Below, one piece after another: positions 1 to 64,000 of a stretch of DNA of 64,000 nucleotides. Position numbers and translations under genes: made by a program. The notes beneath the pieces are model-generated. The model searched no databases. It was not told where the DNA came from and saw nothing but the letters and a program-made list of their open reading frames with translations. This DNA is from an uncultured Bacteroidales bacterium. Its GTDB lineage: Bacteria; Bacteroidota; Bacteroidia; Bacteroidales; Paludibacteraceae. How positions within the stretch are numbered: position 1 is the first letter of the stretch; every line of letters begins with the position of its first letter. Location of the stretch: positions 124,001-188,000 of the forward strand of contig CADBWK010000001.1 of assembly GCA_902798385.1 (NCBI GenBank), written 5' to 3'.

Positions 1-1101
1 ATCCGTGTACCGGTAGATGAACTGGCCGCAGGCGATATCGGTGCTACCGTGAAGTTGAAAGATACCCGTACGGGTAATACCCTGAATGCCAAGGGTTGCG
101 ACCTGCAGTATGCGCCAATCCAGTATCCGCAGCCGCGTTACCGCCGTGCTATCAAGCCGGTAACGGAGAGCGATGCTGAGAAACTCGCTGCACTGCTCAC
201 TCGTATGCACGAGGAGGACCCGACATGGATCGTAGAGCAGAGTAAAGAGTTGCGCCAGATGATCGTTTCCGGTCAGGGTGAGTTCCACCTCCGTACCTTG
301 AAATGGCGTTTGGAGAACAACGATAAGATGCCGATTGAGTTCCTCGAACCGAAGATCCCGTATCGCGAGACCATCACCAAGGCTGCTCGTGCCGACTATC
401 GTCATAAGAAACAATCCGGTGGTGCCGGCCAGTTCGGTGAGGTGCACCTGATTGTAGAGCCGTACGAGGAAGGTCAACCGGTTAAGGAGACCTATAAGTT
501 CGGTAACCAGGAATACAAGATCTCGGTGAAGGATCAGCAGGAGATCAACCTCGAGTGGGGTGGTAAACTGATCATCATCAACTCTATCGTCGGTGGTGCG
601 ATCGATGCACGTTTCATCCCGGCTATCGTAAAGGGTATCATGGATCGTATGGAGCAAGGTCCGTTGACCGGTTCGTATGCTCGTGACGTACGCGTGATCA
701 TCTACGATGGTAAGATGCACCCGGTTGACTCGAACGAAATCTCCTTCCGTCTGGCAGGACGTAATGCCTTCGCTACGGCCTTCAAGGAGGCGAACCCGAA
801 GGTGCTCGAGCCGGTTTATGACCTGGAGGTATTTGTTCCGTCGGAGATCATGGGTGATGTCATGAGTGATATCAACGGCCGCCGCGGTATGGTTATGGGT
901 ATGGAGACCGAGAAGAGCTTCACCCGCCTCAAAGCACAAGTGCCTTTGAAAGAGCTCAGCAGCTACTCGACGACGCTCAGTTCGCTCACCGGTGGACGTG
1001 CGACCTTCACGATGGCATTCAATTCCTATCAGCTCGTTCCGGCCGATGTACAGGAGAAACTGCTTGCAGCTTATGCCGCTTCGCAAACAGAAGAGGAATA
1101 A
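1..1101 (+). CDS. fusA: Elongation factor G, C-terminal half (5' end outside window)
   Basis: The frame is open from base 1, so the gene starts upstream; 366 residues are visible. EF-G drives ribosomal translocation. Seen: the end of domain II, domain III with its QMIVSGQGEFHL segment, the domain IV entry KKQSGGAGQFGEVHL, the domain IV tip region GGAIDARFIPAIVKG, and a domain V end of the LSSLTGGRATFTMAF type. The tip and the domain V end (SSLTGGRATF where housekeeping EF-G usually has RSxTQGRAxx) differ from the canonical form, so this is probably the second, divergent EF-G paralogue of Bacteroidales (EF-G2 type). The G domain that would decide its GTPase capacity is not in the window. A terminator follows, and uvrA converges on it. 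Confidence 0.93.
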   Translation: MRVPVDELAAGDIGATVKLKDTRTGNTLNAKGCDLQYAPIQYPQPRYRRAIKPVTESDAEKLAALLTRMHEEDPTWIVEQSKELRQMIVSGQGEFHLRTLKWRLENNDKMPIEFLEPKIPYRETITKAARADYRHKKQSGGAGQFGEVHLIVEPYEEGQPVKETYKFGNQEYKISVKDQQEINLEWGGKLIIINSIVGGAIDARFIPAIVKGIMDRMEQGPLTGSYARDVRVIIYDGKMHPVDSNEISFRLAGRNAFATAFKEANPKVLEPVYDLEVFVPSEIMGDVMSDINGRRGMVMGMETEKSFTRLKAQVPLKELSSYSTTLSSLTGGRATFTMAFNSYQLVPADVQEKLLAAYAASQTEEE

Positions 1102-1118
1102 AAGAATACGTAATGTTT

Positions 1119-3731
1119 TTAGAGGAACCTGCCGGTTATGCTGGCGGGTTCTTTTTTGATGTCTTCGATCGTACCGGTAGCCACCACTTGTCCGCCACCG
1201 CGACCGCCTTCGGGACCCATGTCGATGATCCAGTCGCAAGCCTTGATCACGTCCGTGTTATGCTCGATGATCACCACCGTATTGCCCTTGTCCACCAATT
1301 GACGCAGCACGCCGAGAAGCACGCGAATATCTTCAAAATGCAATCCTGTAGTGGGTTCGTCGAGGATATAGAGCGTTTTGCCTGTACTCCGGCGGGCTAA
1401 CTCTGTGGCTAATTTGATGCGCTGACTCTCGCCGCCGGACAGGCTCGTGGACGACTGACCGAGCTTGATATAACCCAAACCGACGTCTTGAATCGTCTTG
1501 ATCTTACGCAGGATTCGCGGCTGGGGTTCAAAGAACTCTACGGCCTGATTGACGGTCATGTCCAGCACGTCGGCGATCGTCTTGCCTTTCCATCGAACCT
1601 CTAATGTCTCGTGGTTATAGCGCGTACAACCGCACACCTCGCACGGTACATACACGTCCGGCATGAAATGCATCTGGATGGTCTTGTAGCCGTTACCTTG
1701 GCACTCTTCACAGCGACCGCCTTTGGAGTTGAAACTGAATCGTCCTGCCTTCCATCCGCGGATCTTGGACTCCGGCAGTTGGGAGAATAACTCGCGGATA
1801 TCCGTGAATACGTCCGTGTACGTCGCCGGGTTACTGCGGGGCGTACGACCGATAGGCGACTGATCGACGTTGATCACTTTGTCGATGTGCTCCAACCCGC
1901 TGATATGTTTGTAGGGGAGCGGTTGGCGTTTGCTGCGGTAGAAACGCTGGCTGAGGATGGGGTAGAGCGTCTGGTTGATGAGCGAACTCTTACCGCTGCC
2001 GCTCACGCCTGTCACGCACACCATCTTGCCGAGCGGAATCTCCACCGTCACGTCCTTCAGGTTATTGCCCGTACAACCGCTCAGTTTTATAAAACCCTTT
2101 GGTATTCCGCTATCCCGGTACTCCGGTATAACAGTCTCTCCTTTCAGATAACGAGCCGTTAAGGTGTCGGTCTTAAGGAGGTCTTCCGGTTTGCCGGCGA
2201 ACATGATCTTACCACCCAGACGACCGGCTTTCGGTCCTACATCGACTATCCAGTCCGCCTCGCGCATCATCTGCTCGTCGTGCTCCACGACGATGACAGA
2301 GTTACCCATATCGCGCAACTCCTTCAGGCTGTTGATCAGGCGTTGGTTATCGCGTTGGTGCAGACCGATAGAGGGCTCGTCGAGGATATAGAGCACGTTC
2401 ACCAACCGACTGCCGATCTGCGTAGCCAGACGGATACGTTGGCTCTCGCCGCCACTCAGACTCTCGCTACTGCGACCTAAACTCAGATAACTCAGTCCTA
2501 CGGACTGCATGAACCGCAGTCGCGCGCATATCTCCTTCAATATCGGCTCCGCAATCGCTTTTTGCTTATCATTGACCAATGACCATTTACCATTTACCAA
2601 TCCTTCTAACTCGGTTAGAAGGGTATCAATATCCATTTCTGACAGATCGGCAATCGAGTAGGGACCTAACTTATAACTCAACGCCTCTTTGCTCAGTCGC
2701 TTGCCCTTACATTCCGGGCACTCTACAAACTCCTCTTTCTCCTCATCATTCTCATCATTCTCATCATTGGCATCATTCTGCGTCAGCTCTTTCAGTTGCT
2801 CCAACCAGTCATCCTCCCGTATCAGCTCGTCAATCTCCTCATCACTCTTCACTTTTAACTCTTCACTCTTCACTTTCCCGAGTCCTTTGCAGCACGGACA
2901 CCAACCCGACGGGCTGTTGAACGAGAAGGTGTGGGGCGCCGGAAGCGGATAACTCAATCCCGTCTCCGGGCACATCAGATGCCGGCTGAAATAGCGTATC
3001 TTCCCGTGCTCGTCGACGATCAGCATCATGCCGTTGCCTTGCGTCATGGCTCTATCTACCGACTGCCGCAAGCGTCGAAGGTCCTCGTCCTCTTTGGGCT
3101 TCAGGCGATCCACCACCACCTCGATCGTGTGGTTCTTGTAGCGGTCCACCTTCATCCCCGGCACGAGTTCCTGCACTTCGCCGTCCACGCGCACATACAC
3201 GAAGCCTTTCTTACGGATCGTCTCGAACAGCTCCTTGTAATGTCCTTTGCGGTTGTTGATGAGTGGCGCTAACAGCAGGATCTTCTTTCCCGCGTACTCA
3301 CGCACGATGACCTCGATGATCTGTTCGTCCGTCATCTGCACCATCGGTTTGCCGGACAGGTACGAGTAGGGTGTCGCCGCGCGAGCGTACAGCAGACGCA
3401 GGAAATCATACACCTCCGTCACGGTACCTACCGTCGAGCGCGGGTTCTTACTCGTGGTCTTCTGGTCGATGGAGATCACCGGGCTCAAGCCCGTTATCTT
3501 ATCCACGTCCGGCCGTTGCATCTGACCGATGAAGCCCCGGGCGTACGACGAGAAGGTCTCCATATAACGCCGTTGACCCTCCGCGAAGATCGTATCGAAC
3601 GCCAGCGAACTCTTTCCCGAGCCGCTCAGACCCGTGATGACCGTTAACCGCTTCCGCGGCATCGACACGCTGATGTTCTTCAGGTTATGCACCCGAGCAC
3701 CAATCACTTCTATGTTGCCTTCGCTCTTCAC
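1119..3731 (-). CDS. uvrA: Excinuclease ABC subunit A (UvrA)
   Basis: Damage-recognition ATPase of nucleotide excision repair. Two ABC modules are visible, each with a Walker A ([12 protein letters not shown] near residue 34; [12 protein letters not shown] in the second half) and an LSGGESQRI signature. The second zinc module is intact (CEECQGNGY...CEVCG). The first has only one cysteine in its first half (MCPETGLS) and then CPCC. At 870 aa it is somewhat shorter than the usual ~940. The region after the first zinc module contains three low-complexity stretches encoded by tandem repeats (see repeat entries). The start is GTG, directly after the permease stop (TAAGTG), so it is probably co-transcribed with and translationally coupled to that gene. 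Confidence 0.97.
1125..1157 (+). terminator. Rho-independent terminator of the EF-G gene
   Basis: A 9-bp stem with one G-U pair (1125-1133 with 1143-1151, 9-nt loop) is followed directly by six T at 1152-1157. It lies 24 bases after the EF-G stop. The hairpin is inside the last codons of the opposing uvrA gene, so the same bases encode the UvrA C-terminus. Confidence 0.8.
2571..2605. repeat. 7-bp tandem repeat inside uvrA (5 units)
   Basis: Units attgacc, aatgacc, atttacc, atttacc, aatcctt follow each other with period 7. On the coding strand they specify the [14 protein letters not shown] stretch of UvrA. They belong to the same CCAATNA-like class as the repeats at 8452 and 59992. Confidence 0.8.
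2742..2777. repeat. 9-bp tandem repeat inside uvrA (4 units)
   Basis: Three exact ctcatcatt units and one ggcatcatt variant encode the acidic, Asn-rich [13 protein letters not shown] stretch of UvrA. Period 9 keeps the frame. Confidence 0.8.
2842..2876. repeat. 7-bp tandem repeat inside uvrA (5 units)
   Basis: Units tcactct, tcacttt, taactct, tcactct, tcacttt, period 7. The coding strand reads as the [14 protein letters not shown] segment between the first zinc module and the acidic stretch of UvrA. Confidence 0.8.
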
Positions 3732-5537
3732 TTAGGGTAGCGGAGTTAATGGATAAACGAGGTTGACAATCAATATGTTTGCTGCCAAGATGATGATATT
3801 CATCAGCAGACCTATCTTCAGGAAATCTGCAAAACGGTAACCGCCCGGACCATAAACGAGCATGTGAGTCGGGGAACCGATCGGCGTCGCAAAACTGCTG
3901 CTCACGGCGATCATCAACGCGATCAGGAACGGGAAAGGTTCGTAACCTAACTGCTCGGCCGCATTGTACATGATCGGGAAGAACATCGCTCCCGCGGCGG
4001 TATTCGAGATGAACTCCGTGATGAACGTACCGGCAAAACAGATGGCGGTCATCACCACGATCGGGTTCGTACCGCATAGATCGAGGATGCCCGTCGCCAT
4101 ACGCTCGGCGATACCGGTCTTCTGAATAGCGATACCGAGTACGGCGCTACATGCGAAGATCATCAATATATTCCAGTTGATGGATCGCATGGCTTGCTCG
4201 GCATTGCAGCAACGGAAGAGGAGCATAGCGAACACGGCGAGGATAGCGCACTCTAACAAAGGCAGTACATTGAACGCCGAGAGGGCTACCATCGCGATCA
4301 TGATAGCGCTCGAAACAAAGGTTCTCCAACCGATATTCGGGATCTCTTCGGATTCAAAGAAATGCAGATCACGCTGCAGGTTCTGCGTGTCCGTCTTCCA
4401 TTCGTTCATGCTCTCTAACAGCAGCGTGTCGCCGGCTTGGAGCACTACGCTGCGCGGAGACTCTTCGATACGTTCGCCGCGACGGCAAACAGCGACCAGC
4501 ATGGCTTTATGCTCTTGCTCAAAACCGTTCGTACCCATCGTGGTTCCAATCAGGTGACTGCCAAAGGGTAGGTATGCCGTACGCAGGAAATGTTTGCTTT
4601 TAGGCGCGTCCTCGTAATGGAAAACAGGATGGTCGGCATTCACCAAGCCGTGCGACATCTTCAGCTCTAACAACTCACCTATCTGACCGGCATACACCAA
4701 CCGGTCACCGCCCATCAAGGGCTCGTCGTCCGGCACTGGCGACAAGATCCGCTCGTCGTCGAAATGGCGTAACTCAATCAGACTACCGCCCTGTACACTG
4801 TTCAGACCTAACTCACCGATCGTCATTCCGATATGTGGGTTGTCGGACGGGACTAACATCTCCACCGTGTAATCGCCCGTTGCCTCGAAAGCCTCCTCAG
4901 GCGCTTTGCGATTCGGTAACAACCGCCGCATAGCGATGATGGACAGCACGCCCACCGCCAGACAGAACAGACCAGGGATGGTCGTTGAGAGGATGTTCAT
5001 CGCGTGCCCCGTTTGCTCCTCATACAAGCCGCTGATGATCAGGTTCGGAGGCGTACCGATCAACGTACATACGCCGCCCATACCCGAGGCATAACTCAGA
5101 GGAATCAGTAGCTTGGAAGGCGAGATATTGAGCTTCTTCGACCACATCTTCACGATGTTCACGAAGAGCGCTACGACCGTCGTGTTGCTCAAGAACGAAC
5201 TCAGTGCCGCTACCGGCAACATCAGTCGCGTGACGGCTTTGGTGTATGTGTTCGGCGTACCCAACAGGTGCTTCACGATCCATTGTAATACCCCTGTGTG
5301 CATCAAGCCGGCAATCACTACAAACAGCACGCCCACAACGGCCACCGAGGGCTGACTGATACCCGACAACGTCTCTTTGACGTCCAGCACGCCGGTCACG
5401 TACAGGATACCTACCGCGCAGAGGAACGCCACGTCCGAACGCAGTTTGGTGAACAGCAGCACGCTGAACATCGCGAACACCGTCACAATCGTGATCCACG
5501 CATCCAATCCAAAACCCAGAAATACAAACGAATCCAT
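3732..5537 (-). CDS. SLC13/DASS-type permease with RCK (TrkA-C) domains
   Basis: Inner-membrane anion or dicarboxylate/sulfate-type transporter of 601 aa. Seen: about five N-terminal membrane segments with the [16 protein letters not shown] motif typical of the SLC13/CitT superfamily, a central soluble part (about residues 220-390) with two TrkA-C-like modules ([13 protein letters not shown] and [20 protein letters not shown] patterns), then more membrane segments with a second [11 protein letters not shown] motif. This SLC13-RCK-SLC13 layout is common in bacteria; the substrate cannot be read from sequence. It has its own promoter (5569-5599) and is first in an operon with uvrA. Confidence 0.9.
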
Positions 5538-5568
5538 ATCTGATGTTGCGACAAATTCAAAAATCGTG

Positions 5569-5599
5569 CAAAGTTACAACAAAAATTTGGAATATACAA
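5569..5599 (-). promoter_or_regulatory. Promoter of the permease-uvrA operon
   Basis: Minus strand: -7 box TAACTTTG (5576-5569) and -33 box TTGTATATTCC starting at 5599, 23 bases apart start to start. The predicted transcript begins near 5562, about 25 nt before the permease ATG at 5537. Confidence 0.75.
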
Positions 5600-5665
5600 G
5601 ATTTTTGAAGAAAAAATAATCTATGCTCGCATAAGTTAGGTTTTTGTCTTTTTTTTTTCTCCCTC

Positions 5666-5696
5666 TTGCACATGTCAATTTTTTGTTGTAATTTTG
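5666..5696 (+). promoter_or_regulatory. Promoter of the lipoprotein gene at 5752
   Basis: -33 box TTGCACATGTCA (5666-5677) and -7 box TAATTTTG (5689-5696), 23 bases apart. It makes the TTG at 5725 unnecessary as a start: the ATG at 5752 lies about 50 nt downstream of the likely transcript start. Confidence 0.8.
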
Positions 5697-5751
5697 CACC
5701 GCAAAGATTTACATCAGCATCAGTTTGGCAAATAACTTAAAATTCTATATT

Positions 5752-6582
5752 ATGAGACACAAAATTCTTTTATGTGTCATGACAATCTTTTTGACATGCG
5801 TAGGCATCGTCTGCATGAGTTGTGAGTCCGATTCGCCACAGCCAAGTGTTGAACCGGCACCGGAGAATCAACTGGCTGTTATCCAACTGCCCGCCGAGAT
5901 GTTGAAATATGTGTTTGTGGCTCCGATTGTTGATTCTTGCGTGGTAGATTTCTCCAACAATAATCTTAATACGCTTTATTATGGCAACGGATTGGTGCTA
6001 TCCAACCCGACGGTGCAGGATACCTTGTTAGCAGATTTTGCACGAACTCAATTGGATTTAACGGGGACTAATCCTTATATCGTATTAGACAACGGATATA
6101 TCCTTATTGATTGGAAATGGACATATTTCCAACCGCTTTCGGGAACATATAGGTACCCGATCTACGCAGATCCTACGGTCTATAATCATAGGCAAACCCA
6201 ACAGGCATATAGTACCAATCCCTACTACTTAAACGGGACTTTAGCCAACGAGGAGTACTATCTATTACCTGTCCAGTGGCAGGAGTTAACAAATTTGACA
6301 ACTATATGGTCACTGGAAAACGGACAGCGCATCGTGAATCCGGAGGTGCGGTATATCAATTTCAAAGATCTTGAGTCATATAGCAATAACCAAACGAGTT
6401 ATAAAGAGTTGAGTCAACGACTCTGTGACTTTAACTCTATTTATAATTTATACCTGCAAGATACCGTTGGATTCAAGGTTGTCATAGAGAATTTCGATCA
6501 ACTGCAGAACTCCTATGTGGCTACGCTCAATCAAATGATTAATAATAATGAGTTTGACAAATGGACTAAAAAATACAAATAA
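5752..6582 (+). CDS. Putative lipoprotein of unknown function
   Basis: 276 aa, not recognised. The N-terminus has two basic residues, a hydrophobic stretch and a cysteine at about residue 24 followed by Glu-Ser-Asp, as in surface-exposed Bacteroidota lipoproteins with an acidic export signal; the residues before the cysteine (CMSC) are a poor classical lipobox. The rest is rich in Asn, Gln, Thr and Tyr without a motif I know. The start is set at the ATG rather than the upstream TTG because the signal sequence begins there. The gene is richer in A+T than its neighbours, stands alone under its own promoter, and may be recently acquired. Confidence 0.75.
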   Translation: MRHKILLCVMTIFLTCVGIVCMSCESDSPQPSVEPAPENQLAVIQLPAEMLKYVFVAPIVDSCVVDFSNNNLNTLYYGNGLVLSNPTVQDTLLADFARTQLDLTGTNPYIVLDNGYILIDWKWTYFQPLSGTYRYPIYADPTVYNHRQTQQAYSTNPYYLNGTLANEEYYLLPVQWQELTNLTTIWSLENGQRIVNPEVRYINFKDLESYSNNQTSYKELSQRLCDFNSIYNLYLQDTVGFKVVIENFDQLQNSYVATLNQMINNNEFDKWTKKYK

Positions 6583-6643
6583 GAATAATCATACTAAAGA
6601 TAATTTGTTTACTAGAATCCAACCAGCCCTTCTTGTAAACGCC

Positions 6644-6693
6644 AGGGACCTGCCCGCTCCGCAAGCCCCCCGCGCCGTGTCCCTCTCTTTTTT
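6644..6693 (+). terminator. Possible terminator after the lipoprotein gene
   Basis: Arms AGGGAC (6644-6649) and GTCCCT (6679-6684) enclose a C-rich 29-nt loop and are followed by a T run at 6688-6693. The large loop makes this uncertain. The 6583-6780 stretch has no gene; its C-rich part (6640-6690) differs sharply from the A+T-rich surroundings. Confidence 0.35.
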
Positions 6694-6736
6694 CGTGCAT
6701 GCCTTCGGGTTCGTGTCTTTTCGCTATGTCCATTAG

Positions 6737-6759
6737 GTTGGATATTATCCAACATTTTT
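6737..6759 (+). terminator. Short hairpin followed by T run
   Basis: GTTGGA (6737-6742), loop TATTA, TCCAAC (6748-6753), then ATTTTT. A small intrinsic-terminator-like element just upstream of the next promoter. Confidence 0.4.
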
Positions 6760-6780
6760 CATCGAAAAATTCTTACCCTC

Positions 6781-6811
6781 TTGCATATGTCGAAAAATTT
6801 TCGTACCTTTG
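6781..6811 (+). promoter_or_regulatory. Promoter of the small-protein/dehydrogenase unit
   Basis: -33 box TTGCATATGTC (6781-6791) and -7 box TACCTTTG (6804-6811), 23 bases apart, followed by CAC. The predicted transcript start is near 6818, giving a leader of about 130 nt that holds the 11-bp repeats. Confidence 0.85.
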
Positions 6812-6868
6812 CACTCGATTTCAAAACACCTCTATTTTTCTCCCCTTTATACACCTCGATAATCAAAA

Positions 6869-6923
6869 TTACGGTAACGACACGCTAACGACATGGTAAC
6901 GAGGAGGAGGCGGAGTAGAGGCG
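6869..6923 (+). repeat. 11-bp-period leader repeat (5 units)
   Basis: Units ttacggtaacg, acacgctaacg, acatggtaacg, aggaggaggcg, gagtagaggcg. The first three share a TAACG core at 11-bp spacing; the last two are more diverged but end in GGCG at the same phase. The array lies in the transcribed leader and ends 24 nt before the start codon of the gene at 6948. An equivalent array precedes the related gene at 39576. Confidence 0.75.
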
Positions 6924-6947
6924 AATCATACAAAAACACAAATAATC

Positions 6948-7274
6948 ATGGCAAGAGTCAAACTAAACAAGAAATTCGAGAAGTATACCGGTACACCGCC
7001 GCCTAACGGAAGCCGTTTCTATCTTACGGAGCGTTATGGAGAAACCATTATGTCCCATTATCCCATGCATCGGGATCCGGATACCATTTCCGACAAACAA
7101 CGCGCCTCTATGAACCAGATGTCACAAGCACGAGCTATCGCCGATGCAGAACTCAAAGACCCTGTGAAACACGATGAATGGCTGCGAAAATGGCACGAGT
7201 CCTTTGCAACCGAAGGACAACATTACAAAACGCTAAGAGGTTTCACTATCGCACAAGTGCGCAAAATGAAATGA
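6948..7274 (+). CDS. Small conserved-looking protein of unknown function (paralogue of 39576-39998)
   Basis: 108 aa, basic and cytoplasmic, with no signal peptide or membrane segment. The N-terminal third could form a beta hairpin (SRFYLTERYGETIM). It is followed by a helical part rich in Met/Gln/Ala and then KDPVKHDEWLRKWHESF and a C-terminal TLRGFTIAQVRKMK. The order of features resembles the 140-aa protein at 39576: an HRDP-T-xxxQ segment, an acidic-H-x-E-x-L-R-K/R-W-x-x-F block and a hydrophobic/basic tail. Both genes sit behind a strong promoter and an 11-bp repeat leader. It ends 3 bases before the dehydrogenase fusion and may be co-transcribed with it. Function unknown; a role in regulating its own leader is only a guess. 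Confidence 0.75.
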   Translation: MARVKLNKKFEKYTGTPPPNGSRFYLTERYGETIMSHYPMHRDPDTISDKQRASMNQMSQARAIADAELKDPVKHDEWLRKWHESFATEGQHYKTLRGFTIAQVRKMK

Positions 7275-7277
7275 ACT

Positions 7278-9896
7278 ATGGATACGTATCGATTTAGAAA
7301 ACAGATTCGCCGGTTGCCGGGGAAAGTGATACACGCCATCCCCCTTCCGGAGCCGGAGGTGACAGCCGGTCAAGGTGCACGCCGTGAGATCGGCGCGATG
7401 TGTAAGAAAGCAGGGTACAAGCTAGTGCTGGTCGTGACCGACGAGACCTTGCATCGCCTGGGGTATGACGAGGCGATCTTGGAGTCCTTGAAAGAGGCCG
7501 GCGTGAAGGCTTCGCTCTTTTGCGATATCCACTCCGAACCAAACACCGCTATCATTGAAGCCGGGCGCAAGCAAGCATTGCAGACTCAAGCAGAAGCGAT
7601 CATCGCGTTAGGCGGCGGGTCGGTGATGGACAGTTGCAAGATGATTGCGGCGGGCTGTAAGATGCCTCATGTACCGGTGAAAGCGCTGCTACTGAAGTTC
7701 TTACCCGTACCCGGCGAGACGCTACCGCTGATCATGGTGCCGTCCACCGCAGGAACCGGTGCCGAACTGACCGTAGGCGCTGTGGTGACGAACGACCGCG
7801 GCGCCAAGGGCTCGACCGTCCTGATTGGTCTGAAAGTGACGCACGTGATACACGATAGCGAGCTGACTCTTCATGCTCCTCAAGCCGTGACGGCCGCGTG
7901 CGGTATCGATGCGCTGAGTCATTGTATCGAAGGTGCGGTGAGCGATACGGAGGTCGATGAAGAAGATATGCGCATGTCGATGGAAGGCGTGAAACTCATT
8001 CTGGAGAACCTGCCGGTGTTAATGAATGAAGGAGTTAAGGAATTAACGAATGAAAAAGCAGAGCAAGCACGGCTGAATATGGCGCGGGCTGCGATGTACG
8101 GCGGTAATGCCATCAATACCCAACTGGCAGGCTATGTACACGCTTTTGCACACAGTATAGGAGCCATGTACCATCTCTCGCACGGACAAGCTATCTCGCT
8201 GATGCTGTTGCCTGTACTTGAATTCCAGAAAGAAGCCTGCCAGGCGCACTACGAAGCTTTAGCCAAATACTGCGGCGTACCGGATTTCCTGCAAGCGATA
8301 CGGGAACTCATCGCCGCGTGCGGTATGGATAAGATCGTTTCGCCTGTTCGCGCTTGCGACCACGAACAACTGATTCCGATGATTGCCGCCGATTCCATCA
8401 ACTATTCGGCTCCTGTAACCTTGACGAATGACGAGATTAAGGCGATTCTTAACCAAATCACCAATTACCAATTACCAATTACCAATCAAGAATCGCAGAT
8501 ACGAGACATTGTGGCTGCGCAGCGGAGGTTCTTCCGAACCGGCGAGACCTTGCCCGTTAAATGGCGAATCAAACAACTCAAGCGCCTCAAAGAGGCGGTG
8601 TTAGCCCATCAGGACGAGCTGGTCGGGGCATTATGCGAAGACCTCGGCAGAAGTGAACTGGAAGCCTACCTGTGCGATATCGGACCGATCATCACCGAGG
8701 TGAATGAGATGATCAGCGGCTTGCGCCGATGGAGTAGGCCGGAGATCCATTTCAGCGGGTTGATGTGCTGGCCGAGTATCTTCACGAGAGTATATAAGAT
8801 GCCATATGGCGTGTCTCTGGTGATCAGTCCGTTTAACTTCCCGATTCTGCTGACGATCGGCGTGGTGGCAGCCGCGATGTGCGGCGGCAATACGGTCGTT
8901 ATCAAGTCCAGCTCCAAGTCTGCAGCCAGCACGGCGGCGTTGAAGAAATTCTTCGCCGAAGTGTTCCCGCCGGAGTACATTACGTTGATCGATGGCGGGC
9001 ATGACGTGGCGGATATGTGTCTGGCACAGCGGTGGGATAAGATCTTCTACACCGGTAGTCCGTCGGTCGGCAAACATGTGTTAGCTGAAGCGGCGAAGAA
9101 CCTCACGCCGGTAGCGCTCGAATTGGGTGGCGAGACCGGTAACTGGTGCGTCGTAAGGAAGGATGCGGATTTGAAAGATGCTGCCCGCAAGATAGCGTTC
9201 TTCAAACTGCTCAACGCCGGGCAGATATGTATCAATATCAACCAGATCGCTGTGGCCGAAGAGATAGCCGACGCTTTCCTCGCTGAACTCCAAGCGGCTT
9301 TCATTGCCCAGATAGGCGAACATGCCGAGACGAATGCGGAGTACCCGAAATTGGTCACGGACGCGGCGTACGACAAGTGCGCGAAACTGGCGAACGAGTA
9401 CCGCGAGCGTATTGTGTTCGGCGGAGTAGGCGACAAAGAGACGCGCCGATATGCCCCCACTATGATCTATCCGGTGGATATCAACGAGCCGATCGTACAG
9501 CATGAACTCTTCTGCCCGCTGCTGCCTATCGTGCCATACAAAGACGCGGAAGTGGACGAACTGATGGACGTGATAGCCGACCGTGAGCACCCGTTGGCGA
9601 TGTACGTGTTCACAAAGGATATGCGCTGGGCGAACCGTGTGATGCAGACCCAGCAGTTCGGCGGCGGTTGTATCAACGAGGTATGTATCCACATGATGGT
9701 GAAAGGCGTGCCGTTCAACGGAACCGGTCATTCGGGTATGGGTGCCTACCATGGAGAATGGGGATTCCGGGAATTCACGCATCCTCAGACGGTCCTCAAA
9801 GGGCGCACGTTCTTCAATCTCTCCTTGCGCGAACATCCTTATACGGGCAAAGCCGGCGAGACAAAAATGAAGTTATTGCGCCTTTTTGAACGGTAA
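7278..9896 (+). CDS. Fe-dependent alcohol dehydrogenase-aldehyde dehydrogenase fusion
   Basis: 872 aa with two enzymes in one chain. Residues 1 to about 390 are a group III (iron) alcohol dehydrogenase: GGGSVMDSCK, GIDALSHCIEG, and the metal-binding VHAFAHSIGAMYHLSHGQ. Residues about 410-872 are an aldehyde dehydrogenase with general-base Glu in LELGGE (about residue 615) and nucleophile Cys in AGQIC (about 651). The order is the reverse of AdhE, which is ALDH then ADH, and the ALDH half looks like the ordinary NAD(P)-dependent class rather than the CoA-acylating one. Together they could reduce one aldehyde and oxidise another (inference). The linker, about residues 391-404, is encoded by a 7-bp repeat, as if two adjacent genes were joined there. 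Confidence 0.9.
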   Translation: MDTYRFRKQIRRLPGKVIHAIPLPEPEVTAGQGARREIGAMCKKAGYKLVLVVTDETLHRLGYDEAILESLKEAGVKASLFCDIHSEPNTAIIEAGRKQALQTQAEAIIALGGGSVMDSCKMIAAGCKMPHVPVKALLLKFLPVPGETLPLIMVPSTAGTGAELTVGAVVTNDRGAKGSTVLIGLKVTHVIHDSELTLHAPQAVTAACGIDALSHCIEGAVSDTEVDEEDMRMSMEGVKLILENLPVLMNEGVKELTNEKAEQARLNMARAAMYGGNAINTQLAGYVHAFAHSIGAMYHLSHGQAISLMLLPVLEFQKEACQAHYEALAKYCGVPDFLQAIRELIAACGMDKIVSPVRACDHEQLIPMIAADSINYSAPVTLTNDEIKAILNQITNYQLPITNQESQIRDIVAAQRRFFRTGETLPVKWRIKQLKRLKEAVLAHQDELVGALCEDLGRSELEAYLCDIGPIITEVNEMISGLRRWSRPEIHFSGLMCWPSIFTRVYKMPYGVSLVISPFNFPILLTIGVVAAAMCGGNTVVIKSSSKSAASTAALKKFFAEVFPPEYITLIDGGHDVADMCLAQRWDKIFYTGSPSVGKHVLAEAAKNLTPVALELGGETGNWCVVRKDADLKDAARKIAFFKLLNAGQICININQIAVAEEIADAFLAELQAAFIAQIGEHAETNAEYPKLVTDAAYDKCAKLANEYRERIVFGGVGDKETRRYAPTMIYPVDINEPIVQHELFCPLLPIVPYKDAEVDELMDVIADREHPLAMYVFTKDMRWANRVMQTQQFGGGCINEVCIHMMVKGVPFNGTGHSGMGAYHGEWGFREFTHPQTVLKGRTFFNLSLREHPYTGKAGETKMKLLRLFER
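8452..8486. repeat. 7-bp tandem repeat at the fusion seam (5 units)
   Basis: Units accaaat, caccaat, taccaat, taccaat, taccaat. They encode NQITNYQLPITN, exactly between the end of the alcohol dehydrogenase domain and the start of the aldehyde dehydrogenase domain. Confidence 0.85.
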
Positions 9897-9940
9897 AAAG
9901 CAAGAAAATGACGTTTTTTGGAAAAAAGTTGCCCGAAAAT

Positions 9941-9971
9941 TTGGTCATGTCAAAAAAAAGTAGTAATTTTG
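9941..9971 (+). promoter_or_regulatory. Promoter of the ribosomal protein operon
   Basis: -33 box TTGGTCATGTCA (9941-9952) and -7 box TAATTTTG (9964-9971), 23 bases apart. The predicted transcript starts near 9978, leaving a leader of about 125 nt before rplM. Confidence 0.8.
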
Positions 9972-9978
9972 CAGGCTT

Positions 9979-10104
9979 TTTCGCGTGAACGTGTGTAATG
10001 CATGTGCGGGAAGGCACGTAAAACAATTATTATAAATCGCCTGGCTGGGCGGTGCCAAAGGGCTTAATAGATGTCCGTCGGCCAAGCCTAAAAACAACAC
10101 ATTA
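9979..10104 (+). ncRNA. Structured rplM leader (candidate L13 autoregulatory RNA)
   Basis: Two foldable parts are visible. One is an ACGTG/CACGT stem (9989-9993 with 10015-10019). The other is a longer imperfect hairpin pairing the CTGGCTGGGCGG arm near 10041-10052 with the CCGTCGGCCAAGCC arm near 10075-10088. A leader motif upstream of L13 genes (L13-Bacteroidia) has been described for this class of bacteria; position and size fit, but I could not match the consensus. L13 would bind it to limit its own operon (inference). Confidence 0.5.
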
Positions 10105-10560
10105 ATGGAATACAATTCTTACAAGACAGTGTCTGTAAACAAAGAGACCGCTAAGAAAGAGTGGGTCGTTGTTGACGCTGAAGGCCAAATCCTCGGCCGT
10201 ATGTGCACGAAGGTGGCTAAGCTGCTTCGTGGTAAGTACAAACCGTCCTACACTCCGAACGTGGACTGTGGTGACAATGTAATCATCGTGAACGCTGACA
10301 AAGTGCAGCTGACAGGTAACAAATGGAACGATCGCGTTTACGTACGCTACACCGGTTTCCCGGGTGGCCAACGTGAGTTCACTCCGGCTGACCTGATGGC
10401 CAAAGGCGCTGACAAGCTCGTTCGCAAAGTAGTAAAAGGTATGCTGCCGAAGAATCGTCTCGGTGCTCGTCAAATCACCAACCTGTACATTTTCGCAGGT
10501 GCAGAGCACAACATGCAGGCACAACAACCGAAAGCAATTGATATTAACACCCTCAAATAA
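10105..10560 (+). CDS. rplM: 50S ribosomal protein L13
   Basis: 151 aa, full length. It is an early-assembly protein of the large subunit. Recognised from WVVVDAEGQILGRMCTKVA, the central VDCGDNVIIVNADKV and the MLPKNRLG segment that are typical of L13. The start ATG is the only reasonable one and follows the structured leader. It is separated from rpsI by 10 bases, the standard L13-S9 pair. Codon use is strongly biased, as expected for a highly expressed gene. Confidence 0.98.
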   Translation: MEYNSYKTVSVNKETAKKEWVVVDAEGQILGRMCTKVAKLLRGKYKPSYTPNVDCGDNVIIVNADKVQLTGNKWNDRVYVRYTGFPGGQREFTPADLMAKGADKLVRKVVKGMLPKNRLGARQITNLYIFAGAEHNMQAQQPKAIDINTLK

Positions 10561-10570
10561 TTAGAAGACA

Positions 10571-10957
10571 ATGGAAACAGTTAATGCATTAGGTCGTCGT
10601 AAAGAGGCAGTAGCCCGCGTTTACGTTAATGATGGTGCCGGCAAGATCGTGATCAACGGTCGCGACATCGAGACATATTTCCCGTCTTCTATTCTGCGCT
10701 ATATCGTGCTCCAGCCGCTGAACAAACTCGGCGTTGCTGAGAAATACGATATCAAGGTTACCCTTGATGGCGGTGGCTTCAAAGGCCAGGCAGAGGCACT
10801 TCGCCTTGCTATTGCTCGCGCATTGGTGAAGATCAATCCGGAAGACAAGGCTGCATTGAAGGCAGAAGGCTTCATGACTCGTGACGCTCGTGAGGTTGAG
10901 CGTAAGAAACCGGGTCAACCGAAAGCTCGTAAGCACTTCCAGTTCAGTAAACGTTAA
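10571..10957 (+). CDS. rpsI: 30S ribosomal protein S9
   Basis: 128 aa. The C-terminal SKR, whose basic tail reaches the ribosomal P-site tRNA, is present (KARKHFQFSKR), as is the N-terminal ALGRRKEAVARVYV signature and the central DVTLDGGGFKGQAEA-like glycine-rich segment. It lies directly after rplM and before a large hairpin and rpsB. Confidence 0.98.
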   Translation: METVNALGRRKEAVARVYVNDGAGKIVINGRDIETYFPSSILRYIVLQPLNKLGVAEKYDIKVTLDGGGFKGQAEALRLAIARALVKINPEDKAALKAEGFMTRDAREVERKKPGQPKARKHFQFSKR

Positions 10958-10970
10958 TCGATCGGACAAT

Positions 10971-11021
10971 ACTCCAAATCGTGTGGACTCCTTCGGGATT
11001 ACCACACGATTGTTTTGGAGT
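10971..11021 (+). promoter_or_regulatory. Long hairpin between rpsI and rpsB
   Basis: Outer stem ACTCCAAA (10971-10978) with TTTGGAGT (11014-11021). Inner stem TCGTGTGG (10979-10986) with CCACACGA (11002-11009), a 15-nt loop and a 4-nt bulge on the 3' side. No T run follows, so it is not a classical terminator; it may be a processing or attenuation element, or an S2 control site. The rest of 10958-11142 holds A+T-rich leader sequence and no gene. Confidence 0.6.
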
Positions 11022-11142
11022 CTCAAACGCATATGCGTGCGCGTATATTTAATAATGTACTATGCGCGTGAAAGAGTATTCCAAAATGAACGGAGATTAA
11101 ATAATTTTTATTTAACATTTTAATTTATTACATTTTATCAAA

Positions 11143-11982
11143 ATGAGAACAAATTTTGATCAATTGCTCGAGGCTGGTGCTCACTTCGGCCACCTCAAAC
11201 GCAAATGGAATCCGGCCATGGCTCCGTACATCTACATGGAGCGCAACGGTATTCACATCATCGACTTGAACAAGACTGCCGTTAAGGTAGAAGAGGCTGC
11301 AGAGGCTCTGAAGAACCTGGCACGCAGCGGCCGTAAGGTGCTGTTTGTTGGTACGAAGAAGCAGGCTCAAGAGGTTATCGCTGCTCACGCACAAGAGGTA
11401 GGCATGCCGTACATCACTGAGCGTTGGGCCGGTGGTATGCTGACCAACTTCCCGACCATCCGCAAGGCTGTCAAGAAAATGAGCCAGATCGACAAGATGG
11501 CTACCGACGGTACGATGGATAACATGTCTAAGCGCGAGAAACTGCAGATCAGCCGTCAGCGCGAGAAACTGGAGAAGAACCTCGGTTCTATCGCCGACAT
11601 GACCCGTCTGCCGAGCGCTGTGTTCGTAGTGGACGTGATCAAAGAGAAGATCGCTGTAGCAGAGGCTAACCGCCTGGGTATCCCTGTATTCGCTATCGTA
11701 GATACGAACTCGAACCCGAACAACATCGACTTCGTGATCCCGGCAAACGATGATGCTACCAAGGCTATCGACGTGATCCTGACCGCTGTTTGCGACGCCA
11801 TCAAGGAAGGTCTCGAGGAGCGCAAGGTAGAGAAGGCTGACGAGGATGCTGCTGAAGCACAGGCTGCTACAGAGGCTCCGGCTCCGAAAGAGCGTCGTCA
11901 ACGTATCCGCAAAGCTGCTCCGAAAGCAGAGGCTGAGAAAGTAGCTGAGGTAAAAGAAGAAGCTAAAGAAGAGGAGGCATAA
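11143..11982 (+). CDS. rpsB: 30S ribosomal protein S2
   Basis: 279 aa. Recognised by the N-terminal LLEAGAHFGHLKRKWNP, the central GTKKQAQEVI and ERWAGGMLTNFPTIRK, and the PSAVFVVDVIKE motif. It has an Ala/Glu/Lys-rich C-terminal extension of about 50 residues (repeated APKAEAEK-like words), common in Bacteroidota S2. The gene is followed by tsf after 2 bases, the conserved S2-EF-Ts pair. Confidence 0.98.
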   Translation: MRTNFDQLLEAGAHFGHLKRKWNPAMAPYIYMERNGIHIIDLNKTAVKVEEAAEALKNLARSGRKVLFVGTKKQAQEVIAAHAQEVGMPYITERWAGGMLTNFPTIRKAVKKMSQIDKMATDGTMDNMSKREKLQISRQREKLEKNLGSIADMTRLPSAVFVVDVIKEKIAVAEANRLGIPVFAIVDTNSNPNNIDFVIPANDDATKAIDVILTAVCDAIKEGLEERKVEKADEDAAEAQAATEAPAPKERRQRIRKAAPKAEAEKVAEVKEEAKEEEA

Positions 11983-11984
11983 TT

Positions 11985-12977
11985 ATGGCAGTTACATTAG
12001 CTGATATCAAAAAACTGCGCGATATTACCGGCGCAGGTATGATGGACGTGAAGAAGGCTCTCGAAGAGGCTGCAGGTGACTTCGAGGTTGCGAAGGACTT
12101 GCTCCGCAAGCGTGGACAGGCAATCGCAGCAAAACGTAGTGACCGTGAGGCTTCCGAAGGTTGCGTACTCGCAAAGGTGAAAGACAACTTCGGCGCTATC
12201 GTTGGCGTGAAGTGCGAGACCGACTTCGTGGCTAAGAACGAGGACTTCGTTGGTATGGTTAAACTGATCCTCGACGCTGCTTTGGATAACAAAGTACGCA
12301 CGAAAGAGGAGTTGGCTAACCTCAAGATCGGTAACTTCACTGTAGCTGAGATCATCACGGAGCGCTCCGGTGTAACGGGTGAGAAGATGGAGTTGGCTGA
12401 CTACGCTTGCCTGGAGGCTCCCGTAGTTGACGCTTACAACCACCTTGGCAACAAACTGAGCTCGCTCGTTGCTGCTCAGGAAGGTGCTGACCACGAGACC
12501 GTTCACGGTATCTCGATGCAGGTAGCTGCTATGAGCCCGATCGCTCTCGACGCTGATCACGTAAGTGACGACGTTAAGAAACACGAGCTCGAAGTAGCTG
12601 TTGAGAAGACCAAACAGGACGAGATCAACAAAGCTATCGAGAACGAGATCCGTAAGGCTGGTATCAACCCGGCTCACGTAGATTCCGATGACCACATCGA
12701 GTCGAACCAAGCTAAGGGTTGGATCACCGCAGAGCAGGCTGCTACTGCTCGTGAGATCAAAGCTCGCGTTGCTGAAGAGGCTAAGGCTAACCTCGAGAAA
12801 ATGGCTAAGAAGATCGAGATGATCGCACAAGGTCGTCTTGGTAAGTTCCTCAAGGAGAACACCCTCGTTGAGCAGGCTTACATCATGAGCGAGAGCAAAG
12901 AGCTCGTGAAGGATATCCTCAAAGCAAAAGGTGTGGAGATCAAAGATTTCCGCCGCATCACATTAGCTGCAGAATAA
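11985..12977 (+). CDS. tsf: Elongation factor Ts
   Basis: 330 aa, nucleotide exchange factor for EF-Tu. Seen: the N-terminal UBA-like module (IKKLRDITGAGMMDVKKAL) and the TDFVAKNEDF segment that contacts the EF-Tu G domain. It is longer than the ~280-aa proteobacterial form, as is normal for the phylum. The stop overlaps the next start by one base (TAATG), which suggests coupling to the AsmA-like gene. Confidence 0.98.
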   Translation: MAVTLADIKKLRDITGAGMMDVKKALEEAAGDFEVAKDLLRKRGQAIAAKRSDREASEGCVLAKVKDNFGAIVGVKCETDFVAKNEDFVGMVKLILDAALDNKVRTKEELANLKIGNFTVAEIITERSGVTGEKMELADYACLEAPVVDAYNHLGNKLSSLVAAQEGADHETVHGISMQVAAMSPIALDADHVSDDVKKHELEVAVEKTKQDEINKAIENEIRKAGINPAHVDSDDHIESNQAKGWITAEQAATAREIKARVAEEAKANLEKMAKKIEMIAQGRLGKFLKENTLVEQAYIMSESKELVKDILKAKGVEIKDFRRITLAAE

Positions 12978-14785
12978 TGAAAACATTCTGGAAGATATGT
13001 GGATGGGGAGCGCTAGCAATAGTGCTCCTCTTTGCATTGATATTGGCGATCGCCTCGCCAGTAGCCAAATACGTAGTGAATAACTACGGCGAGGACATCG
13101 TAGGCCGACAGTTGCACGCGGATCAAGTGATCATCAACCCGTATTGGGGTGGCGTGAGTATCAAGGGCTTCCAATGCAAGGAGCAGAACGGCGAGACGGA
13201 CTTCATCTCGTTTGAACGTCTGTACGTGCACATCGCTTATCCGCAACTGATGGCGAAACGCGTGAAGATTCGTGCGATCCACTTGGACGGCTTTAACGGT
13301 CAGGTGCTCAAGAGTAATGACCGACTGAACTTCACGGACATCATCGAGCGCTTCTCCCGTCCGGATTCCGTGCCGGCTGACACCACGCCGAGCTCTTGGA
13401 AGGTGTTCTTGGACGATATCCGTATCAACAACAGTTCGATCCGATACCGCGACGTAGTGACGCATAAACAATGGAAACTGGAGGATATCTCGCTGTCCGT
13501 ACCCGGTCTGTATTTCGATAACACGCAGACGAATGCCGGTCTGGAGTTTGCCCTGCCGACAGGTGGTCGGGTAGGCATCGTAGCCGGTTACCGAATGCAG
13601 TCGAATAACTACGCGGTCAATCTTAAACTCTATGACGTGCATACCGATGTAGTGCTGCCGCTCGTGCAGGATTACCTCAATGTGAGCGGTTTGGGTGCTA
13701 AACTGAACGGCGCTGTCCATGTGGACGGTTCGCTGGACAACATCAATAACATCCACCTCAACGGTAATCTCTCGGTGGCCGGTCTGAGTATCCGCGACAC
13801 GCATAACGACGAGGTGGCGGCGATGGATGAGTTACGTCTGGTGCTCAACCGGGGAGATCTGATCTCCAACACCTTCATCCTCGATAGCCTTGTTATCACG
13901 GGTGTTACCGGTAATTATGAGGTGCACGAAGGCTGGAATACGCTTTCGCGACTGCTGAAGCAACCGGAAGAGGTCGCTCCGGATAGCGTGACACAGGTAT
14001 CTCAGGATACGGTACCTCATACACCCGCCAAACCTCTTGTCTGGATGGCAAAGCATGCACGTGTGACCGGTCATAACCTGACTTACCACGACTACTCGAT
14101 GAAGCACGATTGGCAATACGAGGTGAAGGACCTGAAGGTGGAAGGCACGAATATCGCGACCAACGGCCGTAACAGCGTGACGGTAGAGGCGACTTTGACG
14201 AGTGATGCCAAACTGAAAGCGGACTTCACAGGAGGTATGGATTTGGCTAACCAAGACACCCGTGCGAACCTCAAACTGACTGGCGTACAATTGAGCGATT
14301 TTGATGCGCTGTGCCGGAACTACACCGGTTATCGTCTGGAAGGCGGAGACATGAAACTCGACAGCCATCTGGACGTGGTAAGCGGTAAGATGAAAGGCAC
14401 GAACAAGATCGTCATTGATCATCCGCGGGTAGGCAAGAAAGAGAAGTTCTCGAAAGCACCCTATAAGAATATCCCCGTTCGGGCGGGCTTTAATATGCTG
14501 ACCTCCGCACAGGATATGATCATCCTGGACGTACCTATCAGCGGTGATGCCAAGAATCCGAAGTTCAACCTGAACAAAGTGATCGGACGCGCCTTGCTGA
14601 AGGTGTTCTTTGGTCCTCTGATGGGTGTGAACGACCGCAAGGCCGTGAGCGAAGCAGAAATGGAAGAAATGCGTGAGTTGCTGGGCGAAGAAGCCTCATT
14701 GGACAGCGTCAGCAGTCAAAGCACGGCAGACGTCGCAGTGACCGCAAGCGACAGCGTCGGTCTCACCGAAATAAGCGAGCAGTAA
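12977..14785 (+). CDS. AsmA/DUF748-like envelope protein
   Basis: 602 aa. One N-terminal membrane helix (about residues 8-28) is followed by a large periplasmic domain with repeated beta-strand patterns. Features of the DUF748/AsmA class are seen: a KYVVNNYGEDIVGRQLHADQ start, SFERLYVHI, and a C-terminal part with SGDAKNPKFNLNKVIGRAL. Such proteins are thought to act in lipid transport or outer-membrane maintenance (family knowledge; not proven for this clade). It is coupled to tsf by a 1-base overlap. Its last 90 bases overlap the 3' end of recQ on the other strand. Confidence 0.85.
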   Translation: MKTFWKICGWGALAIVLLFALILAIASPVAKYVVNNYGEDIVGRQLHADQVIINPYWGGVSIKGFQCKEQNGETDFISFERLYVHIAYPQLMAKRVKIRAIHLDGFNGQVLKSNDRLNFTDIIERFSRPDSVPADTTPSSWKVFLDDIRINNSSIRYRDVVTHKQWKLEDISLSVPGLYFDNTQTNAGLEFALPTGGRVGIVAGYRMQSNNYAVNLKLYDVHTDVVLPLVQDYLNVSGLGAKLNGAVHVDGSLDNINNIHLNGNLSVAGLSIRDTHNDEVAAMDELRLVLNRGDLISNTFILDSLVITGVTGNYEVHEGWNTLSRLLKQPEEVAPDSVTQVSQDTVPHTPAKPLVWMAKHARVTGHNLTYHDYSMKHDWQYEVKDLKVEGTNIATNGRNSVTVEATLTSDAKLKADFTGGMDLANQDTRANLKLTGVQLSDFDALCRNYTGYRLEGGDMKLDSHLDVVSGKMKGTNKIVIDHPRVGKKEKFSKAPYKNIPVRAGFNMLTSAQDMIILDVPISGDAKNPKFNLNKVIGRALLKVFFGPLMGVNDRKAVSEAEMEEMRELLGEEASLDSVSSQSTADVAVTASDSVGLTEISEQ

Positions 14786-16402
14786 TTGCTCACGGCAGAA
14801 CTGATTCTGCTCGGCGTACTCCAACATCGATTGGATCTTACTGATAAACCGCGCTTGGCGCTCTTCGAAGATAGCGGGCGATAGATAGATTTCTATCTGT
14901 CGCTCGTTTGTCATCGTTAGGCTACACCCGATCGAACGGGGTATATAGGTGATGATGCCTCTCTGAGCGAGAGAGACAAGGATGGGGTGCATATCTTCTT
15001 TGTCCGCCTCGCGAACATATTGCGGGTCCGTATAGATGCCCGAATAGGAGCGCATCAGCACATCCAGCAATTCCGCTTGCTCGCGGGAGATGTTATACTC
15101 GCCCAACTGATGGCGCGGTACAAGAATCTGCACGCGCGGTTGGGTCTCGTGTTCCTCTTCAAAATCGATATAACCCGCTTGTGTCAGGATATGCAGGGCG
15201 GAGTAGGTCTGCAGTACGGGCAGTTTCATGACGTGGCATAACTGGTCGATATGCAGCGCAAAACGATGCCCGAGCCCGCTTCCTGCACCGATCTGCAGGA
15301 AATCCATCGTCTTATGGTACACACTCTCCACGAACTCTTTCGGCGGATACGTATCTATGATACGTTTGCGGATCTTAGCCGGATCTTGTTGGGGATCGAA
15401 GAGCAATACCGCATAAGCCGTCTCTCCGTCTCGTCCGGCACGACCGGCTTCCTGGTAATACGACTCCAGATGAGACGGCAGATCATAATGAATGACGAGC
15501 CGTACATCGGGTTTGTCAATACCCATACCGAATGCGTTCGTCGCCACAATGACGCGTGTGTCCCCGCGTGTCCAGGCGGCTTGACGTTCATTACGCTCCT
15601 TGGTAGTCAAGCCTGCGTGGTAAAAGTCCGCTCTTTCGCCATTCGCCTTTAACCATTCGCCTAACTCTTGTGCACGTTTGCGGTTGCGCACATAGACGAT
15701 CGCCGAACCGGGTACGCGGGATAAGATATGCGCTACTTGTTCGGGTTTGTTATCCGTGCGGCGCACGATATAATTGAGGTTCTCCCGATGGAACGATTTC
15801 CGTAATACATGATGCTCGCGGAAACCGAGCTTGTCTTGGATATCCTCGATGGTCTCGGGTGTGGCAGTAGCCGTCAAAGCCAGCACCGGTACGTTCGGTA
15901 ATAAGGCGCGTACTTCGGCAATCTTCAGATACGAAGGACGGAAATCGTAGCCCCACTGACTGATGCAGTGTGCCTCATCCACGGCGATCAGACCGATCGG
16001 TAAGTCCGCCAAACGCTTGCGGAACTCCTCGGACTCCAACCGCTCGGGACTGCAATAAAGGAAATGGTACGGTCCGTAGAGGCAGTTATCCAACGCTACG
16101 CGTTGTTTATCCCAACTCATACCGGTATAGACTGCCGCGGCATGGATATTGCGTGCCTCGAGGTTGGCTACCTGATCGCGCATCAAGGCAATCAAGGGCG
16201 TGATAACGAGGCAGAGCCGTTTGTTCTCATTCGCCTGCGCCATAACGAGAGTAGGTATCTGAAAACAGATACTCTTACCGCCTCCCGTAGGCATCAGGGC
16301 GAGTGTATCGCGTTGCGCCAATACCGACTCGACGATCTCCGCCTGTAAAGGGCGGAAATCATCGTAGCCGAAATAAGTATGTAACGCTTCGCGGGGAGTC
16401 AT
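14696..16402 (-). CDS. recQ: ATP-dependent DNA helicase RecQ (short, C-terminal zinc type)
   Basis: 568 aa. Helicase motifs: Q-motif FGYDDFRPLQ (residues 11-20), Walker A PTGGGKS (38-44), DEAHCISQWG, and motif VI region QEAGRAGRDG. After the helicase core comes a winged-helix-like part, and at the very C-terminus the zinc cluster Cys-x16-Cys-x2-Cys-x2-Cys (ACGHCDVC). There is no HRDC domain. This layout is usual for the shorter RecQ of Bacteroidota. It unwinds DNA in recombination and fork repair. It is last gene of the long minus-strand block, 26 bases after gltX; its final 30 codons overlap the AsmA-like gene in antisense. Confidence 0.95.
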   Translation of the reverse strand: MTPREALHTYFGYDDFRPLQAEIVESVLAQRDTLALMPTGGGKSICFQIPTLVMAQANENKRLCLVITPLIALMRDQVANLEARNIHAAAVYTGMSWDKQRVALDNCLYGPYHFLYCSPERLESEEFRKRLADLPIGLIAVDEAHCISQWGYDFRPSYLKIAEVRALLPNVPVLALTATATPETIEDIQDKLGFREHHVLRKSFHRENLNYIVRRTDNKPEQVAHILSRVPGSAIVYVRNRKRAQELGEWLKANGERADFYHAGLTTKERNERQAAWTRGDTRVIVATNAFGMGIDKPDVRLVIHYDLPSHLESYYQEAGRAGRDGETAYAVLLFDPQQDPAKIRKRIIDTYPPKEFVESVYHKTMDFLQIGAGSGLGHRFALHIDQLCHVMKLPVLQTYSALHILTQAGYIDFEEEHETQPRVQILVPRHQLGEYNISREQAELLDVLMRSYSGIYTDPQYVREADKEDMHPILVSLAQRGIITYIPRSIGCSLTMTNERQIEIYLSPAIFEERQARFISKIQSMLEYAEQNQFCREQLLLAYFGETDAVACGHCDVCRALTADAVQ

Positions 16403-16442
16403 AACTAGGATCCTGGGGTTCTAGGGCTCTATGCTCCTAGTT
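16401..16442. repeat. Degenerate 7-bp repeat between gltX and recQ
   Basis: On the plus strand: ctaggat, cctgggg, ttctagg, gctctat, gctccta (16405-16439). The CTAGG/CCTAG words recur with near-7 spacing. The stretch covers the gltX stop, the 26-base gap and the recQ start. Similar words occur in the clearer repeat at 39981-40029. Confidence 0.5.
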
Positions 16443-17970
16443 TGGTTAACGCGACTTTAACGCGCTTCAGCGTTTCTTCTTTGCCCAGCACATCGGTGAT
16501 CGCCCAGATATGCGGACCGCGGGCTGCGCCTACGAGACAGATACGGAAGGCGTTCATCACGATGCCGACGCCGTACTCCATCTTCTCGATCCACGGCATC
16601 ACGATGCCATCCAAGGTCTCTGCGTCCCATGAAGGAGCACTCTCCAGTACCTCGAGCAACTCCGTCATATGTTTGGGCGAGTCCTCTTTCCAACGCTTCT
16701 TGAGAGACTTCTCGTCGTACTCCGTTGGTGCTACAAAGAAGAAGTTCGTTTGCTCCCATAGTTCCGGAACGAAGTTGACGCGGTCCTTGGTCAGACCTAC
16801 TACCGTAGCTACCATCTTCATATCGGGGGCCTCGATGCCGTTGGCTTTAAGTGTCGGCAGGAACATTTCTGCTAACTCCTCATTGCTGCGCAGTTGCAGG
16901 TATTGGTGGTTGAACCATTTGCCTTTCTCGAAGTCGAACTTAGCACCCGATTTGGATACGCGGTCGAGCGAGAACTCTTTGATCAGTTCCTCCATCGTAT
17001 AGAGCTCCTGATCACCTGTGCCGTGCCATCCTAACAATGCGAGGAAGTTGATAACTGCCTCCGGCAGGTAACCGCTCTCGCGATAACCGGACGACACCGT
17101 ACCGTCTTTCTGGTTGTGGAACTCGAGCGGGAAGACGGGGAAACCGAGACGGTCGCCGTCACGCTTACTCAGTTTGCCGTTTCCATCCGGCTTGAGCAAC
17201 AGCGGCAGGTGGGCGAACTCAGGCATCGTGTCCGACCAACCGAACGCACGGTAGAGCAGCACGTGGAGTGGTGCAGAAGGTAACCATTCCTCACCACGAA
17301 TCACATGGCTCACTTCCATCAAGTGGTCATCTACAATGTTTGCGAGGTGGTACGTAGGCAGGTCATCAGCCGACTTGTACAGCACTTTGTCATCGAGAAT
17401 ATTGCTGTTGATCACCACCTCACCGCGAATCAGATCGTGAACATGCACGTCCTCATCCGGCTCTACTTTGAAGCGAACCACGTATTTCTCCCCTTTGTCC
17501 ATGAGTGCCTTCACGTCCTCTGCCGCCATCGTCAGGGAGTTGCGCATCATCATACGTGTACGGGCATCGTATTGGAAATTCGGGATCTGAGCACGCTTCG
17601 CCTCTAACTCTTCCGGCGTATCAAATGCGATATATGCATGACCGGAATCAAGCAGTTGCTTCACGTACTGATGGTAGATCTCCCGCCGCTCCGACTGACG
17701 ATAAGGACCGTGAGATCCTACGGCTTCTATTTCGCCGTTTTGCATGCGAAGGCCCTCGTCAATGCCGATACCTAGCCATTCTAAGGCTTCGAGGATGTAT
17801 TCTTCTGCTCCGGGAACGAAACGGGTGCTGTCCGTATCCTCGATACGAAGGAGCATATCACCGCCGTGCTGACGGGCAAACAGGTAGTTGTACAATGCGG
17901 TACGAACACCGCCGATGTGTAGTGCGCCGGTTGGACTTGGCGCAAAACGAACTCTTACTCTTCTTTCCAT
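16429..17970 (-). CDS. gltX: Glutamyl-tRNA synthetase
   Basis: 513 aa class I synthetase charging tRNA-Glu. HIGH motif as GALHIGG (residues 15-21) and KMSKS motif as KLSKRDGDR are both present, with the RFAPSPTG start and the [14 protein letters not shown] context. Length is normal. The ATG is 4 bases downstream of the sugar transferase stop, so an essential gene appears to be transcribed as the tail of the glycan block; I see no promoter in the 4-base gap, but an internal one is possible. Confidence 0.98.
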
Positions 17971-17974
17971 ATAT

Positions 17975-18562
17975 TTATCGAATTATTTTTGTCAATGTAA
18001 GGAATATGATGGTAAAATACTCACCAATCGTTTGGTGGTTAATCCATTTCATGTTGAGGGCGATCTTAGCCGGCATGATCTGCTCGATATAGGTTTTGTC
18101 CGGATCGGCAGATTGCGCTAACAAACGATTCTCGTCGATGTACTCGATGGACGCATGATCTGTGATGCCCGGTCGTACCGATAATACTTGCCGTTGTTCA
18201 TCGGTATAGAGATCGACGTACCGGCGTACTTCCGGACGCGGACCTACGAGCGACATGTCACCCACCAGCACGTTCCATAACTGCGGCAGTTCATCGAGTT
18301 TGTACTTCCTTATATAGTATCCTGCGCGCGTGACACGCGGGTCGCGATCGCCGATGGTGATGAGGCTCATCTTATCGGCTCCGACTCGCATAGAACGGAA
18401 CTTAAGCAAACCGAAGTCCTTCCCGTCCTTTCCTACGCGTTGCTGGCGATAAAAGACCGGTCCCGGGTTGTCGATGACGATCCACAATGCTACAATAAGA
18501 AAGAGCGGACTAAGGAACAGCAGCCCGAAGAAACTGAATAGGATGTCACACAAACGTATCAT
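17975..18562 (-). CDS. PglC-like initiating sugar phosphate transferase
   Basis: 195 aa. Transfers a sugar-1-phosphate from an NDP-sugar to the lipid carrier undecaprenyl phosphate, the first step of repeat-unit assembly. It is of the small monotopic type: one N-terminal re-entrant hydrophobic helix ([18 protein letters not shown]), then [23 protein letters not shown], the [10 protein letters not shown] motif and SLVGPRPE. It lacks the extra helices and the Rossmann domain of WcaJ. The ATGA overlap (18559-18562) couples it to the aminotransferase. Confidence 0.93.
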
Positions 18563-19767
18563 CTGTTTTTCAAAATTTCGGTGTATTGCTCTATGATGTA
18601 ATCGATCTCCTCATCCGTCAGACGCGTATGCAGCGGGAGGGTTATCTCATTCACGAAATGCGCGTAGGCATTCGGATAGTTCTTGATATCAAAGCCCAAA
18701 GCCTTGTAGGCCGTCATCATCGGAAGCGGTTTGTAATGAACATTGGTGGCTATACCGCGTTCTGCCATCTTCACGATGATCGCTTGCCGCTCTTCCAACG
18801 AGGCCTTCGGCACACGAGTCAGATAGAGGTGACCGGAGGAGACATGATCATCCGTATAGTGGGGAAGCACCTCTACACCCAGCGGTTTGAACGCTGCATC
18901 ATAACGCTCGATGATCTCTTTTCTACGTGCCAGCAGAGCAGGGTAGCGCTTCATTTGCACGAGACCTAAGGCCGCCATGATATCCGTCATGTTGCACTTG
19001 TACCACGCCCCTACGATATCGTACTCCCAAGCCCCGAGTTGGGTCTTGGCAAGTGCATCTTTGGACTGACCGTGCAACGAGAAGAGCTGGAGCTGATGAT
19101 ACAAAGCCTCGTTATCAATACCCGGGAAGGTACGCCATGTGAGGGCACCGCCTTCCGCCGTGGTGAAGTTCTTCACGGCATGGAAAGAGAAGGATGTGAA
19201 GTCCGCGATAGAACCCACCATCTTGCCCTGCCAGGAAGCACCGTAGGCGTGCGCCGCGTCCGCGCAGATAGCGATACGACCGATCGCCGTTTGCAACTCG
19301 TTCACCGGATGGAAGAGCGCTTTCTTACGCTCCACGATCTCAAAGAGACGCGTGTAGTCGCAGGGGATACCGGCCAAATCGACAGGAATGATGGCTTTCG
19401 TTCGCTCGTTGATAGCTGCTTCTACGGCATCATAGTTCATCTCAAGACAATCGTGTTGGCTGTCCACAAACACGATCTTGGCACCCACATGCGCCACCAC
19501 GGAAGCCGACGCCGTGTAGGTATAAGCTGGCACAATGACCTCGTCTCCTGCTCCGATCCCTAACAAACGCAGGGCCAGCTCCAGACAGGCTGTCGCGGAG
19601 TTGAGACACACGGCACGCTCTGTACCGACATAGGCAGCAATCTGGCGTTCCAGTTCTTTGGTGCGCGGACCGGTGGTGATCCAACCGGAGAGAATCGCTT
19701 CTCGTACTTCGTTGACTTCCGCCTCCGTCATGTCCGGCGGCGAGAAAGGAATATTAAATTTTTTCAT
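18559..19767 (-). CDS. DegT/DnrJ/EryC1/StrS-family PLP aminotransferase
   Basis: 402 aa. Makes amino sugars by transaminating a 4- or 3-keto-NDP-sugar. Seen: PAYTYTASASVV, the aspartate and histidine that hold PLP (ADAAHAYGA), and the Schiff-base lysine at about residue 199 in SFHAVKNFTTAEGG. It resembles PglE/WecE-type enzymes acting on UDP-4-keto sugars. Next to a PglC-like transferase it probably supplies the first sugar of the repeat unit, but no matching dehydratase or acetyltransferase is adjacent, so the substrate is open. Confidence 0.93.
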   Translation of the reverse strand: MKKFNIPFSPPDMTEAEVNEVREAILSGWITTGPRTKELERQIAAYVGTERAVCLNSATACLELALRLLGIGAGDEVIVPAYTYTASASVVAHVGAKIVFVDSQHDCLEMNYDAVEAAINERTKAIIPVDLAGIPCDYTRLFEIVERKKALFHPVNELQTAIGRIAICADAAHAYGASWQGKMVGSIADFTSFSFHAVKNFTTAEGGALTWRTFPGIDNEALYHQLQLFSLHGQSKDALAKTQLGAWEYDIVGAWYKCNMTDIMAALGLVQMKRYPALLARRKEIIERYDAAFKPLGVEVLPHYTDDHVSSGHLYLTRVPKASLEERQAIIVKMAERGIATNVHYKPLPMMTAYKALGFDIKNYPNAYAHFVNEITLPLHTRLTDEEIDYIIEQYTEILKNR

Positions 19768-19768
19768 A

Positions 19769-20767
19769 TTATCTGTTGGTTTCTACATAAAATGGTCGTT
19801 TACACAGTACTTTGACAATGCCGTGCAGATAACCGAGTCCATATCCGATATGAATCGTAGCAAAGACCGGCGGTAGGTAGGCATTCTTGTATTTCAGTCC
19901 TTCAAAGCCCAATAAGACGATATATAAGGCGATGATCGTCAGGTAGATGATCCGCACCATCGGGAACAGGCATGCCAGCGGTAAACCGATCAGCAGACTG
20001 ATGACAAACAGCAACGGTACGAATTGGCGGACCGTAGCGGGGTGTTTGATTTTCTTGTTTACCAGGGGTTTGAATAGACCGTACTGGTAGAACATGCCCC
20101 AGGTCTTAGCCAATGTGTCGCGGGCAAAATAACGGATGCAAATACCCGGTACGAGGTATATATGTCCGCCGTTTTGGATCGTTCGGGCGTTGAACTCATC
20201 GTCTTGGTTACGTGTCATTTCTTCGTCAAACATTCCCACCTGGTCAAACAAACTCTTGCGCCAAAAACCGAAAGGAACCGTATCGGCTTTGACCGGCTCA
20301 TGAACCTTGGCGGTACGGAACATACTATTTCCGACGCCTAAGGTATGACTGCATGCAATAGCGATCGCTTGTGCTTTCTTGCTTTCATTAGCCGGCATCG
20401 TCTCGCATACACCGCCTACGTTGGACGCATCCGGCAGCTCGTTGAGGTAACGCAGCAGGGTACTGACATAGTGGGTGGGGAAAGAGGAATGCGCGTCCAT
20501 ACGACAAATATAGACACCTTGGGCTTCCCGAATACCGATGTTCATGGCGCAGGGGGCAGTACGACGGGGATTGTCCAGCAGACGAATATTCGGATACTGT
20601 TTCAGATAAGGCGCAATGAGTTCGCGCGTCTTATCGGTACTACCGCCATCCACGAGTAATAACTCCCACTTGTCTTGGGGATAATCTTGCGCGAGGACGG
20701 ATTGAATACAGGTTTCAATAAACCGCTCCTCGTTGTAGATAGGACATATGATGCTTACTTCTTTCAT
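19769..20767 (-). CDS. Glycosyltransferase family 2
   Basis: 332 aa from the chosen start. GT-A fold: EVSIICPIYNEERFI at the N-terminus, DGGSTDKT, the metal-binding CRMDAHS (DxD-like), and the RNQDDEFNAR segment in the ED-acceptor region. Three C-terminal hydrophobic helices suggest membrane attachment. I place the start at 20767 because it gives an ATGA overlap with the upstream gene and because the 44 residues possible further upstream read like antisense of that gene. It adds one sugar to the lipid-linked repeat unit (inference). Confidence 0.9.
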   Translation of the reverse strand: MKEVSIICPIYNEERFIETCIQSVLAQDYPQDKWELLLVDGGSTDKTRELIAPYLKQYPNIRLLDNPRRTAPCAMNIGIREAQGVYICRMDAHSSFPTHYVSTLLRYLNELPDASNVGGVCETMPANESKKAQAIAIACSHTLGVGNSMFRTAKVHEPVKADTVPFGFWRKSLFDQVGMFDEEMTRNQDDEFNARTIQNGGHIYLVPGICIRYFARDTLAKTWGMFYQYGLFKPLVNKKIKHPATVRQFVPLLFVISLLIGLPLACLFPMVRIIYLTIIALYIVLLGFEGLKYKNAYLPPVFATIHIGYGLGYLHGIVKVLCKRPFYVETNR

Positions 20768-21552
20768 TGGCTTATTATCGTGTGTAATGCCGCTAAAACG
20801 CGGGTGGTATAGAAGGAAAGATGATATCCTTTTCCTTGTGTATAGATGCGGGTGTATTGCGCTATTAAGCGGATGCAGTTGTGTGCGACTTGGCTCCAAG
20901 TCATCCTATGCGAAGCGCTGCCCGGACGCATACGCCGGTAGTAAACGGCGCGTGTGTCAGTAAAAGCGACCCGGTTCATCCGATTGGAGATCGCGAACAT
21001 AAACAAGGTATCTTCTCCCAAACGGAAGCGCGTGTCGAAACGCCGGTCGCCGATGATGTCCCGATGAATCAGTTTCATACACGGTCCACTGAAGTACCGG
21101 CGGGCTTGGTAGTAGGGCAATACACCTTTGGGTGCATATTCCTGATAGGCTGATTCGATGTAATAGGGTATAAAGTCCTGCGTCTCGTCAAAAGCGATCG
21201 TATAAGCGGCTGCGATCGTGTCCGGCGAAGCCAACTTGGCCAAATCCTCCAGGTACGTCGGCGATACATGATCATCGTCATCTATAAAACCTATATATTC
21301 GCCTTTAGCATGATCCAGCCCTATGTTCCGTGCGTTGCTCACACCCGGTTCATCCGTTTGGTAGAGTTGTATTTGTAGTTGGGGATGAGCCGCTTGATAG
21401 GCCTTGAGTTGAGCGAACCAAGGCTCTGAACATCCATTAAGCACAACTATCAATTCCCACATCTGCTTATCCAGCGTCTGTGCGGCAAAACTATCAAGAC
21501 ATTGCCATAAATAGTCCTGCGGTTTATATGTAGGGATGATGATACTGATCAT
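20764..21552 (-). CDS. Glycosyltransferase family 2
   Basis: 262 aa. Starts MISIIIPTYKPQDYL, with NARNIGLDHAKGEY and the DxD motif as FIDDDDHVS, then a GEDTLFM acceptor-binding segment. No membrane helix. Both ends overlap their neighbours by four bases (ATGA), consistent with coupled translation in the glycan block. Confidence 0.9.
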   Translation of the reverse strand: MISIIIPTYKPQDYLWQCLDSFAAQTLDKQMWELIVVLNGCSEPWFAQLKAYQAAHPQLQIQLYQTDEPGVSNARNIGLDHAKGEYIGFIDDDDHVSPTYLEDLAKLASPDTIAAAYTIAFDETQDFIPYYIESAYQEYAPKGVLPYYQARRYFSGPCMKLIHRDIIGDRRFDTRFRLGEDTLFMFAISNRMNRVAFTDTRAVYYRRMRPGSASHRMTWSQVAHNCIRLIAQYTRIYTQGKGYHLSFYTTRVLAALHTIISQ

Positions 21553-22418
21553 TTATGTCTGTTTTTGCGGATCGTACTTGCCCATCGACTCATTCCTATA
21601 AACGGGTTATTGCCTGCTTTGATAGATTGCCAAATGGTTTTAATCGCTTCTCGATATCCGTAATTACGGGCTATTGTATAGACCAGATACATAATGGATT
21701 TGCGATATTGCCTGATTTTGTGCTCCTTAAGAAAAGCATTAAACCGAATGGACGTATCTATCCGTTCGTTGAGGTTCTTCAAATTGGGTGTCTGCGTCAA
21801 ACTGCCTTGCCGTGTCGTAATGCAGTATATCTGTTCTTTGCTCGCCGTAATACTTTGTGCCCAAAAACCTGTTTTAACAGAGAAAAGGACATCGTTTGAT
21901 ACCTGTATTTCATCAAAACGAATTTGTTTTTCCTCCACCAAACTACGTTTGATCATCTTAGCCCATGGCGAACTCCAACCGTATCGCAAGCCTCCTTCAT
22001 CTTTTGTCTGTAGATAAGCGTCAAGCAATTCGTTGGTATCTTCCTGACGATTCGATGGCGCCAATGAATCGGAATCACAACTCGTTGTGTAGAAGAAGGT
22101 GATATCCTCTTCGCCTTCCGCATAACGATCCATGATCTCAAAAGCGTTCTCCGTAAAGAAATCATCGGCATCCAGCATCAGTAGCCATTCACCTTTGGCA
22201 TGTTCCAGTCCTACGTTTCGTGCTGCTCCTGCGCCTTTGCCTATCGCCTCCCAAAGCACCTGTACATTATGCCGCCCTGCAAACAAGGAAGCAGGCAACT
22301 CCGTCGTGCCGTTATTGATGATGATCACCTCAATATCCGGCCTGTCGGGTACACTTTGGACTGCGCGAACGACTAAGTCAACAATATCTTTATATGGTAT
22401 AATAACGCTGTACTTCAT
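21549..22418 (-). CDS. Glycosyltransferase family 2
   Basis: 289 aa. Seen: YSVIIPYKDIVDLV, AARNVGLEHAKGEW, the DxD-containing MLDADDFF, and a later SNDVLFSVK segment in the position of the usual ED motif. Soluble apart from a short hydrophobic patch. It precedes another GT2 with a 4-base overlap and follows the ATP-grasp gene after 3 bases. Confidence 0.9.
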   Translation of the reverse strand: MKYSVIIPYKDIVDLVVRAVQSVPDRPDIEVIIINNGTTELPASLFAGRHNVQVLWEAIGKGAGAARNVGLEHAKGEWLLMLDADDFFTENAFEIMDRYAEGEEDITFFYTTSCDSDSLAPSNRQEDTNELLDAYLQTKDEGGLRYGWSSPWAKMIKRSLVEEKQIRFDEIQVSNDVLFSVKTGFWAQSITASKEQIYCITTRQGSLTQTPNLKNLNERIDTSIRFNAFLKEHKIRQYRKSIMYLVYTIARNYGYREAIKTIWQSIKAGNNPFIGMSRWASTIRKNRHK

Positions 22419-22421
22419 CGC

Positions 22422-23300
22422 TTATTCTTGCGGTAAGCGGATTTGCTCGCCGATGAGCAGGTCTGCCTGATATAGTTTGTCGGAGTCCAAACCGCCACCC
22501 GGAGTGAAGGTCAACTCCCCGAAAATTACTTTTCCTTGTTCGATATAAAAGTCAGCCCGTACGAAGGGGAACGGGGCAGAGAGTTTGCGAGCGCACTCCA
22601 TCATCTTGTTCCATCCGGCAGGGATAGCATACGTGAAGTCTTTGGGGGCTTCTATACCGTCCTTCGTCAACTCGCGTTGCAGATTACCTTTCGTGTCAAA
22701 ATAATAGAACTTGGGTTTTACATGCATGCCTCTGCCTACGCAAACCATTACGTAAAGGGGTTCTCCGTTGCAGCAGTAGATTTTATAATCTGCCGGAGCC
22801 AAACCGTCTTCCGTCTCAATGAATCTCTCGGCGAGGATCTTCTTCGGAGTCGCCGCGTACTGCATCTCGGAATGGAGTAGGTGACCGTTGGAACGCATCC
22901 ATCGGCACAAGAGTTTACGCGTAGCAGGGATGTCTAATTGCGACTTATCGGTCACTACCAGATTCAGGTGGTAGTAATAATTCGACTTGAGCACAAACTG
23001 ATTCGGTAACTGATCAAAATCAATCGCATCCGGATCAGTCCAGTATCCGTATAATTCATTGAGGATCTCGCCGCACCCCTGCTTCTGTACATACTCGCGC
23101 ACGGCGTACTTGTCCGCACATTGGGAGACGAGCGGATTGTTCAAATAGGTATTGAGTTTCAACCACTGGATCTTCTCGTTGGAGGTGCGCGGATTCTTCA
23201 GATCCCACCATCGGCCGAAATACCGGTACCACAATACTTGGGTATTCAGTTTCGGCGAAATACGTGTCAGCGTTTTTAATATAAAGTCCTTAATCCACAT
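22422..23300 (-). CDS. TupA-like ATP-grasp ligase
   Basis: 292 aa from the ATG at 23300 (TGATATG junction with the upstream gene; an upstream ATG would lie inside that gene). The pattern is that of the TupA-like ATP-grasp family: NPRTSNEKIQWLKLN, DKYAVREYV, LPNQFVLKSNYYYH, a core ADYKIYCCNGEP and the metal-binding VRADFYIEQGKVIFGELTF. TupA of alkaliphilic Bacillus is tied to joining glutamate to a glucuronate polymer. Here it may attach an amino acid to a uronic acid; the amino acid could come from the neighbouring opine-type enzyme (inference). Confidence 0.88.
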   Translation of the reverse strand: MWIKDFILKTLTRISPKLNTQVLWYRYFGRWWDLKNPRTSNEKIQWLKLNTYLNNPLVSQCADKYAVREYVQKQGCGEILNELYGYWTDPDAIDFDQLPNQFVLKSNYYYHLNLVVTDKSQLDIPATRKLLCRWMRSNGHLLHSEMQYAATPKKILAERFIETEDGLAPADYKIYCCNGEPLYVMVCVGRGMHVKPKFYYFDTKGNLQRELTKDGIEAPKDFTYAIPAGWNKMMECARKLSAPFPFVRADFYIEQGKVIFGELTFTPGGGLDSDKLYQADLLIGEQIRLPQE

Positions 23301-23301
23301 A

Positions 23302-24258
23302 TCAGTTCCTATGTTGAAAATCAATGATACGTTGGTCAATAATCTTGCCGTTCTCTATACATTTGGCCCGTTGCAATACCTCTGCCGGCTCGTCGCATAT
23401 CAGTCTGTCGCATAGCGGTGCAACCACTTCGCTGAGGAACATCGAGGTCGTTTTGAAGAACAGCGACGGCGTATGATCCACTACATAATGCCTTATTCCG
23501 TCCACTATATAGGTGGGATTCTCAATCGTTGTCGGCACACTGGTCTCTACAGCGCCGGCTCTGTCGCAACTGATGTCGATAATCATCGCCCCGTGTTTCA
23601 TGCGCTTCAGATCCTCACGGTAGATGATATGATCGCGGCGGCGCGTATCCCACAGGATCGCATTCACCACCACGTCATAACGGCCTAATTCCTTGCGGAA
23701 CAACTGCTCCGTATGCCGGTCATACACAATCACTTCTGCACCCATGTAGTTCAAGGTCTTGATAGCGCCGCGCGCGGTGTTGCCTCGTCCGAGTACGGCT
23801 ACCTTGGTGTCATAGGGGAAAACGCCGTGACATAGATAGGCGTGACTCACGGCTGCTTCTCCGGCGATCTCGTTGTTACGCCAGAACGAATGACGACCGT
23901 CTTCGAACATATCTTCCCAGGCATAGGCAGTGAGTTCGCTATGCAGGATTTTGTCGGTGATATCCCTATTTTGTACGGCATGGAGCCAACCGAACACCGT
24001 TTGCCCGTGGAGTTGCTCCAGATAATCGGCATCACCCACTTTGGGATCGCAAATAATATCGCATGTCAGCACTTGCTCACGGGAGCCCACATGCACACCC
24101 GCCGCACGGTAATCTTCATCGCTATAACCCAACACATCTCCGTAACCCGTTTCTACATAGAGCTGCTCCGGGTGCTTGATGAGGGCGATATGTTCCGGTA
24201 CTAATGCCCGACGGAACTCATGTTCTTTGTGCCCGATAGGAAATCCGATAGTTTTCAT
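23302..24258 (-). CDS. N5-(carboxyethyl)ornithine synthase-like enzyme (alanine dehydrogenase family)
   Basis: 318 aa. N-terminus KTIGFPIGHKEHEFRRALVP and the central Rossmann segment VAVLGRGNTARGAIKTLNYM place it in the AlaDH/transhydrogenase superfamily, closest in my memory to N5-(L-1-carboxyethyl)-L-ornithine synthase, which reductively joins pyruvate to the side-chain amine of ornithine (or lysine). I chose the ATG at 24258, one base after the upstream stop, because MKTIGFP is the family start. Within a glycan locus such an enzyme would supply an unusual carboxyethyl amino acid for decoration. It could also be another AlaDH-like reductase. Confidence 0.8.
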   Translation of the reverse strand: MKTIGFPIGHKEHEFRRALVPEHIALIKHPEQLYVETGYGDVLGYSDEDYRAAGVHVGSREQVLTCDIICDPKVGDADYLEQLHGQTVFGWLHAVQNRDITDKILHSELTAYAWEDMFEDGRHSFWRNNEIAGEAAVSHAYLCHGVFPYDTKVAVLGRGNTARGAIKTLNYMGAEVIVYDRHTEQLFRKELGRYDVVVNAILWDTRRRDHIIYREDLKRMKHGAMIIDISCDRAGAVETSVPTTIENPTYIVDGIRHYVVDHTPSLFFKTTSMFLSEVVAPLCDRLICDEPAEVLQRAKCIENGKIIDQRIIDFQHRN

Positions 24259-24259
24259 T

Positions 24260-25369
24260 TTATCCATAAACAACAGGGGTTGGATGGGTTTGTGTATAGT
24301 GTATTATATCTTGCAGATAGTCTTTGAAGATCGGTCCGTTGAAGATCTGATGATCATCTACATCCTGTGAATCCAGATTGATCTCGATGATACGCGGGTG
24401 CTCGTCGGCATCGATGGTGAAGTCCCAGGCAATAAAACCGAGCATCGGGAGTTTCTGATGCAGTGAGACAGCCACCTCCGTGATGTCTTTCCAGAAATCC
24501 AGTTTCTCGCCTTTGAGCAACAAGCCCGACGGAGCGTAGAAGTACTTCGTGTACAGGTCAGCGGCATATAGGCAGAACTCATTCAGCTGTCCGTCAGACG
24601 GTTTGATACCCACATAACCGTTGGCCGTCTTGGGATCCAGGTTAGCGGCTGTCTTAGCGGATGCATTATCATTGAAGGTTTGTCCGCCGCCCATACGCAT
24701 AAAGCCGCTGAGAACAGATACTTTGCCGTTCAAACACAGCGTGAAGCAGCGTACAGTATTGACGGTCTTGTCGCCGTTGTTAAAACGCGTGATACGTTTG
24801 CTGGGTTGAATCAGCTCCTGGCAGATGAAGAAATCTCCTTTCAACATCTCTGCGATATATGCCTCTTTGTCTTCGATCGTCTTCAGTTCTACCAGTTTGA
24901 CGCCTCTTCCTCCGCCGGTATGATCGGTCGGTTTATAGACGAAGGTGTCATGCTTAAGCAGCCGTTGAGTCGCTTCTTGCTCCGACAAGATACGATCGTC
25001 TTGATCATAGATGAAACCGTGGAACTTATTGATGATCGTTACCGGCAGGTATTGCTTGTCGATAAAGCGGTGTAGGGTAGCTTTGTTCTGGATAAACCGC
25101 AGCTCTTTAGGGTTCAAACTATACTCAAAAGTTTTCCATACATCGCGCGGCACGAAGTACTGATTGACGTAGCCGTGATAGAACTTATAGTACCGGAACC
25201 ACTGCCAGTCGTACGCCAGATGCAAAGGATCGTATTGCTTGCGGATAAGATCCTTCTCCTCTTTGGTCAGATCTGCCTGCGGCATGGTGGACAAGCGCTT
25301 CTTGAGTCCGCGTTTGATCAGCACCGATCGGAGGTAATAAAACGATTTTTTGAATAGCGACTTAAGCAT
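24260..25369 (-). CDS. Sugar-transfer-associated ATP-grasp protein
   Basis: 369 aa from the ATG at 25369, five bases after the flippase stop. Seen: KPTDHTGGGRGVKLVEL (glycine-rich ATP loop), NTVRCFTLCLNG, GGGQTFNDNASA, and the metal-binding end FIAWDFTIDADEHPRIIEINL. These match the ATP-grasp family found next to sugar transferases in polysaccharide loci. ATP-grasp enzymes form amide or ester bonds from a carboxylate via acyl phosphate. Directly upstream of the carboxyethylornithine synthase-like gene (1-base gap), so the two probably act in one step series. Confidence 0.88.
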   Translation of the reverse strand: MLKSLFKKSFYYLRSVLIKRGLKKRLSTMPQADLTKEEKDLIRKQYDPLHLAYDWQWFRYYKFYHGYVNQYFVPRDVWKTFEYSLNPKELRFIQNKATLHRFIDKQYLPVTIINKFHGFIYDQDDRILSEQEATQRLLKHDTFVYKPTDHTGGGRGVKLVELKTIEDKEAYIAEMLKGDFFICQELIQPSKRITRFNNGDKTVNTVRCFTLCLNGKVSVLSGFMRMGGGQTFNDNASAKTAANLDPKTANGYVGIKPSDGQLNEFCLYAADLYTKYFYAPSGLLLKGEKLDFWKDITEVAVSLHQKLPMLGFIAWDFTIDADEHPRIIEINLDSQDVDDHQIFNGPIFKDYLQDIIHYTQTHPTPVVYG

Positions 25370-25374
25370 ATATA

Positions 25375-26901
25375 TTATTTGTTTTTGCGTTGTTTGATTG
25401 TTTCCAATAATGTTTGTCGTTCCCATTTGGACGTAGCAAACAGGAGGATTGACAAGCCGGTGATGATGACCGCCACGATTCCTGTAAGGAAGAATCGGAA
25501 TGAATCATCGCCGCTATGTACGTAATGGGTCATCGCATAGCATACACCGGCGTTGACAGCCATCGGTATAAAGATCGGCAGGATCGCCGTTCGGATGAAC
25601 GGCATAACTTCGAGTTCGCCCACCAGATGCATGACGGGGATACGCAGTAAGGAGGATACCAGCTCAAATGTGATAAACGCCCATAATACGCTGACCAACG
25701 GCATGCCATAGTGCAGACAAACCCAACCGACCGGTAGTGCCAACAACTTGGAGGTGTTCACCGTGAGGTTCCATATGCGCAGTTTGCCGATGGCTTGATT
25801 AGCGGCTGTCAGACCGATGGTGAGCTGGTCGATGACTGAAGCGATCAACATAAAGGCACTGAAGACCACACTATATTCCGGCACTTCTCCCAACCATAAG
25901 GTCAGTATCGCAGGCAGTTCAAACACAATCGGAATAAGCACGATGCCTTGCAGCAGAACGCCGTATTTGCTGGCGTATGCCGCGAGAAGATACTCTTTTT
26001 TTCTATCTCCAGCCCCTTCGGCTTTCATGATCTGCGGACTCATCGCGTTGAGAATCGAGTAGGCGAGGAAGTTCGTAGCACCTGTCACTTGCAGTGCGAT
26101 ACCGTAGGCGGCATTGACGATGACACTGTAGAAACGGTTGAAGAGCACGGCCAAGCCCTGACTGCGAATGATGATACAGCCGGAGGCATAGATGTTCCAT
26201 GCCGCAAAGCGGAAGATCTGCTTGATGAACGACCAATCGATCTCCTGTATCCGCGGAACATGACACTCGTCATAGTGGCGCATCGCGTAGAACAGGTACG
26301 CGCATAGGTTGAAGAGCGAAATACCGATCAGCAAAACGGAATAGAGAATCAGTTTATCGCCCAACGCAACGGTCAGGAAGATGGCAATCAGCAGCTTGAA
26401 CACGCCGTCCAGCACCTCCACCACCGAGGTATAGACGATATTCTCCCGCGCGATGAACAGCGCCCGGATAGGAGCCGTCACAAAAGTGAGGAGCAACACG
26501 ATACCGGCAGAGAAATACACCCATATGCCGGCGGTGATACGCTCCGGCTCTATATTGAGCACATGGTAGAGAACGGGATGATAAACGGCAGCCAAAATCA
26601 GTAACAAAGCACCGCCTATCATCAGGTGCAGAAGCATGCAGTTAGCATACGTAGCAGATAACTTATCGCTTTGCTTAGCCCCGTGATAGATAGACAGAAA
26701 TCGCTGCGGAACACCGGCCAACGCGTTGGTGATAAAGGACAGCATAGAGATCACACCGCCTACCAGCGAGAAGATGCCGAAATCGCTTTGCCCCAGCGCC
26801 GCCAGAATAAGGCGGGTGGAGTAGAGCGACAACACCACGTTGATGAACGTGCGGGTGTACTGTGCTATCGTGTTTACTACTATGCGTTGCGAAGCTGTCA
26901 T
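25375..26901 (-). CDS. Wzx-like polysaccharide flippase (first copy)
   Basis: 508 aa, about 12-14 hydrophobic segments, of the MOP/PST flippase superfamily that moves lipid-linked repeat units across the inner membrane. Typical start RIVVNTIAQYTRTFINVVLSL (split here over the first helix) and the conserved YSTRLILAALGQSDFGIF segment at the end of TM1. A second, distinct flippase lies at 33276. The two are alike in the first 60 residues (both have YxSRxVLxxLGxxDYGIF-type words) but differ elsewhere. Confidence 0.9.
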   Translation of the reverse strand: MTASQRIVVNTIAQYTRTFINVVLSLYSTRLILAALGQSDFGIFSLVGGVISMLSFITNALAGVPQRFLSIYHGAKQSDKLSATYANCMLLHLMIGGALLLILAAVYHPVLYHVLNIEPERITAGIWVYFSAGIVLLLTFVTAPIRALFIARENIVYTSVVEVLDGVFKLLIAIFLTVALGDKLILYSVLLIGISLFNLCAYLFYAMRHYDECHVPRIQEIDWSFIKQIFRFAAWNIYASGCIIIRSQGLAVLFNRFYSVIVNAAYGIALQVTGATNFLAYSILNAMSPQIMKAEGAGDRKKEYLLAAYASKYGVLLQGIVLIPIVFELPAILTLWLGEVPEYSVVFSAFMLIASVIDQLTIGLTAANQAIGKLRIWNLTVNTSKLLALPVGWVCLHYGMPLVSVLWAFITFELVSSLLRIPVMHLVGELEVMPFIRTAILPIFIPMAVNAGVCYAMTHYVHSGDDSFRFFLTGIVAVIITGLSILLFATSKWERQTLLETIKQRKNK

Positions 26902-26905
26902 GGGC

Positions 26906-27730
26906 TTACATGATTTTATACAGGAGTCGTTTCAACCATACCGGAGAGATACGGAAAAGGAATAAGGCATAAGCGTAGAACCATGCCACAATGCCGTAAT
27001 GCAACTCCCGATTGATGATACGTCGTTGGTCCAGTAATCCTTTGGCAAAAGCGTATCCGTTTCGGCGGTTGGTGAAGAAATCATTGTTCACGCGGAAGTT
27101 GAGCACCACCTCCTCTACGTTCGCTATCTTGGCGCCGTTCTTCAAACCGTCAAACCATAACATCGTATCTTGGTTCTTACGAAACTCCGGGCGGTAGAGA
27201 CATCCGGCTTTATCGAAATACGACTGACGAATCAGCACGGCAGGATGCGCTAACGGATCCCGTTTGGCAAAATAACGGAAGCAGGCCTCCGGAGTAAGCG
27301 GATAGTGATTGATCTTGTTGCGGTCGTTGCCGTTTTCGTCAATCTCATTGGTTGCACCTCCGACTATATCGATCTCCGGATGCGCTAGCAAATAGTTCAT
27401 TTGCAACTCAATTCGTTCCGGAACAGAGATGTCGTCCGCATCCATGCGGGCAAAATAGGTGTATCCTTGCTCTTGCGCCCAACGAATCATGTCATTGAGC
27501 GTAGCCGCCAAACCTCTGTTCTGCTCAAAATACAGAATAGTCACCTGCTCGTTGTGCCCATAGGAACGAACGCATTGCTCCAGTTCGTCTTCTACAGGTC
27601 CGTCTACACCCATCAGCACATGTAGGGGCTGATAGCTCTGTCTCAGCATGCTCTCCACCGACAAACGTAAGTACGTTGGGGAGTCTTGCCGGTAAACGGG
27701 CAATAATACGATTACTTTCGGATTATTCAT
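26906..27730 (-). CDS. Glycosyltransferase family 2
   Basis: 274 aa from the ATG at 27730, which overlaps the previous stop by four bases (ATGA). Seen: KVIVLLPVYRQDSPTYL, MGVDGPVEDEL, LNDMIRWAQEQGYTY and DxD-containing ARMDADDIS, then a YRPEFRKNQDTMLW acceptor segment. This profile resembles beta-1,3-galactosyl/GlcNAc-type GT2 enzymes of capsule loci. A short hydrophobic C-terminus may touch the membrane. Confidence 0.9.
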   Translation of the reverse strand: MNNPKVIVLLPVYRQDSPTYLRLSVESMLRQSYQPLHVLMGVDGPVEDELEQCVRSYGHNEQVTILYFEQNRGLAATLNDMIRWAQEQGYTYFARMDADDISVPERIELQMNYLLAHPEIDIVGGATNEIDENGNDRNKINHYPLTPEACFRYFAKRDPLAHPAVLIRQSYFDKAGCLYRPEFRKNQDTMLWFDGLKNGAKIANVEEVVLNFRVNNDFFTNRRNGYAFAKGLLDQRRIINRELHYGIVAWFYAYALFLFRISPVWLKRLLYKIM

Positions 27731-28809
27731 GATGCATATTGTATTTCTAAACTTTTCATCCAAACTTCACAGGATTGTTTGGAGTCAAAAAATTGTAACT
27801 GCGTAGGAATGTGTGCGCATAAGGTGTCTTTCTCTTTCAGCACGTTTCTAAAGCCGTCTTCAATAGCATTTATATCATAGGGATCGACTTTGATGCCGGC
27901 TTCTCCTACTACCTCCGGCAAACTGGTGGCATTGGCTACTAAAGCGGGTTTGCCGTATCGGAAGCCCTCCAAAGGCGGAATACCGAATCCTTCGCATAGA
28001 CTAAGCAGCACAACCGCTTCTGCATGTTTGTACAGATAGGTGACTTGACCGTCTTGCAAATACCCTAAATAGCGCACATTCGGCGTTTCTTCTATCTTCT
28101 TGAGTATCGGCTCGAAATTATGTAAAGGCTTGCCGGCAATCACCAATTGATACTTACCGTCTTTGTTAAACCGTGTGAATCCCTCCATCATCTGAAGGAT
28201 GTTTTTGCTGGGTTGAATACTTCCGATGAAAAGGAAATAGGGCTTTGCACCCACCTCCACCGGTATCTCATCTGCCTCTCTTGCCGGAAGAATGTTATAG
28301 GTGATCTTCAACTTGTTCCGAGCCGCAGGAATATAGTGCGCTATTTGACGATAACTGTATTGCGAGACCGTCAGTACTTCGTCCACCATGCGCACGTAAA
28401 GGCGCGTGACGAGGGTCAAATAGGTGCGCTGCAACCATCCGTATCGCTCCGGATTCGTGAGGTAATAAACGTCATGAAGTGTAAACACTCGCTTGGCACG
28501 AACCAACAACGGGAACGATGTACAATAGCTGTAGAACACGTCGCAGGGCTTGATATACCGATAGAACAAGGTTTGCTCAAAGAGAATACGTTTCCATCCG
28601 TTTCCCAGCGTTGGTACGTCGATATACTCCACATCTGCGTGAGCAGGCATGCCGAAGAAATCGGAAGCGATATGCTTCTGTTTATACACAATGAAATGCG
28701 TACCGCTCGTGTCATACTCACTCATTATATTCAGCAGGTGACGAATATAATGAAAAGCACCTGTGGGCTGCGTATTGGGTAATGCTATGAAATTGAGTGC
28801 TACTATCAT
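27727..28809 (-). CDS. Glycosyltransferase family 4
   Basis: 360 aa, GT-B fold. N-terminal half starts IVALNFIALPNTQPTGAFHY; C-terminal donor domain shows FLFIGSIQPSKNILQMMEGF, the VVLLSLCEGFGIPPLEGFRYGKP motif in part (ExxxxxxxE: EGFGIPPLE) and AGIKVDPYDINAI. Retaining transferase; donor unknown. Overlaps both neighbours by four bases. Confidence 0.9.
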   Translation of the reverse strand: MIVALNFIALPNTQPTGAFHYIRHLLNIMSEYDTSGTHFIVYKQKHIASDFFGMPAHADVEYIDVPTLGNGWKRILFEQTLFYRYIKPCDVFYSYCTSFPLLVRAKRVFTLHDVYYLTNPERYGWLQRTYLTLVTRLYVRMVDEVLTVSQYSYRQIAHYIPAARNKLKITYNILPAREADEIPVEVGAKPYFLFIGSIQPSKNILQMMEGFTRFNKDGKYQLVIAGKPLHNFEPILKKIEETPNVRYLGYLQDGQVTYLYKHAEAVVLLSLCEGFGIPPLEGFRYGKPALVANATSLPEVVGEAGIKVDPYDINAIEDGFRNVLKEKDTLCAHIPTQLQFFDSKQSCEVWMKSLEIQYAS

Positions 28810-29939
28810 TGTCCTATTATTTTCAATATCTTTTTCGTTCGTTCTTCGAGGCGCAGATTGTTGGCTTTAGTGAGTGCGCCTTGTGCCAAACGTCGGCTTA
28901 GTTCTTGGTCGCTCTTCAAGCGCAAGATCGCGTCGGCTATCTCATGCACGTCAGACGGATTTACGCGTATGCTGTTCTTCTCATCCAAGATGTCGTCGTT
29001 AAACGGCAGGTCAGAAGAGATAATCGGCAGGCCGCAAGCCATCGATTCGATGACAGAGTTCGGACAGCCTTCTGCTACGCTGGGCAGTACAAAGACATCC
29101 GCTGCATTGAGATAATGTACGATTTCGTTATGCGGCAGTTGGCCTTTGAAGGCGATATGTTCGTAGTTCGGCTCGTCTTTGCAGTTATCCATCGGGCTGC
29201 CTATATAGATCGCTTGGATATGCGGGTCGTTCAGTTGCTTCAACGCGGCATCTACCCGGAACACTCCTTTGCGGTCATTGAACCGTCCGCAGAAAGCCAC
29301 CACGAAATCATCGTCTTCAATGTCCAATTTCTTGCGCATGGCAGAACCGTCTTCCGGATAGAACTCCTGCGGATTATACGCATTCGGCAGCACATGACAT
29401 TTCTTTTCCTCTGCTAAGCCATAAGCCACGCTCTCCTGTTTGTTCTTCGTGCTCACGCAAACGACAGCTTTCGTATGCTCCTTGAGCCAGGCACGCTTTG
29501 CGTGGCTGATCTGCTCCATAGGAATGATATCTTCACCGGTCGCTACGATCAGCGGGAGCTGCTTTTGGCTTACATAAGGCATCGCCATGACGGCATTCAA
29601 CCAGAAATGCGCATACACCACGTCCGGAGTCTTCAACCTGCGTGCCGTCAGTGTCGTCACGATTCGGTTGCACCAGCGAGTCCATCCTCCGAAGCGTCCG
29701 TCACCTGCTGTAATGGAGTAGGGACGGTAGATATGAATCGTCTTGCCCTCCACCTCTTGCGTGAAATGACGCGGAGCCAACGGCACATGGCGCAACCAGT
29801 GCTTGGTGAGCGACTGCGGGGCAATCACCGACACACAATTCCCTTGTCGCGTCATCTCTTCCGCGATATTGGCGATGAAAGCCGAGTAGGGAAGACCCGG
29901 ACTCGGATATCCGTCTGCTATGATGAGAATATGTGTCAT
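28806..29939 (-). CDS. Glycosyltransferase family 4
   Basis: 377 aa from the ATG at 29939 (ATGA overlap with the ATP-grasp gene). Starts THILIIADGYPSPGLPYSAF, carries VAFCGRFNDRKGVFRV, the VFVLPSVAEGCPNSVIESMA donor-site motif, and NSIRVNPSDVHEIADAI. A GT-B retaining enzyme similar to exopolysaccharide transferases. Confidence 0.9.
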   Translation of the reverse strand: MTHILIIADGYPSPGLPYSAFIANIAEEMTRQGNCVSVIAPQSLTKHWLRHVPLAPRHFTQEVEGKTIHIYRPYSITAGDGRFGGWTRWCNRIVTTLTARRLKTPDVVYAHFWLNAVMAMPYVSQKQLPLIVATGEDIIPMEQISHAKRAWLKEHTKAVVCVSTKNKQESVAYGLAEEKKCHVLPNAYNPQEFYPEDGSAMRKKLDIEDDDFVVAFCGRFNDRKGVFRVDAALKQLNDPHIQAIYIGSPMDNCKDEPNYEHIAFKGQLPHNEIVHYLNAADVFVLPSVAEGCPNSVIESMACGLPIISSDLPFNDDILDEKNSIRVNPSDVHEIADAILRLKSDQELSRRLAQGALTKANNLRLEERTKKILKIIGQ

Positions 29940-30841
29940 TTGTTCATCCATGCTCCAATTTTATTGTCCCATTCTTTAGGTTCAAATGGAACAAACCCGC
30001 TCCAATGATAGAATGTAAGTTCTCCAAAATACACCTGTCCGTTGATATCATAAAGGTCCACACGCACATGAGGAATGCCTGCAGAGAGTTTGCGTGCCAA
30101 TTCTACCATCGTGTCAAATCCTTTTGGCTTTGCCGGTATGTGAGATGCATGCTCATGACCATTTGTGAATGGTAATAAGTTAAAATCCATATCGAAGAAA
30201 TCAAATTTCGTTTCTTCGTTCGGATTCTCGCGGTCGGTTGCAATAAACAGCATCTTGGGTTCTCCATTAAAGCAGAAGAACTTGTAATCTTTCAATTCAT
30301 AGCCGCTTTCGTCCACCATGTATTGCTCTACTATTATTCGGTGTTTCACATTTTTGTATGGCCATTCACGAGATACAGCATAATAATTACGTTTAAGTCC
30401 GGCGGATAGTCTTTTGATAGCTGTTGGGATATCCAATGTGTTTTTGTCTTTGCATATTACAATACCACCACTATCATGTGTGACTTTTGCTACGAACTGA
30501 TTAGGTAATTTATCCCAAGGAACATCTTCTGGTTTGTCCCAAACACCGATGGTTGGAATAATATGTTCTTTGCCAATGCGCTCTGTAACATACTCTTTTG
30601 CTTCTGCTTTATCTACCATCCGTGTATAGTCTGATTTACGGTCATGCAGTTTCAGCCATTGCAATTTTTCATTGTATGTTTTCGGATTGTTAAAATCCAT
30701 CCAATAACCCATTGTCAGCCGGAATTTGACAGCAAGGAACAATTGATCCGGTACCATGGGAGCAATTATATTCCATCCGCGGAGCAGTATTCGCTCTGGG
30801 TGGTGTATCAAATATGTAAAGAATTTATTAACAATGTTCAT
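29936..30841 (-). CDS. TupA-like ATP-grasp ligase (second copy)
   Basis: 301 aa, same family as 22422-23300: NPKTYNEKLQWLKLHDRK, DKAEAKEYV, LPNQFVAKVTHDSGG, LKDYKFFCFNGEPKML and VRVDLYDINGQVYFGELTF are shared in the same order. The N-terminal 30 residues differ. Overlaps the upstream GT4 by 14 bases and the downstream GT4 by 4. Marks the edge of the A+T-rich part of the block (about 29.9-35.4 kb). Two copies imply two different linkages or acceptors (inference). Confidence 0.88.
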   Translation of the reverse strand: MNIVNKFFTYLIHHPERILLRGWNIIAPMVPDQLFLAVKFRLTMGYWMDFNNPKTYNEKLQWLKLHDRKSDYTRMVDKAEAKEYVTERIGKEHIIPTIGVWDKPEDVPWDKLPNQFVAKVTHDSGGIVICKDKNTLDIPTAIKRLSAGLKRNYYAVSREWPYKNVKHRIIVEQYMVDESGYELKDYKFFCFNGEPKMLFIATDRENPNEETKFDFFDMDFNLLPFTNGHEHASHIPAKPKGFDTMVELARKLSAGIPHVRVDLYDINGQVYFGELTFYHWSGFVPFEPKEWDNKIGAWMNK

Positions 30842-31886
30842 ATGGTAAAAGTGATTTAATTAAAGAATCCCATGAAGAAATAAATTTTTCTTGTGAGAAC
30901 TCATTCATTCTATTACGAATATTATAAGAACACTTCTGTTGGTATTCTGGAGAATTTATCATCTCGTTCAATTTTTGGGCAAACATATCATCGTCGTTGT
31001 CAGATACAATAATGCCTTCTTCTGGAGAAACGTAAATTTCAGAAATAATTCCTCCCAGTTCATACGAAATACATGCACATCCTTGCGATGCTGCTTCCAA
31101 CAAACACATAGGAAAACCTTCGACTCGACTTGGTAATGCAAAAATTGCGGCACGTTGATATAAATCCTGCATATTTTTAATTTGCCCAGCATATAGAATG
31201 GATGATAATGGAGGTACTCCATCTATTCCAGCTATAACCAGTTTCCATTCTGGATTGGAAGATGAAATGGATTCCCAGATTCGTATCATACGGTCAAATC
31301 CCTTAATTTGCCAAGCATCTTTTCGACCTACGCATAAAACTATTTTTTCTCTTTTAATATTTCCATCATATACAGGAAAGGAAATAGGATTATATATAAC
31401 AACCTTGTTGGGAATTTTATTCTTTAATATTTGTTCGTCAGTATGGCTTAATATACTAACACAGTCTGCCCATTTATATGCATGCCATCTAATCCAATGT
31501 GTAAACCAATGTTGACGGTGGCTATATGAAGTGTGGTCAGCCGCGATTACATGCACAGACTTACAAAGGCTTGCCATACGCGCACATAAATACGGCTCCG
31601 GTTCAACGCCGATGATGATATCCGGGTGTGTATAATTAATTATTTGGTGATATTTCCGAATCCGTTCACTCATTTGAACTATTCCTGCTAAATGGCTTTT
31701 CCCCTTACGTGCTACGTGATTATCAATAATAGTGATATTATCTCCACAACCATAAAGCATCGGGCGTTGACGGTCAAATGCTAACACTACATCATAACCT
31801 TTTGATGATAGCCCATTGCACATAATAGAGGTCACTCTTGCGGCACCGCCGCTGGCCATATGATCGATAAAAACTAAGATTTTCAT
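30828..31886 (-). CDS. Glycosyltransferase family 4
   Basis: 352 aa. Starts MKILVFIDHMASGGAARVTS, a typical GT4 opening, with VLCVGRKDAWQIKGFDRMIR, FALPSRVEGFPMCLLEAASQ (donor-site Glu pair) and a C-terminal region with DNDDDMFAQKLNEM. Clearly richer in A+T than the GT genes at 26.9-29.9 kb, suggesting a separate origin. Overlaps Wzy by four bases. Confidence 0.9.
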   Translation of the reverse strand: MKILVFIDHMASGGAARVTSIMCNGLSSKGYDVVLAFDRQRPMLYGCGDNITIIDNHVARKGKSHLAGIVQMSERIRKYHQIINYTHPDIIIGVEPEPYLCARMASLCKSVHVIAADHTSYSHRQHWFTHWIRWHAYKWADCVSILSHTDEQILKNKIPNKVVIYNPISFPVYDGNIKREKIVLCVGRKDAWQIKGFDRMIRIWESISSSNPEWKLVIAGIDGVPPLSSILYAGQIKNMQDLYQRAAIFALPSRVEGFPMCLLEAASQGCACISYELGGIISEIYVSPEEGIIVSDNDDDMFAQKLNEMINSPEYQQKCSYNIRNRMNEFSQEKFISSWDSLIKSLLPYEHC

Positions 31887-33298
31887 TGTTTTGTGTAGCG
31901 TTTAGCAATTGCATGGATAATATAGAAAACCAAAAGCGTAGAGATACTAAGAAATACGTTAAGGAACGCGCTGGCATGTCCACGAGGCGCATAAATGATA
32001 TCCGGTATCATAATCAATCCGAAAGCGCAGGGCCATAATCCTTTGCGTACCCAATGGTAGAATCGCGCAAAAATAACACCGTACATCATGTTCCAAAGCA
32101 GCAGACCGGTATAACCGAAATCATGCCATACTTCGGCGATATATGATGTACCCAGACCGACACCGCTTAAGAAACTCCTATGCGCCTGCAGGTAGGTGAT
32201 GCTGTTGGCCAACGAGTGACCGTACAAAGCCATCTCTTCCGTTTGCGAACGGTATTCAACGGCGGTGCCCATGAGTTGGAAGACAAAATTCTTATTGAAG
32301 TTGTCGATGATCTGACCGAAAGAGAAAATACGGCCGTCATCCAGCAGGTCTCGAAAATCGTATGTGAGGCCGATAACTTGAGCCGAAACACCTTGTTGAT
32401 AGAAGAAATTGACGAACATGTCTAATATGCCTGCTTCCTCCATCTCTTTGTCGCCACGGATAAAATCAATCATAAACATTCCTGCTAAAAGGAAAGGAAT
32501 CATGCTAACCATAGCAATCATGGCTTTGCGCGAAAGCCAAGGTTCACCCGGTGTAATGAAATTTCGCACGCTGTAATAGAAAAGCAAGAATACCAAAGTC
32601 AGCATGAAAGCTGTACGACTACCAGTAGAAAGGGAAAACAATGCTAAAATCAGATTCAGCACAATAGGCAGACGTGCTTCCTGTTTAGACGGGAAGGTTG
32701 CCAAAAACAGGCAGATGAGCGGGGTATATAATGCTGATAATTTATGTATGAAAGCGGGTAATTGACTTTCAAAATCTGCGTATAACCCGAAATAGCCGTT
32801 ATTAAAGACGAAAATACTTTTTTCTAAGACGATGGCGACGAAGAAAAACGAACATCCGTATGAAAGTATCTTGCTGATATGCCGGATACTCAGTACATAT
32901 GGCGTATTATTATCATAGATTTGGAGTTTCTCATCCTCTATCTTAGGCATCATAACGAACCCCAAATAGGAACCGAAGATACTAATCGCCAGCGTGGTAT
33001 AGATAAACCGCAATGTCTCCATATCAAACATACGAATCGTGCCATCCACATCTGCTGCTATATATCCTGTTTGGAAGAAATCCGGAAGAATGAGTCGCGT
33101 CATCAGAAAAGTGAAGAGTGTAGTTTGGAAAAGTAAAAGAAGAAGCCGTTCTTTTACCCGCAGCAAGCAGAAACATACTACCACAATCCACATCATTAAT
33201 GTGATAGCCGCTTGCCATTCTGCCACTATGAAGAAGAGCACCAGCAAAGCAAGCAGAATAGTGCTTGTTCCAAATTTATCTCGTGCGATACTCAACAT
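31883..33298 (-). CDS. wzy: Wzy-type oligosaccharide repeat-unit polymerase
   Basis: 471 aa with about 10-12 predicted membrane helices and a long soluble loop near residues 290-360 (about FDRDLLDDGR... to YGHSLANSITYLQ), as in O-antigen polymerases. Other signs are a SLSTGSRTAFMLTLVFLLF helix and the late DFGYTGLLLWNMMYGVIFA segment. It joins repeat units on the periplasmic side. Identification rests on topology and context, since Wzy proteins share little sequence. Overlaps the flippase by 23 bases. Confidence 0.82.
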   Translation of the reverse strand: MLSIARDKFGTSTILLALLVLFFIVAEWQAAITLMMWIVVVCFCLLRVKERLLLLLFQTTLFTFLMTRLILPDFFQTGYIAADVDGTIRMFDMETLRFIYTTLAISIFGSYLGFVMMPKIEDEKLQIYDNNTPYVLSIRHISKILSYGCSFFFVAIVLEKSIFVFNNGYFGLYADFESQLPAFIHKLSALYTPLICLFLATFPSKQEARLPIVLNLILALFSLSTGSRTAFMLTLVFLLFYYSVRNFITPGEPWLSRKAMIAMVSMIPFLLAGMFMIDFIRGDKEMEEAGILDMFVNFFYQQGVSAQVIGLTYDFRDLLDDGRIFSFGQIIDNFNKNFVFQLMGTAVEYRSQTEEMALYGHSLANSITYLQAHRSFLSGVGLGTSYIAEVWHDFGYTGLLLWNMMYGVIFARFYHWVRKGLWPCAFGLIMIPDIIYAPRGHASAFLNVFLSISTLLVFYIIHAIAKRYTKQ

Positions 33299-34802
33299 GC
33301 CGATTCGGAATTAATGATAATATTTGCTTTCGTTCTTCTCTCTTTAGGATACACCACCACCATATAGCGGAGCAAATAACCATCGAAGCAAGACTGATGA
33401 CTATTTGTTGCCAAAGAGTAGAAGTTAGTGTGTTAAAATAGAACAGTCCTCCGGCGCATATCAGACAGAGACATGCCGGTAATAATATATTATATGTATA
33501 TGCTGTGCTGTTGAAACCAGCTACTTTCCTTGCCAATATCAAGATAACGAACATGTTCACCAGTTCCATAAAGATACAGCATACAAAAATGCTAGCATAT
33601 GGTGCTCCGGCCTTCAACACAAAATAACCCAGCACTAAAGGAAATGCCAGGATGATTCCTTCTGCTATCTGGTAATATTTTAAATTCCCTTTGGCTTTAA
33701 AGATGGTGTCTATCGGGCCGTGGATGGAACGGATGAGCGAGATACAAAGCGTGAGTTGGAGAAAGACAACCGAGTATTCGGGGACTTCACCCAGCCATAA
33801 CTGCAAGAGCCATGGCGTAAGATAGATGAGGGGAATCGTCAGCATCAGTTGGACATAGAATAATATCTTCGAGGAGATAAAAATCGCTTTCTGAAAATCA
33901 TCATATTTCCCTCCTGCATAAGCTTTTATACTATATGGCGTCATCACAGTGTTTACGTTTGTCAAAAACTGTTTGGTCAGTTCACTCACTTGAAAAGCTA
34001 TTCCTCGGGCCGCATTTACCACAGTACCGCCAAATACATTGAGAATCATATTCATGCCATTTTGCGTAATTGTGTAGGCTGTGTTACCCAAGAAATTCCA
34101 ACCGGCAAACTGTGTCATTTGCTTTATATATTTTTTGTCCCATAGCCCTCGTAGTTTGATTTCCTCAAAATGGCTTTTACAATATATATAATTAATCAGA
34201 TATATGATAATGCTTACCCCTAATAGCAGATATCCGTAGAAGGATAGTTTGTCGAAGGGAGCGTGGCTTAATAGAAAAACAATGCCTAATTTCATTAAAC
34301 TCTCAACGATTGCTATAATGGCATAAAAATTCATATGTTCATGAGCAATGATTTCCGCATCGAAAACGGACGTAATGATACTGATTGCAGCTATGCCTAC
34401 AGAGCATTGGAATACGATGAATGCCGGTTCTAACCTTTCAGGAGCAATATTGATTTTATATGCAAAGAACCATATTCCTAGAATTTCGACCAAGCATATA
34501 AATATAATAGCAATGATGAGGTTGATGTATATACTCAAGTTGAATACAAGTTGTAAATTATATGCGTTGCCTTGGCCCATTTCATAGTTCAGGTATCGTT
34601 GCGTAGATGATGAAAATACAGCCCGTAATGAATTGAACATTGCGACAATACTTCCAACCAGAGTGAATATTCCATAATCATCCACTCCTAATTGCTGTAG
34701 TACAACTCGTGAGGTATAAAAGGAAACGACTATCAGGACAAACATGCGTATATACATGAATGCCGTATTTTTAGCTAATCGTTTTCCTGTCGTTCCACTC
34801 AT
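33276..34802 (-). CDS. wzx: Wzx-like polysaccharide flippase (second copy)
   Basis: 508 aa, about 12-14 membrane helices, MOP superfamily: KRLAKNTAFMYIRMFVLIVV, SRVVLQQLGVDDYGIFTLVG, FSSSTQRYLNYEMGQGN. Adjacent to Wzy and in the A+T-rich part of the locus, so this is the likelier partner of the polymerase; the copy at 25375 may serve another glycan or be a relic of a merged locus. Four-base overlap with the acetyltransferase. Confidence 0.9.
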   Translation of the reverse strand: MSGTTGKRLAKNTAFMYIRMFVLIVVSFYTSRVVLQQLGVDDYGIFTLVGSIVAMFNSLRAVFSSSTQRYLNYEMGQGNAYNLQLVFNLSIYINLIIAIIFICLVEILGIWFFAYKINIAPERLEPAFIVFQCSVGIAAISIITSVFDAEIIAHEHMNFYAIIAIVESLMKLGIVFLLSHAPFDKLSFYGYLLLGVSIIIYLINYIYCKSHFEEIKLRGLWDKKYIKQMTQFAGWNFLGNTAYTITQNGMNMILNVFGGTVVNAARGIAFQVSELTKQFLTNVNTVMTPYSIKAYAGGKYDDFQKAIFISSKILFYVQLMLTIPLIYLTPWLLQLWLGEVPEYSVVFLQLTLCISLIRSIHGPIDTIFKAKGNLKYYQIAEGIILAFPLVLGYFVLKAGAPYASIFVCCIFMELVNMFVILILARKVAGFNSTAYTYNILLPACLCLICAGGLFYFNTLTSTLWQQIVISLASMVICSAIWWWCILKREERKQILSLIPNRHVEYRTR

Positions 34803-35383
34803 TGTGCTATAGGATATGTTTTTATTATTTTTGCCGGATTGCCGCCCACTGCCACATTGTCTGAGATGTTTTTATAGACCACTGTGTTGGGTGCAATACG
34901 TACGTTTTTGCCAATATGTATGTCGCCGTATATCTTACTACCCATCGCAAGTTCCACATGGTCTTCTATTGTGGGACGTGCTTCAGGTATGTCTTTATTG
35001 CCAATGACAACACCGGTTGATACGGTGCAATAGTTGCCCATCTTGCGGCAATTAATTATAACTCCTCCTGAAAAATGAGCAATCTTTATACCATAACCTA
35101 CCATGTTTGCACCGATGTGAATGCCATATCGATGTCCCATGCGGCTGTGGCGTACATTCCAGTATTTGCGGACCAATTCATGGATGATGTTGGTTGAGGT
35201 ATTTGTCCAATATTCCAAGTGGCGTAATGTGTGCAAATATTTGAGGACATGTGCTTGCTCGTCACCAATAGCCAGTTTGATAATATATTGGATATATCCG
35301 GAGATTGTATAGCGTGTCGGCATTCCGGCACGTATGGCATCTTCCTGCAGGTAAAAATTTAAATCCTTCTTACTCTTAATCAT
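34799..35383 (-). CDS. Serine acetyltransferase-like hexapeptide O-acetyltransferase
   Basis: 194 aa. The C-terminal two thirds is a left-handed beta helix of hexapeptide repeats (YGIHIGANMVGYGIKIAHF, NCRKMGNYCTVSTGVVIGN, HIGKNVRIAPNTVVYKNI) ending in GGNPAKIIK, the SAT-like closing motif. The helical N-terminal part is shorter than in CysE. In a glycan locus it probably O-acetylates the repeat unit from acetyl-CoA (inference). Three bases downstream of the nucleotidyltransferase. Confidence 0.88.
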   Translation of the reverse strand: MIKSKKDLNFYLQEDAIRAGMPTRYTISGYIQYIIKLAIGDEQAHVLKYLHTLRHLEYWTNTSTNIIHELVRKYWNVRHSRMGHRYGIHIGANMVGYGIKIAHFSGGVIINCRKMGNYCTVSTGVVIGNKDIPEARPTIEDHVELAMGSKIYGDIHIGKNVRIAPNTVVYKNISDNVAVGGNPAKIIKTYPIAQ

Positions 35384-35386
35384 TGT

Positions 35387-36121
35387 TTATTTCCCGTATT
35401 TCTCGCAGGCCTCGTAATAGGTGTCGAGGCTGCCTATATCCAATCGTCCGCCGTTCATCGGCCAGGCGTGCATCGTGGTGTGCTCTACCAGATAATGCGC
35501 CAGATTACCAGGGGCATCGTTCCCGCAACCGTTCTCCAGACAATGACGAATCAGGTCAAAATCTTTCTGCATATACAGATAGAACGGCGGCACAGCATGA
35601 TGCGTCTTCGGAACTTGCGGTTTCTCCGCCATTTCCAGCACTTTGTTGTTCTCGTCCAGCACCACCACACCCGTGCGCTGTAGTTTCTCTATCGACGGCT
35701 GTTCGTGGTACATGATACAACTGGTGCCATTTTCTTTTGCAAAATCCACGAAATCTTGGAAATGGAAGAAGAGGAGGTTGTCGGCTGCCACCACCAAGAT
35801 GTCTTCTTTCAGCGCCATGTGCTCGATAGCGAACAGCAGGTCGCCTACCGCACCCAGACGCGTCTCGTTGCTACTCGTGCCGTCGTCCAAGATCGTCACG
35901 GGCTTGGTATAGTGTTGCTCCTTAGCCCATTTCTCAAAGATCGGCGCAAAACGATGGTTCGTGATGATGATATGCTCGTTGATAGCCGCGATCGGATCGA
36001 TATCGTCCAATAGGCGACCTAAAATAGTGTTATCGCCTATCTTCAACAGCGGTTTGGGGAAGTTCTTCGTCAATTCGCCCAAACGTGTTGCGTATCCTGC
36101 TGCTATCACGATCGTTTTCAT
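35387..36121 (-). CDS. Sugar-1-phosphate nucleotidyltransferase
   Basis: 244 aa from the ATG at 36121, which overlaps the kinase stop (ATGA). N-terminal pyrophosphorylase signature as AAGYATRLGELTKNFPKPLL, with VVAADNLLFF holding the metal-binding Asp and a FYLYMQKDFDL segment. It would convert a sugar-1-phosphate to an NDP-sugar. The translational coupling to the galacturonokinase-like gene suggests that its substrate is the product of that kinase (inference). It lacks the C-terminal hexapeptide domain of GlmU-type enzymes. Confidence 0.87.
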   Translation of the reverse strand: MKTIVIAAGYATRLGELTKNFPKPLLKIGDNTILGRLLDDIDPIAAINEHIIITNHRFAPIFEKWAKEQHYTKPVTILDDGTSSNETRLGAVGDLLFAIEHMALKEDILVVAADNLLFFHFQDFVDFAKENGTSCIMYHEQPSIEKLQRTGVVVLDENNKVLEMAEKPQVPKTHHAVPPFYLYMQKDFDLIRHCLENGCGNDAPGNLAHYLVEHTTMHAWPMNGGRLDIGSLDTYYEACEKYGK

Positions 36122-37266
36122 GCTTCCACAAAGCGGGCACCGTCGGTCGAGTGTACCCAATAGATACCAAATGTCTTCTTGTATTCCGGATATTGCGCCA
36201 GATACTCTCGGGTGATGGATTCTTCCACTTCTTTCTTATACGCCGGATCCACCAGCGCGATCACCGCACCTTTGAAACCCGCACCGCTGAACCGACCTCC
36301 ATACACTCCTTCAAGGTTCTTGAGGATGGTGTAGATGGCGATCAACTCCGGACTGCCGCATTCATAGTTATGGATCGAACTCTCACAACTCTGCTTGATC
36401 AGTTGACCGAACAATTCCATGTTTCCGCTTTCCCACGCCGTCACACCTTTGCGTACACGACGGTATTCGGAGTAGAAATGTTCCGCCCTGCGGGCAAAGC
36501 GAGCCGGCATGCGGTCTTTGGTCTCTTCATACATCTCCAGCGGCACATCACGCAGAAAGGTTTGATCCAGCGGTCGGATTGGTTGCTCTTTGTAGGCTTG
36601 CATACACCATGCGGCAGTTTTGCACTCACTCACACGCAGGTTATAGTCGCTGTTAACCAGACTGCGTGTCAAGCCCGAGAAGATGATCGCAATCTCGTAT
36701 TTACCCAAGTCCTCGCCGGGTTCAATCAACCGGTACTGCTCCGTGGCGGTGTCCAAAAAGAGCAGTTTGCCTTGTTCGCCCAACGCGATACAAGCCTGAT
36801 CCAAGATACCGTTATTCAATCCGATATATTCGCGCTCGGCTTCCGAAGCGATCTTGATCACCTCCATCTTTGTCAGAGTAATCGCATTCGCTTTGGCAAA
36901 AGCCATCACGTACGCAATCAAAACGGCGGCACTGCTGCTCAAGCCTCCGATAGGCAATGAACCCGTGATCTCGCCCTCGATGCCGTGTTGGAGCACAAAG
37001 CGTTTGCTCAATGCATACTTGGCGCCGCGCACATAGTCGCCCCAGTTACCCTCCTTTACACGCGTCTTGTCGTCGATACGTATATTCACCTCTCCGGTGA
37101 AGGAATGGCTCGTAAGACGAACACTCCCGTCCTCGGTAATGTTAAACCATAGATCCACACCTTTGTCGATGGCAAAACCCGATACCAGACCGTGCTGGTG
37201 ATCGACGTGCGCACCCAGAGGACAAACGCGGTAGGGCGCAAAAATATGATAGGCGTAATTTTTCAT
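36118..37266 (-). CDS. GHMP sugar kinase, galacturonokinase-like
   Basis: 382 aa. Galactokinase-family motifs: APYRVCPLGAHVDHQHG (motif 1), SLPIGGLSSSAAV (ATP loop, motif 2) and GGRFSGAGFKGAVIALVD (motif 3). The PLGAHVDHQ form is closer, from memory, to plant galacturonokinase (PYRICPLGAHIDHQGG) than to bacterial GalK (GEHTDYN-type). It would make a uronic acid or galactose 1-phosphate by salvage. One-base overlap with the UDP-sugar dehydrogenase and ATGA overlap with the nucleotidyltransferase. Confidence 0.85.
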   Translation of the reverse strand: MKNYAYHIFAPYRVCPLGAHVDHQHGLVSGFAIDKGVDLWFNITEDGSVRLTSHSFTGEVNIRIDDKTRVKEGNWGDYVRGAKYALSKRFVLQHGIEGEITGSLPIGGLSSSAAVLIAYVMAFAKANAITLTKMEVIKIASEAEREYIGLNNGILDQACIALGEQGKLLFLDTATEQYRLIEPGEDLGKYEIAIIFSGLTRSLVNSDYNLRVSECKTAAWCMQAYKEQPIRPLDQTFLRDVPLEMYEETKDRMPARFARRAEHFYSEYRRVRKGVTAWESGNMELFGQLIKQSCESSIHNYECGSPELIAIYTILKNLEGVYGGRFSGAGFKGAVIALVDPAYKKEVEESITREYLAQYPEYKKTFGIYWVHSTDGARFVEA

Positions 37267-38504
37267 TAATCTCTTCGGAATATGTCGCGTGTATATACCT
37301 TTTCTTGCACGTCATCCAGCACCGCATCGTAGCGGTTGGCGATGATGGCTTGGCTGCGAAGTTTGAATTGTGCCAAATCATTCACCACTTCGCTACCAAA
37401 GAACGTCGTGCCGTTCTCCAGCGTCGGCTCGTAGATGATGACCTGTGCACCCTTGGCTTTGACGCGTTTCATGATGCCTTGGATAGAAGATTGACGGAAA
37501 TTATCGCTGTTCGATTTCATCGTCAGACGGTACACTCCGATCGTGCAGTGCTTCTCCTCGCTCGCGTCGAAATCGCCCTTATGGTAGTAGTCGTAATATC
37601 CGGCTTTAGCCAGTACGCGGTCGGCGATGAAGTCCTTTCTCGTGCGGTTACTCTCCACGATCGCCTCGATCAGGTTCTCCGGCACGTCCTCGTAGTTAGC
37701 CAGCAACTGCTTCGTGTCCTTCGGCAGACAGTAGCCGCCATAACCGAACGAAGGATTGTTATAGTGCGTGCCGATACGCGGATCGAGACAGACGCCGTCG
37801 ATGATCGATTGCGTATCCAGACCCTTCATCTCCGCGTAAGTGTCGAGTTCGTTGAAATAGCTGACACGCAGCGCCAGATAGGTATTGGCGAACAACTTCA
37901 CTGCTTCCGCTTCCGTCAAACCCATGATACGTACTTCCACATCTTGTTTGATGGCACCTTCTTTGAGCAGTTTTGCAAAGGTATCAGCTGCCTGATACAT
38001 AGCAGTATTGTCTAGGATAGTACCGACAATGATACGACTTGGGTAGAGGTTATCATAGAGTGCCTTGCTCTCGCGCAGGAACTCCGGCGAGAAGAGGATG
38101 TTGTTGCAGCTGTATTTCTCGCGAACGGACTTCGTGTATCCGACAGGGATGGTCGATTTGATGACCATGATCGCGTTCGGGTTGACGCGCAGCACCGTCT
38201 CGATAACGTTCTCTACGGCACTCGTGTCGAAGTAATTGAGCCGACTGTCATAGTTCGTCGGCGCGGCAATCACCACATACTCCGCATCCTTATACGCCGC
38301 CTCGGCATCCAAGGTAGCCGTTAAATGGAGATTCTTCTCAGTGAGATATCGCTCGATATACTCGTCCTGAATAGGGGATTTGCGATGATTGATCGCCTCC
38401 ACCTTCTCCGGCACGATATCCACCGCCGTTACCTCGTTGTGTTGGGCGAGTAGGGTAGCTATACTAAGCCCCACATACCCCGTTCCTGCAACTGCAATTT
38501 TCAT
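37266..38504 (-). CDS. ugd: UDP-glucose 6-dehydrogenase
   Basis: 412 aa, oxidises UDP-glucose to UDP-glucuronate with two NAD+. N-terminal Rossmann GTGYVGLS (residues 7-14), GxVPTNYD-like [32 protein letters not shown], catalytic Cys at about 259 in YGGYCLPKD, and a C-terminal NDP-sugar domain. Full length and of the short (Ugd/HasB) class. Provides the uronic acid for the glycan. Confidence 0.95.
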
Positions 38505-38505
38505 T

Positions 38506-39261
38506 TTAAATATGCTCTTCTACACCTCTAAAGTGTACATTTAACTCATGAAGATGCTCCAACAGCGTACCTAACGACGTACCTTTGGTCATCTCGGCAA
38601 AAGCGTTCACATCTTTCGGGAAGCACTTACCGCCGTAACCGTACTTACCGTCCGGTCCCGGAACATAGGTGTGGGTGTCGTTGATATATCCCGACAGCAA
38701 CACGCCCGTGTGCACCTTGCGCCAGTCCGCACCCATCTTCTCGCAGTACTCGCGGCAGGCGTTGAAGTACGTAACCTTGTACGCACCGAACACATTGTGC
38801 ATGTATTTGGTCAACTCAGCCTCCAGCGGCGACATCACCGTGAATTTCTTGCCCACAAAGATCTTCGTCAGTAATTCCTGTGCACCGGTGAACACCATCG
38901 TCTGCTTGTTGAAGTCCTCGATAAATGTACGCTCGGTCAAGAACTCCGGCATGTAATACACATTGTGGCCGGTCTCTTTGGTCAACATCGCACTCGTACC
39001 CGGCAGAATGGTCGTACGAACAAATACCGGCACGTCAGGCAATTTCTTAATCAATTCCTTCATCAGCGTCAGGTCTTGCGTACCGTCCTCTTCGGTCGGC
39101 ACATGAATCTGCAAGAACGCGATGTCGATGTCGCTCAAATCATCATTGTAACCCTTGTACGGATCGCTGATGAATAACTTACATTCAGGGTTGTTGTGCT
39201 CCAACCAGTTTTTCAGGGCTCCTCCTACGAAGCCACACCCGATAATTCCTACTTTTATCAT
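38506..39261 (-). CDS. Short UDP-sugar dehydrogenase-like protein
   Basis: 251 aa from the ATG at 39261; the longer frame would begin upstream of the transcript start set by the promoter at 39304-39334. Rossmann start [38 protein letters not shown], and catalytic Cys in [13 protein letters not shown] at about residue 213. It ends about 40 residues later, so the C-terminal NDP-sugar-binding domain of normal UDP-sugar dehydrogenases is missing. First gene of the 24-kb block. It may need a partner, act on another substrate, or be a family with a reduced domain set. Confidence 0.85.
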
Positions 39262-39303
39262 TTTTGATATGTTGTTTTTATTCGTTTTCTTACAAAAAGC
39301 CTG

Positions 39304-39334
39304 CAAAATTACAACTTTTTTTTCATATACGCAA
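39304..39334 (-). promoter_or_regulatory. Promoter of the 24-kb glycan block
   Basis: Minus strand: -33 box TTGCGTATATG starting at 39334 and -7 box TAATTTTG (39311-39304), 23 bases apart. Predicted transcript start near 39297, about 36 nt before the ATG at 39261. No other clear promoter was found on this strand down to 14.7 kb. No UpxY-like antiterminator gene precedes the block. Confidence 0.8.
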
Positions 39335-39372
39335 GTGCGCGCGCATTTTTCCTTAAATTTTTTCTCGTTTTT

Positions 39373-39403
39373 TTGCAGATGTCAATTCTTTGTTGTACCT
39401 TTG
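39373..39403 (+). promoter_or_regulatory. Promoter of the second 11-bp-repeat small-protein gene
   Basis: -33 box TTGCAGATGTCA (39373-39384) and -7 box TACCTTTG (39396-39403), 23 bases apart. Divergent from the glycan block promoter. Predicted leader of about 165 nt. Confidence 0.85.
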
Positions 39404-39460
39404 CAACTGCAAAGGGTCGGGGAATACTATATTCATCCTATACTCTGGTTATAGTGTGGT

Positions 39461-39537
39461 AGGCTTATGATAGGCTTAATCACTAAGGTATCATTAAGGA
39501 ATCATTAAATAATCACTAAAGATTAGTTAAAGAATAA
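39461..39537 (+). repeat. 11-bp-period leader repeat (7 units)
   Basis: Units aggcttatgat, aggcttaatca, ctaaggtatca, ttaaggaatca, ttaaataatca, ctaaagattag, ttaaagaataa: seven in a row at exact 11-bp spacing with a TAAGG/TAAAG core. A looser 11-bp rhythm may extend upstream to about 39424. The array lies in the leader and ends 38 nt before the start codon at 39576. Confidence 0.8.
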
Positions 39538-39575
39538 TCAATGATATATACGTAAAAGATAGGAAAGAAAGAATT

Positions 39576-39998
39576 ATGTCAAAGGCAGAATTAAGTGCGG
39601 GATTGGATGTCCTGCGAGGGAAAATGAGCGGGCAAGGAAGTTCGAATGCGCATATGGTGATGCGTATCAAGAGCTACCGCGACGACGAAGGGAACATTGT
39701 ATCTATGGGTCCGCAAGAGTATTACCGTTTGAGAAAGCGCGACTACAAGTATCGACCGAGGACGGCGGCGGAAGAGGCGCAGGCGGGGATTTGGCGTGAG
39801 GTATGTCGCGAGGCGAGTGCGATCGTAAAGGACACGAGTCATCCGAGGTACGCAGAACTGCGGGCACGATGGAATGCGCAGTTCAAGGGCGGTTGCGATG
39901 CTTTTTTGAATGAAGGTCGGAAAGAGAAGGTCGTTTACGGGATGTTTCCCGTGTTCGTACGGATGGTACTATTAAAAGAGAGGAAACCAGGAGACTAG
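39576..39998 (+). CDS. Small protein of unknown function (paralogue of 6948-7274)
   Basis: 140 aa, strongly basic, no signal peptide or membrane helix. N-terminal part is likely mixed beta (NAHMVMRIKSYRDDEGNIV), then KYRPRTAAEEAQAGIWREV, a helical SHPRYAELRARWNAQFK block and a hydrophobic/basic tail (VVYGMFPVFVRMVLLKERK). The order and spacing of these blocks match the 108-aa protein at 6948: basic-P-x-T-x-x-x-x-Q, then H-x-E-x-L-R-x-R/K-W-x-x-F, then a V/I-R-K/M tail. I infer one family; sequence identity is low. It stands alone between two terminators/promoters. Function unknown. Confidence 0.75.
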   Translation: MSKAELSAGLDVLRGKMSGQGSSNAHMVMRIKSYRDDEGNIVSMGPQEYYRLRKRDYKYRPRTAAEEAQAGIWREVCREASAIVKDTSHPRYAELRARWNAQFKGGCDAFLNEGRKEKVVYGMFPVFVRMVLLKERKPGD

Positions 39999-40029
39999 GA
40001 AACTATGGAACTAGGGAAACGGAAATAGG
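39981..40029. repeat. 7-bp tandem repeat over the end of the small-protein gene (7 units)
   Basis: Units aggaaac, caggaga, ctaggaa, actatgg, aactagg, gaaacgg, aaatagg. The first two encode the last residues (ERKPGD) and the array continues past the stop. Of the rest of 39999-40216, 40030-40090 holds no gene and the remainder holds the terminator and promoter listed next. Confidence 0.7.
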
Positions 40030-40090
40030 AGAGCCGAATAATATGCGGCAGAACAACCGAAGCCGGGCGCCTATCAGTCGGAGAAATAAA

Positions 40091-40116
40091 CGAAGAGGCG
40101 CTTCGGTGCTTTTTTT
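40091..40116 (+). terminator. Terminator after the 39576 gene
   Basis: CGAAG (40091-40095), loop AGGCG, CTTCG (40101-40105), then GTGC and seven T (40110-40116). A longer alternative pairing GCGCCT near 40067 with AGGCGC (40095-40100) is also possible. Confidence 0.6.
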
Positions 40117-40136
40117 GTATAAAAATATACAAATAT

Positions 40137-40167
40137 TTGCATATGTCATTTTTTTTGTGTACCTTTG
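40137..40167 (+). promoter_or_regulatory. Promoter of the GT117-cobW-thioesterase unit
   Basis: -33 box TTGCATATGTCA (40137-40148) and -7 box TACCTTTG (40160-40167), 23 bases apart, followed by CAC. Matches the window consensus exactly. Confidence 0.85.
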
Positions 40168-40216
40168 CACCCGATTTTGCCGTAATGTGGCCTAATAATA
40201 AAAAATCAACGATAAA

Positions 40217-43200
40217 ATGAAGCAATTTAAATTATGGAATACGCTGTGCGGATGGGCTGTTTTTGCCGTTGCCGCTGCGACGTATCTCCTTACGATGGAG
40301 CCCACCGCCTCGTTCTGGGACTGCGGTGAGTTCATCTCCAGCGCCTGGAAACTGGACGTTGGTCACCCGCCCGGAGCACCGTTCTTTATGCTCATGGGGC
40401 ATTTCTTTAGTCTGTTTGCCAGTGACACCTCGCACGTAGCGATGTGCGTCAACGCCCTCTCGGCGCTTGCATCAGCATTCACGATTCTGTTCCTTTTCTG
40501 GACGATCACAGCGCTCGCGAAGAAACTCGTTGCGCCGGACAGTCTCTGGAAGGGGATTGGTATCCTTGGTGCCGGAGCTGTTGGAGCCTTGGCGTACACG
40601 TTTAGCGACACGTTCTGGTTCAGTGCAGTTGAAGGCGAGGTGTATGCGAGCTCGTCGCTCTTCACGGCTGTCGTGTTCTGGTTAATCCTCAAGTGGGACG
40701 AGCAGGCTGAGGAAGAGGGTAGTGACAAATGGCTGATAGCGATCGCCTACCTGATGGGCTTGAGTATTGGCGTGCACCTTTTGAACTTGCTGACCATACC
40801 GGCTATCGGACTCGTTTATTACTTCCGTAAATACGAGTTCAGCTGGAAGGGAATGATTTATGCGTTCCTGGCTTCCTGCGCGGTGTTGCTCGTGATCCTG
40901 TACGGCATCATCCCGGGTGTCCCGACGCTGATCGGTTGGTTCGAGTTGTTGTTCGTCAACGGCCTCGGATGTCCGTTCAATACGGGTCTGGCAGTGTGCC
41001 TCGTGCTGATTGCCGCCTTCCTGACTTGGGCAATCTGGTACACGCGTAAAAGCGAGTGGAGATGGCTCAATACGGCAGCTATCATGGTGACGGTAATCCT
41101 GATCGGTTACAGTAGTTATGCCGCGCTTGTGATCCGCTCCAATGCAGACACACCGATGGATCAGAACAGTCCGGACAACGTGTTCAGCCTCAAGTACTAC
41201 CTCAACCGTGAGCAGTACGGCGACCGTCCTTTGTTCTACGGTCAGACCTATAATGCCCCGGTAGAACTGCGTGTCGAAGGCAACATGTGCATCCCCGTCG
41301 AGAAGAAGGGTCATGCCCAATACGCCCCGGCGCCGAAAGTAGAAGGCGAGAAGGACAAATATGTGATCACCGGTTACAAGACGAGTTACAAGTACATGCC
41401 GCAGTTCTGTATGCTGTTCCCGCGTATGTACTCGAGTCAGGGTAGCCACGTGGGGGCATACAAAGAGTGGGCGAACGTAAAGGGCAAACGCGTGCGGTAT
41501 GAATACTGCGGTCAGCAGAAGACAGAGTACTGTCCGACCTTCGGCGAGAACCTGCGTTTCTTCTTCCGCTATCAGGTGAACTTCATGTACTGGCGCTACT
41601 TCATGTGGAACTTCGCCGGTCGTCAGAACGACCTGCAGTCCTATGGCGATATCACGAAAGGTAACTGGATCTCGGGTATTTCGTTCATCGATAACGCGAT
41701 GCTCGGCGACCAAGACCTGCTGCCGACCGAACTCAAGGAGAACAAGGGTCATAACGTCTATTATTTCCTGCCGTTGCTGCTCGGTATCATCGGTATTGTA
41801 TGGCAACTCGGCAAGAAGAAAGAAGGCATGGAGAACTTCACGCTGACGTTCCTGCTGTTCTTCCTGACGGGTCTGGCAATCGTGCTGTATCTCAACCAAA
41901 CGCCGTACCAGCCGCGTGAGCGTGACTATGCGTATGCCGGTTCGTTCTACGCGTTCTGTATATGGATCGGTCTGGGCGTATTAGCGCTGATTGACTGGAT
42001 TAACAGCGCCCTCAAATCCGATGCCGGCAAAACCTGTGTTGCCGTTTTGGCTTCGCTCCTTTGCCTCGGTGTACCAGCGCTCATGGCACAGCAGAACTGG
42101 GATGATCACGACCGCAGTCAGCGCTATAGTTGCCGTGATTTCGGTGCGAACTACCTGAAGAGCTGCGAGACACAGGCTATTCTCTTCTCGAACGGCGATA
42201 ACGACACCTTCCCCTTGTGGTACAACCAAGAGGTAGAGGAAGTAGGTACCGACCTGCGTGTATGTAACCTCTCGTACCTACAGACCGATTGGTATATCTC
42301 TCAGATGAAACGTCCGTACTACGAGTCCAAGGCACTGCCGATCAGCTGGGAGTACAAGGATTTCATGCCGGGCAGCAACGAGATTGCCCGCGTGGACAAC
42401 CGTCTGGGACAACCGATCAGCGTAGAGAAAGCATTCAATTTCCTGCGCTCGGACGATCCGCGCACCAAGACCCGTGAGGGCGATAACTACATCCCTTCGG
42501 ATCAGCTGTACGTAGAGACCCCGGACGGCGAGCAGATCTACTTCAAGAAGAAACGCATGTACACGCGCTCGGAGATGATGATCATGGAGATGCTGAGCAC
42601 GAACAAATGGCAGCGTCCGATGTACTTCTGCGCGACGGTAGGTAATGACTACTACCTCGGTCTCGAGCCGTATATGGAGCTCACCGGTCTGGCATACCAG
42701 ATCACGCCGACCCGCAGTCGTGACGGTCAACCGCGCGTCAACACGGAGAAGATGTACGAGAACATGATGCATAAGTTCAAATACGGCAACATGAATATCC
42801 CGGGCATCTATATCGACGAGAACCTGATGCGCATGTGCCGCACTCATCGTATGATGTTCGCCCAGCTGGCAGAACAGTTGATCCGTGAGAACCAACGCGA
42901 GAAAGCGCTGGAGGTACTGGACTATGCGGAAGAAATGCTGCCGGGCTACAACGTACCGTACGACTACACCTCTGCTTCGATGGCGCAGATGTATTTCATG
43001 CTCCACGAGGACGAGAAAGCTGTGGCCATCATGGATGTCGTTGCTAACACGTGCGTTGAGTACCTGCGCTTTGCGCAGAGTCTCGATCGCCGTCAGCGTA
43101 ACCTGATGGAATCGACCACCGGTCGTGAGGCGGCGATCTTGAGTTACGTGCTGCAGACCTGCGAACGTTACGGACAAAAAGAATTAGTGGATAAATACTA

Positions 43201-43228
43201 CGGCGACTATGCCGCGTATGTGAAGTAA
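40217..43228 (+). CDS. GT117/DUF2723 family membrane protein (protein O-mannosyltransferase-like)
   Basis: 1003 aa. About 12 membrane helices in the first 650 residues; the opening TMEPTASFWDCGEFISSAWKL with the acidic pair in the first loop is the hallmark of DUF2723, a GT-C-like family common in Bacteroidota. A large periplasmic C-terminal part follows (RKPYYESKALPI-like loop, then a helical region from about residue 880 with TPR-like ENQREKALEVLDYAEEML). It probably transfers a sugar from a lipid-linked donor to proteins or glycans outside the membrane; the acceptor is unknown. First gene of a three-gene unit. Confidence 0.9.
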   Translation: MKQFKLWNTLCGWAVFAVAAATYLLTMEPTASFWDCGEFISSAWKLDVGHPPGAPFFMLMGHFFSLFASDTSHVAMCVNALSALASAFTILFLFWTITALAKKLVAPDSLWKGIGILGAGAVGALAYTFSDTFWFSAVEGEVYASSSLFTAVVFWLILKWDEQAEEEGSDKWLIAIAYLMGLSIGVHLLNLLTIPAIGLVYYFRKYEFSWKGMIYAFLASCAVLLVILYGIIPGVPTLIGWFELLFVNGLGCPFNTGLAVCLVLIAAFLTWAIWYTRKSEWRWLNTAAIMVTVILIGYSSYAALVIRSNADTPMDQNSPDNVFSLKYYLNREQYGDRPLFYGQTYNAPVELRVEGNMCIPVEKKGHAQYAPAPKVEGEKDKYVITGYKTSYKYMPQFCMLFPRMYSSQGSHVGAYKEWANVKGKRVRYEYCGQQKTEYCPTFGENLRFFFRYQVNFMYWRYFMWNFAGRQNDLQSYGDITKGNWISGISFIDNAMLGDQDLLPTELKENKGHNVYYFLPLLLGIIGIVWQLGKKKEGMENFTLTFLLFFLTGLAIVLYLNQTPYQPRERDYAYAGSFYAFCIWIGLGVLALIDWINSALKSDAGKTCVAVLASLLCLGVPALMAQQNWDDHDRSQRYSCRDFGANYLKSCETQAILFSNGDNDTFPLWYNQEVEEVGTDLRVCNLSYLQTDWYISQMKRPYYESKALPISWEYKDFMPGSNEIARVDNRLGQPISVEKAFNFLRSDDPRTKTREGDNYIPSDQLYVETPDGEQIYFKKKRMYTRSEMMIMEMLSTNKWQRPMYFCATVGNDYYLGLEPYMELTGLAYQITPTRSRDGQPRVNTEKMYENMMHKFKYGNMNIPGIYIDENLMRMCRTHRMMFAQLAEQLIRENQREKALEVLDYAEEMLPGYNVPYDYTSASMAQMYFMLHEDEKAVAIMDVVANTCVEYLRFAQSLDRRQRNLMESTTGREAAILSYVLQTCERYGQKELVDKYYGDYAAYVK

Positions 43229-43231
43229 AGA

Positions 43232-44449
43232 ATGAAAGAGATTGCAAAAATTCCTGTCTTGCTGCTTACCGGTTATCTCGGAAGCGGCAAGACAACACTT
43301 CTCAACCGCATTCTGACCAACGAGAAAGGTATTCGCTTTGCTGTTGTCGTCAATGATATCGGTGAAGTGAATATCGATGCATCGTTGATTCAGAAGGGCG
43401 GGGTGGTGAGTCAGAACGATGACTCGCTGGTAGCGCTGCAGAACGGCTGTATCTGCTGTTCGCTCAAGATGGACTTGATTGCCCAACTGCACGATCTGGC
43501 GGCCCAGCACGCGTATGACTATATCGTGATCGAGGCTTCGGGTATTTGTGAGCCGGCGCCTATCGCGCAGACGCTCTGCAGTTATGCCCAGATGGTTCCG
43601 CAGTTTGCCACAGACGGGCTGCCGACACTCGATTGTATATGCTCGGTAGTGGACGCGTTGCGTATCCGCGATGAGTTCGATGGAGGTGACCAATTGGCGC
43701 ACTATGTACCCAAGGAAGAAGACCTCGCCGCACTCGTTATCGAGCAGATCGAGTTCAGTAACATCATCCTGTTAAATAAGGCTTCCGAAGTAAGCGAAGA
43801 AGAGTTGGCGCGAATCAAATCTATTATTCGCGCAATACAACCCAAGGCGGAAATCATCGAAACGAACTATTGCGATGTGGACTTGGACAAGATCCTGAAC
43901 ACCGGATTGTTTGACTTTGATAAGACCGCTACGTCCGCTACTTGGATCCAAGAAGTGGAGGATGCAAGTCACCACCACGAGCATCACCACGATGACGATG
44001 ATGACGATGACGACGAGGATGAACACGAGCACCACCATGACCATGACCATGACCACGAGCATGGCGATCACGATCACCTCGCGGAGTTCGGTATAGAGAC
44101 CTATGTATATTACGCGCGTAAACCTTTCGATCTCGGGATGTTTGATGAGTTCGTAGCGGCACATTGGCCGAAAAACGTCATTCGTTGTAAGGGTATGTGC
44201 TATTTCGCCGAGGAGTATGATATGTGCTATCTGTTCGAGCAGGCGGGTAAGCAGTTCAACCTCAAGCGGGCAGGGGAGTGGTTCGCCACGATGCCCAAAG
44301 AGGAGTTGATGCAACTGATGGCGGACGATGCGCAACTGCGTCACGACTGGGATGACCAATACGGCGACCGCATGCAGAAACTTGTCTTCATCGGCCAGCA
44401 CTTGGATAAGAAAGCGCTGAAACAAGCATTGGATAACTGTCTGCAATGA
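43232..44449 (+). CDS. CobW/COG0523-family GTPase (metal chaperone)
   Basis: 405 aa. Walker A GYLGSGKTT near residues 13-21, the metal-binding CxCC motif in NGCICCSLKMDL, and ASGICEPAPIA switch region. Between the GTPase and the CobW C-terminal domain (about residues 247-288) there is a long run of His, Asp and Glu, a likely metal-holding segment, encoded by GAT/CAC-type simple repeats. Family members deliver zinc or other metals to client enzymes under limitation. It follows the GT117 gene after 3 bases and overlaps the thioesterase by 4. Confidence 0.92.
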   Translation: MKEIAKIPVLLLTGYLGSGKTTLLNRILTNEKGIRFAVVVNDIGEVNIDASLIQKGGVVSQNDDSLVALQNGCICCSLKMDLIAQLHDLAAQHAYDYIVIEASGICEPAPIAQTLCSYAQMVPQFATDGLPTLDCICSVVDALRIRDEFDGGDQLAHYVPKEEDLAALVIEQIEFSNIILLNKASEVSEEELARIKSIIRAIQPKAEIIETNYCDVDLDKILNTGLFDFDKTATSATWIQEVEDASHHHEHHHDDDDDDDDEDEHEHHHDHDHDHEHGDHDHLAEFGIETYVYYARKPFDLGMFDEFVAAHWPKNVIRCKGMCYFAEEYDMCYLFEQAGKQFNLKRAGEWFATMPKEELMQLMADDAQLRHDWDDQYGDRMQKLVFIGQHLDKKALKQALDNCLQ

Positions 44450-44952
44450 AACGGATCATCAATCCTTGGACATCCTATCCCGGATACAACTGCTTCGGCT
44501 GCAGTCCGGACAACCCGATAGGTACGCGTATGCGCTTCTTTGAAGACGGCGATGACATTGTCTCTATCTGGCGTCCCACCCAGAACCATCAGTCGTGGCT
44601 AAATACGCTTCACGGCGGAATTCAAGCCGTGCTGCTGGATGAAGTATGCGGTTGGGTCGTTTTCCATAAACTGAAGACTGCCGGCGTGACCGCCAAGATG
44701 GAGATACGCTATCATAAACCCGTCTCCACGCTACAGGACTACATCAAACTGCGGGCGTATCTGAAGGAGATGCGCCGAAACGTAGCGATCGTAGTAGGGG
44801 AGTTGTACTCCGCCGAAGGCGAACTGCTCTGCGAGTGCGCGTGTACGTACTTCACCTTCCCGCAGGACAAAGCGAAAGAAACGATGGGTTACATCCCTTC
44901 CGAAACGGAAGAGAAAGACTATACTTGGGAAGAAGCTACTTCACTTTCCTGA
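44446..44952 (+). CDS. PaaI-family hot-dog thioesterase
   Basis: 168 aa. Hot-dog fold signs: NCFGCSPDNPIGTRMRF, HQSWLNTLHGGIQAVLLDE (catalytic region with the Gly-Gly turn and Asp/Glu) and KMEIRYHKPVSTL. Hydrolyses an acyl-CoA; substrate unknown. Start ATG overlaps the CobW stop (ATGA). Its last 17 bases overlap the convergent methyltransferase gene. Confidence 0.85.
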   Translation: MKRIINPWTSYPGYNCFGCSPDNPIGTRMRFFEDGDDIVSIWRPTQNHQSWLNTLHGGIQAVLLDEVCGWVVFHKLKTAGVTAKMEIRYHKPVSTLQDYIKLRAYLKEMRRNVAIVVGELYSAEGELLCECACTYFTFPQDKAKETMGYIPSETEEKDYTWEEATSLS

Positions 44953-45565
44953 TCATCGTTAACCCGTCACGCAAAGGGAGGATGACTTGCTCAAAGCGGT
45001 CGTCCTCCTTTAGTTTGTCATTGAAGGCACGGAGACCTAGCGTCTGCTTGTCTTTGTCGTACGCCGGATCAATGATGTGACCGTCCCAAAGGGTGTTATC
45101 AGCGAGGATAAAACCACCAACCGGCACGAGCGGATAAACGAGATCGAGGTACGCGCAGTACTCGCGCTTATCAGCGTCTATGAATACCAGATCGAATGAA
45201 TCGACTATGTTCCCAATCTCCAATTTACAATCTCCAATACGCAATTCTATCCGGTCTGCTAAAGGCGACCGGGATAGATTGCGTCTAATAGTCTCTTCAA
45301 GTTCGTCGTTATGCTCGATGGTGATCAGTTTGCCGCCTTCTGCCAAGCCCTCTGCCAAGCACAAGGCACTGTAACCGGTGAAGGTTCCGAGTTCGAGGAT
45401 ACGCTTTGGACGGATCATGTGACTGATCATACTCAGTACGCGTCCCTGCACGTGTCCGCTTAGCATATGAGGATTAAGCACGTGTACGTAGGTGTCGCGC
45501 GTGATGGCCTTTAAGACTTCATTTTCAGGAGTCGAATGAAACGAAATATACTCGTCAAGTGTCAT
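44936..45565 (-). CDS. SAM-dependent O-methyltransferase
   Basis: 209 aa from the ATG at 45565; the frame continues upstream but that part lies in the promoter. Class I methyltransferase of the catechol/caffeoyl-CoA type: ILELGTFTGYSALCLAEGL (SAM loop), TIEHNDELEE, FDLVFIDADKREY, and the metal-binding FILADNTLWDG. Small-molecule substrate unknown. A 7-bp repeat at 45212-45246 encodes the GDCKLEIGNIVDSF linker just before the metal-binding aspartate. Confidence 0.9.
   Translation of the reverse strand: MTLDEYISFHSTPENEVLKAITRDTYVHVLNPHMLSGHVQGRVLSMISHMIRPKRILELGTFTGYSALCLAEGLAEGGKLITIEHNDELEETIRRNLSRSPLADRIELRIGDCKLEIGNIVDSFDLVFIDADKREYCAYLDLVYPLVPVGGFILADNTLWDGHIIDPAYDKDKQTLGLRAFNDKLKEDDRFEQVILPLRDGLTMIRKVK
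45212..45246. repeat. 7-bp tandem repeat inside the methyltransferase (5 units)
   Basis: Units cccaatc, tccaatt, tacaatc, tccaata, cgcaatt. In frame, at a surface-loop position between two core strands of the fold. Confidence 0.75.
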
Positions 45566-45584
45566 TTTGTTACAAAATTTGCTG

Positions 45585-45614
45585 CAAAAGTATAAAAAAA
45601 TTTGCATATGTCAA
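45585..45614 (-). promoter_or_regulatory. Methyltransferase promoter, sharing its -33 box with lrp
   Basis: Minus strand: -33 box TTGACATATGC starting at 45614 and -7 box TACTTTTG (45592-45585), 22 bases apart. The -33 sequence is the opposite strand of the lrp -33 box. Confidence 0.75.
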
Positions 45615-45632
45615 AATAATTCTGTAATTTTG
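45602..45632 (+). promoter_or_regulatory. Promoter of lrp-trpS
   Basis: -33 box TTGCATATGTCA (45602-45613) and -7 box TAATTTTG (45625-45632), 23 bases apart. Transcript start near 45639, about 23 nt before the lrp ATG. Confidence 0.85.
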
Positions 45633-45661
45633 CAGCAGAATTTAAGCATTTTATTAAAATA

Positions 45662-46120
45662 ATGGAAAAAATTGACGAATTAGATCGTAAAATTCTGCAG
45701 ATTATCACGCAAAATGCGCGTATCGCTTTTCGCGATGTAGCGGAGCAATGCGGTGTGAGCCGTGCTGCTGTTCATCAGCGTGTACAGAAGATGTTTGATA
45801 ATGGTGTGATTACCGGTTCGAGTTATCATGTGCAACCCAAATCGCTTGGCTACCAGCTCTGCGTTTATATCGGTATAAAGATGGAGAAAGCCTCGATGTA
45901 TAACCAAGTCATTACTGCCCTCGAGCAGATCCCCGAGATCGTGGAAGCGCAGTATACCTTGGGTGAGTTCGGACTCCTTATTAAAGTATACGCGCACGAT
46001 AATGAGCACCTGTTGACTTTGCTGAACAGTAAGATTCAGATCATCCCGGGTGTAGCTGACACAACCACGCTAACCACACTCGCGCAGCCGATCGATCGTC
46101 AATTACCCATAGAAATATAG
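45662..46120 (+). CDS. Lrp/AsnC-family transcriptional regulator
   Basis: 152 aa. N-terminal helix-turn-helix (KIDELDRKILQIITQNAR to GVSRAAVHQRVQKM) and a C-terminal RAM/AsnC effector domain (YIGIKMEKASMYNQV, VEAQYTLGEFGLLIKVY). Such proteins form octamers and respond to amino acids. It is divergent from the methyltransferase, with which it shares a -33 element, and is followed by trpS after 17 bases, which makes control of either gene, or of itself, possible (inference). Confidence 0.93.
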   Translation: MEKIDELDRKILQIITQNARIAFRDVAEQCGVSRAAVHQRVQKMFDNGVITGSSYHVQPKSLGYQLCVYIGIKMEKASMYNQVITALEQIPEIVEAQYTLGEFGLLIKVYAHDNEHLLTLLNSKIQIIPGVADTTTLTTLAQPIDRQLPIEI

Positions 46121-46141
46121 ATTATAGATGATAGATTATGG
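46121..46141. repeat. 7-bp repeat between lrp and trpS
   Basis: Units attatag, atgatag, attatgg with a partial unit before (aatatag, including the lrp stop). The last unit contains the trpS start codon. Confidence 0.6.
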
Positions 46142-47127
46142 AGAGAGTAATTAGTGGAATACGGCCTACGGGCAACTTGCATTTAGGTAATTATTTCGGT
46201 GCGGTGAAGTCCTTCGTGAAGATGCAGGATGAGTATGATTGTATGTTCTTTATTGCCGATTGGCACTCACTCACGACGCATCCGACACCGGAGAATATAC
46301 GCAATTCGGTCAAGACAATCTTGGCGGAATACCTTGCTTGCGGTATCGATCCCGAGAAAGCACCGATCTATGTTCAATCAGACGTAAAACAAGTGTTGGA
46401 ACTCTACCTGTACCTCAATATGAACGCCTATCTGGGTGAGTTGGAGCGCGTGACGTCCTTCAAGGAGAAAGTGCGCAAGCAGCCGGATAACGTCAATGCC
46501 GGTTTGCTGACGTACCCGTGCCTCATGGCAGCGGATATATTGATGCACAAGGCAGACAAAGTGCCGGTAGGCAAGGATCAGGAGCAAAATATGGAGATGG
46601 CGCGTTTGTTTGCCCGTCGCTTTAACCGCATCTATAACGTAGAGTACTTCAAAGAGCCCGCTTCGTTCCATTTTGCAGACAAGGCTGTCAAAGTGCCGGG
46701 TCTGGACGGAACAGGTAAGATGGGTAAGAGTGAAGGTAACTGCCTCTATCTGTGCGATGACGAGAAGACCGTCACCAAGAAGATCATGCGTGCAGTAACC
46801 GATCAGGGTCCAACCAAACTCAACCAAGAGAAACCCGAAGTGATCCAGAACCTCTTCCTGCTCTGCGAACTGCTGTCCGGTAAGGAAGCCGCTGACTACT
46901 ACAACGACCTGTACAACAACATGCAGATCCGTTACGGTGATATGAAAAAGCAGATGGCGGCTGATGCGAATACACTTCTCGCACCAATCCGTGAGCGTAT
47001 TTTCGCATACTCAAGCGACGATGCATTGCTCGATCGGATCATGCGTCAGGGTGCAGAGAAAGCTGCTGCACGGGCAGAAAAGACTATCGAAGAAGTCCGC
47101 GAAATCATTGGTTTCAGGAAGGTCTGA
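46138..47127 (+). CDS. trpS: Tryptophanyl-tRNA synthetase
   Basis: 329 aa, class Ic, charges tRNA-Trp. HIGH-type motif SGIRPTGNLHLGNYFGA at the N-terminus and KMSKS-type motif GTGKMGKSEGN near residue 198; AADWHSLTTHP and PVGKDQEQNMEMAR are also typical. Normal length. The start ATG falls within a 7-bp repeat unit. No T-box or trp attenuator was seen in the short gap. Confidence 0.97.
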   Translation: MERVISGIRPTGNLHLGNYFGAVKSFVKMQDEYDCMFFIADWHSLTTHPTPENIRNSVKTILAEYLACGIDPEKAPIYVQSDVKQVLELYLYLNMNAYLGELERVTSFKEKVRKQPDNVNAGLLTYPCLMAADILMHKADKVPVGKDQEQNMEMARLFARRFNRIYNVEYFKEPASFHFADKAVKVPGLDGTGKMGKSEGNCLYLCDDEKTVTKKIMRAVTDQGPTKLNQEKPEVIQNLFLLCELLSGKEAADYYNDLYNNMQIRYGDMKKQMAADANTLLAPIRERIFAYSSDDALLDRIMRQGAEKAAARAEKTIEEVREIIGFRKV

Positions 47128-47134
47128 AACCAAT
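47107..47134 (+). promoter_or_regulatory. Perfect 11-bp hairpin over the trpS stop
   Basis: ATTGGTTTCAG (47107-47117), loop GAAGGT, CTGAAACCAAT (47124-47134), containing the trpS stop. No T run follows, so it is more likely an RNA-stability or processing element than a terminator. A decayed copy of one arm region lies at 47162-47186. Confidence 0.55.
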
Positions 47135-47179
47135 TAAATCGTGCCCTTTGGGCTAAGAAATTATTGGATTCAGAAAGAT

Positions 47180-47392
47180 TTGAAAAAGTTCATCTACATA
47201 GGAATAATGGCGATCTTGTGTGGCTCTTGTGCCTCACAAGCACCCCTTGATGATGCCTACTATTGGCCGGATAAGCGGGGCAATAGTGGAGAGACAAAAG
47301 TGGAGAGTGGAGAGAAGAAAGTCGATAGTGAGAAGTCTATGGAGGTGGTCTCGCAGAACGATACGACGATAACCGTTAGGATTAAAAGATGA
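47180..47392 (+). CDS. Small lipoprotein upstream of an OmpP1/FadL protein
   Basis: 70 aa from a TTG at 47180, chosen because the resulting N-terminus (KKFIYIGIMAILCGSC) is a clean lipoprotein signal. A GTG at 47141 in the same frame would add 13 residues that do not fit a signal peptide. After the cysteine comes APLDDAYYWPDK, an acidic/aromatic segment seen in small Bacteroidota lipoproteins, then a charged part encoded by a 7-bp repeat. Its stop overlaps the start of the outer-membrane protein (ATGA), so the two probably work together. The function is unknown. Confidence 0.7.
   Translation: MKKFIYIGIMAILCGSCASQAPLDDAYYWPDKRGNSGETKVESGEKKVDSEKSMEVVSQNDTTITVRIKR
47285..47340. repeat. 7-bp tandem repeat inside the small lipoprotein (8 units)
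   Basis: Units agtggag, agacaaa, agtggag, agtggag, agaagaa, agtcgat, agtgaga, agtctat. They encode the SGETKVESGEKKVDSEKS stretch, about a quarter of the mature protein. Confidence 0.8.
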
Positions 47393-48678
47393 GACGCATA
47401 GGAATCATAGGGTTTGTGATGCTCTCGCTTGCTTTGCAAGCGCAGGACTACGCCCGTCTGTCCGAGCGAACGATACTCGGTACGGCGCGCTATGTAGGTA
47501 TGTCCGGCGCGATGACGGCCATCGGAGGTGATCCTTCGGCGGCGCAGGATAACCCAGCCGGCTTAGGTCTCTATCGCCGCTCGGAAGTGATGCTGACGGG
47601 TGACCTCGGCATCGATAAAACCACAAGCACCAAATCCTTATTGCATTTCTCACTGGCTCAGGCTTCGGTGGTGCTCTCCTTACGAACCGGCAACGAAGAC
47701 AAGGGAATCATTGCTCATAACCTGATGTTCTCCTACCAGCGCCGCCGCACCTATGCCCGTACGATGTACGGATCGGCTACGTATGGTCCTTCGTTGGGTA
47801 GCCTCTTGGCTTCGGAAGGGATAGATATACGCATCAAATACCCGAATCACATGACCAATGACGGGAACTGCCTGACGTTCGATGAACGGGGTTCGACCTA
47901 TGAGTTCGGCTTCGACTGGGCGATGAACTACTCCAATCAATGGTACGCCGGTCTGGGTCTGCGGATCCATTCCTACGGACTGACGGAAGATGCGGTATAT
48001 CAAGAAGATTTTGCGATCGATACCTCTTATTTGGATAACAAGACCTACGTCACCCATCGAGGGGTAGGTGTGAGCCTGGCTGCGGGTGCTATCTACCGTC
48101 CTACGGGCTGGTTACGTATCGGTTTGGCAATCCAGACCCCGTCGCTGGGTTCGCTGACCACCTACAGCCGTGGTACAACGGTCGCCGGAATGGATTCGAT
48201 CCGTACCAGTTGGGCGCCCGACGGCAGTTACCGGGATAATGACTTCCATCTGCCGTTGCGTCTGTCGAGTTCGCTGGCATTCCAGATCGGGGCGTACGGC
48301 ATGGTCGCGGTGCAATATGACTATAGTCATGCCAAGTACCAAAACGACCGTCACACCTTCCGTGTCGGACTCGAGGCGATCCCTGTATTGGGACTCTATA
48401 TCAATGCCGGCTACGCGTACGAGAACGATTTTGTAAAGGGAGACAACCCATATGCGATCGACCCGCTCTTTGAGCGCCGGGATTCGTACTCGCAATATAC
48501 GCACGGCGTCCATTACGCCTCGTGTGCGATAGGCTACAGAGGTTCGGCGATGATCGTTCAGATGGCTTACCAATACCGCTGGCAGAAGATCAATCTGTAT
48601 GCGCACCCGATGGCTGCGGACTACGATATCAAAGCAGAGACACATCGTATCGTGCTGACCCTGGGGTGGCACCGATAA
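47389..48678 (+). CDS. OmpP1/FadL/TodX-family outer-membrane protein
   Basis: 429 aa. Cleavable signal (MRRIGIIGFVMLSLALQAQ), then ARYVGMSGAMTAIGGDPSAAQDNPAGLGLY, which is split here as GGDPSAAQDNPAGLG and is the N-terminal hatch motif of the FadL/PorV-like family, followed by about 14 amphipathic beta strands ending with an aromatic-rich strand (IVLTLGWHR). Transport of hydrophobic compounds is the family role; the cargo is unknown. Translationally coupled to the small lipoprotein. Confidence 0.88.
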   Translation: MRRIGIIGFVMLSLALQAQDYARLSERTILGTARYVGMSGAMTAIGGDPSAAQDNPAGLGLYRRSEVMLTGDLGIDKTTSTKSLLHFSLAQASVVLSLRTGNEDKGIIAHNLMFSYQRRRTYARTMYGSATYGPSLGSLLASEGIDIRIKYPNHMTNDGNCLTFDERGSTYEFGFDWAMNYSNQWYAGLGLRIHSYGLTEDAVYQEDFAIDTSYLDNKTYVTHRGVGVSLAAGAIYRPTGWLRIGLAIQTPSLGSLTTYSRGTTVAGMDSIRTSWAPDGSYRDNDFHLPLRLSSSLAFQIGAYGMVAVQYDYSHAKYQNDRHTFRVGLEAIPVLGLYINAGYAYENDFVKGDNPYAIDPLFERRDSYSQYTHGVHYASCAIGYRGSAMIVQMAYQYRWQKINLYAHPMAADYDIKAETHRIVLTLGWHR

Positions 48679-48903
48679 GACATATACGGCATCGTGTAGC
48701 TACGAGACCGGAAAACTCAACAAATAACAACTAACCGAGTGCAAATGCTTCACTAATGGCGTGCCGATACTCTACGCCGTGACCCGGAAACGGATAGCGA
48801 TGAGGTGGTCGGATTACAAAGGAAAAAGCAGGCCTCAAATCCTATCTTAAGGAAGTTTTCTCGCGCAAAAATGCTACACGGTGCTTTTTTTGTGCACTTT
48901 TTC
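48679..48903. other. Gene-free stretch after the OmpP1 gene
   Basis: No coding frame, tRNA or known RNA recognised. Short inverted repeats are present (GGCGT/ACGCC near 48758-48778; CCGT/ACGG near 48778-48794), and there is a T run at 48884-48891 after CGGTGC. It may hold a weak terminator or a small RNA, but I cannot support either. Confidence 0.4.
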
Positions 48904-48934
48904 TTGCATATATGCAAAAAAAGTAGTAACTTTG
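48904..48934 (+). promoter_or_regulatory. Promoter of the TPR-ribH-lysC-yitT-galE-manA operon
   Basis: -33 box TTGCATATATGC (48904-48915), part of the 14-base palindrome 48904-48917, and -7 box TAACTTTG (48927-48934), 23 bases apart. Transcript start near 48941, about 45 nt before the ATG at 48986. Confidence 0.8.
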
Positions 48935-48985
48935 CAGCCGATTTGTGAAAACCATATTATTGAAAATAATAAAACAACAAATAAA

Positions 48986-49669
48986 ATGGCAAAAAAGAAA
49001 GAAGAGTTCGTAAAACAGGACGAACAGTTAGAAGAAGTTAATGAGGCGTTGACAGGCGCCGGTAAGTGGATTGAAGACAACGCCAACCTCATCAGTTGGA
49101 TCGTTTGCGGTATCGCTGTTGTTGTCATGGCTATCATCGCTATCAACAACTACATCATCAAGCCGAAAGCCCTGGAGGCTAGCAACGAGAACGCGAAAGC
49201 AGTCGTTTATTTCATGGCAGGTGATTTTGACAAAGCGCTTGCAGGTGACGATGCGGAGTGCATCGGTTTTGAGGCGATCGCAGATGAGTACGGTCACTAT
49301 CAGCAAGGTAAACTCGCTGCTCTCTACGCTGGTATTTGCTACTACGAGAAGGGTGAGTACGAGGATGCTGCCAAGTACCTCAAGAAATTTGATGCTGATG
49401 ATCTGAACATCGATCCGGCTGCCAGCCAACTGCTGGGTGACGCGTATGTGGAGCTCGGTGAGTACGGCAAGGCTGCCAAGGCTTTTGAGACAGCAGCAGA
49501 GTCGGGGAACGAGATCATCGCCCCGATGAGTCTGAAGAAAGCCGGTCTCGTTTACCTCAAGGAGGAAAACAAAGCGAAAGCACTGAAAGCTTTCAAAGCT
49601 ATCAAAGAGAACTACCCGAGTTCTGCAGAGGCTCAGGATATTGACAAATACATCGCGATCGCTGAATAA
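48986..49669 (+). CDS. Membrane-anchored TPR protein
   Basis: 227 aa from the ATG at 48986, downstream of the promoter; the frame upstream of it is not transcribed. One membrane helix (about residues 33-55, LISWIVCGIAVVVMAIIAI) then three to four TPR-like helical pairs (GKLAALYAGICYYEKGEYEDAAKYL, split; GDAYVELGEYGKAAKAFE; KKAGLVYLKEENKAKALKAF). Resembles YfgM-type ancillary proteins of the secretion machinery in layout. Overlaps ribH by one base. Confidence 0.85.
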   Translation: MAKKKEEFVKQDEQLEEVNEALTGAGKWIEDNANLISWIVCGIAVVVMAIIAINNYIIKPKALEASNENAKAVVYFMAGDFDKALAGDDAECIGFEAIADEYGHYQQGKLAALYAGICYYEKGEYEDAAKYLKKFDADDLNIDPAASQLLGDAYVELGEYGKAAKAFETAAESGNEIIAPMSLKKAGLVYLKEENKAKALKAFKAIKENYPSSAEAQDIDKYIAIAE

Positions 49670-50145
49670 TGACGACCGATTTGTCAAAATATGATAGTTC
49701 CCAATTGCCTAGCGCTGATGTTCTCGAACGTCAGCGCTATGCGATTGTAGTAGCGGATTGGAACAGCGAGATCACTTTCTCGATGGCGCAAGGAGCCGTT
49801 GACACCTTCGTCAAACACGGCATTCCGGCGGAGAACATCGACGTGATCCATGTGCCGGGTACAGTGGAACTGACCTATGGCGCTGCGCGTATCACCAAAG
49901 AAGAGCGCGTCGATGCCGTCATTGTCATCGGCTGCGTGATCCAAGGCGAGACACCGCATTTTGACTACGTGTGCCAATCGGTGACGCAAGGCGTGGCGAT
50001 GCTCAATGCACAAGGCAAAGTGCCGGTGATCTTCTCCGTGCTGACGGTCCTGAACCAACAACAGGCGCTGGACCGTTGCGGCGGTAAACTTGGCAATAAA
50101 GGTATCGAAGGCGCCTATACAGCCATCCGCATGGCTAACCTGTAA
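49669..50145 (+). CDS. ribH: 6,7-dimethyl-8-ribityllumazine synthase
   Basis: 158 aa, penultimate step of riboflavin synthesis. Seen: AIVVADWNSEITFSMAQGAV, VPGTVELTYGAA, GCVIQGETPHFDYVC with the catalytic His, and VIFSVLTVLNQQQALDR. Usual length. Coupled to the TPR gene (TAATG). No FMN riboswitch was seen, which fits its internal position in an operon. Its last codons run into a 7-bp repeat. Confidence 0.97.
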   Translation: MTTDLSKYDSSQLPSADVLERQRYAIVVADWNSEITFSMAQGAVDTFVKHGIPAENIDVIHVPGTVELTYGAARITKEERVDAVIVIGCVIQGETPHFDYVCQSVTQGVAMLNAQGKVPVIFSVLTVLNQQQALDRCGGKLGNKGIEGAYTAIRMANL

Positions 50146-50163
50146 CCCATAACGCGTAACCCC
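50136..50163. repeat. 7-bp tandem repeat between ribH and lysC (4 units)
   Basis: Units taacctg, taaccca, taacgcg, taacccc. They cover the last codon and stop of ribH and reach to three bases before the lysC ATG. Confidence 0.75.
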
Positions 50164-50165
50164 TC

Positions 50166-51410
50166 ATGAAGGTCTTTAAGTTCGGTGGAGCATCAGTGAA
50201 GGACGCGGCAGGTATCCGGAACCTGGAGCAGATCGTGCGTATGAATAACACGCCCGACGGACTGATGGTCGTAGTATCGGCCATCGGCAAGACCACCAAC
50301 GCTCTCGAGCGGGTGGTTGAGTTCTGCGACGCCGGTAAGGAAGAGATGGCGCTCAACCAATGGATCGACATCATCGATCACCACGTAGCCATCATGAAGG
50401 AACTGGGCTTGCAACCGGGTGTCGATATCCGTCTGCAAGGTGAGATCCCTTATGATCCGAACAAGTCTTACGACGAGAACTACGACCAGATCGTCTCGAT
50501 GGGTGAGCTCCTCTCCACGCAGATCATCGCCGTCTATCTGCTCAAGCAGGGATTATCGGTGGAATGGTGGAACATGCCGAAATTGCTCCGCACGGACAAT
50601 ACCTGGCGGGAAGCGAGAGTCGATGATAAGACCAGTGCTGCAACCATCCGCGCAGGGTGGGAGAGATCGCAACGACCCAATATTGTGGTAACACAAGGCT
50701 TCATCGGCGGCACGGCAGACGGTCAGCGTACGACGCTCGGTCGCGAAGGCTCGGACTACACGGCTGCCCTCTTAGGCAACTACCTCGATGCTGAGTCGGT
50801 GACGATCTGGAAAGACGTTCCGGGAATCCTGAACGCCGATCCGCGTATCGAACCCAACACGGTACTTATCCCCTCATTACGCTACCAAGACGCGGTCGAA
50901 CTCAGTTATTCGGGTGCACAGATCATTCACCCGAAAACTATCAAACCGCTTGAGAATAAACATATTCCGTTATTTGTAAAGCCCTTCGGCGACCCGAATG
51001 CCGCAGGATCGTGTATCTCGGAAGACGGAATAGGACCGATCAACATACCGGTTTATATATGGCGTAAGAATCAGATTCTGATTACCATGCGCCCCAAGGA
51101 TTTCGCCTTTGTGCTCGAAGAGAGCCTGAGCGAGATCTTTGATATCATCCATCGTCATCGTCTCAAAGTCTCGCTCATTCAGTCCTCCGCCGTGACGATC
51201 TCCGTCTGCGTGGACAACACGCGCTTTGTGCCCGATGCGATGACTGAACTCAAACAGCATTTCAATGTATCCTATAACGACCACTTGTCGCTGCTCACGA
51301 TCCGCGGTACAACCAAGCAGATCCTCGAGCAAGCCAAAGCCGGTCGTACGATCATGCTCAGCCAGACAACCCGCCGTACGGCACGTCTGGTAGTAGCGGA
51401 AAACGAATAA
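50166..51410 (+). CDS. lysC: Aspartate kinase
   Basis: 414 aa, first step of the aspartate-family amino acid pathway. N-terminal KVFKFGGASVKDAAGIRNL, central TLGREGSDYTAALLGNYL and KDVPGILNADPR, then two C-terminal ACT modules (ITMRPKDFAFVLEESLSEIF; LLTIRGTTKQI). It is monofunctional, without the homoserine dehydrogenase half that the thrA-type fusion has. Slightly shorter than E. coli LysC. Confidence 0.95.
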   Translation: MKVFKFGGASVKDAAGIRNLEQIVRMNNTPDGLMVVVSAIGKTTNALERVVEFCDAGKEEMALNQWIDIIDHHVAIMKELGLQPGVDIRLQGEIPYDPNKSYDENYDQIVSMGELLSTQIIAVYLLKQGLSVEWWNMPKLLRTDNTWREARVDDKTSAATIRAGWERSQRPNIVVTQGFIGGTADGQRTTLGREGSDYTAALLGNYLDAESVTIWKDVPGILNADPRIEPNTVLIPSLRYQDAVELSYSGAQIIHPKTIKPLENKHIPLFVKPFGDPNAAGSCISEDGIGPINIPVYIWRKNQILITMRPKDFAFVLEESLSEIFDIIHRHRLKVSLIQSSAVTISVCVDNTRFVPDAMTELKQHFNVSYNDHLSLLTIRGTTKQILEQAKAGRTIMLSQTTRRTARLVVAENE

Positions 51411-51415
51411 TAACC

Positions 51416-52555
51416 ATGAATTTAGCACAAGAATTTTCACATCTGAAGACCTACGTCACGCTGGACTATTGGCGCGATCTGATTCTCGATTTCTGGCACG
51501 CGCTGGGCACGTTTAAGTTCTGGAAGGAACTGGTGATGATGACCATCGGTATGAGTGTCGGAGCGATCGCCGTTTATTACTTCCTGATGCCGAGCCATCT
51601 GATCGTAGGTTCGATCTCCGGTCTGTCGATCGTGTTCAATACTCTGATTGGCGGGGACGCAGATACGTTCTCCGTGCTTGTGATGAGTATCAACGCCTTC
51701 CTGCTTTTGATGGCATTCATCCTCATCGGTAATGAGTTCGGTGCCAAGACCGTCTATACGGCGTTGATCTTGGGTCCGTTGACGCAGATGTGGGATCGTA
51801 TCTATCCGAATACCAATTTCACCCATCAGGTGATCGATGCCCCGGATATTCTGGCACAACTGCAAGCAGGAGAAACGGTCCTGGATGCACATGGCAACCC
51901 GTATCTGCTCAGCCGTTCGGGCGAAGTGCTGGAGCGCGTTCGTGACTCGGTGATGAGCGGCGGACTCGGTACCGGCGATGTGTGGTTCGATCTCATCTGC
52001 TTTGTGCTTCTGCTCTCGATATGTCAGGCTTTTCTGTTTCGCATCAACGCCTCTACCGGAGGACTCGATATCATCGGCAAGATCTTCAATAAGTACCTGC
52101 ATTTCGACATTGGTACATCGGTGGCGATCGGCGGCGTGATGATTTGCTGTACCTCTTTCCTAATCAATGACTTCCGCATGGTGGTCATCGGTATCATAGG
52201 AACCTGGATCAACGGTCTGGCGATTGATTATTTCACCGCTTCGCTTAACAAGCGCAAACGCGTATGTATCATTTCCAATGAGTACGAGCGTATCCGTACG
52301 TTCATCATCAAAGAGCTCTTACGCGGGTGTTCCTTATATAAGATAGAAGGCGGTTACAGCGGCGAGGAGCATACCGAGATTCAAGTGCTGATCACGCAGG
52401 ATGAGTTCTCCAGCCTCATGGCCTTCATCCGCAACAATAAGATCCAGGCCTTCATCACGGCTGGTAACTGCTCCGAAGTCTATGGTCTATGGGCAAAACA
52501 CTACAAACACAACGGTAAGTTGGAATATAAAGCTGAATCACAAAATACAATATAA
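51416..52555 (+). CDS. YitT-family membrane protein with an inserted loop
   Basis: 379 aa against the usual ~290. Five to six membrane helices of the DUF161 type and a C-terminal DUF2179 domain (VCIISNEYERIRTFIIKEL, GGYSGEEHTEIQVLI). Typical words are seen: GSISGLSIVFNTLIGG and NASTGGLDIIGKIF. The extra length comes mainly from a soluble segment of about 70 residues between helices (around residues 123-190: WDRIYPNTNFTHQVIDAP to MSGGLGTGDVWF). Function of the family is unknown. Five bases after lysC. Confidence 0.88.
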   Translation: MNLAQEFSHLKTYVTLDYWRDLILDFWHALGTFKFWKELVMMTIGMSVGAIAVYYFLMPSHLIVGSISGLSIVFNTLIGGDADTFSVLVMSINAFLLLMAFILIGNEFGAKTVYTALILGPLTQMWDRIYPNTNFTHQVIDAPDILAQLQAGETVLDAHGNPYLLSRSGEVLERVRDSVMSGGLGTGDVWFDLICFVLLLSICQAFLFRINASTGGLDIIGKIFNKYLHFDIGTSVAIGGVMICCTSFLINDFRMVVIGIIGTWINGLAIDYFTASLNKRKRVCIISNEYERIRTFIIKELLRGCSLYKIEGGYSGEEHTEIQVLITQDEFSSLMAFIRNNKIQAFITAGNCSEVYGLWAKHYKHNGKLEYKAESQNTI

Positions 52556-52556
52556 T

Positions 52557-53456
52557 ATGAAACCGACATTATTTATTCTGGCTGCCGGCATGGGTAGCCG
52601 TTATGGAGGATTGAAACAGATGGATGGTCTTGGTCCTAACGGCGAAGCTATCCTCGACTACAGCGTCTTTGATGCCCTGCGTGCAGGCTTCGGTAAGATC
52701 GTTTTCGTGATCCGCAAGGACTTTGAAGATGATTTCCGTCGCGTGGTACTGAGCAAATACGAAGGCAAGGTGCAGTGCGAGATCTGCTTCCAATCCATCG
52801 ATAAAGTGCCGGCCGGTTGTACGTACAACCCGGAGCGCACCAAACCTTGGGGAACCAACCATGCCGTGTTGATGGGCAAAGACCTTATTCACGAACCTTT
52901 CGCAGTCATCAATGCCGATGATTTCTACGGCGCGGATGCCTTCCGTGTGCTGGCAGATTTCCTGCGTTCGGTAGAGGGCAAGCAAGGCGAGTACTGCATG
53001 GTCGGATACCGCGTAGCCAACACGCTCAGCGAGAACGGATCGGTTAGCCGCGGTGTATGTACTACCGATGCCAACGGATTGCTGACCGATGTGGTAGAGC
53101 GTACGAAGATAGAAGAGAAGAACGGAACGATTGTCTTCACAGAGGATGGAGTAGATACCGCTTTGGATCCGCACACCCCTGTTTCGATGAACATGTGGGG
53201 CTTCACACCGGAGTATTTTGAGTACACTGAGAAAGCGTTCCATACCTTCTTGGCTGCGCACGGACAGGAACTCAAATCGGAGTTCTACATCCCGACGCTG
53301 GTCAACCAACTCATCAACGAGGGCAAGGCCAGCTGCAAAGTGCTGGACACCACCGCCAAATGGTTTGGTGTGACCTACGCAGAAGACCGTCCGCAGGTGG
53401 TTATGAAAATCAATAATCTCATCAAAGAGGGTGTTTACCCCGCTAAATTATTCTAG
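52557..53456 (+). CDS. Sugar nucleotidyltransferase
   Basis: 299 aa from the ATG at 52557, one base after the YitT stop; the longer frame overlaps yitT and is rejected. N-terminal AAGMGSRYGGLKQMDGLGP is a variant of the pyrophosphorylase signature GxGxR...K; AVINADDFYGADAF carries the metal-binding Asp. Two further words, NMWGFTPEYFEYTE and SEFYIPTLVNQLI, are typical of a Bacteroidota nucleotidyltransferase group. The substrate is probably a hexose-1-phosphate, given galE and manA downstream (inference). Confidence 0.87.
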   Translation: MKPTLFILAAGMGSRYGGLKQMDGLGPNGEAILDYSVFDALRAGFGKIVFVIRKDFEDDFRRVVLSKYEGKVQCEICFQSIDKVPAGCTYNPERTKPWGTNHAVLMGKDLIHEPFAVINADDFYGADAFRVLADFLRSVEGKQGEYCMVGYRVANTLSENGSVSRGVCTTDANGLLTDVVERTKIEEKNGTIVFTEDGVDTALDPHTPVSMNMWGFTPEYFEYTEKAFHTFLAAHGQELKSEFYIPTLVNQLINEGKASCKVLDTTAKWFGVTYAEDRPQVVMKINNLIKEGVYPAKLF

Positions 53457-53457
53457 T

Positions 53458-54486
53458 ATGGCCAGAATCCTTGTCACCGGTGGAACCGGATATATCGGCT
53501 CGCACACAGTCGTGGAGCTTATGCAGAAAGGCTACGACGTGACCATCGTAGATAACCTCTCCAACTCGTCCATCGACGTGCTGGACGGTATCACGGAGAT
53601 CGTCGGACACAAACCGGAATTCGCCAATATCGATTGCTGTAACTTCATGGACTTGGACAATGTGTTCCGCCAGTTTACGGACATCGTGGGTGTGATCCAT
53701 TTCGCCGCCAGCAAAGCGGTAGGCGAGTCCGTGGAGAAACCGCTCATGTACTATCGTAACAACATCGGAAGCCTCGTGACGTTGCTGGAGGTGATGAAGT
53801 TGCATCAAGTACCCAATATTGTCTTCTCATCCTCTTGCACCGTATACGGTCAACCGGACAACGATCATCTGCCGGTAGATGAGACCGCGCCGATTCAGAA
53901 AGCGCTCTCTCCGTACGGAAATACCAAGCAGATCAACGAAGAGATCATCTGCGATGAAGCACACGCCGATAAGGGACTGCACGCTACGATCTTGCGTTAC
54001 TTCAATCCGATCGGAGCCCATCCCTCGGCACTCATCGGCGAACTGCCGAATGGCGTACCGCAGAACCTGCTTCCGTTCATCACGCAGACTGCAGCCGGAT
54101 TACGTCCGGAACTCAAAGTGTTCGGCAATGATTACAACACGCCCGATGGCTCGTGTATCCGCGATTATATCTACGTAGTAGATCTCGCCAAGGCACACGT
54201 CAAAGCGATCGACCGCATGCTGGAAGTCAAAGACCGCGACCAAGTGGAGGTGTTCAACCTCGGTACCGGCACCGGACTCAGTGTCCTCACGCTCATTAAT
54301 GAGTTTGAAGCGGCAACAGGTCTCAAACTGCCATACACCATCGTAGGTCGCAGAGAAGGCGATATCGAACAGGTGTGGGCTGCTCCGAAGAAAGCCAATG
54401 AAGTGCTGGGATGGAAAGCCGACACCCCGATTCGTGACGTCCTTGCGTCGGCATGGAAGTGGGAGAAACATATCAGAAAACTATAA
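53458..54486 (+). CDS. galE: UDP-glucose 4-epimerase
   Basis: 342 aa from the ATG at 53458, one base after the previous stop. Short-chain dehydrogenase fold: TGGTGYIGSHTVVEL (NAD-binding), SSSCTVYGQP with the catalytic Ser, SPYGNTKQ (Tyr-x3-Lys), and RYFNPIGAHPSA. Interconverts UDP-Glc and UDP-Gal (possibly also the N-acetyl forms). It may feed the glycan locus although 15 kb away. Confidence 0.95.
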   Translation: MARILVTGGTGYIGSHTVVELMQKGYDVTIVDNLSNSSIDVLDGITEIVGHKPEFANIDCCNFMDLDNVFRQFTDIVGVIHFAASKAVGESVEKPLMYYRNNIGSLVTLLEVMKLHQVPNIVFSSSCTVYGQPDNDHLPVDETAPIQKALSPYGNTKQINEEIICDEAHADKGLHATILRYFNPIGAHPSALIGELPNGVPQNLLPFITQTAAGLRPELKVFGNDYNTPDGSCIRDYIYVVDLAKAHVKAIDRMLEVKDRDQVEVFNLGTGTGLSVLTLINEFEAATGLKLPYTIVGRREGDIEQVWAAPKKANEVLGWKADTPIRDVLASAWKWEKHIRKL

Positions 54487-54489
54487 ACT

Positions 54490-55485
54490 ATGTTATATCC
54501 GTTTAAATTCAGGGCCAAACTGTTCCATAAGATTTGGGGCGGACATACCATCGAGAAATGGTATGACCATGTGCCGGCCGACTACGAGAACGTAGGCGAG
54601 GCTTGGGTCATGTCAGACGTAGAGAAGTATCCGACCGAAGTGATCAACGGTTCCCATGCCGGCGACAGTCTGCAGGATCTGCTGGAGGTATATATGGACG
54701 AACTTGTCGGAGAGAAAGTGTACGACGTTTTCGGAAACCATTTCCCTTTACTGCTCAAGTTCATTGACGCCACGGACGACCTCTCTATTCAGGTGCATCC
54801 GGACGATGAGTACGCGTTGGAGAACGAGAAATGTCTGGGTAAAACAGAAATGTGGTACGTGCTGCCCGCACAGGGACAATCGGCCATCTACCTCGGCTGG
54901 AAACAGCAGATGAACGTATCGCTCATCCACGCGGCCATCCAAGATGGTACGCTCTCGGACTACCTGCGCGAGTATAAGGTACACGAAGGCGATGTGGCTT
55001 ATATCCCTTCGGGCACGGTACATGCCATGCGCAAAGATACCATCGTTGCAGAGATTCAGGAGAATAGCGACATCACCTACCGTCTCTATGACTATAACCG
55101 TGTAGGAAATGACGGTAAGAAACGACCACTTAAGCTTGATAAAGCGCTCAAAGTGATGGATTTCTCGCCCAAGAACGATGCCTCTTGTGTGTCGACTGCA
55201 CCGCGCATTGACGGGGTTGTGAACCTCAAGCAATGTCCGTATTTCACAGCGAACCTGTTATCGCCCACCAAGCCGATTCAGCGCGATTACGCTCCGCTTG
55301 ACTCGTTCGTGGCGTATATGTGCGTAGAAGGTCAGGGCAGCATCACCGCGCTCGATTGTGAGACAGAGGATAAGACCGTATCGCTGAAAAAAGGAGAAGC
55401 AGTGTTGATTCCTGCTTCCCTAAACGATATCCGCATCGACCCGCAAGGTCATTGCAAACTGCTCGAGATCTATATCGAACTCTAA
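54490..55485 (+). CDS. manA: Mannose-6-phosphate isomerase, class I
   Basis: 331 aa. Zinc-binding cupin: IWGGHTIEKWYDHVP near the start, LLKFIDATDDLSIQVHPDDEYA (split: the zinc-binding QVHPDD motif), TEMWYVL and IPSGTVHAMRKD. Interconverts mannose-6-phosphate and fructose-6-phosphate. Last gene of the operon; its stop overlaps the convergent rsmD stop by four bases. Confidence 0.94.
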   Translation: MLYPFKFRAKLFHKIWGGHTIEKWYDHVPADYENVGEAWVMSDVEKYPTEVINGSHAGDSLQDLLEVYMDELVGEKVYDVFGNHFPLLLKFIDATDDLSIQVHPDDEYALENEKCLGKTEMWYVLPAQGQSAIYLGWKQQMNVSLIHAAIQDGTLSDYLREYKVHEGDVAYIPSGTVHAMRKDTIVAEIQENSDITYRLYDYNRVGNDGKKRPLKLDKALKVMDFSPKNDASCVSTAPRIDGVVNLKQCPYFTANLLSPTKPIQRDYAPLDSFVAYMCVEGQGSITALDCETEDKTVSLKKGEAVLIPASLNDIRIDPQGHCKLLEIYIEL

Positions 55486-56012
55486 TGAAAGAACGAGAAG
55501 TGCACACTTCCGTACGTGCGCGTCTCATAATGCCTCGGGTGGCTCGTAAAATCGGTATCTTTACCGTGTTCAATAACGAGCCATCCGTTTTCTTTTAGTA
55601 TGTCGCGCTCTAAGATGACGTCGGGCAGAGTAGGTAAGGCTTCCAAAGCATAAGGCGGATCGGCAAAGATCAGATCGTACTTGGTTCGGCATGCACTCAA
55701 AAACTTAAACACATCGCCTCGTATCACACTCAGATTGCGGATCCCTAATTGCCGGCAACAGGTGATGATCCAGTTCTGCTGTACATGCGCGATCTCTACC
55801 GCTGTCACCTCTCGTGCGCCGCGACTGATGCACTCAATACCGATACCTCCTGTACCGGCAAATAAATCGAGTACATCGATGCCGTCCAAATCCATTCGGT
55901 TGTTGAGCAGATTGAACAGACTCTCCTTGGCAAAGTCCGTCGTTGGCCTCGCTGTGATATTTTTAGGGGGCGACAATCGCCGCCCCCCATATCTTCCAGA
56001 GATAATTCTCAT
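55482..56012 (-). CDS. rsmD: 16S rRNA (guanine966-N2)-methyltransferase
   Basis: 176 aa. Starts MRIISGRYGGRRL as usual for RsmD; VLDLFAGTGGIGIECISRGA is the SAM loop and FADPPYALE the catalytic DPPY motif. Overlaps the upstream gene by one base. Confidence 0.95.
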   Translation of the reverse strand: MRIISGRYGGRRLSPPKNITARPTTDFAKESLFNLLNNRMDLDGIDVLDLFAGTGGIGIECISRGAREVTAVEIAHVQQNWIITCCRQLGIRNLSVIRGDVFKFLSACRTKYDLIFADPPYALEALPTLPDVILERDILKENGWLVIEHGKDTDFTSHPRHYETRTYGSVHFSFFH

Positions 56013-56770
56013 TACTCCCAGTTACCTGCGTTGTTGTTCGGCGAGTAAATATCACCCACCTTCAAACCAGCGTAGTGGTCGAGCTTGTTTTCTTTATCGA
56101 TCAGGTTAACCAACTCCTGCTTATTCAGGTCGCCCAGATAGCTCTCGTAAGAAGCGCGTGCCTCGAACAGCGGAACACGGATGCCCTGGCTTGTCTTGTA
56201 ATCGTTGTTAACCTCGATCTCATAACGCTGACCGTTGCTGTACGGGATCTCCATGATCTGATCGATCGTCGTCTCGTCGTACTCGCCCTTATACAGGGAT
56301 TGCAACATATTCAACTCAATCGTATCACGACGGAAACCTGCCAAACCATTATCCTTCACGTCTTTGTCGTTCTCCCAGATGTAAGCATACAAAGCATCGC
56401 TATCTTCAAAACTCTGCTTTTTCAGCGCTTTCTTCTTTGCTTCGTTCAGGATCTTGATGGCTTTGTGCTCGGTCAAACCGGCCTCCAACTGCTTATCCGT
56501 CAGACTACCTTCCTTCAACAACTCTTTCTTCGGAGCGGTCTTCAGGAACAATAACAAAGAGTCATGATTGGCGGTGAATACACCCTTTTGATGGTGATAC
56601 TCCACCTCTGCAGTACGCAAATCAACCAGATGTTTGATGACTGCTACCTCGCGCTCAGCACGCGTGTTCTCAAACTTAATAGGCGTTGTTACGCTCGATG
56701 CGCAGAAGTAAGCCATTACTACTGCTGCAATGCCAAGTAAGCAAATTACAAGGGTTCTTGTCGTTTTCAT
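56012..56770 (-). CDS. Membrane-anchored protein of unknown function
   Basis: 252 aa, not recognised. One N-terminal membrane helix (about residues 7-28, LVICLLGIAAVVMAYFCASS), then a helical, charged periplasmic part with AEREVAVIKHLVDLRTAEVEY, a layout like the long helix plus globular head of pilin-like or pseudopilin proteins, but without a prepilin peptidase site. Ends with Asn-rich NNNAGNWE. Coupled to rsmD by a 1-base overlap and driven by the promoter at 56807-56837. Confidence 0.7.
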   Translation of the reverse strand: MKTTRTLVICLLGIAAVVMAYFCASSVTTPIKFENTRAEREVAVIKHLVDLRTAEVEYHHQKGVFTANHDSLLLFLKTAPKKELLKEGSLTDKQLEAGLTEHKAIKILNEAKKKALKKQSFEDSDALYAYIWENDKDVKDNGLAGFRRDTIELNMLQSLYKGEYDETTIDQIMEIPYSNGQRYEIEVNNDYKTSQGIRVPLFEARASYESYLGDLNKQELVNLIDKENKLDHYAGLKVGDIYSPNNNAGNWE

Positions 56771-56806
56771 TATAGGTTAAATTTTAATATTTCCACAAAA
56801 TCGCTG

Positions 56807-56837
56807 CAAAATTACAAAAAAATTTTTATATGTGCAA
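56807..56837 (-). promoter_or_regulatory. Promoter of the 252-aa gene and rsmD, sharing its -33 box with rel
   Basis: Minus strand: -33 box TTGCACATATA starting at 56837 and -7 box TAATTTTG (56814-56807), 23 bases apart. Confidence 0.8.
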
Positions 56838-56854
56838 ATTTTTTCGTATCTTTG
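56824..56854 (+). promoter_or_regulatory. Promoter of the rel-recR operon
   Basis: -7 box TATCTTTG (56847-56854); 23 bases upstream is TTTTATATGTGC (56824-56835), the other strand of the opposing -33 box. Transcript start near 56861, giving a leader of only about 17 nt before the rel ATG. Confidence 0.7.
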
Positions 56855-56877
56855 TGCCGTTTTTTAGAATTAGATGA

Positions 56878-58314
56878 ATGGAAGATAGCAATAAGGTACT
56901 TTTTTCGATACTGAATGAGCGGCTGGAACTTCTCCGTCAACTTGATAAAGAGGAGGACTCGGAGAAAAAGAGACACATCGCGCGGGAGACACAGAATCTC
57001 CATGCGCCGATGGCGCATCGACTCGGTCTCTATCAGATCAAAACTGAGATGGAAGACCTTGCGCTCAAGTTCCTCGATTACGATACCTATAAATATATCG
57101 CGCACGCGCTTAACGCGAAGAAAACTGAGCGCGAGGCCTACATAGCGTCGTTTATCGCGCCGCTGGAGAAAAAACTGACGGAAGAGGGATTCAAATTCAC
57201 CATCAAAGGGCGTCCTAAGTCCATCCACTCGATCTACCACAAGATGCAGGCACAGCACTGCGATGTAGACAAGATCTACGACCTCTTTGCGATCCGCATC
57301 ATTTTGGACTCGGCGCCGGAGAAAGAGAAATCCGATTGTTGGCAGGTCTATTCCTTGATCACCGATATCTTCCCGCCCAACCCTAAACGGCTTCGCGATT
57401 GGCTGTCTGTGCCCAAAGAGAACGGCTATGAGTCCTTACACACGACGGTGCTGGGACCGCAAAACCGCTGGGTCGAAGTGCAGATCCGTACCCGTCGCAT
57501 GGACGAGATAGCAGAGCAGGGAGTAGCGGCTCACTGGTCGTACAAAGGTGTCAAAGGTTCGATCGTACAGAGCTCCGGAGACGTGTTTGTCTTCACACCG
57601 ACCGGCGACTTAAGACGTCTTCCGGCAGGTGCCACCGTACTGGATTTCGCGTATTCGATACACAGCGAAGTAGGCGCGCACTGCGTTGGAGGTATTATTC
57701 GCAACCAGAATGTCTCCATTCGACAGAAGCTCGAGAACGGCGATCAGGTGTCTGTAATGACCTCGCCGAACCAGCATCCGAATGCCGATTGGTTGAATGT
57801 GGTGGTGTCCACCAAAGCCAAGAATAAGATTCGTCAGGCACTCAAAGAGATCGAGTACAAACAGGCTGCAGAAGGCAAGGAGATCATCGACCGGAAATTC
57901 AAGAACTGGAAGATTAACTATACCGAAGGGGACATCACCAAGATGGCTATCCGTCTCGGATACAAGGCTGTGTCCGACATGTATCAGGCGGTTGCGACCG
58001 GTAAGGAGATGATCCAACGGCTGCGTGACGTGTTGCAGGAACCCGAGGAGGCACCTGTTCAACGCGAACATACCGAGTATGTCGATCGCTCTGAACTCAA
58101 AGGTCTTGCTATCGAGGTGGACATGAACGTCAAGAACGTGGACTACAATCTCTCCAAGTGCTGTAACCCACAACCCGGAGATCCGATCTTTGCCTTCGTG
58201 TCCGTACTCAAAGGTATCCGTATCCACCGTGTCGACTGTCCGAATGCAGCCGATATACGCAAACGTTATCCTTATCGAATGATCCCTGCCCATTGGGCGA
58301 AGAAACATGAGTGA
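56878..58314 (+). CDS. rel: Short RelA/SpoT-family (p)ppGpp synthetase without HD and ACT domains
   Basis: 478 aa against about 730 for typical Bacteroidota Rel proteins. Residues about 40-220 are the synthetase: [45 protein letters not shown] and [26 protein letters not shown] domain follows (about 235-294), a helical region, and the zinc-finger/CC domain with KCCNPQPGD (about 427-435). The N-terminal HD hydrolase domain is absent, and the promoter lies just upstream, so it is not a missed start. The C-terminal ACT domain is also absent. It should therefore make but not degrade (p)ppGpp. Overlaps recR by 8 bases. Confidence 0.92.
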
Positions 58315-58921
58315 TTATCCAAGCGTCATATTAGAACAAGCGGTCAATCAGATGGCCTCGTTGCCCGGAGTAGGGCGGAGAACCGCTCTCCGTCTGGTGC
58401 TGCATCTGTTGCGCCAACCGGAAGCTGAAGTGGAAGCGTTCTCCAATGCGTTCACGCGCCTTAAGAAGGATGTTGTATACTGCCGCGAGTGCCATAATAT
58501 ATCCGATACCGAACTCTGTCCGATATGTGCTTCTACCCGCCGCGACCATGCGACCATTTGCGTGGTGGAGAACGTTCAGGACGTCATGTCCATCGAGAAT
58601 ACCGGTCAGTACAACGGCGTCTATCATGTGCTCGGCGGCATCATTTCGCCGATGGAGGGTATAGGTCCAAAGGATATAGAGATCGACTCGCTCATTGAGC
58701 GGGTTACCAAAGGTAATATCGACGAAATCATCCTCGCACTGCCTACGACCATGGAGGGCGACACAACGAATTTCTATATCTATCGCCGCCTCCAAAACGC
58801 CGGTATTGACATCAAGATATCGCAGATAGCCCGCGGTGTGGCAGTTGGCAACCAAATCGAATATACGGACGAGATCACCCTCGGACGCTCCATCGTTAAT
58901 AGAACTATATTTAAAGCATAA
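58307..58921 (+). CDS. recR: Recombination protein RecR
   Basis: 204 aa. Helix-hairpin-helix [20 protein letters not shown] (split: [12 protein letters not shown]), C4 zinc finger [16 protein letters not shown], Toprim domain ([16 protein letters not shown]) and a C-terminal Walker-B-like region. Clamps DNA with RecO/RecF at gaps. The RecR ATG lies within the rel 3' end; the stop overlaps the next start (TAATG). Confidence 0.97.
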
Positions 58922-59361
58922 TGGAAGAAAATCAAGTTATCCGCCAACTCAATTGGATCTATTACATCCAAATGGTCATTGCACTCATCGTCCTCACCGC
59001 CATGTATTACGCATGGTCGAAAGGGCTCTATGAACCGCTGGACAGGATGTCCTCGTTAGGTCAAGCCGTGCAGTATATCATCATCTTCGATGCCCTCATT
59101 ACCATTCCCTTGGGTCTCTATATCGTCAAATGGATCAAACCGCAGACCTACGATAAGTACTTCAAATGTGCCGCGGCGCGTATCCTCTTGGCGTCCAACA
59201 CCATGCCGCTTGGTATAGCTGCTTACTACTGGATGGGGTGTTACCAATCGATGCTGTGGGTAGCCGCGATCGCAGCCGTTGCTTGGTATTTCAGCAAACC
59301 CACACGCGGCAAAATGGAAGCGGAAATGACTCCCGAAGACCCGAATATTCCTACGTATTGA
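58921..59361 (+). CDS. Small four-helix membrane protein
   Basis: 146 aa with four hydrophobic segments (about residues 11-30, 44-66, 82-100, 105-122). Not recognised. Coupled to recR by one base and one base ahead of the HAD gene, so it is a real member of the operon. No catalytic motif seen. Confidence 0.75.
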   Translation: MEENQVIRQLNWIYYIQMVIALIVLTAMYYAWSKGLYEPLDRMSSLGQAVQYIIIFDALITIPLGLYIVKWIKPQTYDKYFKCAAARILLASNTMPLGIAAYYWMGCYQSMLWVAAIAAVAWYFSKPTRGKMEAEMTPEDPNIPTY

Positions 59362-59362
59362 T

Positions 59363-59785
59363 ATGATTATAGCTTGTGACTTTGATGGTACGATCGTTAC
59401 CCACGAGTACCCGAAAATAGGCAAACCCATCCCCTTTGCCATCCAGACCCTCAAGAAACTTCAGGATGAGGATCATCACCAGATCATCCTCTGGACGGTG
59501 CGGGAAGGCGACCTGCTCCAAGAGGCCATTGATTACTGCAAGTCCAAAGGATTGGAATTCTATGCGGTTAATTCCAATTATCCGGAAGAAGAACCAGAGC
59601 ACGGCACGGCGCGCAAATTGGTAGCTGATCTCTGGATCGATGACCGCAATCTCGGTGGACTGCCCGATTGGGGAGTAATCTATAATATGATTCATTCCGG
59701 ACATCCCTACGAACCCGCTCCGCAGGGGAATATGGAAGATCTTCGTCCTCAGAAAAAAGGCTTCTTTGCCAAACTGTTTGACTAA
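59363..59785 (+). CDS. HAD-superfamily phosphatase-like protein
   Basis: 140 aa. Catalytic DxD motif at the start (IIACDFDGTIV), a Thr in LWTVREGDLLQEA as motif II, and WIDDRN as motif IV; motif III lysine may be one of those in YCKSKGLE. It has a minimal cap, like small Bacteroides HAD proteins of the BT0820 type. Substrate unknown; the aspartates needed for phosphatase chemistry are present. Confidence 0.85.
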   Translation: MIIACDFDGTIVTHEYPKIGKPIPFAIQTLKKLQDEDHHQIILWTVREGDLLQEAIDYCKSKGLEFYAVNSNYPEEEPEHGTARKLVADLWIDDRNLGGLPDWGVIYNMIHSGHPYEPAPQGNMEDLRPQKKGFFAKLFD

Positions 59786-59812
59786 ATATCCAGTATCCAA
59801 TGTCCAATATCC
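59785..59812. repeat. 7-bp tandem repeat that provides the GNAT start codon (4 units)
   Basis: Units aatatcc, agtatcc, aatgtcc, aatatcc. The ATG at 59800 arises from the third unit (A to ATG by one base difference from aatatcc), and the repeat encodes the first residues MSNI. Confidence 0.75.
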
Positions 59813-60309
59813 GCTTGCGTAAACTCGAGCCCTCCGACTTGCCGTTTCTCTATTTATGGGAGAACGATGCGGCTGCTTGGGCAGATGGCGACAATCATAA
59901 TCCCTTGTCCCAACAGGATTTGCGCGATTATATTGAATCCACAACCGGCGATATATACAAGGACGGTCAGTTACGTCTGATTATAGAGCAATCACCAATG
60001 ACCAATGACCAATCACCCATTACCCTTGGTTGCATCGATCTCTTTGATTTCGACCCCCGGAATCGCAAGACCGCGCTCGGAATGTACATCGCGCCGGAAC
60101 ACCGCGGTAAAGGAGTAGGGCGGCAAGCGCTCGAGCAATTGGAGGCCTATGCTTTTGGTCATCTTAATCTCCGCCTCTTATACGCTGTCATCGCCACGAA
60201 TAACGAGCCCTGTTCGGCGCTTTACCGCTCCGCCGGCTACCAACCTTCATCTCCTCTACCGGCTTGGACACTCGAATCCGATGCCGTCATTTGGATAAAA
60301 AAACAATAA
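59800..60309 (+). CDS. GNAT-family N-acetyltransferase (RimJ/RimL-like)
   Basis: 169 aa. RLRKLEPSDLPFLYLWEND start, GMYIAPEHRGKGVGRQALEQL (acetyl-CoA binding loop R/Q-x-x-G-x-G/A) and NEPCSALYRSAGYQP at the end. A 7-bp repeat (59992-60026) inserts EQSPMTNDQSPIT between two core strands. Acceptor unknown. Last gene before a terminator. Confidence 0.9.
   Translation: MSNIRLRKLEPSDLPFLYLWENDAAAWADGDNHNPLSQQDLRDYIESTTGDIYKDGQLRLIIEQSPMTNDQSPITLGCIDLFDFDPRNRKTALGMYIAPEHRGKGVGRQALEQLEAYAFGHLNLRLLYAVIATNNEPCSALYRSAGYQPSSPLPAWTLESDAVIWIKKQ
59992..60026. repeat. 7-bp tandem repeat inside the GNAT gene (5 units)
   Basis: Units tcaccaa, tgaccaa, tgaccaa, tcaccca, ttaccct, in frame, at a beta-turn position of the GNAT fold. 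Confidence 0.8.
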
Positions 60310-60311
60310 AA

Positions 60312-60346
60312 ATGGCATACACTCTTGTGTATGTCATTCTTTTTTT
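60312..60346 (+). terminator. Terminator of the rel operon, overlapping the mce promoter
   Basis: An 11-bp stem with one G-U pair (60312-60322 with 60327-60337, loop TCTT) and a T run to 60346. Its 3' arm supplies most of the -33 box of the next promoter. Confidence 0.85.
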
Positions 60347-60355
60347 GTACCTTTG
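60325..60355 (+). promoter_or_regulatory. Promoter of the methylmalonyl-CoA operon
   Basis: -33 box TTGTGTATGTCA (60325-60336) and -7 box TACCTTTG (60348-60355), 23 bases apart. Transcript start near 60362, leader of about 55 nt. Confidence 0.85.
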
Positions 60356-60416
60356 TAGCCGATTTCGTATTATACGCGAAGAATACTATAAAACAATATA
60401 AAAAAACACATTTCTT

Positions 60417-60830
60417 ATGAAACCCACACACATTGAGCATTTGGGTATTGCAGTTACCTCTATCGAAGAGGCTGCTCCCTTCTTTGAGTTCCTTTCCGGA
60501 AACAAATGTTATTCAATCGAAGTAGTAGAAGACCAAAAGGTCCGCACTGCTTTCTTTAAGGTTGGTGAAGTGAAGATCGAGCTTCTGGAGCCGACGAGCC
60601 CGGAATCCACGATTGCTAAGTTCATCGAGAAGAACGGTGGTCGCGGTGGTGTTCACCACGTTGCTTTCAACGTTGAGAACGTAGCTGACGCACTCGCAGA
60701 ATGCGAGGCAGCAGGTATCCAACTCATCGACAAGGCTCCGCGTAAAGGCGCTGAGAACCTGATGATTGCTTTCCTGCACCCGAAATCCACCAAGGGCGTA
60801 TTAACCGAATTGTGTCAACAGCCGAAATAA
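60417..60830 (+). CDS. mce: Methylmalonyl-CoA epimerase
   Basis: 137 aa, glyoxalase/VOC fold. Interconverts (R)- and (S)-methylmalonyl-CoA. Metal ligands: His in HIEHLGIAV, His in GGVHHVAF and Glu near the end (LTELCQQ); KIELLEPTSPES is typical. First gene of the propionate operon, 7 bases before mmdA. Confidence 0.95.
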   Translation: MKPTHIEHLGIAVTSIEEAAPFFEFLSGNKCYSIEVVEDQKVRTAFFKVGEVKIELLEPTSPESTIAKFIEKNGGRGGVHHVAFNVENVADALAECEAAGIQLIDKAPRKGAENLMIAFLHPKSTKGVLTELCQQPK

Positions 60831-60837
60831 GCACACT

Positions 60838-62394
60838 ATGGATCAAGCTAAATTAGACAAATTGGTTGCTAACCGCGAGAAGGCGATCGCCGGAGGCGGT
60901 GAAGCAGCAGTCGAAAAACATCACGCCAAAGGCAGTTACACCTGCCGTGAGCGTATTAATATGCTGCTCGACGAAGGTTCGTTCGAGGAGGTAAATATGT
61001 TCCTTACCCACCGTTGCCATGACTTCGGTATGGAGAAAAAAGTCTTTCTGGGTGATGGTGTAGCAGTAGGATCGGGTACCATCGACGGTCGTCTGGTATT
61101 CGTTTTTGCCCAAGATGCAACGGTTATCGGTGGTTCGCTCTCTGAGACGATGGCGCAGAAGATCTGCAACGTCATGGATCAGGCGATGAAACTCGGTGCG
61201 CCGATCATCGGTCTGAACGACTCGGGTGGAGCACGTATCCAAGAAGGTGCTTGCGCACTGGCAGGCTACGCTGAGATCTTCGAGCGTAACATCCTGGCTT
61301 CGGGTGTTGTTCCGCAGATATCCGTTATCTTTGGTCCGTGTGCCGGTGGTGCTGTATATAGCCCTGCGCTGACTGACTTTATTATGATGACCGAGCAGAA
61401 CAGTTACATGTTCATTACTGGTCCAAAGGTAGTGAAGTCTGTTACCGGCGAAGATGTGACAGTAGAGCAACTTGGCGGTGCTAAGATTCACGCTACCAAA
61501 TCCGGTGTGACCCATTTTGTGGCTGCAACCGAGGAAGAGGCGCTTGCTGAAGTTCGTCGTCTTGTTTCCTTCATCCCGCAGAACAACATGGAGGAGGCTC
61601 CGCTCGTAGAGTGTACCGATGATATCGCCCGCGTAGATGATAATCTGAATGACATCGTTCCGGATGATCCGAACAAGCCTTATGACATGCACGAGATCAT
61701 CAACACGATCGTAGATAACGGTGACTTCATGGAGGTACATAAAGACTACGCCAAGAATGTCATTTGTGGTTTCGCGCGCTTCAACGGCCGTTCGACAGGT
61801 ATCATTGCTAACCAACCGAGTTGGTTGGCTGGTGTGCTGGACTGTGATGCTAGCCGAAAGGCTGCTCGTTTCGTACGTTTCTGCGACGCATTCAACATCC
61901 AGATCCTGACCCTCGTGGACGTTCCGGGCTTCTTGTGCGGTACCGGACAAGAGTACGCAGGTATCATTGATCACGGCGCAAAACTGATGTTTGCTTACGG
62001 CGAAGCGACCGTTCCGAAAGTTACTATCACCGTTCGCAAGTCGTACGGCGGTAGTCATATCGTGATGAGTTGTAAACAACTCCGCGGCGATATGTGCTAT
62101 GCATGGCCGAATGCAGAGATCGCAGTCATGGGTGCAAGCGGCGCTGTAGGTGTGCTGCAGGCAAAAGCTATCAAGGCTATCGAAGATCCGGAGGAGAAGA
62201 AAGCCTTCATCGCAGAGAAAGAGGCAGAGTACAAAGATCTGTTCGCTTCTCCGTACCAGGCTGCTAACCGCGGATACATCGACGATGTGATTGAGCCGCG
62301 CTACACGCGTAGCCGTATCATCCGTGCGTTCGAGATGCTGCAGACCAAGCGTCTGACTAACCCGCTTAAGAAACACTCTAATATACCGCTGTAA
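60838..62394 (+). CDS. mmdA: Methylmalonyl-CoA decarboxylase alpha subunit (carboxyltransferase)
   Basis: 518 aa, crotonase-fold carboxyltransferase. Moves the carboxyl group of methylmalonyl-CoA to biotin. Seen: GSYTCRERINMLLDEGSFEE, NDSGGARIQEGACALAGYAE, GPCAGGAVYSPALTDFI, and VDVPGFLCGTGQEYAGI in the second half. The same family includes propionyl-CoA carboxylase beta; the mmdD-mmdC-mmdB genes after it and the absence of a biotin carboxylase decide for the decarboxylase. Confidence 0.95.
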   Translation: MDQAKLDKLVANREKAIAGGGEAAVEKHHAKGSYTCRERINMLLDEGSFEEVNMFLTHRCHDFGMEKKVFLGDGVAVGSGTIDGRLVFVFAQDATVIGGSLSETMAQKICNVMDQAMKLGAPIIGLNDSGGARIQEGACALAGYAEIFERNILASGVVPQISVIFGPCAGGAVYSPALTDFIMMTEQNSYMFITGPKVVKSVTGEDVTVEQLGGAKIHATKSGVTHFVAATEEEALAEVRRLVSFIPQNNMEEAPLVECTDDIARVDDNLNDIVPDDPNKPYDMHEIINTIVDNGDFMEVHKDYAKNVICGFARFNGRSTGIIANQPSWLAGVLDCDASRKAARFVRFCDAFNIQILTLVDVPGFLCGTGQEYAGIIDHGAKLMFAYGEATVPKVTITVRKSYGGSHIVMSCKQLRGDMCYAWPNAEIAVMGASGAVGVLQAKAIKAIEDPEEKKAFIAEKEAEYKDLFASPYQAANRGYIDDVIEPRYTRSRIIRAFEMLQTKRLTNPLKKHSNIPL

Positions 62395-62396
62395 TT

Positions 62397-62768
62397 ATGG
62401 TACTTTTAGCAGTAACAGCAGATACATGGATTGTTACCGGCTTAGGTTTCGGTATCGTCTTGGCGCTGCTCTTCTGTCTGGTTTATATCCTGAAACTCTT
62501 CGGATTAATCATGCAGAAAGCAACTGAACCCAAGGCTCCGAAAGCGGAGAAGGCACCGAAAGTTGCCCCAAAAGAGGAAACCCCAGCTCCGAAGGTTACC
62601 GCTCCATCGGCGGAGCCTACGGATGAGGGAACCAAAGCCGCAATCGCTTATGCGCTTTATCTCGCGCGTGATATCCATCACGATATACCCACCGCAATGA
62701 TCTCGCTCCACAAGCACGAGACCGCGTGGAATGAAAAATCAATAGGTATGAACAATCAAGGTTTTTAA
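62397..62768 (+). CDS. mmdD: Methylmalonyl-CoA decarboxylase delta subunit (OadG family)
   Basis: 123 aa. One N-terminal membrane helix (about residues 12-35), then a Lys/Ala/Pro-rich linker and a C-terminal segment with AIAYALYLARDIHHD as in OadG/MmdD proteins, which hold the complex together. Follows mmdA after 2 bases. Confidence 0.85.
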   Translation: MVLLAVTADTWIVTGLGFGIVLALLFCLVYILKLFGLIMQKATEPKAPKAEKAPKVAPKEETPAPKVTAPSAEPTDEGTKAAIAYALYLARDIHHDIPTAMISLHKHETAWNEKSIGMNNQGF

Positions 62769-62769
62769 T

Positions 62770-63210
62770 ATGAAAGAATTTGCATTTAAGATCAACGGCG
62801 CTGAGTACAAGTGCGCTGTAGAAGAAATCGAAGCCGGCAAGACCAAAGTAACCGTCAACGGCAAAGTATATGAAGTAGAGACCGAAGCTCCGAAAGCTGC
62901 TCCTGTAGCTGCTAAACCGGTTGCTGCTCCTGCTCCGAAGCCCGCAGCTCCTGCTGCACCGAAAGCAGAGGCTAAACCCGCTGCTCCTGCGGCAGGTGGT
63001 GTGCAAGTAAAGAGCCCGCTGCCCGGATCGGTTATCAAAGTGCTGGTAAGCGAAGGTCAGGCCGTTAAGAAAGGTGACACCCTGCTGACGCTCGAGTCCA
63101 TGAAGATGGAGAATGCCATCATGGCAGAGGCAGATGGTACGGTAAAGCAAATCGCTGTGACGCCGGGTCAGAACGTAATGCAGGATGATCTGCTCATCGT
63201 GCTCGGATAA
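62770..63210 (+). CDS. mmdC: Methylmalonyl-CoA decarboxylase biotin carrier subunit
   Basis: 146 aa. Ala/Pro-rich linker (about residues 42-78) and a C-terminal biotinyl domain with the biotin-accepting Lys in ESMKMENAIMAEADG. N-terminal part is a small beta domain. Linker and biotin domain show the expected length. Follows mmdD after 1 base. Confidence 0.95.
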   Translation: MKEFAFKINGAEYKCAVEEIEAGKTKVTVNGKVYEVETEAPKAAPVAAKPVAAPAPKPAAPAAPKAEAKPAAPAAGGVQVKSPLPGSVIKVLVSEGQAVKKGDTLLTLESMKMENAIMAEADGTVKQIAVTPGQNVMQDDLLIVLG

Positions 63211-63234
63211 TTCCACTTCTAAAGGCAGACAACA

Positions 63235-64000
63235 ATGAATATTGTGGAATTTTTCCAAGGCATGGGTTTTATGCAGATGACCTGGCAACAAGGCATTATG
63301 CTCTTGGTGTCGTTCTTCCTGCTATACCTTGCTATTCATAAGAAATACGAACCGCTCTTGCTGCTTCCGATCGCTTTCGGTATGCTTCTGACGAACCTAC
63401 CGGGCGCAGGGATGTTCCATAGTGAGTTATGGTCGGCTTTCCTTGATCCGGAGAGCCCTGCGTACCATTCCTACGGTGCGATTCTCAAAGAGGGAGGCCT
63501 GCTTGATATGCTTTATATCGGCGTCAAAGCAGGTATCTATCCTTGCTTGATCTTCATCGGAGTAGGTGCTATGACGGACTTCGGACCGCTGATTGCGAAT
63601 CCGAAATCGCTCATCCTCGGTGCAGCTGCTCAGATCGGTATCTTCGTTACGTTCCTCTGTGCTAACGCGATGGGCTTTACGCCCGCAGAGGCCGGTTCGA
63701 TCGGTATCATCGGTGGTGCAGACGGTCCTACGTCGATCTTCCTGACCAGTAAGCTTGCTCCGCATCTCTTAGGTCCGATCGCGATCGCAGCCTATAGTTA
63801 TATGGCACTTGTGCCGGTTATCCAACCGCCTATCATGCGTGCGTTGACGACTAAAAAAGAGCGCGCTATCAAGATGGGGCAGTTGCGTCCGGTGAGCAAG
63901 ACCGAGAAGATCGTCTTCCCGATCATCATCACCGCCATCGTAGCCCTCATCCTCCCGGACGCAGCGCCGCTGATCGGCTGTCTGATGCTCGGTAACTTGA
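63235..64000 (+). CDS. mmdB: Methylmalonyl-CoA decarboxylase beta subunit, Na+ pump (3' end outside window)
   Basis: The first 255 residues are visible and the frame stays open to the window end. Membrane subunit that couples decarboxylation of carboxybiotin to Na+ export. Seen: [60 protein letters not shown] (the Asp here is the Na+-site residue of the OadB family), and [21 protein letters not shown]. Begins 24 bases after mmdC. About 150 further residues are expected downstream. Confidence 0.95.

Follow-up and report, generated by a model that had tools for sequence, protein, structure and literature searches.

When capsules and O-antigens bear amino-acid amides, these influence both charge and recognition by the immune system, and several systems that make or carry related structures have been described. 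The N5-(carboxyethyl)ornithine synthase (CEOS) of Lactococcus lactis is a characterised enzyme. Capsules of the type made with Campylobacter Cj1438 carry small amino alcohols, ethanolamine among them. Excerpts of PMC11800379 describe how the C-terminal TupA-like domain of Cj1438 forms an amide on the C6 carboxylate of glucuronic acid with such an amine, which is serinol in HS:19. Opine-type amino acids appear in excerpts of PMC10609480: Providencia rustigianii O14 contains Nepsilon-[(S)-1-carboxyethyl]-Nalpha-(D-galacturonoyl)-L-lysine, bound through its alpha-amine to galacturonic acid, and Providencia alcalifaciens O35 carries alanopine on Qui4N. Genes for opine-type glycan amides were not assigned among the literature matches listed. 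Among the open-licence matches listed, where bracketed chemical names may escape phrase searches, no paper described glycan loci that combine a CEOS-like gene and ATP-grasp ligases. For the Proteus O13 cluster, ornithine, alanine, lysine and ATP-grasp gave no match in the main text of PMC5560731.

We analysed a 64-kb stretch (the window) of a metagenome-assembled genome of a gut Bacteroidales (1.92 Mb, 74% complete). The minus strand of the window holds a Wzx/Wzy-type glycan operon (Table 1). An earlier note had described there a near-overlapping array of a sugar-transfer-associated ATP-grasp (ATPgrasp_ST), a CEOS-like dehydrogenase (here gCEOS) and a TupA-like ATP-grasp (TupA1), with a second TupA-like copy (TupA2) elsewhere in the operon. 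All of these genes were found where it placed them, on the minus strand, and exceed the cut-offs of their family models. Its set of uronic-acid genes stood in part: one is a full-length dehydrogenase, whereas the short protein beside it lacks the C-terminal domain and the third gene encodes a kinase that is not specific to uronates.

Table 1. Features of the minus-strand glycan operon in the window, with the matches on which each description is based.
Feature	Position	Strand	Basis
Short nucleotide-sugar dehydrogenase-like protein	38506..39306	-	without C-terminal UDP-binding domain; counterpart in L015
Full-length UDP-glucose 6-dehydrogenase-like enzyme, candidate uronate source	37266..38504	-	TIGR03026 309.5 bits (cut-off 189.8); all three UDPG_MGDP_dh domains
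Galactokinase-like GHMP kinase, not uronate-specific	36118..37266	-	
Sugar nucleotidyltransferase	35387..36160	-	PF00483
Hexapeptide acyltransferase	34799..35383	-	PF00132; EpsC/CysE-like but under the cut-offs of those models
Flippase-like membrane protein, MatE-like (Wzx 2)	33276..34802	-	PF01554 24.3 bits, slightly below the 24.9 cut-off
O-antigen polymerase Wzy	31883..33298	-	PF14296 317.7 bits; TIGR04370 above cut-off
GT4 glycosyltransferases	30828-31886, 28806-29951, 27727-28809	-	TupA2 lies between the first two
TupA-like ATP-grasp 2 (TupA2)	29936..30841	-	PF14305 238.2 bits (cut-off 25); six genes upstream of gCEOS
GT2 glycosyltransferase	26906-27763	-	
508-aa protein, read as flippase (Wzx 1)	25375..26901	-	position and L015 homologue (7386-8906); no Pfam match at E 0.001
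ATPgrasp_ST, candidate amide ligase	24260..25369	-	PF14397 88.3 bits (cut-off 31.4); ORF 24260-25426, likely start 25369
gCEOS, CEOS-like dehydrogenase, AlaDH/PNT superfamily	23302..24273	-	PF05222 and PF01262 above cut-off; likely start 24258 or 24267
TupA-like ATP-grasp 1 (TupA1), candidate amide ligase	22422..23300	-	PF14305 126.4 bits (cut-off 25); ORF 22422-23339, likely ATG 23300
GT2 glycosyltransferases, three	21549-22418, 20764-21552, 19769-20899	-	
DegT-family aminotransferase, PseC/ArnB-like, sugar amination	18559..19767	-	PF01041 317.7 bits; PseC 296.4 bits, under its cut-off of 423.5
Initiating sugar-phosphate transferase, WcaJ/EPS type, short	17975..18562	-	best model TIGR03025, 204 bits, below cut-off

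The array is transcribed in the order ATPgrasp_ST, gCEOS, TupA1, and, taking the likely starts indicated by homologues in relatives, neighbouring genes meet to within some 10 bases. The one gCEOS, one ATPgrasp_ST and two TupA matches of this genome all lie in this locus. Both gCEOS (3 of 393 genomes) and TupA above the cut-off (8 of 149) are rare in the order, the genome of the window being included in each count. In an alignment of nine ATPgrasp_ST sequences including that of the window, K96, K146, N204, T205, R207, D316, E329 and N331 are invariant, and all of these except N204 and T205 are candidate ATP or metal residues. A search by sequence found no convincing solved relative of ATPgrasp_ST. 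When the TupAs that neighbour gCEOS are aligned, TupA1 shows the tail motif typical of them. TupA2, by its tail motif and in the tree, clusters with TupAs that do not neighbour gCEOS, which suggests that it may install a different amide from TupA1.

We counted 33 gCEOS loci from several phyla, leaving out repeats of loci under other identifiers (L001-L004, L040-L042, L056-L068), alanine dehydrogenase or PNT-like sequences (L005-L012) and reference sequences (L037-L039, L050-L055). An ATP-grasp immediately adjoins gCEOS in 20 of these loci. When PaaK-like adenylating enzymes are included, the number with an adjoining ligase is 23, and 29 have one within three genes. The co-occurrence in other polysaccharide loci that the earlier note proposed as a check was found, although the usual partner is not ATPgrasp_ST, which lies within three genes in 9/33, but TupA, which is directly adjacent in 17/33. 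In a within-locus shuffle test on an earlier, smaller set of loci, an ATP-grasp was adjacent to gCEOS in 18 of the 18 loci that had one in span, against a mean of 3.6 and a maximum of 10 in 20,000 shuffles. The pairing of gCEOS with ATP-grasp enzymes is not due to chance. The partners of gCEOS comprise TupA, ATPgrasp_ST and RimK-like enzymes; the TupA partners come from several lineages, and on the TupA tree the label 'beside CEOS' must have been gained or lost at least 4 times. A further ATP-grasp-like family, for which the E. coli-type member gave no Pfam match at E 0.001, adjoins a diverged E. coli-type CEOS in all three loci opened (two being the same locus) and lies beside Lactococcus-type CEOS in L080-L082.

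Four of the 33 loci contain no ligase within three genes of gCEOS: L019, which is at a contig edge, L028, which does not resemble a glycan locus, L034 and L046. The genomes of L013, L014 and L016 have 5, 9 and 5 ATPgrasp_ST matches, some of them weak; as these lie on contigs other than that of gCEOS, we rejected them as hidden arrays and left them out of the count. In G156, three ATPgrasp_ST genes lie on the same contig about 10 kb upstream of gCEOS, outside the three-gene count. An E. coli O-antigen of known structure was also considered as a bridge to chemistry and rejected, as none of the three loci opened (of five matches) could be tied to a structure: a single locus carried on a plasmid accounts for two of them, and the third is a chromosomal remnant surrounded by IS elements.

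Genes that could supply the amino acid are found in a few relatives. The closest relative (L015) has, on one strand, Ugd2-Ugd1-lysC-lysA-Wzx-ATPgrasp_ST-gCEOS-TupA, with neighbouring genes from Ugd1 onwards spaced by -8 to 16 bp, and a second locus of the same genus (L071) has lysC (aspartokinase) and lysA immediately after gCEOS. Neither genome yielded another lysA; the gene exceeds the cut-off in 39 of the 178 genomes of the genus. Among the 37 other genomes with lysA, 20 were examined, and none had CEOS, ATP-grasp, PaaK or Ugd genes near it. Arginase, an ornithine source, lies two genes from gCEOS in L070 and adjoins Lactococcus-type CEOS in three of three same-genus loci; none was found near the latter in three loci of another family (3/6 overall). 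Across the 33 gCEOS loci, only three contain lysA or arginase and the other 30 have no such genes. The window locus, with neither nearby, holds no genes for lysine or ornithine supply, so the 'complete route' suggested for it is not supported in that form. Its nearest relative, by its lysC-lysA pair, points to lysine as the substrate and not to ornithine.

From this gene context we think it rather probable that gCEOS makes an opine-type amino acid and that a neighbouring ATP-grasp joins it to the Wzx/Wzy-type glycan. The reaction and its substrate, the acceptor, the sequence of events and the roles of the individual ligases are inferred as follows. We predict that gCEOS condenses pyruvate reductively with the side-chain amine of a basic amino acid. 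In the lineage of the window this would most likely be L-lysine, less likely ornithine, and the product would be N6-(1-carboxyethyl)lysine or N5-(1-carboxyethyl)ornithine. A neighbouring ATP-grasp (TupA1 and/or ATPgrasp_ST) would then activate a carboxylate of the glycan as an acyl phosphate, most plausibly that of a uronic acid made from UDP-glucuronate, and the amide would form with the alpha-amine of the opine amino acid prior to export. The adjacency in 20/33 loci, the variety of partners and the supply genes of a few relatives support the core idea of the earlier note, a dehydrogenase-made opine ligated by an ATP-grasp; its interpretation as a whole is partly supported.

The uronate acceptor suggested in the earlier note is no more than plausible: a nucleotide-sugar dehydrogenase on the same strand within 11 kb accompanies gCEOS in just 10 of the 33 loci, and that of the window is about 13 kb away. 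This scarcity would also suit a linkage in which the carboxyl of the opine itself is bonded to an amino sugar, the ATP-grasp activating the amino acid carboxylate. The DegT aminotransferase of the window and the DegT-like matches in L013, L015, L018 (Vaginella massiliensis Marseille-P2517T), L021 and L032 are consistent with such a linkage, as are the PaaK-like partners, since PaaK-like ligases usually activate free acids. The alanopine of P. alcalifaciens O35 is a precedent. However, the sole TupA-like domain reported as tested in the excerpts cited above uses a uronate carboxylate, and the known carboxyethyl-lysine is bound by its alpha-amine to galacturonic acid. We consider the amino-sugar linkage unlikely.

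We consider it quite unlikely that gCEOS is a divergent alanine dehydrogenase giving L-alanine, with the two ATP-grasps linking unmodified alanine and unmodified lysine to uronates. The two enzymes share a superfamily, and in 25 sequences including that of the window (numbering from base 24264) R18, K75, H95, E117 and D234, which we take to be the alanine dehydrogenase catalytic set, are invariant, as are W116, N130, N131, D263 and H264. The presence of two ligases and the lysine genes of the relatives would fit, and excerpts of PMC10609480 report both lysine and alanine amides in Proteus mirabilis O27. However, gCEOS scores 106.4 bits on the alanine dehydrogenase model TIGR00518 and fails its curated equivalog cut-off of 391.85, where a Segatella alanine dehydrogenase scores 506 and a Vescimonas protein annotated as such 357.9. 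In the tree, which carries the tool's long-branch warning, a 100/100 branch separates gCEOS and Lactococcus-type CEOS from alanine dehydrogenases and PNT-like proteins; under the same warning, the six Lactococcus-type CEOS rows form their own clade (100/100) with gCEOS outside. The gCEOS ORF (323 aa) has the short form (~310-320 aa) and the motif PSL(F/I)Y(K/R)xxS, which are common to gCEOS and annotated CEOS and absent from alanine dehydrogenases. In addition, many gCEOS loci have only one ligase, and as alanine is a common metabolite a dedicated gene for making it should be unneeded. An ordinary alanine dehydrogenase had been named in the earlier note as a finding that would overturn the proposal; on the TIGR00518 failure and the tree split we dropped it as the leading reading and kept it as a rival. 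Identity is similar to both groups (31-34% to Lactococcus-type CEOS, 29-34% to alanine dehydrogenases) and gCEOS falls outside the clade of Lactococcus-type CEOS, so its activity does not follow from relatedness. In a reversed order, the glycan would first receive lysine or ornithine from an ATP-grasp, and gCEOS would carboxyethylate the side-chain amine, still free, on the glycan. This would use the same genes to reach the same product and could suit the extra invariant residues of gCEOS (W116 to H264), but we consider it very unlikely, as the substrates of Lactococcus CEOS are free amino acids.

Beyond the window, the opine synthase, an interchangeable amide ligase and optional precursor genes may form a mix-and-match cassette that decorates surface glycans across phyla, a reading for which we find the case evenly balanced. 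Its synthases would be gCEOS, Lactococcus-type CEOS and the diverged E. coli type, and its ligases TupA, ATPgrasp_ST, RimK-like, the other ATP-grasp and PaaK-like enzymes; lysC-lysA would lead to carboxyethyl-lysine and arginase to carboxyethyl-ornithine. If this is true, carboxyethyl-ornithine would be a glycan substituent for which no description was found in the literature searched. A signature that predicts the substituent, and at times its amino acid from an embedded lysA or arginase gene, would make part of the glycan chemistry of uncultured gut bacteria readable from genomes.

Compared with the known systems, gCEOS resembles L. lactis CEOS in its two-domain AlaDH/PNT family, length, motif and side of the 100/100 branch; unlike gCEOS, the lactococcal gene has no glycan genes around it in the 4.7 kb viewed, and the identity of gCEOS to the annotated L. 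cremoris sequence (L037) is 31%, outside that clade. Cj1438 of Campylobacter jejuni, as described in the excerpts, likewise places a TupA-like ATP-grasp in a surface-glycan (capsule) locus, there with an amide on a uronate. Its TupA-like domain is fused to a glycosyltransferase, whereas TupA of the window stands alone and is paired with an opine synthase-like gene. Like the glycan predicted here, that of P. alcalifaciens O35 carries an opine-type amino acid, but there the bond to the glycan runs from the carboxyl group to an amino sugar. P. rustigianii O14, in another phylum, is known as chemistry, with no gene assignment in the literature searched. The product predicted here would be the O14 decoration or its ornithine analogue and, if the cassette reading holds, the gene set would offer a genetic explanation for the carboxyethyl-lysine of Providencia.

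The glycan locus of the window lies on the minus strand, from 39306 down to 17975, in a MAG of 1.92 Mb that is 74% complete. It encodes a polymerase (Wzy), two flippase-like proteins, seven GT2/GT4 glycosyltransferases, a DegT aminotransferase, an initiating transferase and a full-length nucleotide-sugar dehydrogenase. The adjoining genes reported by an earlier note, for a sugar-transfer-associated ATP-grasp (ATPgrasp_ST), a dehydrogenase resembling N5-(carboxyethyl)ornithine synthase (CEOS) and a TupA-like ATP-grasp (TupA1), were all located, as was the second TupA copy (TupA2). We refer to the dehydrogenase and its relatives as gCEOS.

Coordinates of the features discussed (window positions, or positions in the compared locus or contig)
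Feature	Sequence	Position	Strand	Remark
ATPgrasp_ST	window	25369-24260	minus	first of three in transcription order, mid-locus
gCEOS, CEOS-like dehydrogenase	window	24273-23302	minus	second of three
TupA1, TupA-like ATP-grasp	window	likely 23300-22422	minus	third of three
TupA2, second TupA	window	29936-30841
Arginase	L048	3252-4104		directly downstream of Lactococcus-type CEOS
Arginase	L049	8607-9491		directly downstream of Lactococcus-type CEOS
Arginase	L075	8647-9528		directly downstream of Lactococcus-type CEOS
Split ATPgrasp_ST frame	L045	8593-9727
Split ATPgrasp_ST frame	L070	12599-13716
Split ATPgrasp_ST frame	L075	10628-11735
FemAB-like gene	L047	12255-13352
FemAB-like gene	L049	5458-6708
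FemAB-like gene	L075	5576-6583
399-aa dehydrogenase	L076 (G156 contig C57)	2765-3964
Seven-gene ATPgrasp_ST array	G723 contig C101	14826-27813
Five-gene ATPgrasp_ST array	G722 contig C20	73287-88448

The window's gCEOS is an AlaDH/PNT-type dehydrogenase that scores 106.4 bits against an alanine dehydrogenase equivalog cut-off of 391.85. Residues R18, K75, H95, E117 and D234 (numbered from base 24264) are invariant across 25 gCEOS sequences, including the window's, and align with the residues of alanine dehydrogenase that bind the substrate and take part in catalysis. A 100/100 branch in a 47-protein tree separated gCEOS, Lactococcus-type CEOS and a diverged E. coli/Streptomyces type from alanine dehydrogenases and PNT-like proteins; as the tool flagged long branches meeting, this lends weak support for activity. 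The six Lactococcus-type proteins formed a clade of their own (100/100), 26 of the 27 gCEOS proteins clustered (94/95, not starred), and the acidobacterial protein of locus L034 grouped weakly with the E. coli type (85/68). A motif, PSL(F/I)Y(K/R)xxS, and a short form are common to gCEOS and annotated CEOS; on identity alone gCEOS is no closer to the Lactococcus type (31-34%) than to alanine dehydrogenases (29-34%).

These families are rare. At E 1e-60, gCEOS was found in 3/393 genomes of the order and, in a sample of the phylum, in 1/296, namely that of the window. In the window's genus, 15 of 178 genomes matched at E 1e-50, 12 of which read as gCEOS (E 1e-128 or better) and three as Lactococcus-type (E about 1e-53 to 1e-55). 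Among 149 order genomes, TupA exceeded the cut-off in eight and ATPgrasp_ST (PF14397) in 18, 10 of them with only partial or weak matches.

To compare gene neighbourhoods, we assembled 33 gCEOS loci: the window's, 23 found via peptide patterns of the window protein, a sampling biased towards its closer kin, and nine from further genomes. They include close pairs (L019/L020, L027/L030 and L032/L035) and thus are not all independent. The earlier note had put forward as a check the co-occurrence of the synthase-like gene with ATPgrasp_ST genes in other polysaccharide loci. For ATP-grasps as a whole this was borne out, with TupA the usual partner: an ATP-grasp directly adjoins gCEOS on the same strand in 20/33 loci. 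With PaaK-like adenylating enzymes included, a ligase stands directly beside gCEOS in 23 loci and within three genes in 29. All three counts rely on profiles that some of these loci helped to build. The name PaaK-like comes from one member (L016; phenylacetate-CoA ligase structures, E 2e-25) and a profile, and Pfam gave at most AMP-binding matches below the cut-off. No ligase lies within three genes in the remaining four: L019, where the contig ends; L028, whose neighbours were judged by eye not to be glycan-like; L034, where a CapA-like gene adjoins on the opposite strand; and L046, with three ATPgrasp_ST genes ~10 kb upstream on the same contig. Among the loci entered in a placement test, 18 carried an ATP-grasp of any kind within 10 kb, and it was adjacent in all 18; 20,000 random placements gave a mean of 3.6 adjacent and a maximum of 10. 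Paired loci include Flavobacteria (L018, L022), Rikenellaceae (L023, L025), Clostridia, Bacilli and Fibrobacterota. The pairing has not been handed down as a single unit: on a tree of 36 TupAs the label 'beside CEOS' requires at least four changes, by gain or loss, and ATPgrasp_ST and RimK-like proteins occupy the place of TupA in other loci.

Several further features were noted in the genomes compared. A CapA/PGA_cap-like gene is the immediate same-strand neighbour of CEOS in 3/33 gCEOS and 2/6 Lactococcus-type loci (L021, L022, L033, L081, L082). Near CEOS, three ATPgrasp_ST frames, each in a different genome, are split over two ORFs, which may reflect gene decay, phase variation or an error of assembly. 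Three loci with CEOS and PaaK-like genes also hold FemAB-like acyltransferase genes, a hint that amino-acid transfer may involve one more step. A third dehydrogenase of the AlaDH/PNT type, 399 aa long and scoring 41 bits on the alaDH model, directly follows three ATPgrasp_ST genes ~10 kb from gCEOS and is possibly another opine-type synthase. Two ATPgrasp_ST arrays span 13-15 kb on contigs other than that of gCEOS.

Amino-acid supply genes embedded near CEOS are new relative to the earlier note. The closest relative locus, L015, is from the same genus (gCEOS 82% identical) and has in common with the window a nucleotide-sugar dehydrogenase (Ugd) pair at the head, a core of flippase (Wzx), ATPgrasp_ST, gCEOS and TupA, and a DegT-transferase end. 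Its glycan operon includes lysC, for aspartokinase, and lysA, for diaminopimelate decarboxylase (412.9 bits against a cut-off of 297.9), in the order Ugd2, Ugd1, lysC, lysA, Wzx, ATPgrasp_ST, gCEOS, TupA, with gaps of -8 to 16 bp from Ugd1 to TupA. In L071, of the same genus, lysC and lysA directly follow gCEOS. Among the 12 gCEOS genomes of the genus, lysA was found only in these two (G809, read as that of L015, and G814, which holds L071), in each as this one copy. As a control, we took the surroundings of lysA (7 to 13 kb, in some cases truncated at the end of a contig) from 20 of the 37 other genus genomes with lysA above cut-off: none showed a match to CEOS, ATP-grasp, PaaK or Ugd, and one showed glycosyltransferase matches. 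This placement (2/2 versus 0/20) gives p = 0.004 by Fisher's exact test, conceived after the two cases. Overall, lysA exceeded the cut-off in only 39/178 genomes of the genus, many members of which may be lysine auxotrophs, or the MAGs incomplete.

Arginase yields ornithine, the CEOS substrate, and is the next gene after Lactococcus-type CEOS in all three same-genus loci (L048, L049, L075; two of these arginases match PF00491, at E 7e-50 and 2e-52). In the gCEOS locus L070 it lies two genes downstream, beyond a HipA-like gene. All four arginases score 184 to 201 bits on TIGR01229, under the cut-off of 227.6 and far above agmatinase. In three Lactococcus-type loci from a different family of the order, 11 kb of sequence showed no arginase; an ATP-grasp-like gene is directly downstream of their CEOS. 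In genome G023, which has the arginase version, lysA is on another contig. In L024 an arginase-family gene lies further off, on the opposite strand. A PaaK-like gene lies upstream of Lactococcus-type CEOS, directly in L048 and L049 and five genes off in L075. Same-strand lysA or arginase occurs in only 3/33 gCEOS loci, which counts against the supply-gene reading.

The diverged E. coli CEOS adjoins an ATP-grasp-like gene in 3/3 loci examined, two being the same plasmid-borne locus, and the pair matched in 5/5,426 E. coli genomes. This ATP-grasp, so called in one RefSeq record, had no Pfam match at E 0.001; two homologues have weak ATP-grasp matches. On plasmids (L036, L044) the diverged CEOS sits within a glycan gene set surrounded by IS elements, and on a chromosome (L043) amid IS elements and gene fragments. 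The ES7 plasmid copy is close to IS26 and a TEM-1 gene.

The earlier note had proposed that the three-gene module makes an opine-type amino acid and ligates it to a glycan uronate. Judged from gene content and context, this is supported in part, and narrowed by the locus pairing and supply genes. gCEOS would probably catalyse reductive condensation of pyruvate with lysine (or ornithine), and an ATP-grasp would probably attach the N-(1-carboxyethyl) amino acid so formed to a carboxylate in the repeat unit of the glycan, probably that of a uronic acid. The window locus has none of the lysine or ornithine supply genes. The least secure part of the proposal is the uronate acceptor, plausible as it is: only 10/33 loci have a same-strand nucleotide-sugar dehydrogenase within 11 kb, the window's own, ~13 kb away, being outside these 10. 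Both TupA1 and ATPgrasp_ST are candidate ligases for the opine. A tail motif (a P followed five positions later by a D), scored by eye on printed tails, occurs in 17/18 TupAs of gCEOS loci versus 3/17 controls; the sole exception is that of L029, and the TupA of L023, counted here, is two genes away from gCEOS. TupA1 has this motif and TupA2 lacks it. As TupA2 clusters with TupAs not beside gCEOS, it may install a different amide.

Both the ligase step and the product have precedents. According to PMC11800379, Campylobacter Cj1438 has a TupA-like domain at its C-terminus that makes an amide bond to glucuronic acid at the C6 carboxylate. Providencia rustigianii O14 carries Nepsilon-[(S)-1-carboxyethyl]-lysine on galacturonic acid (PMC10609480), linked through Nalpha according to a title cited there. 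The locus would be an instance of ATP-grasp amidation of surface glycans, a process already known, here coupled to an opine synthase-like gene of its own; a few relatives add dedicated genes that would supply lysine or ornithine.
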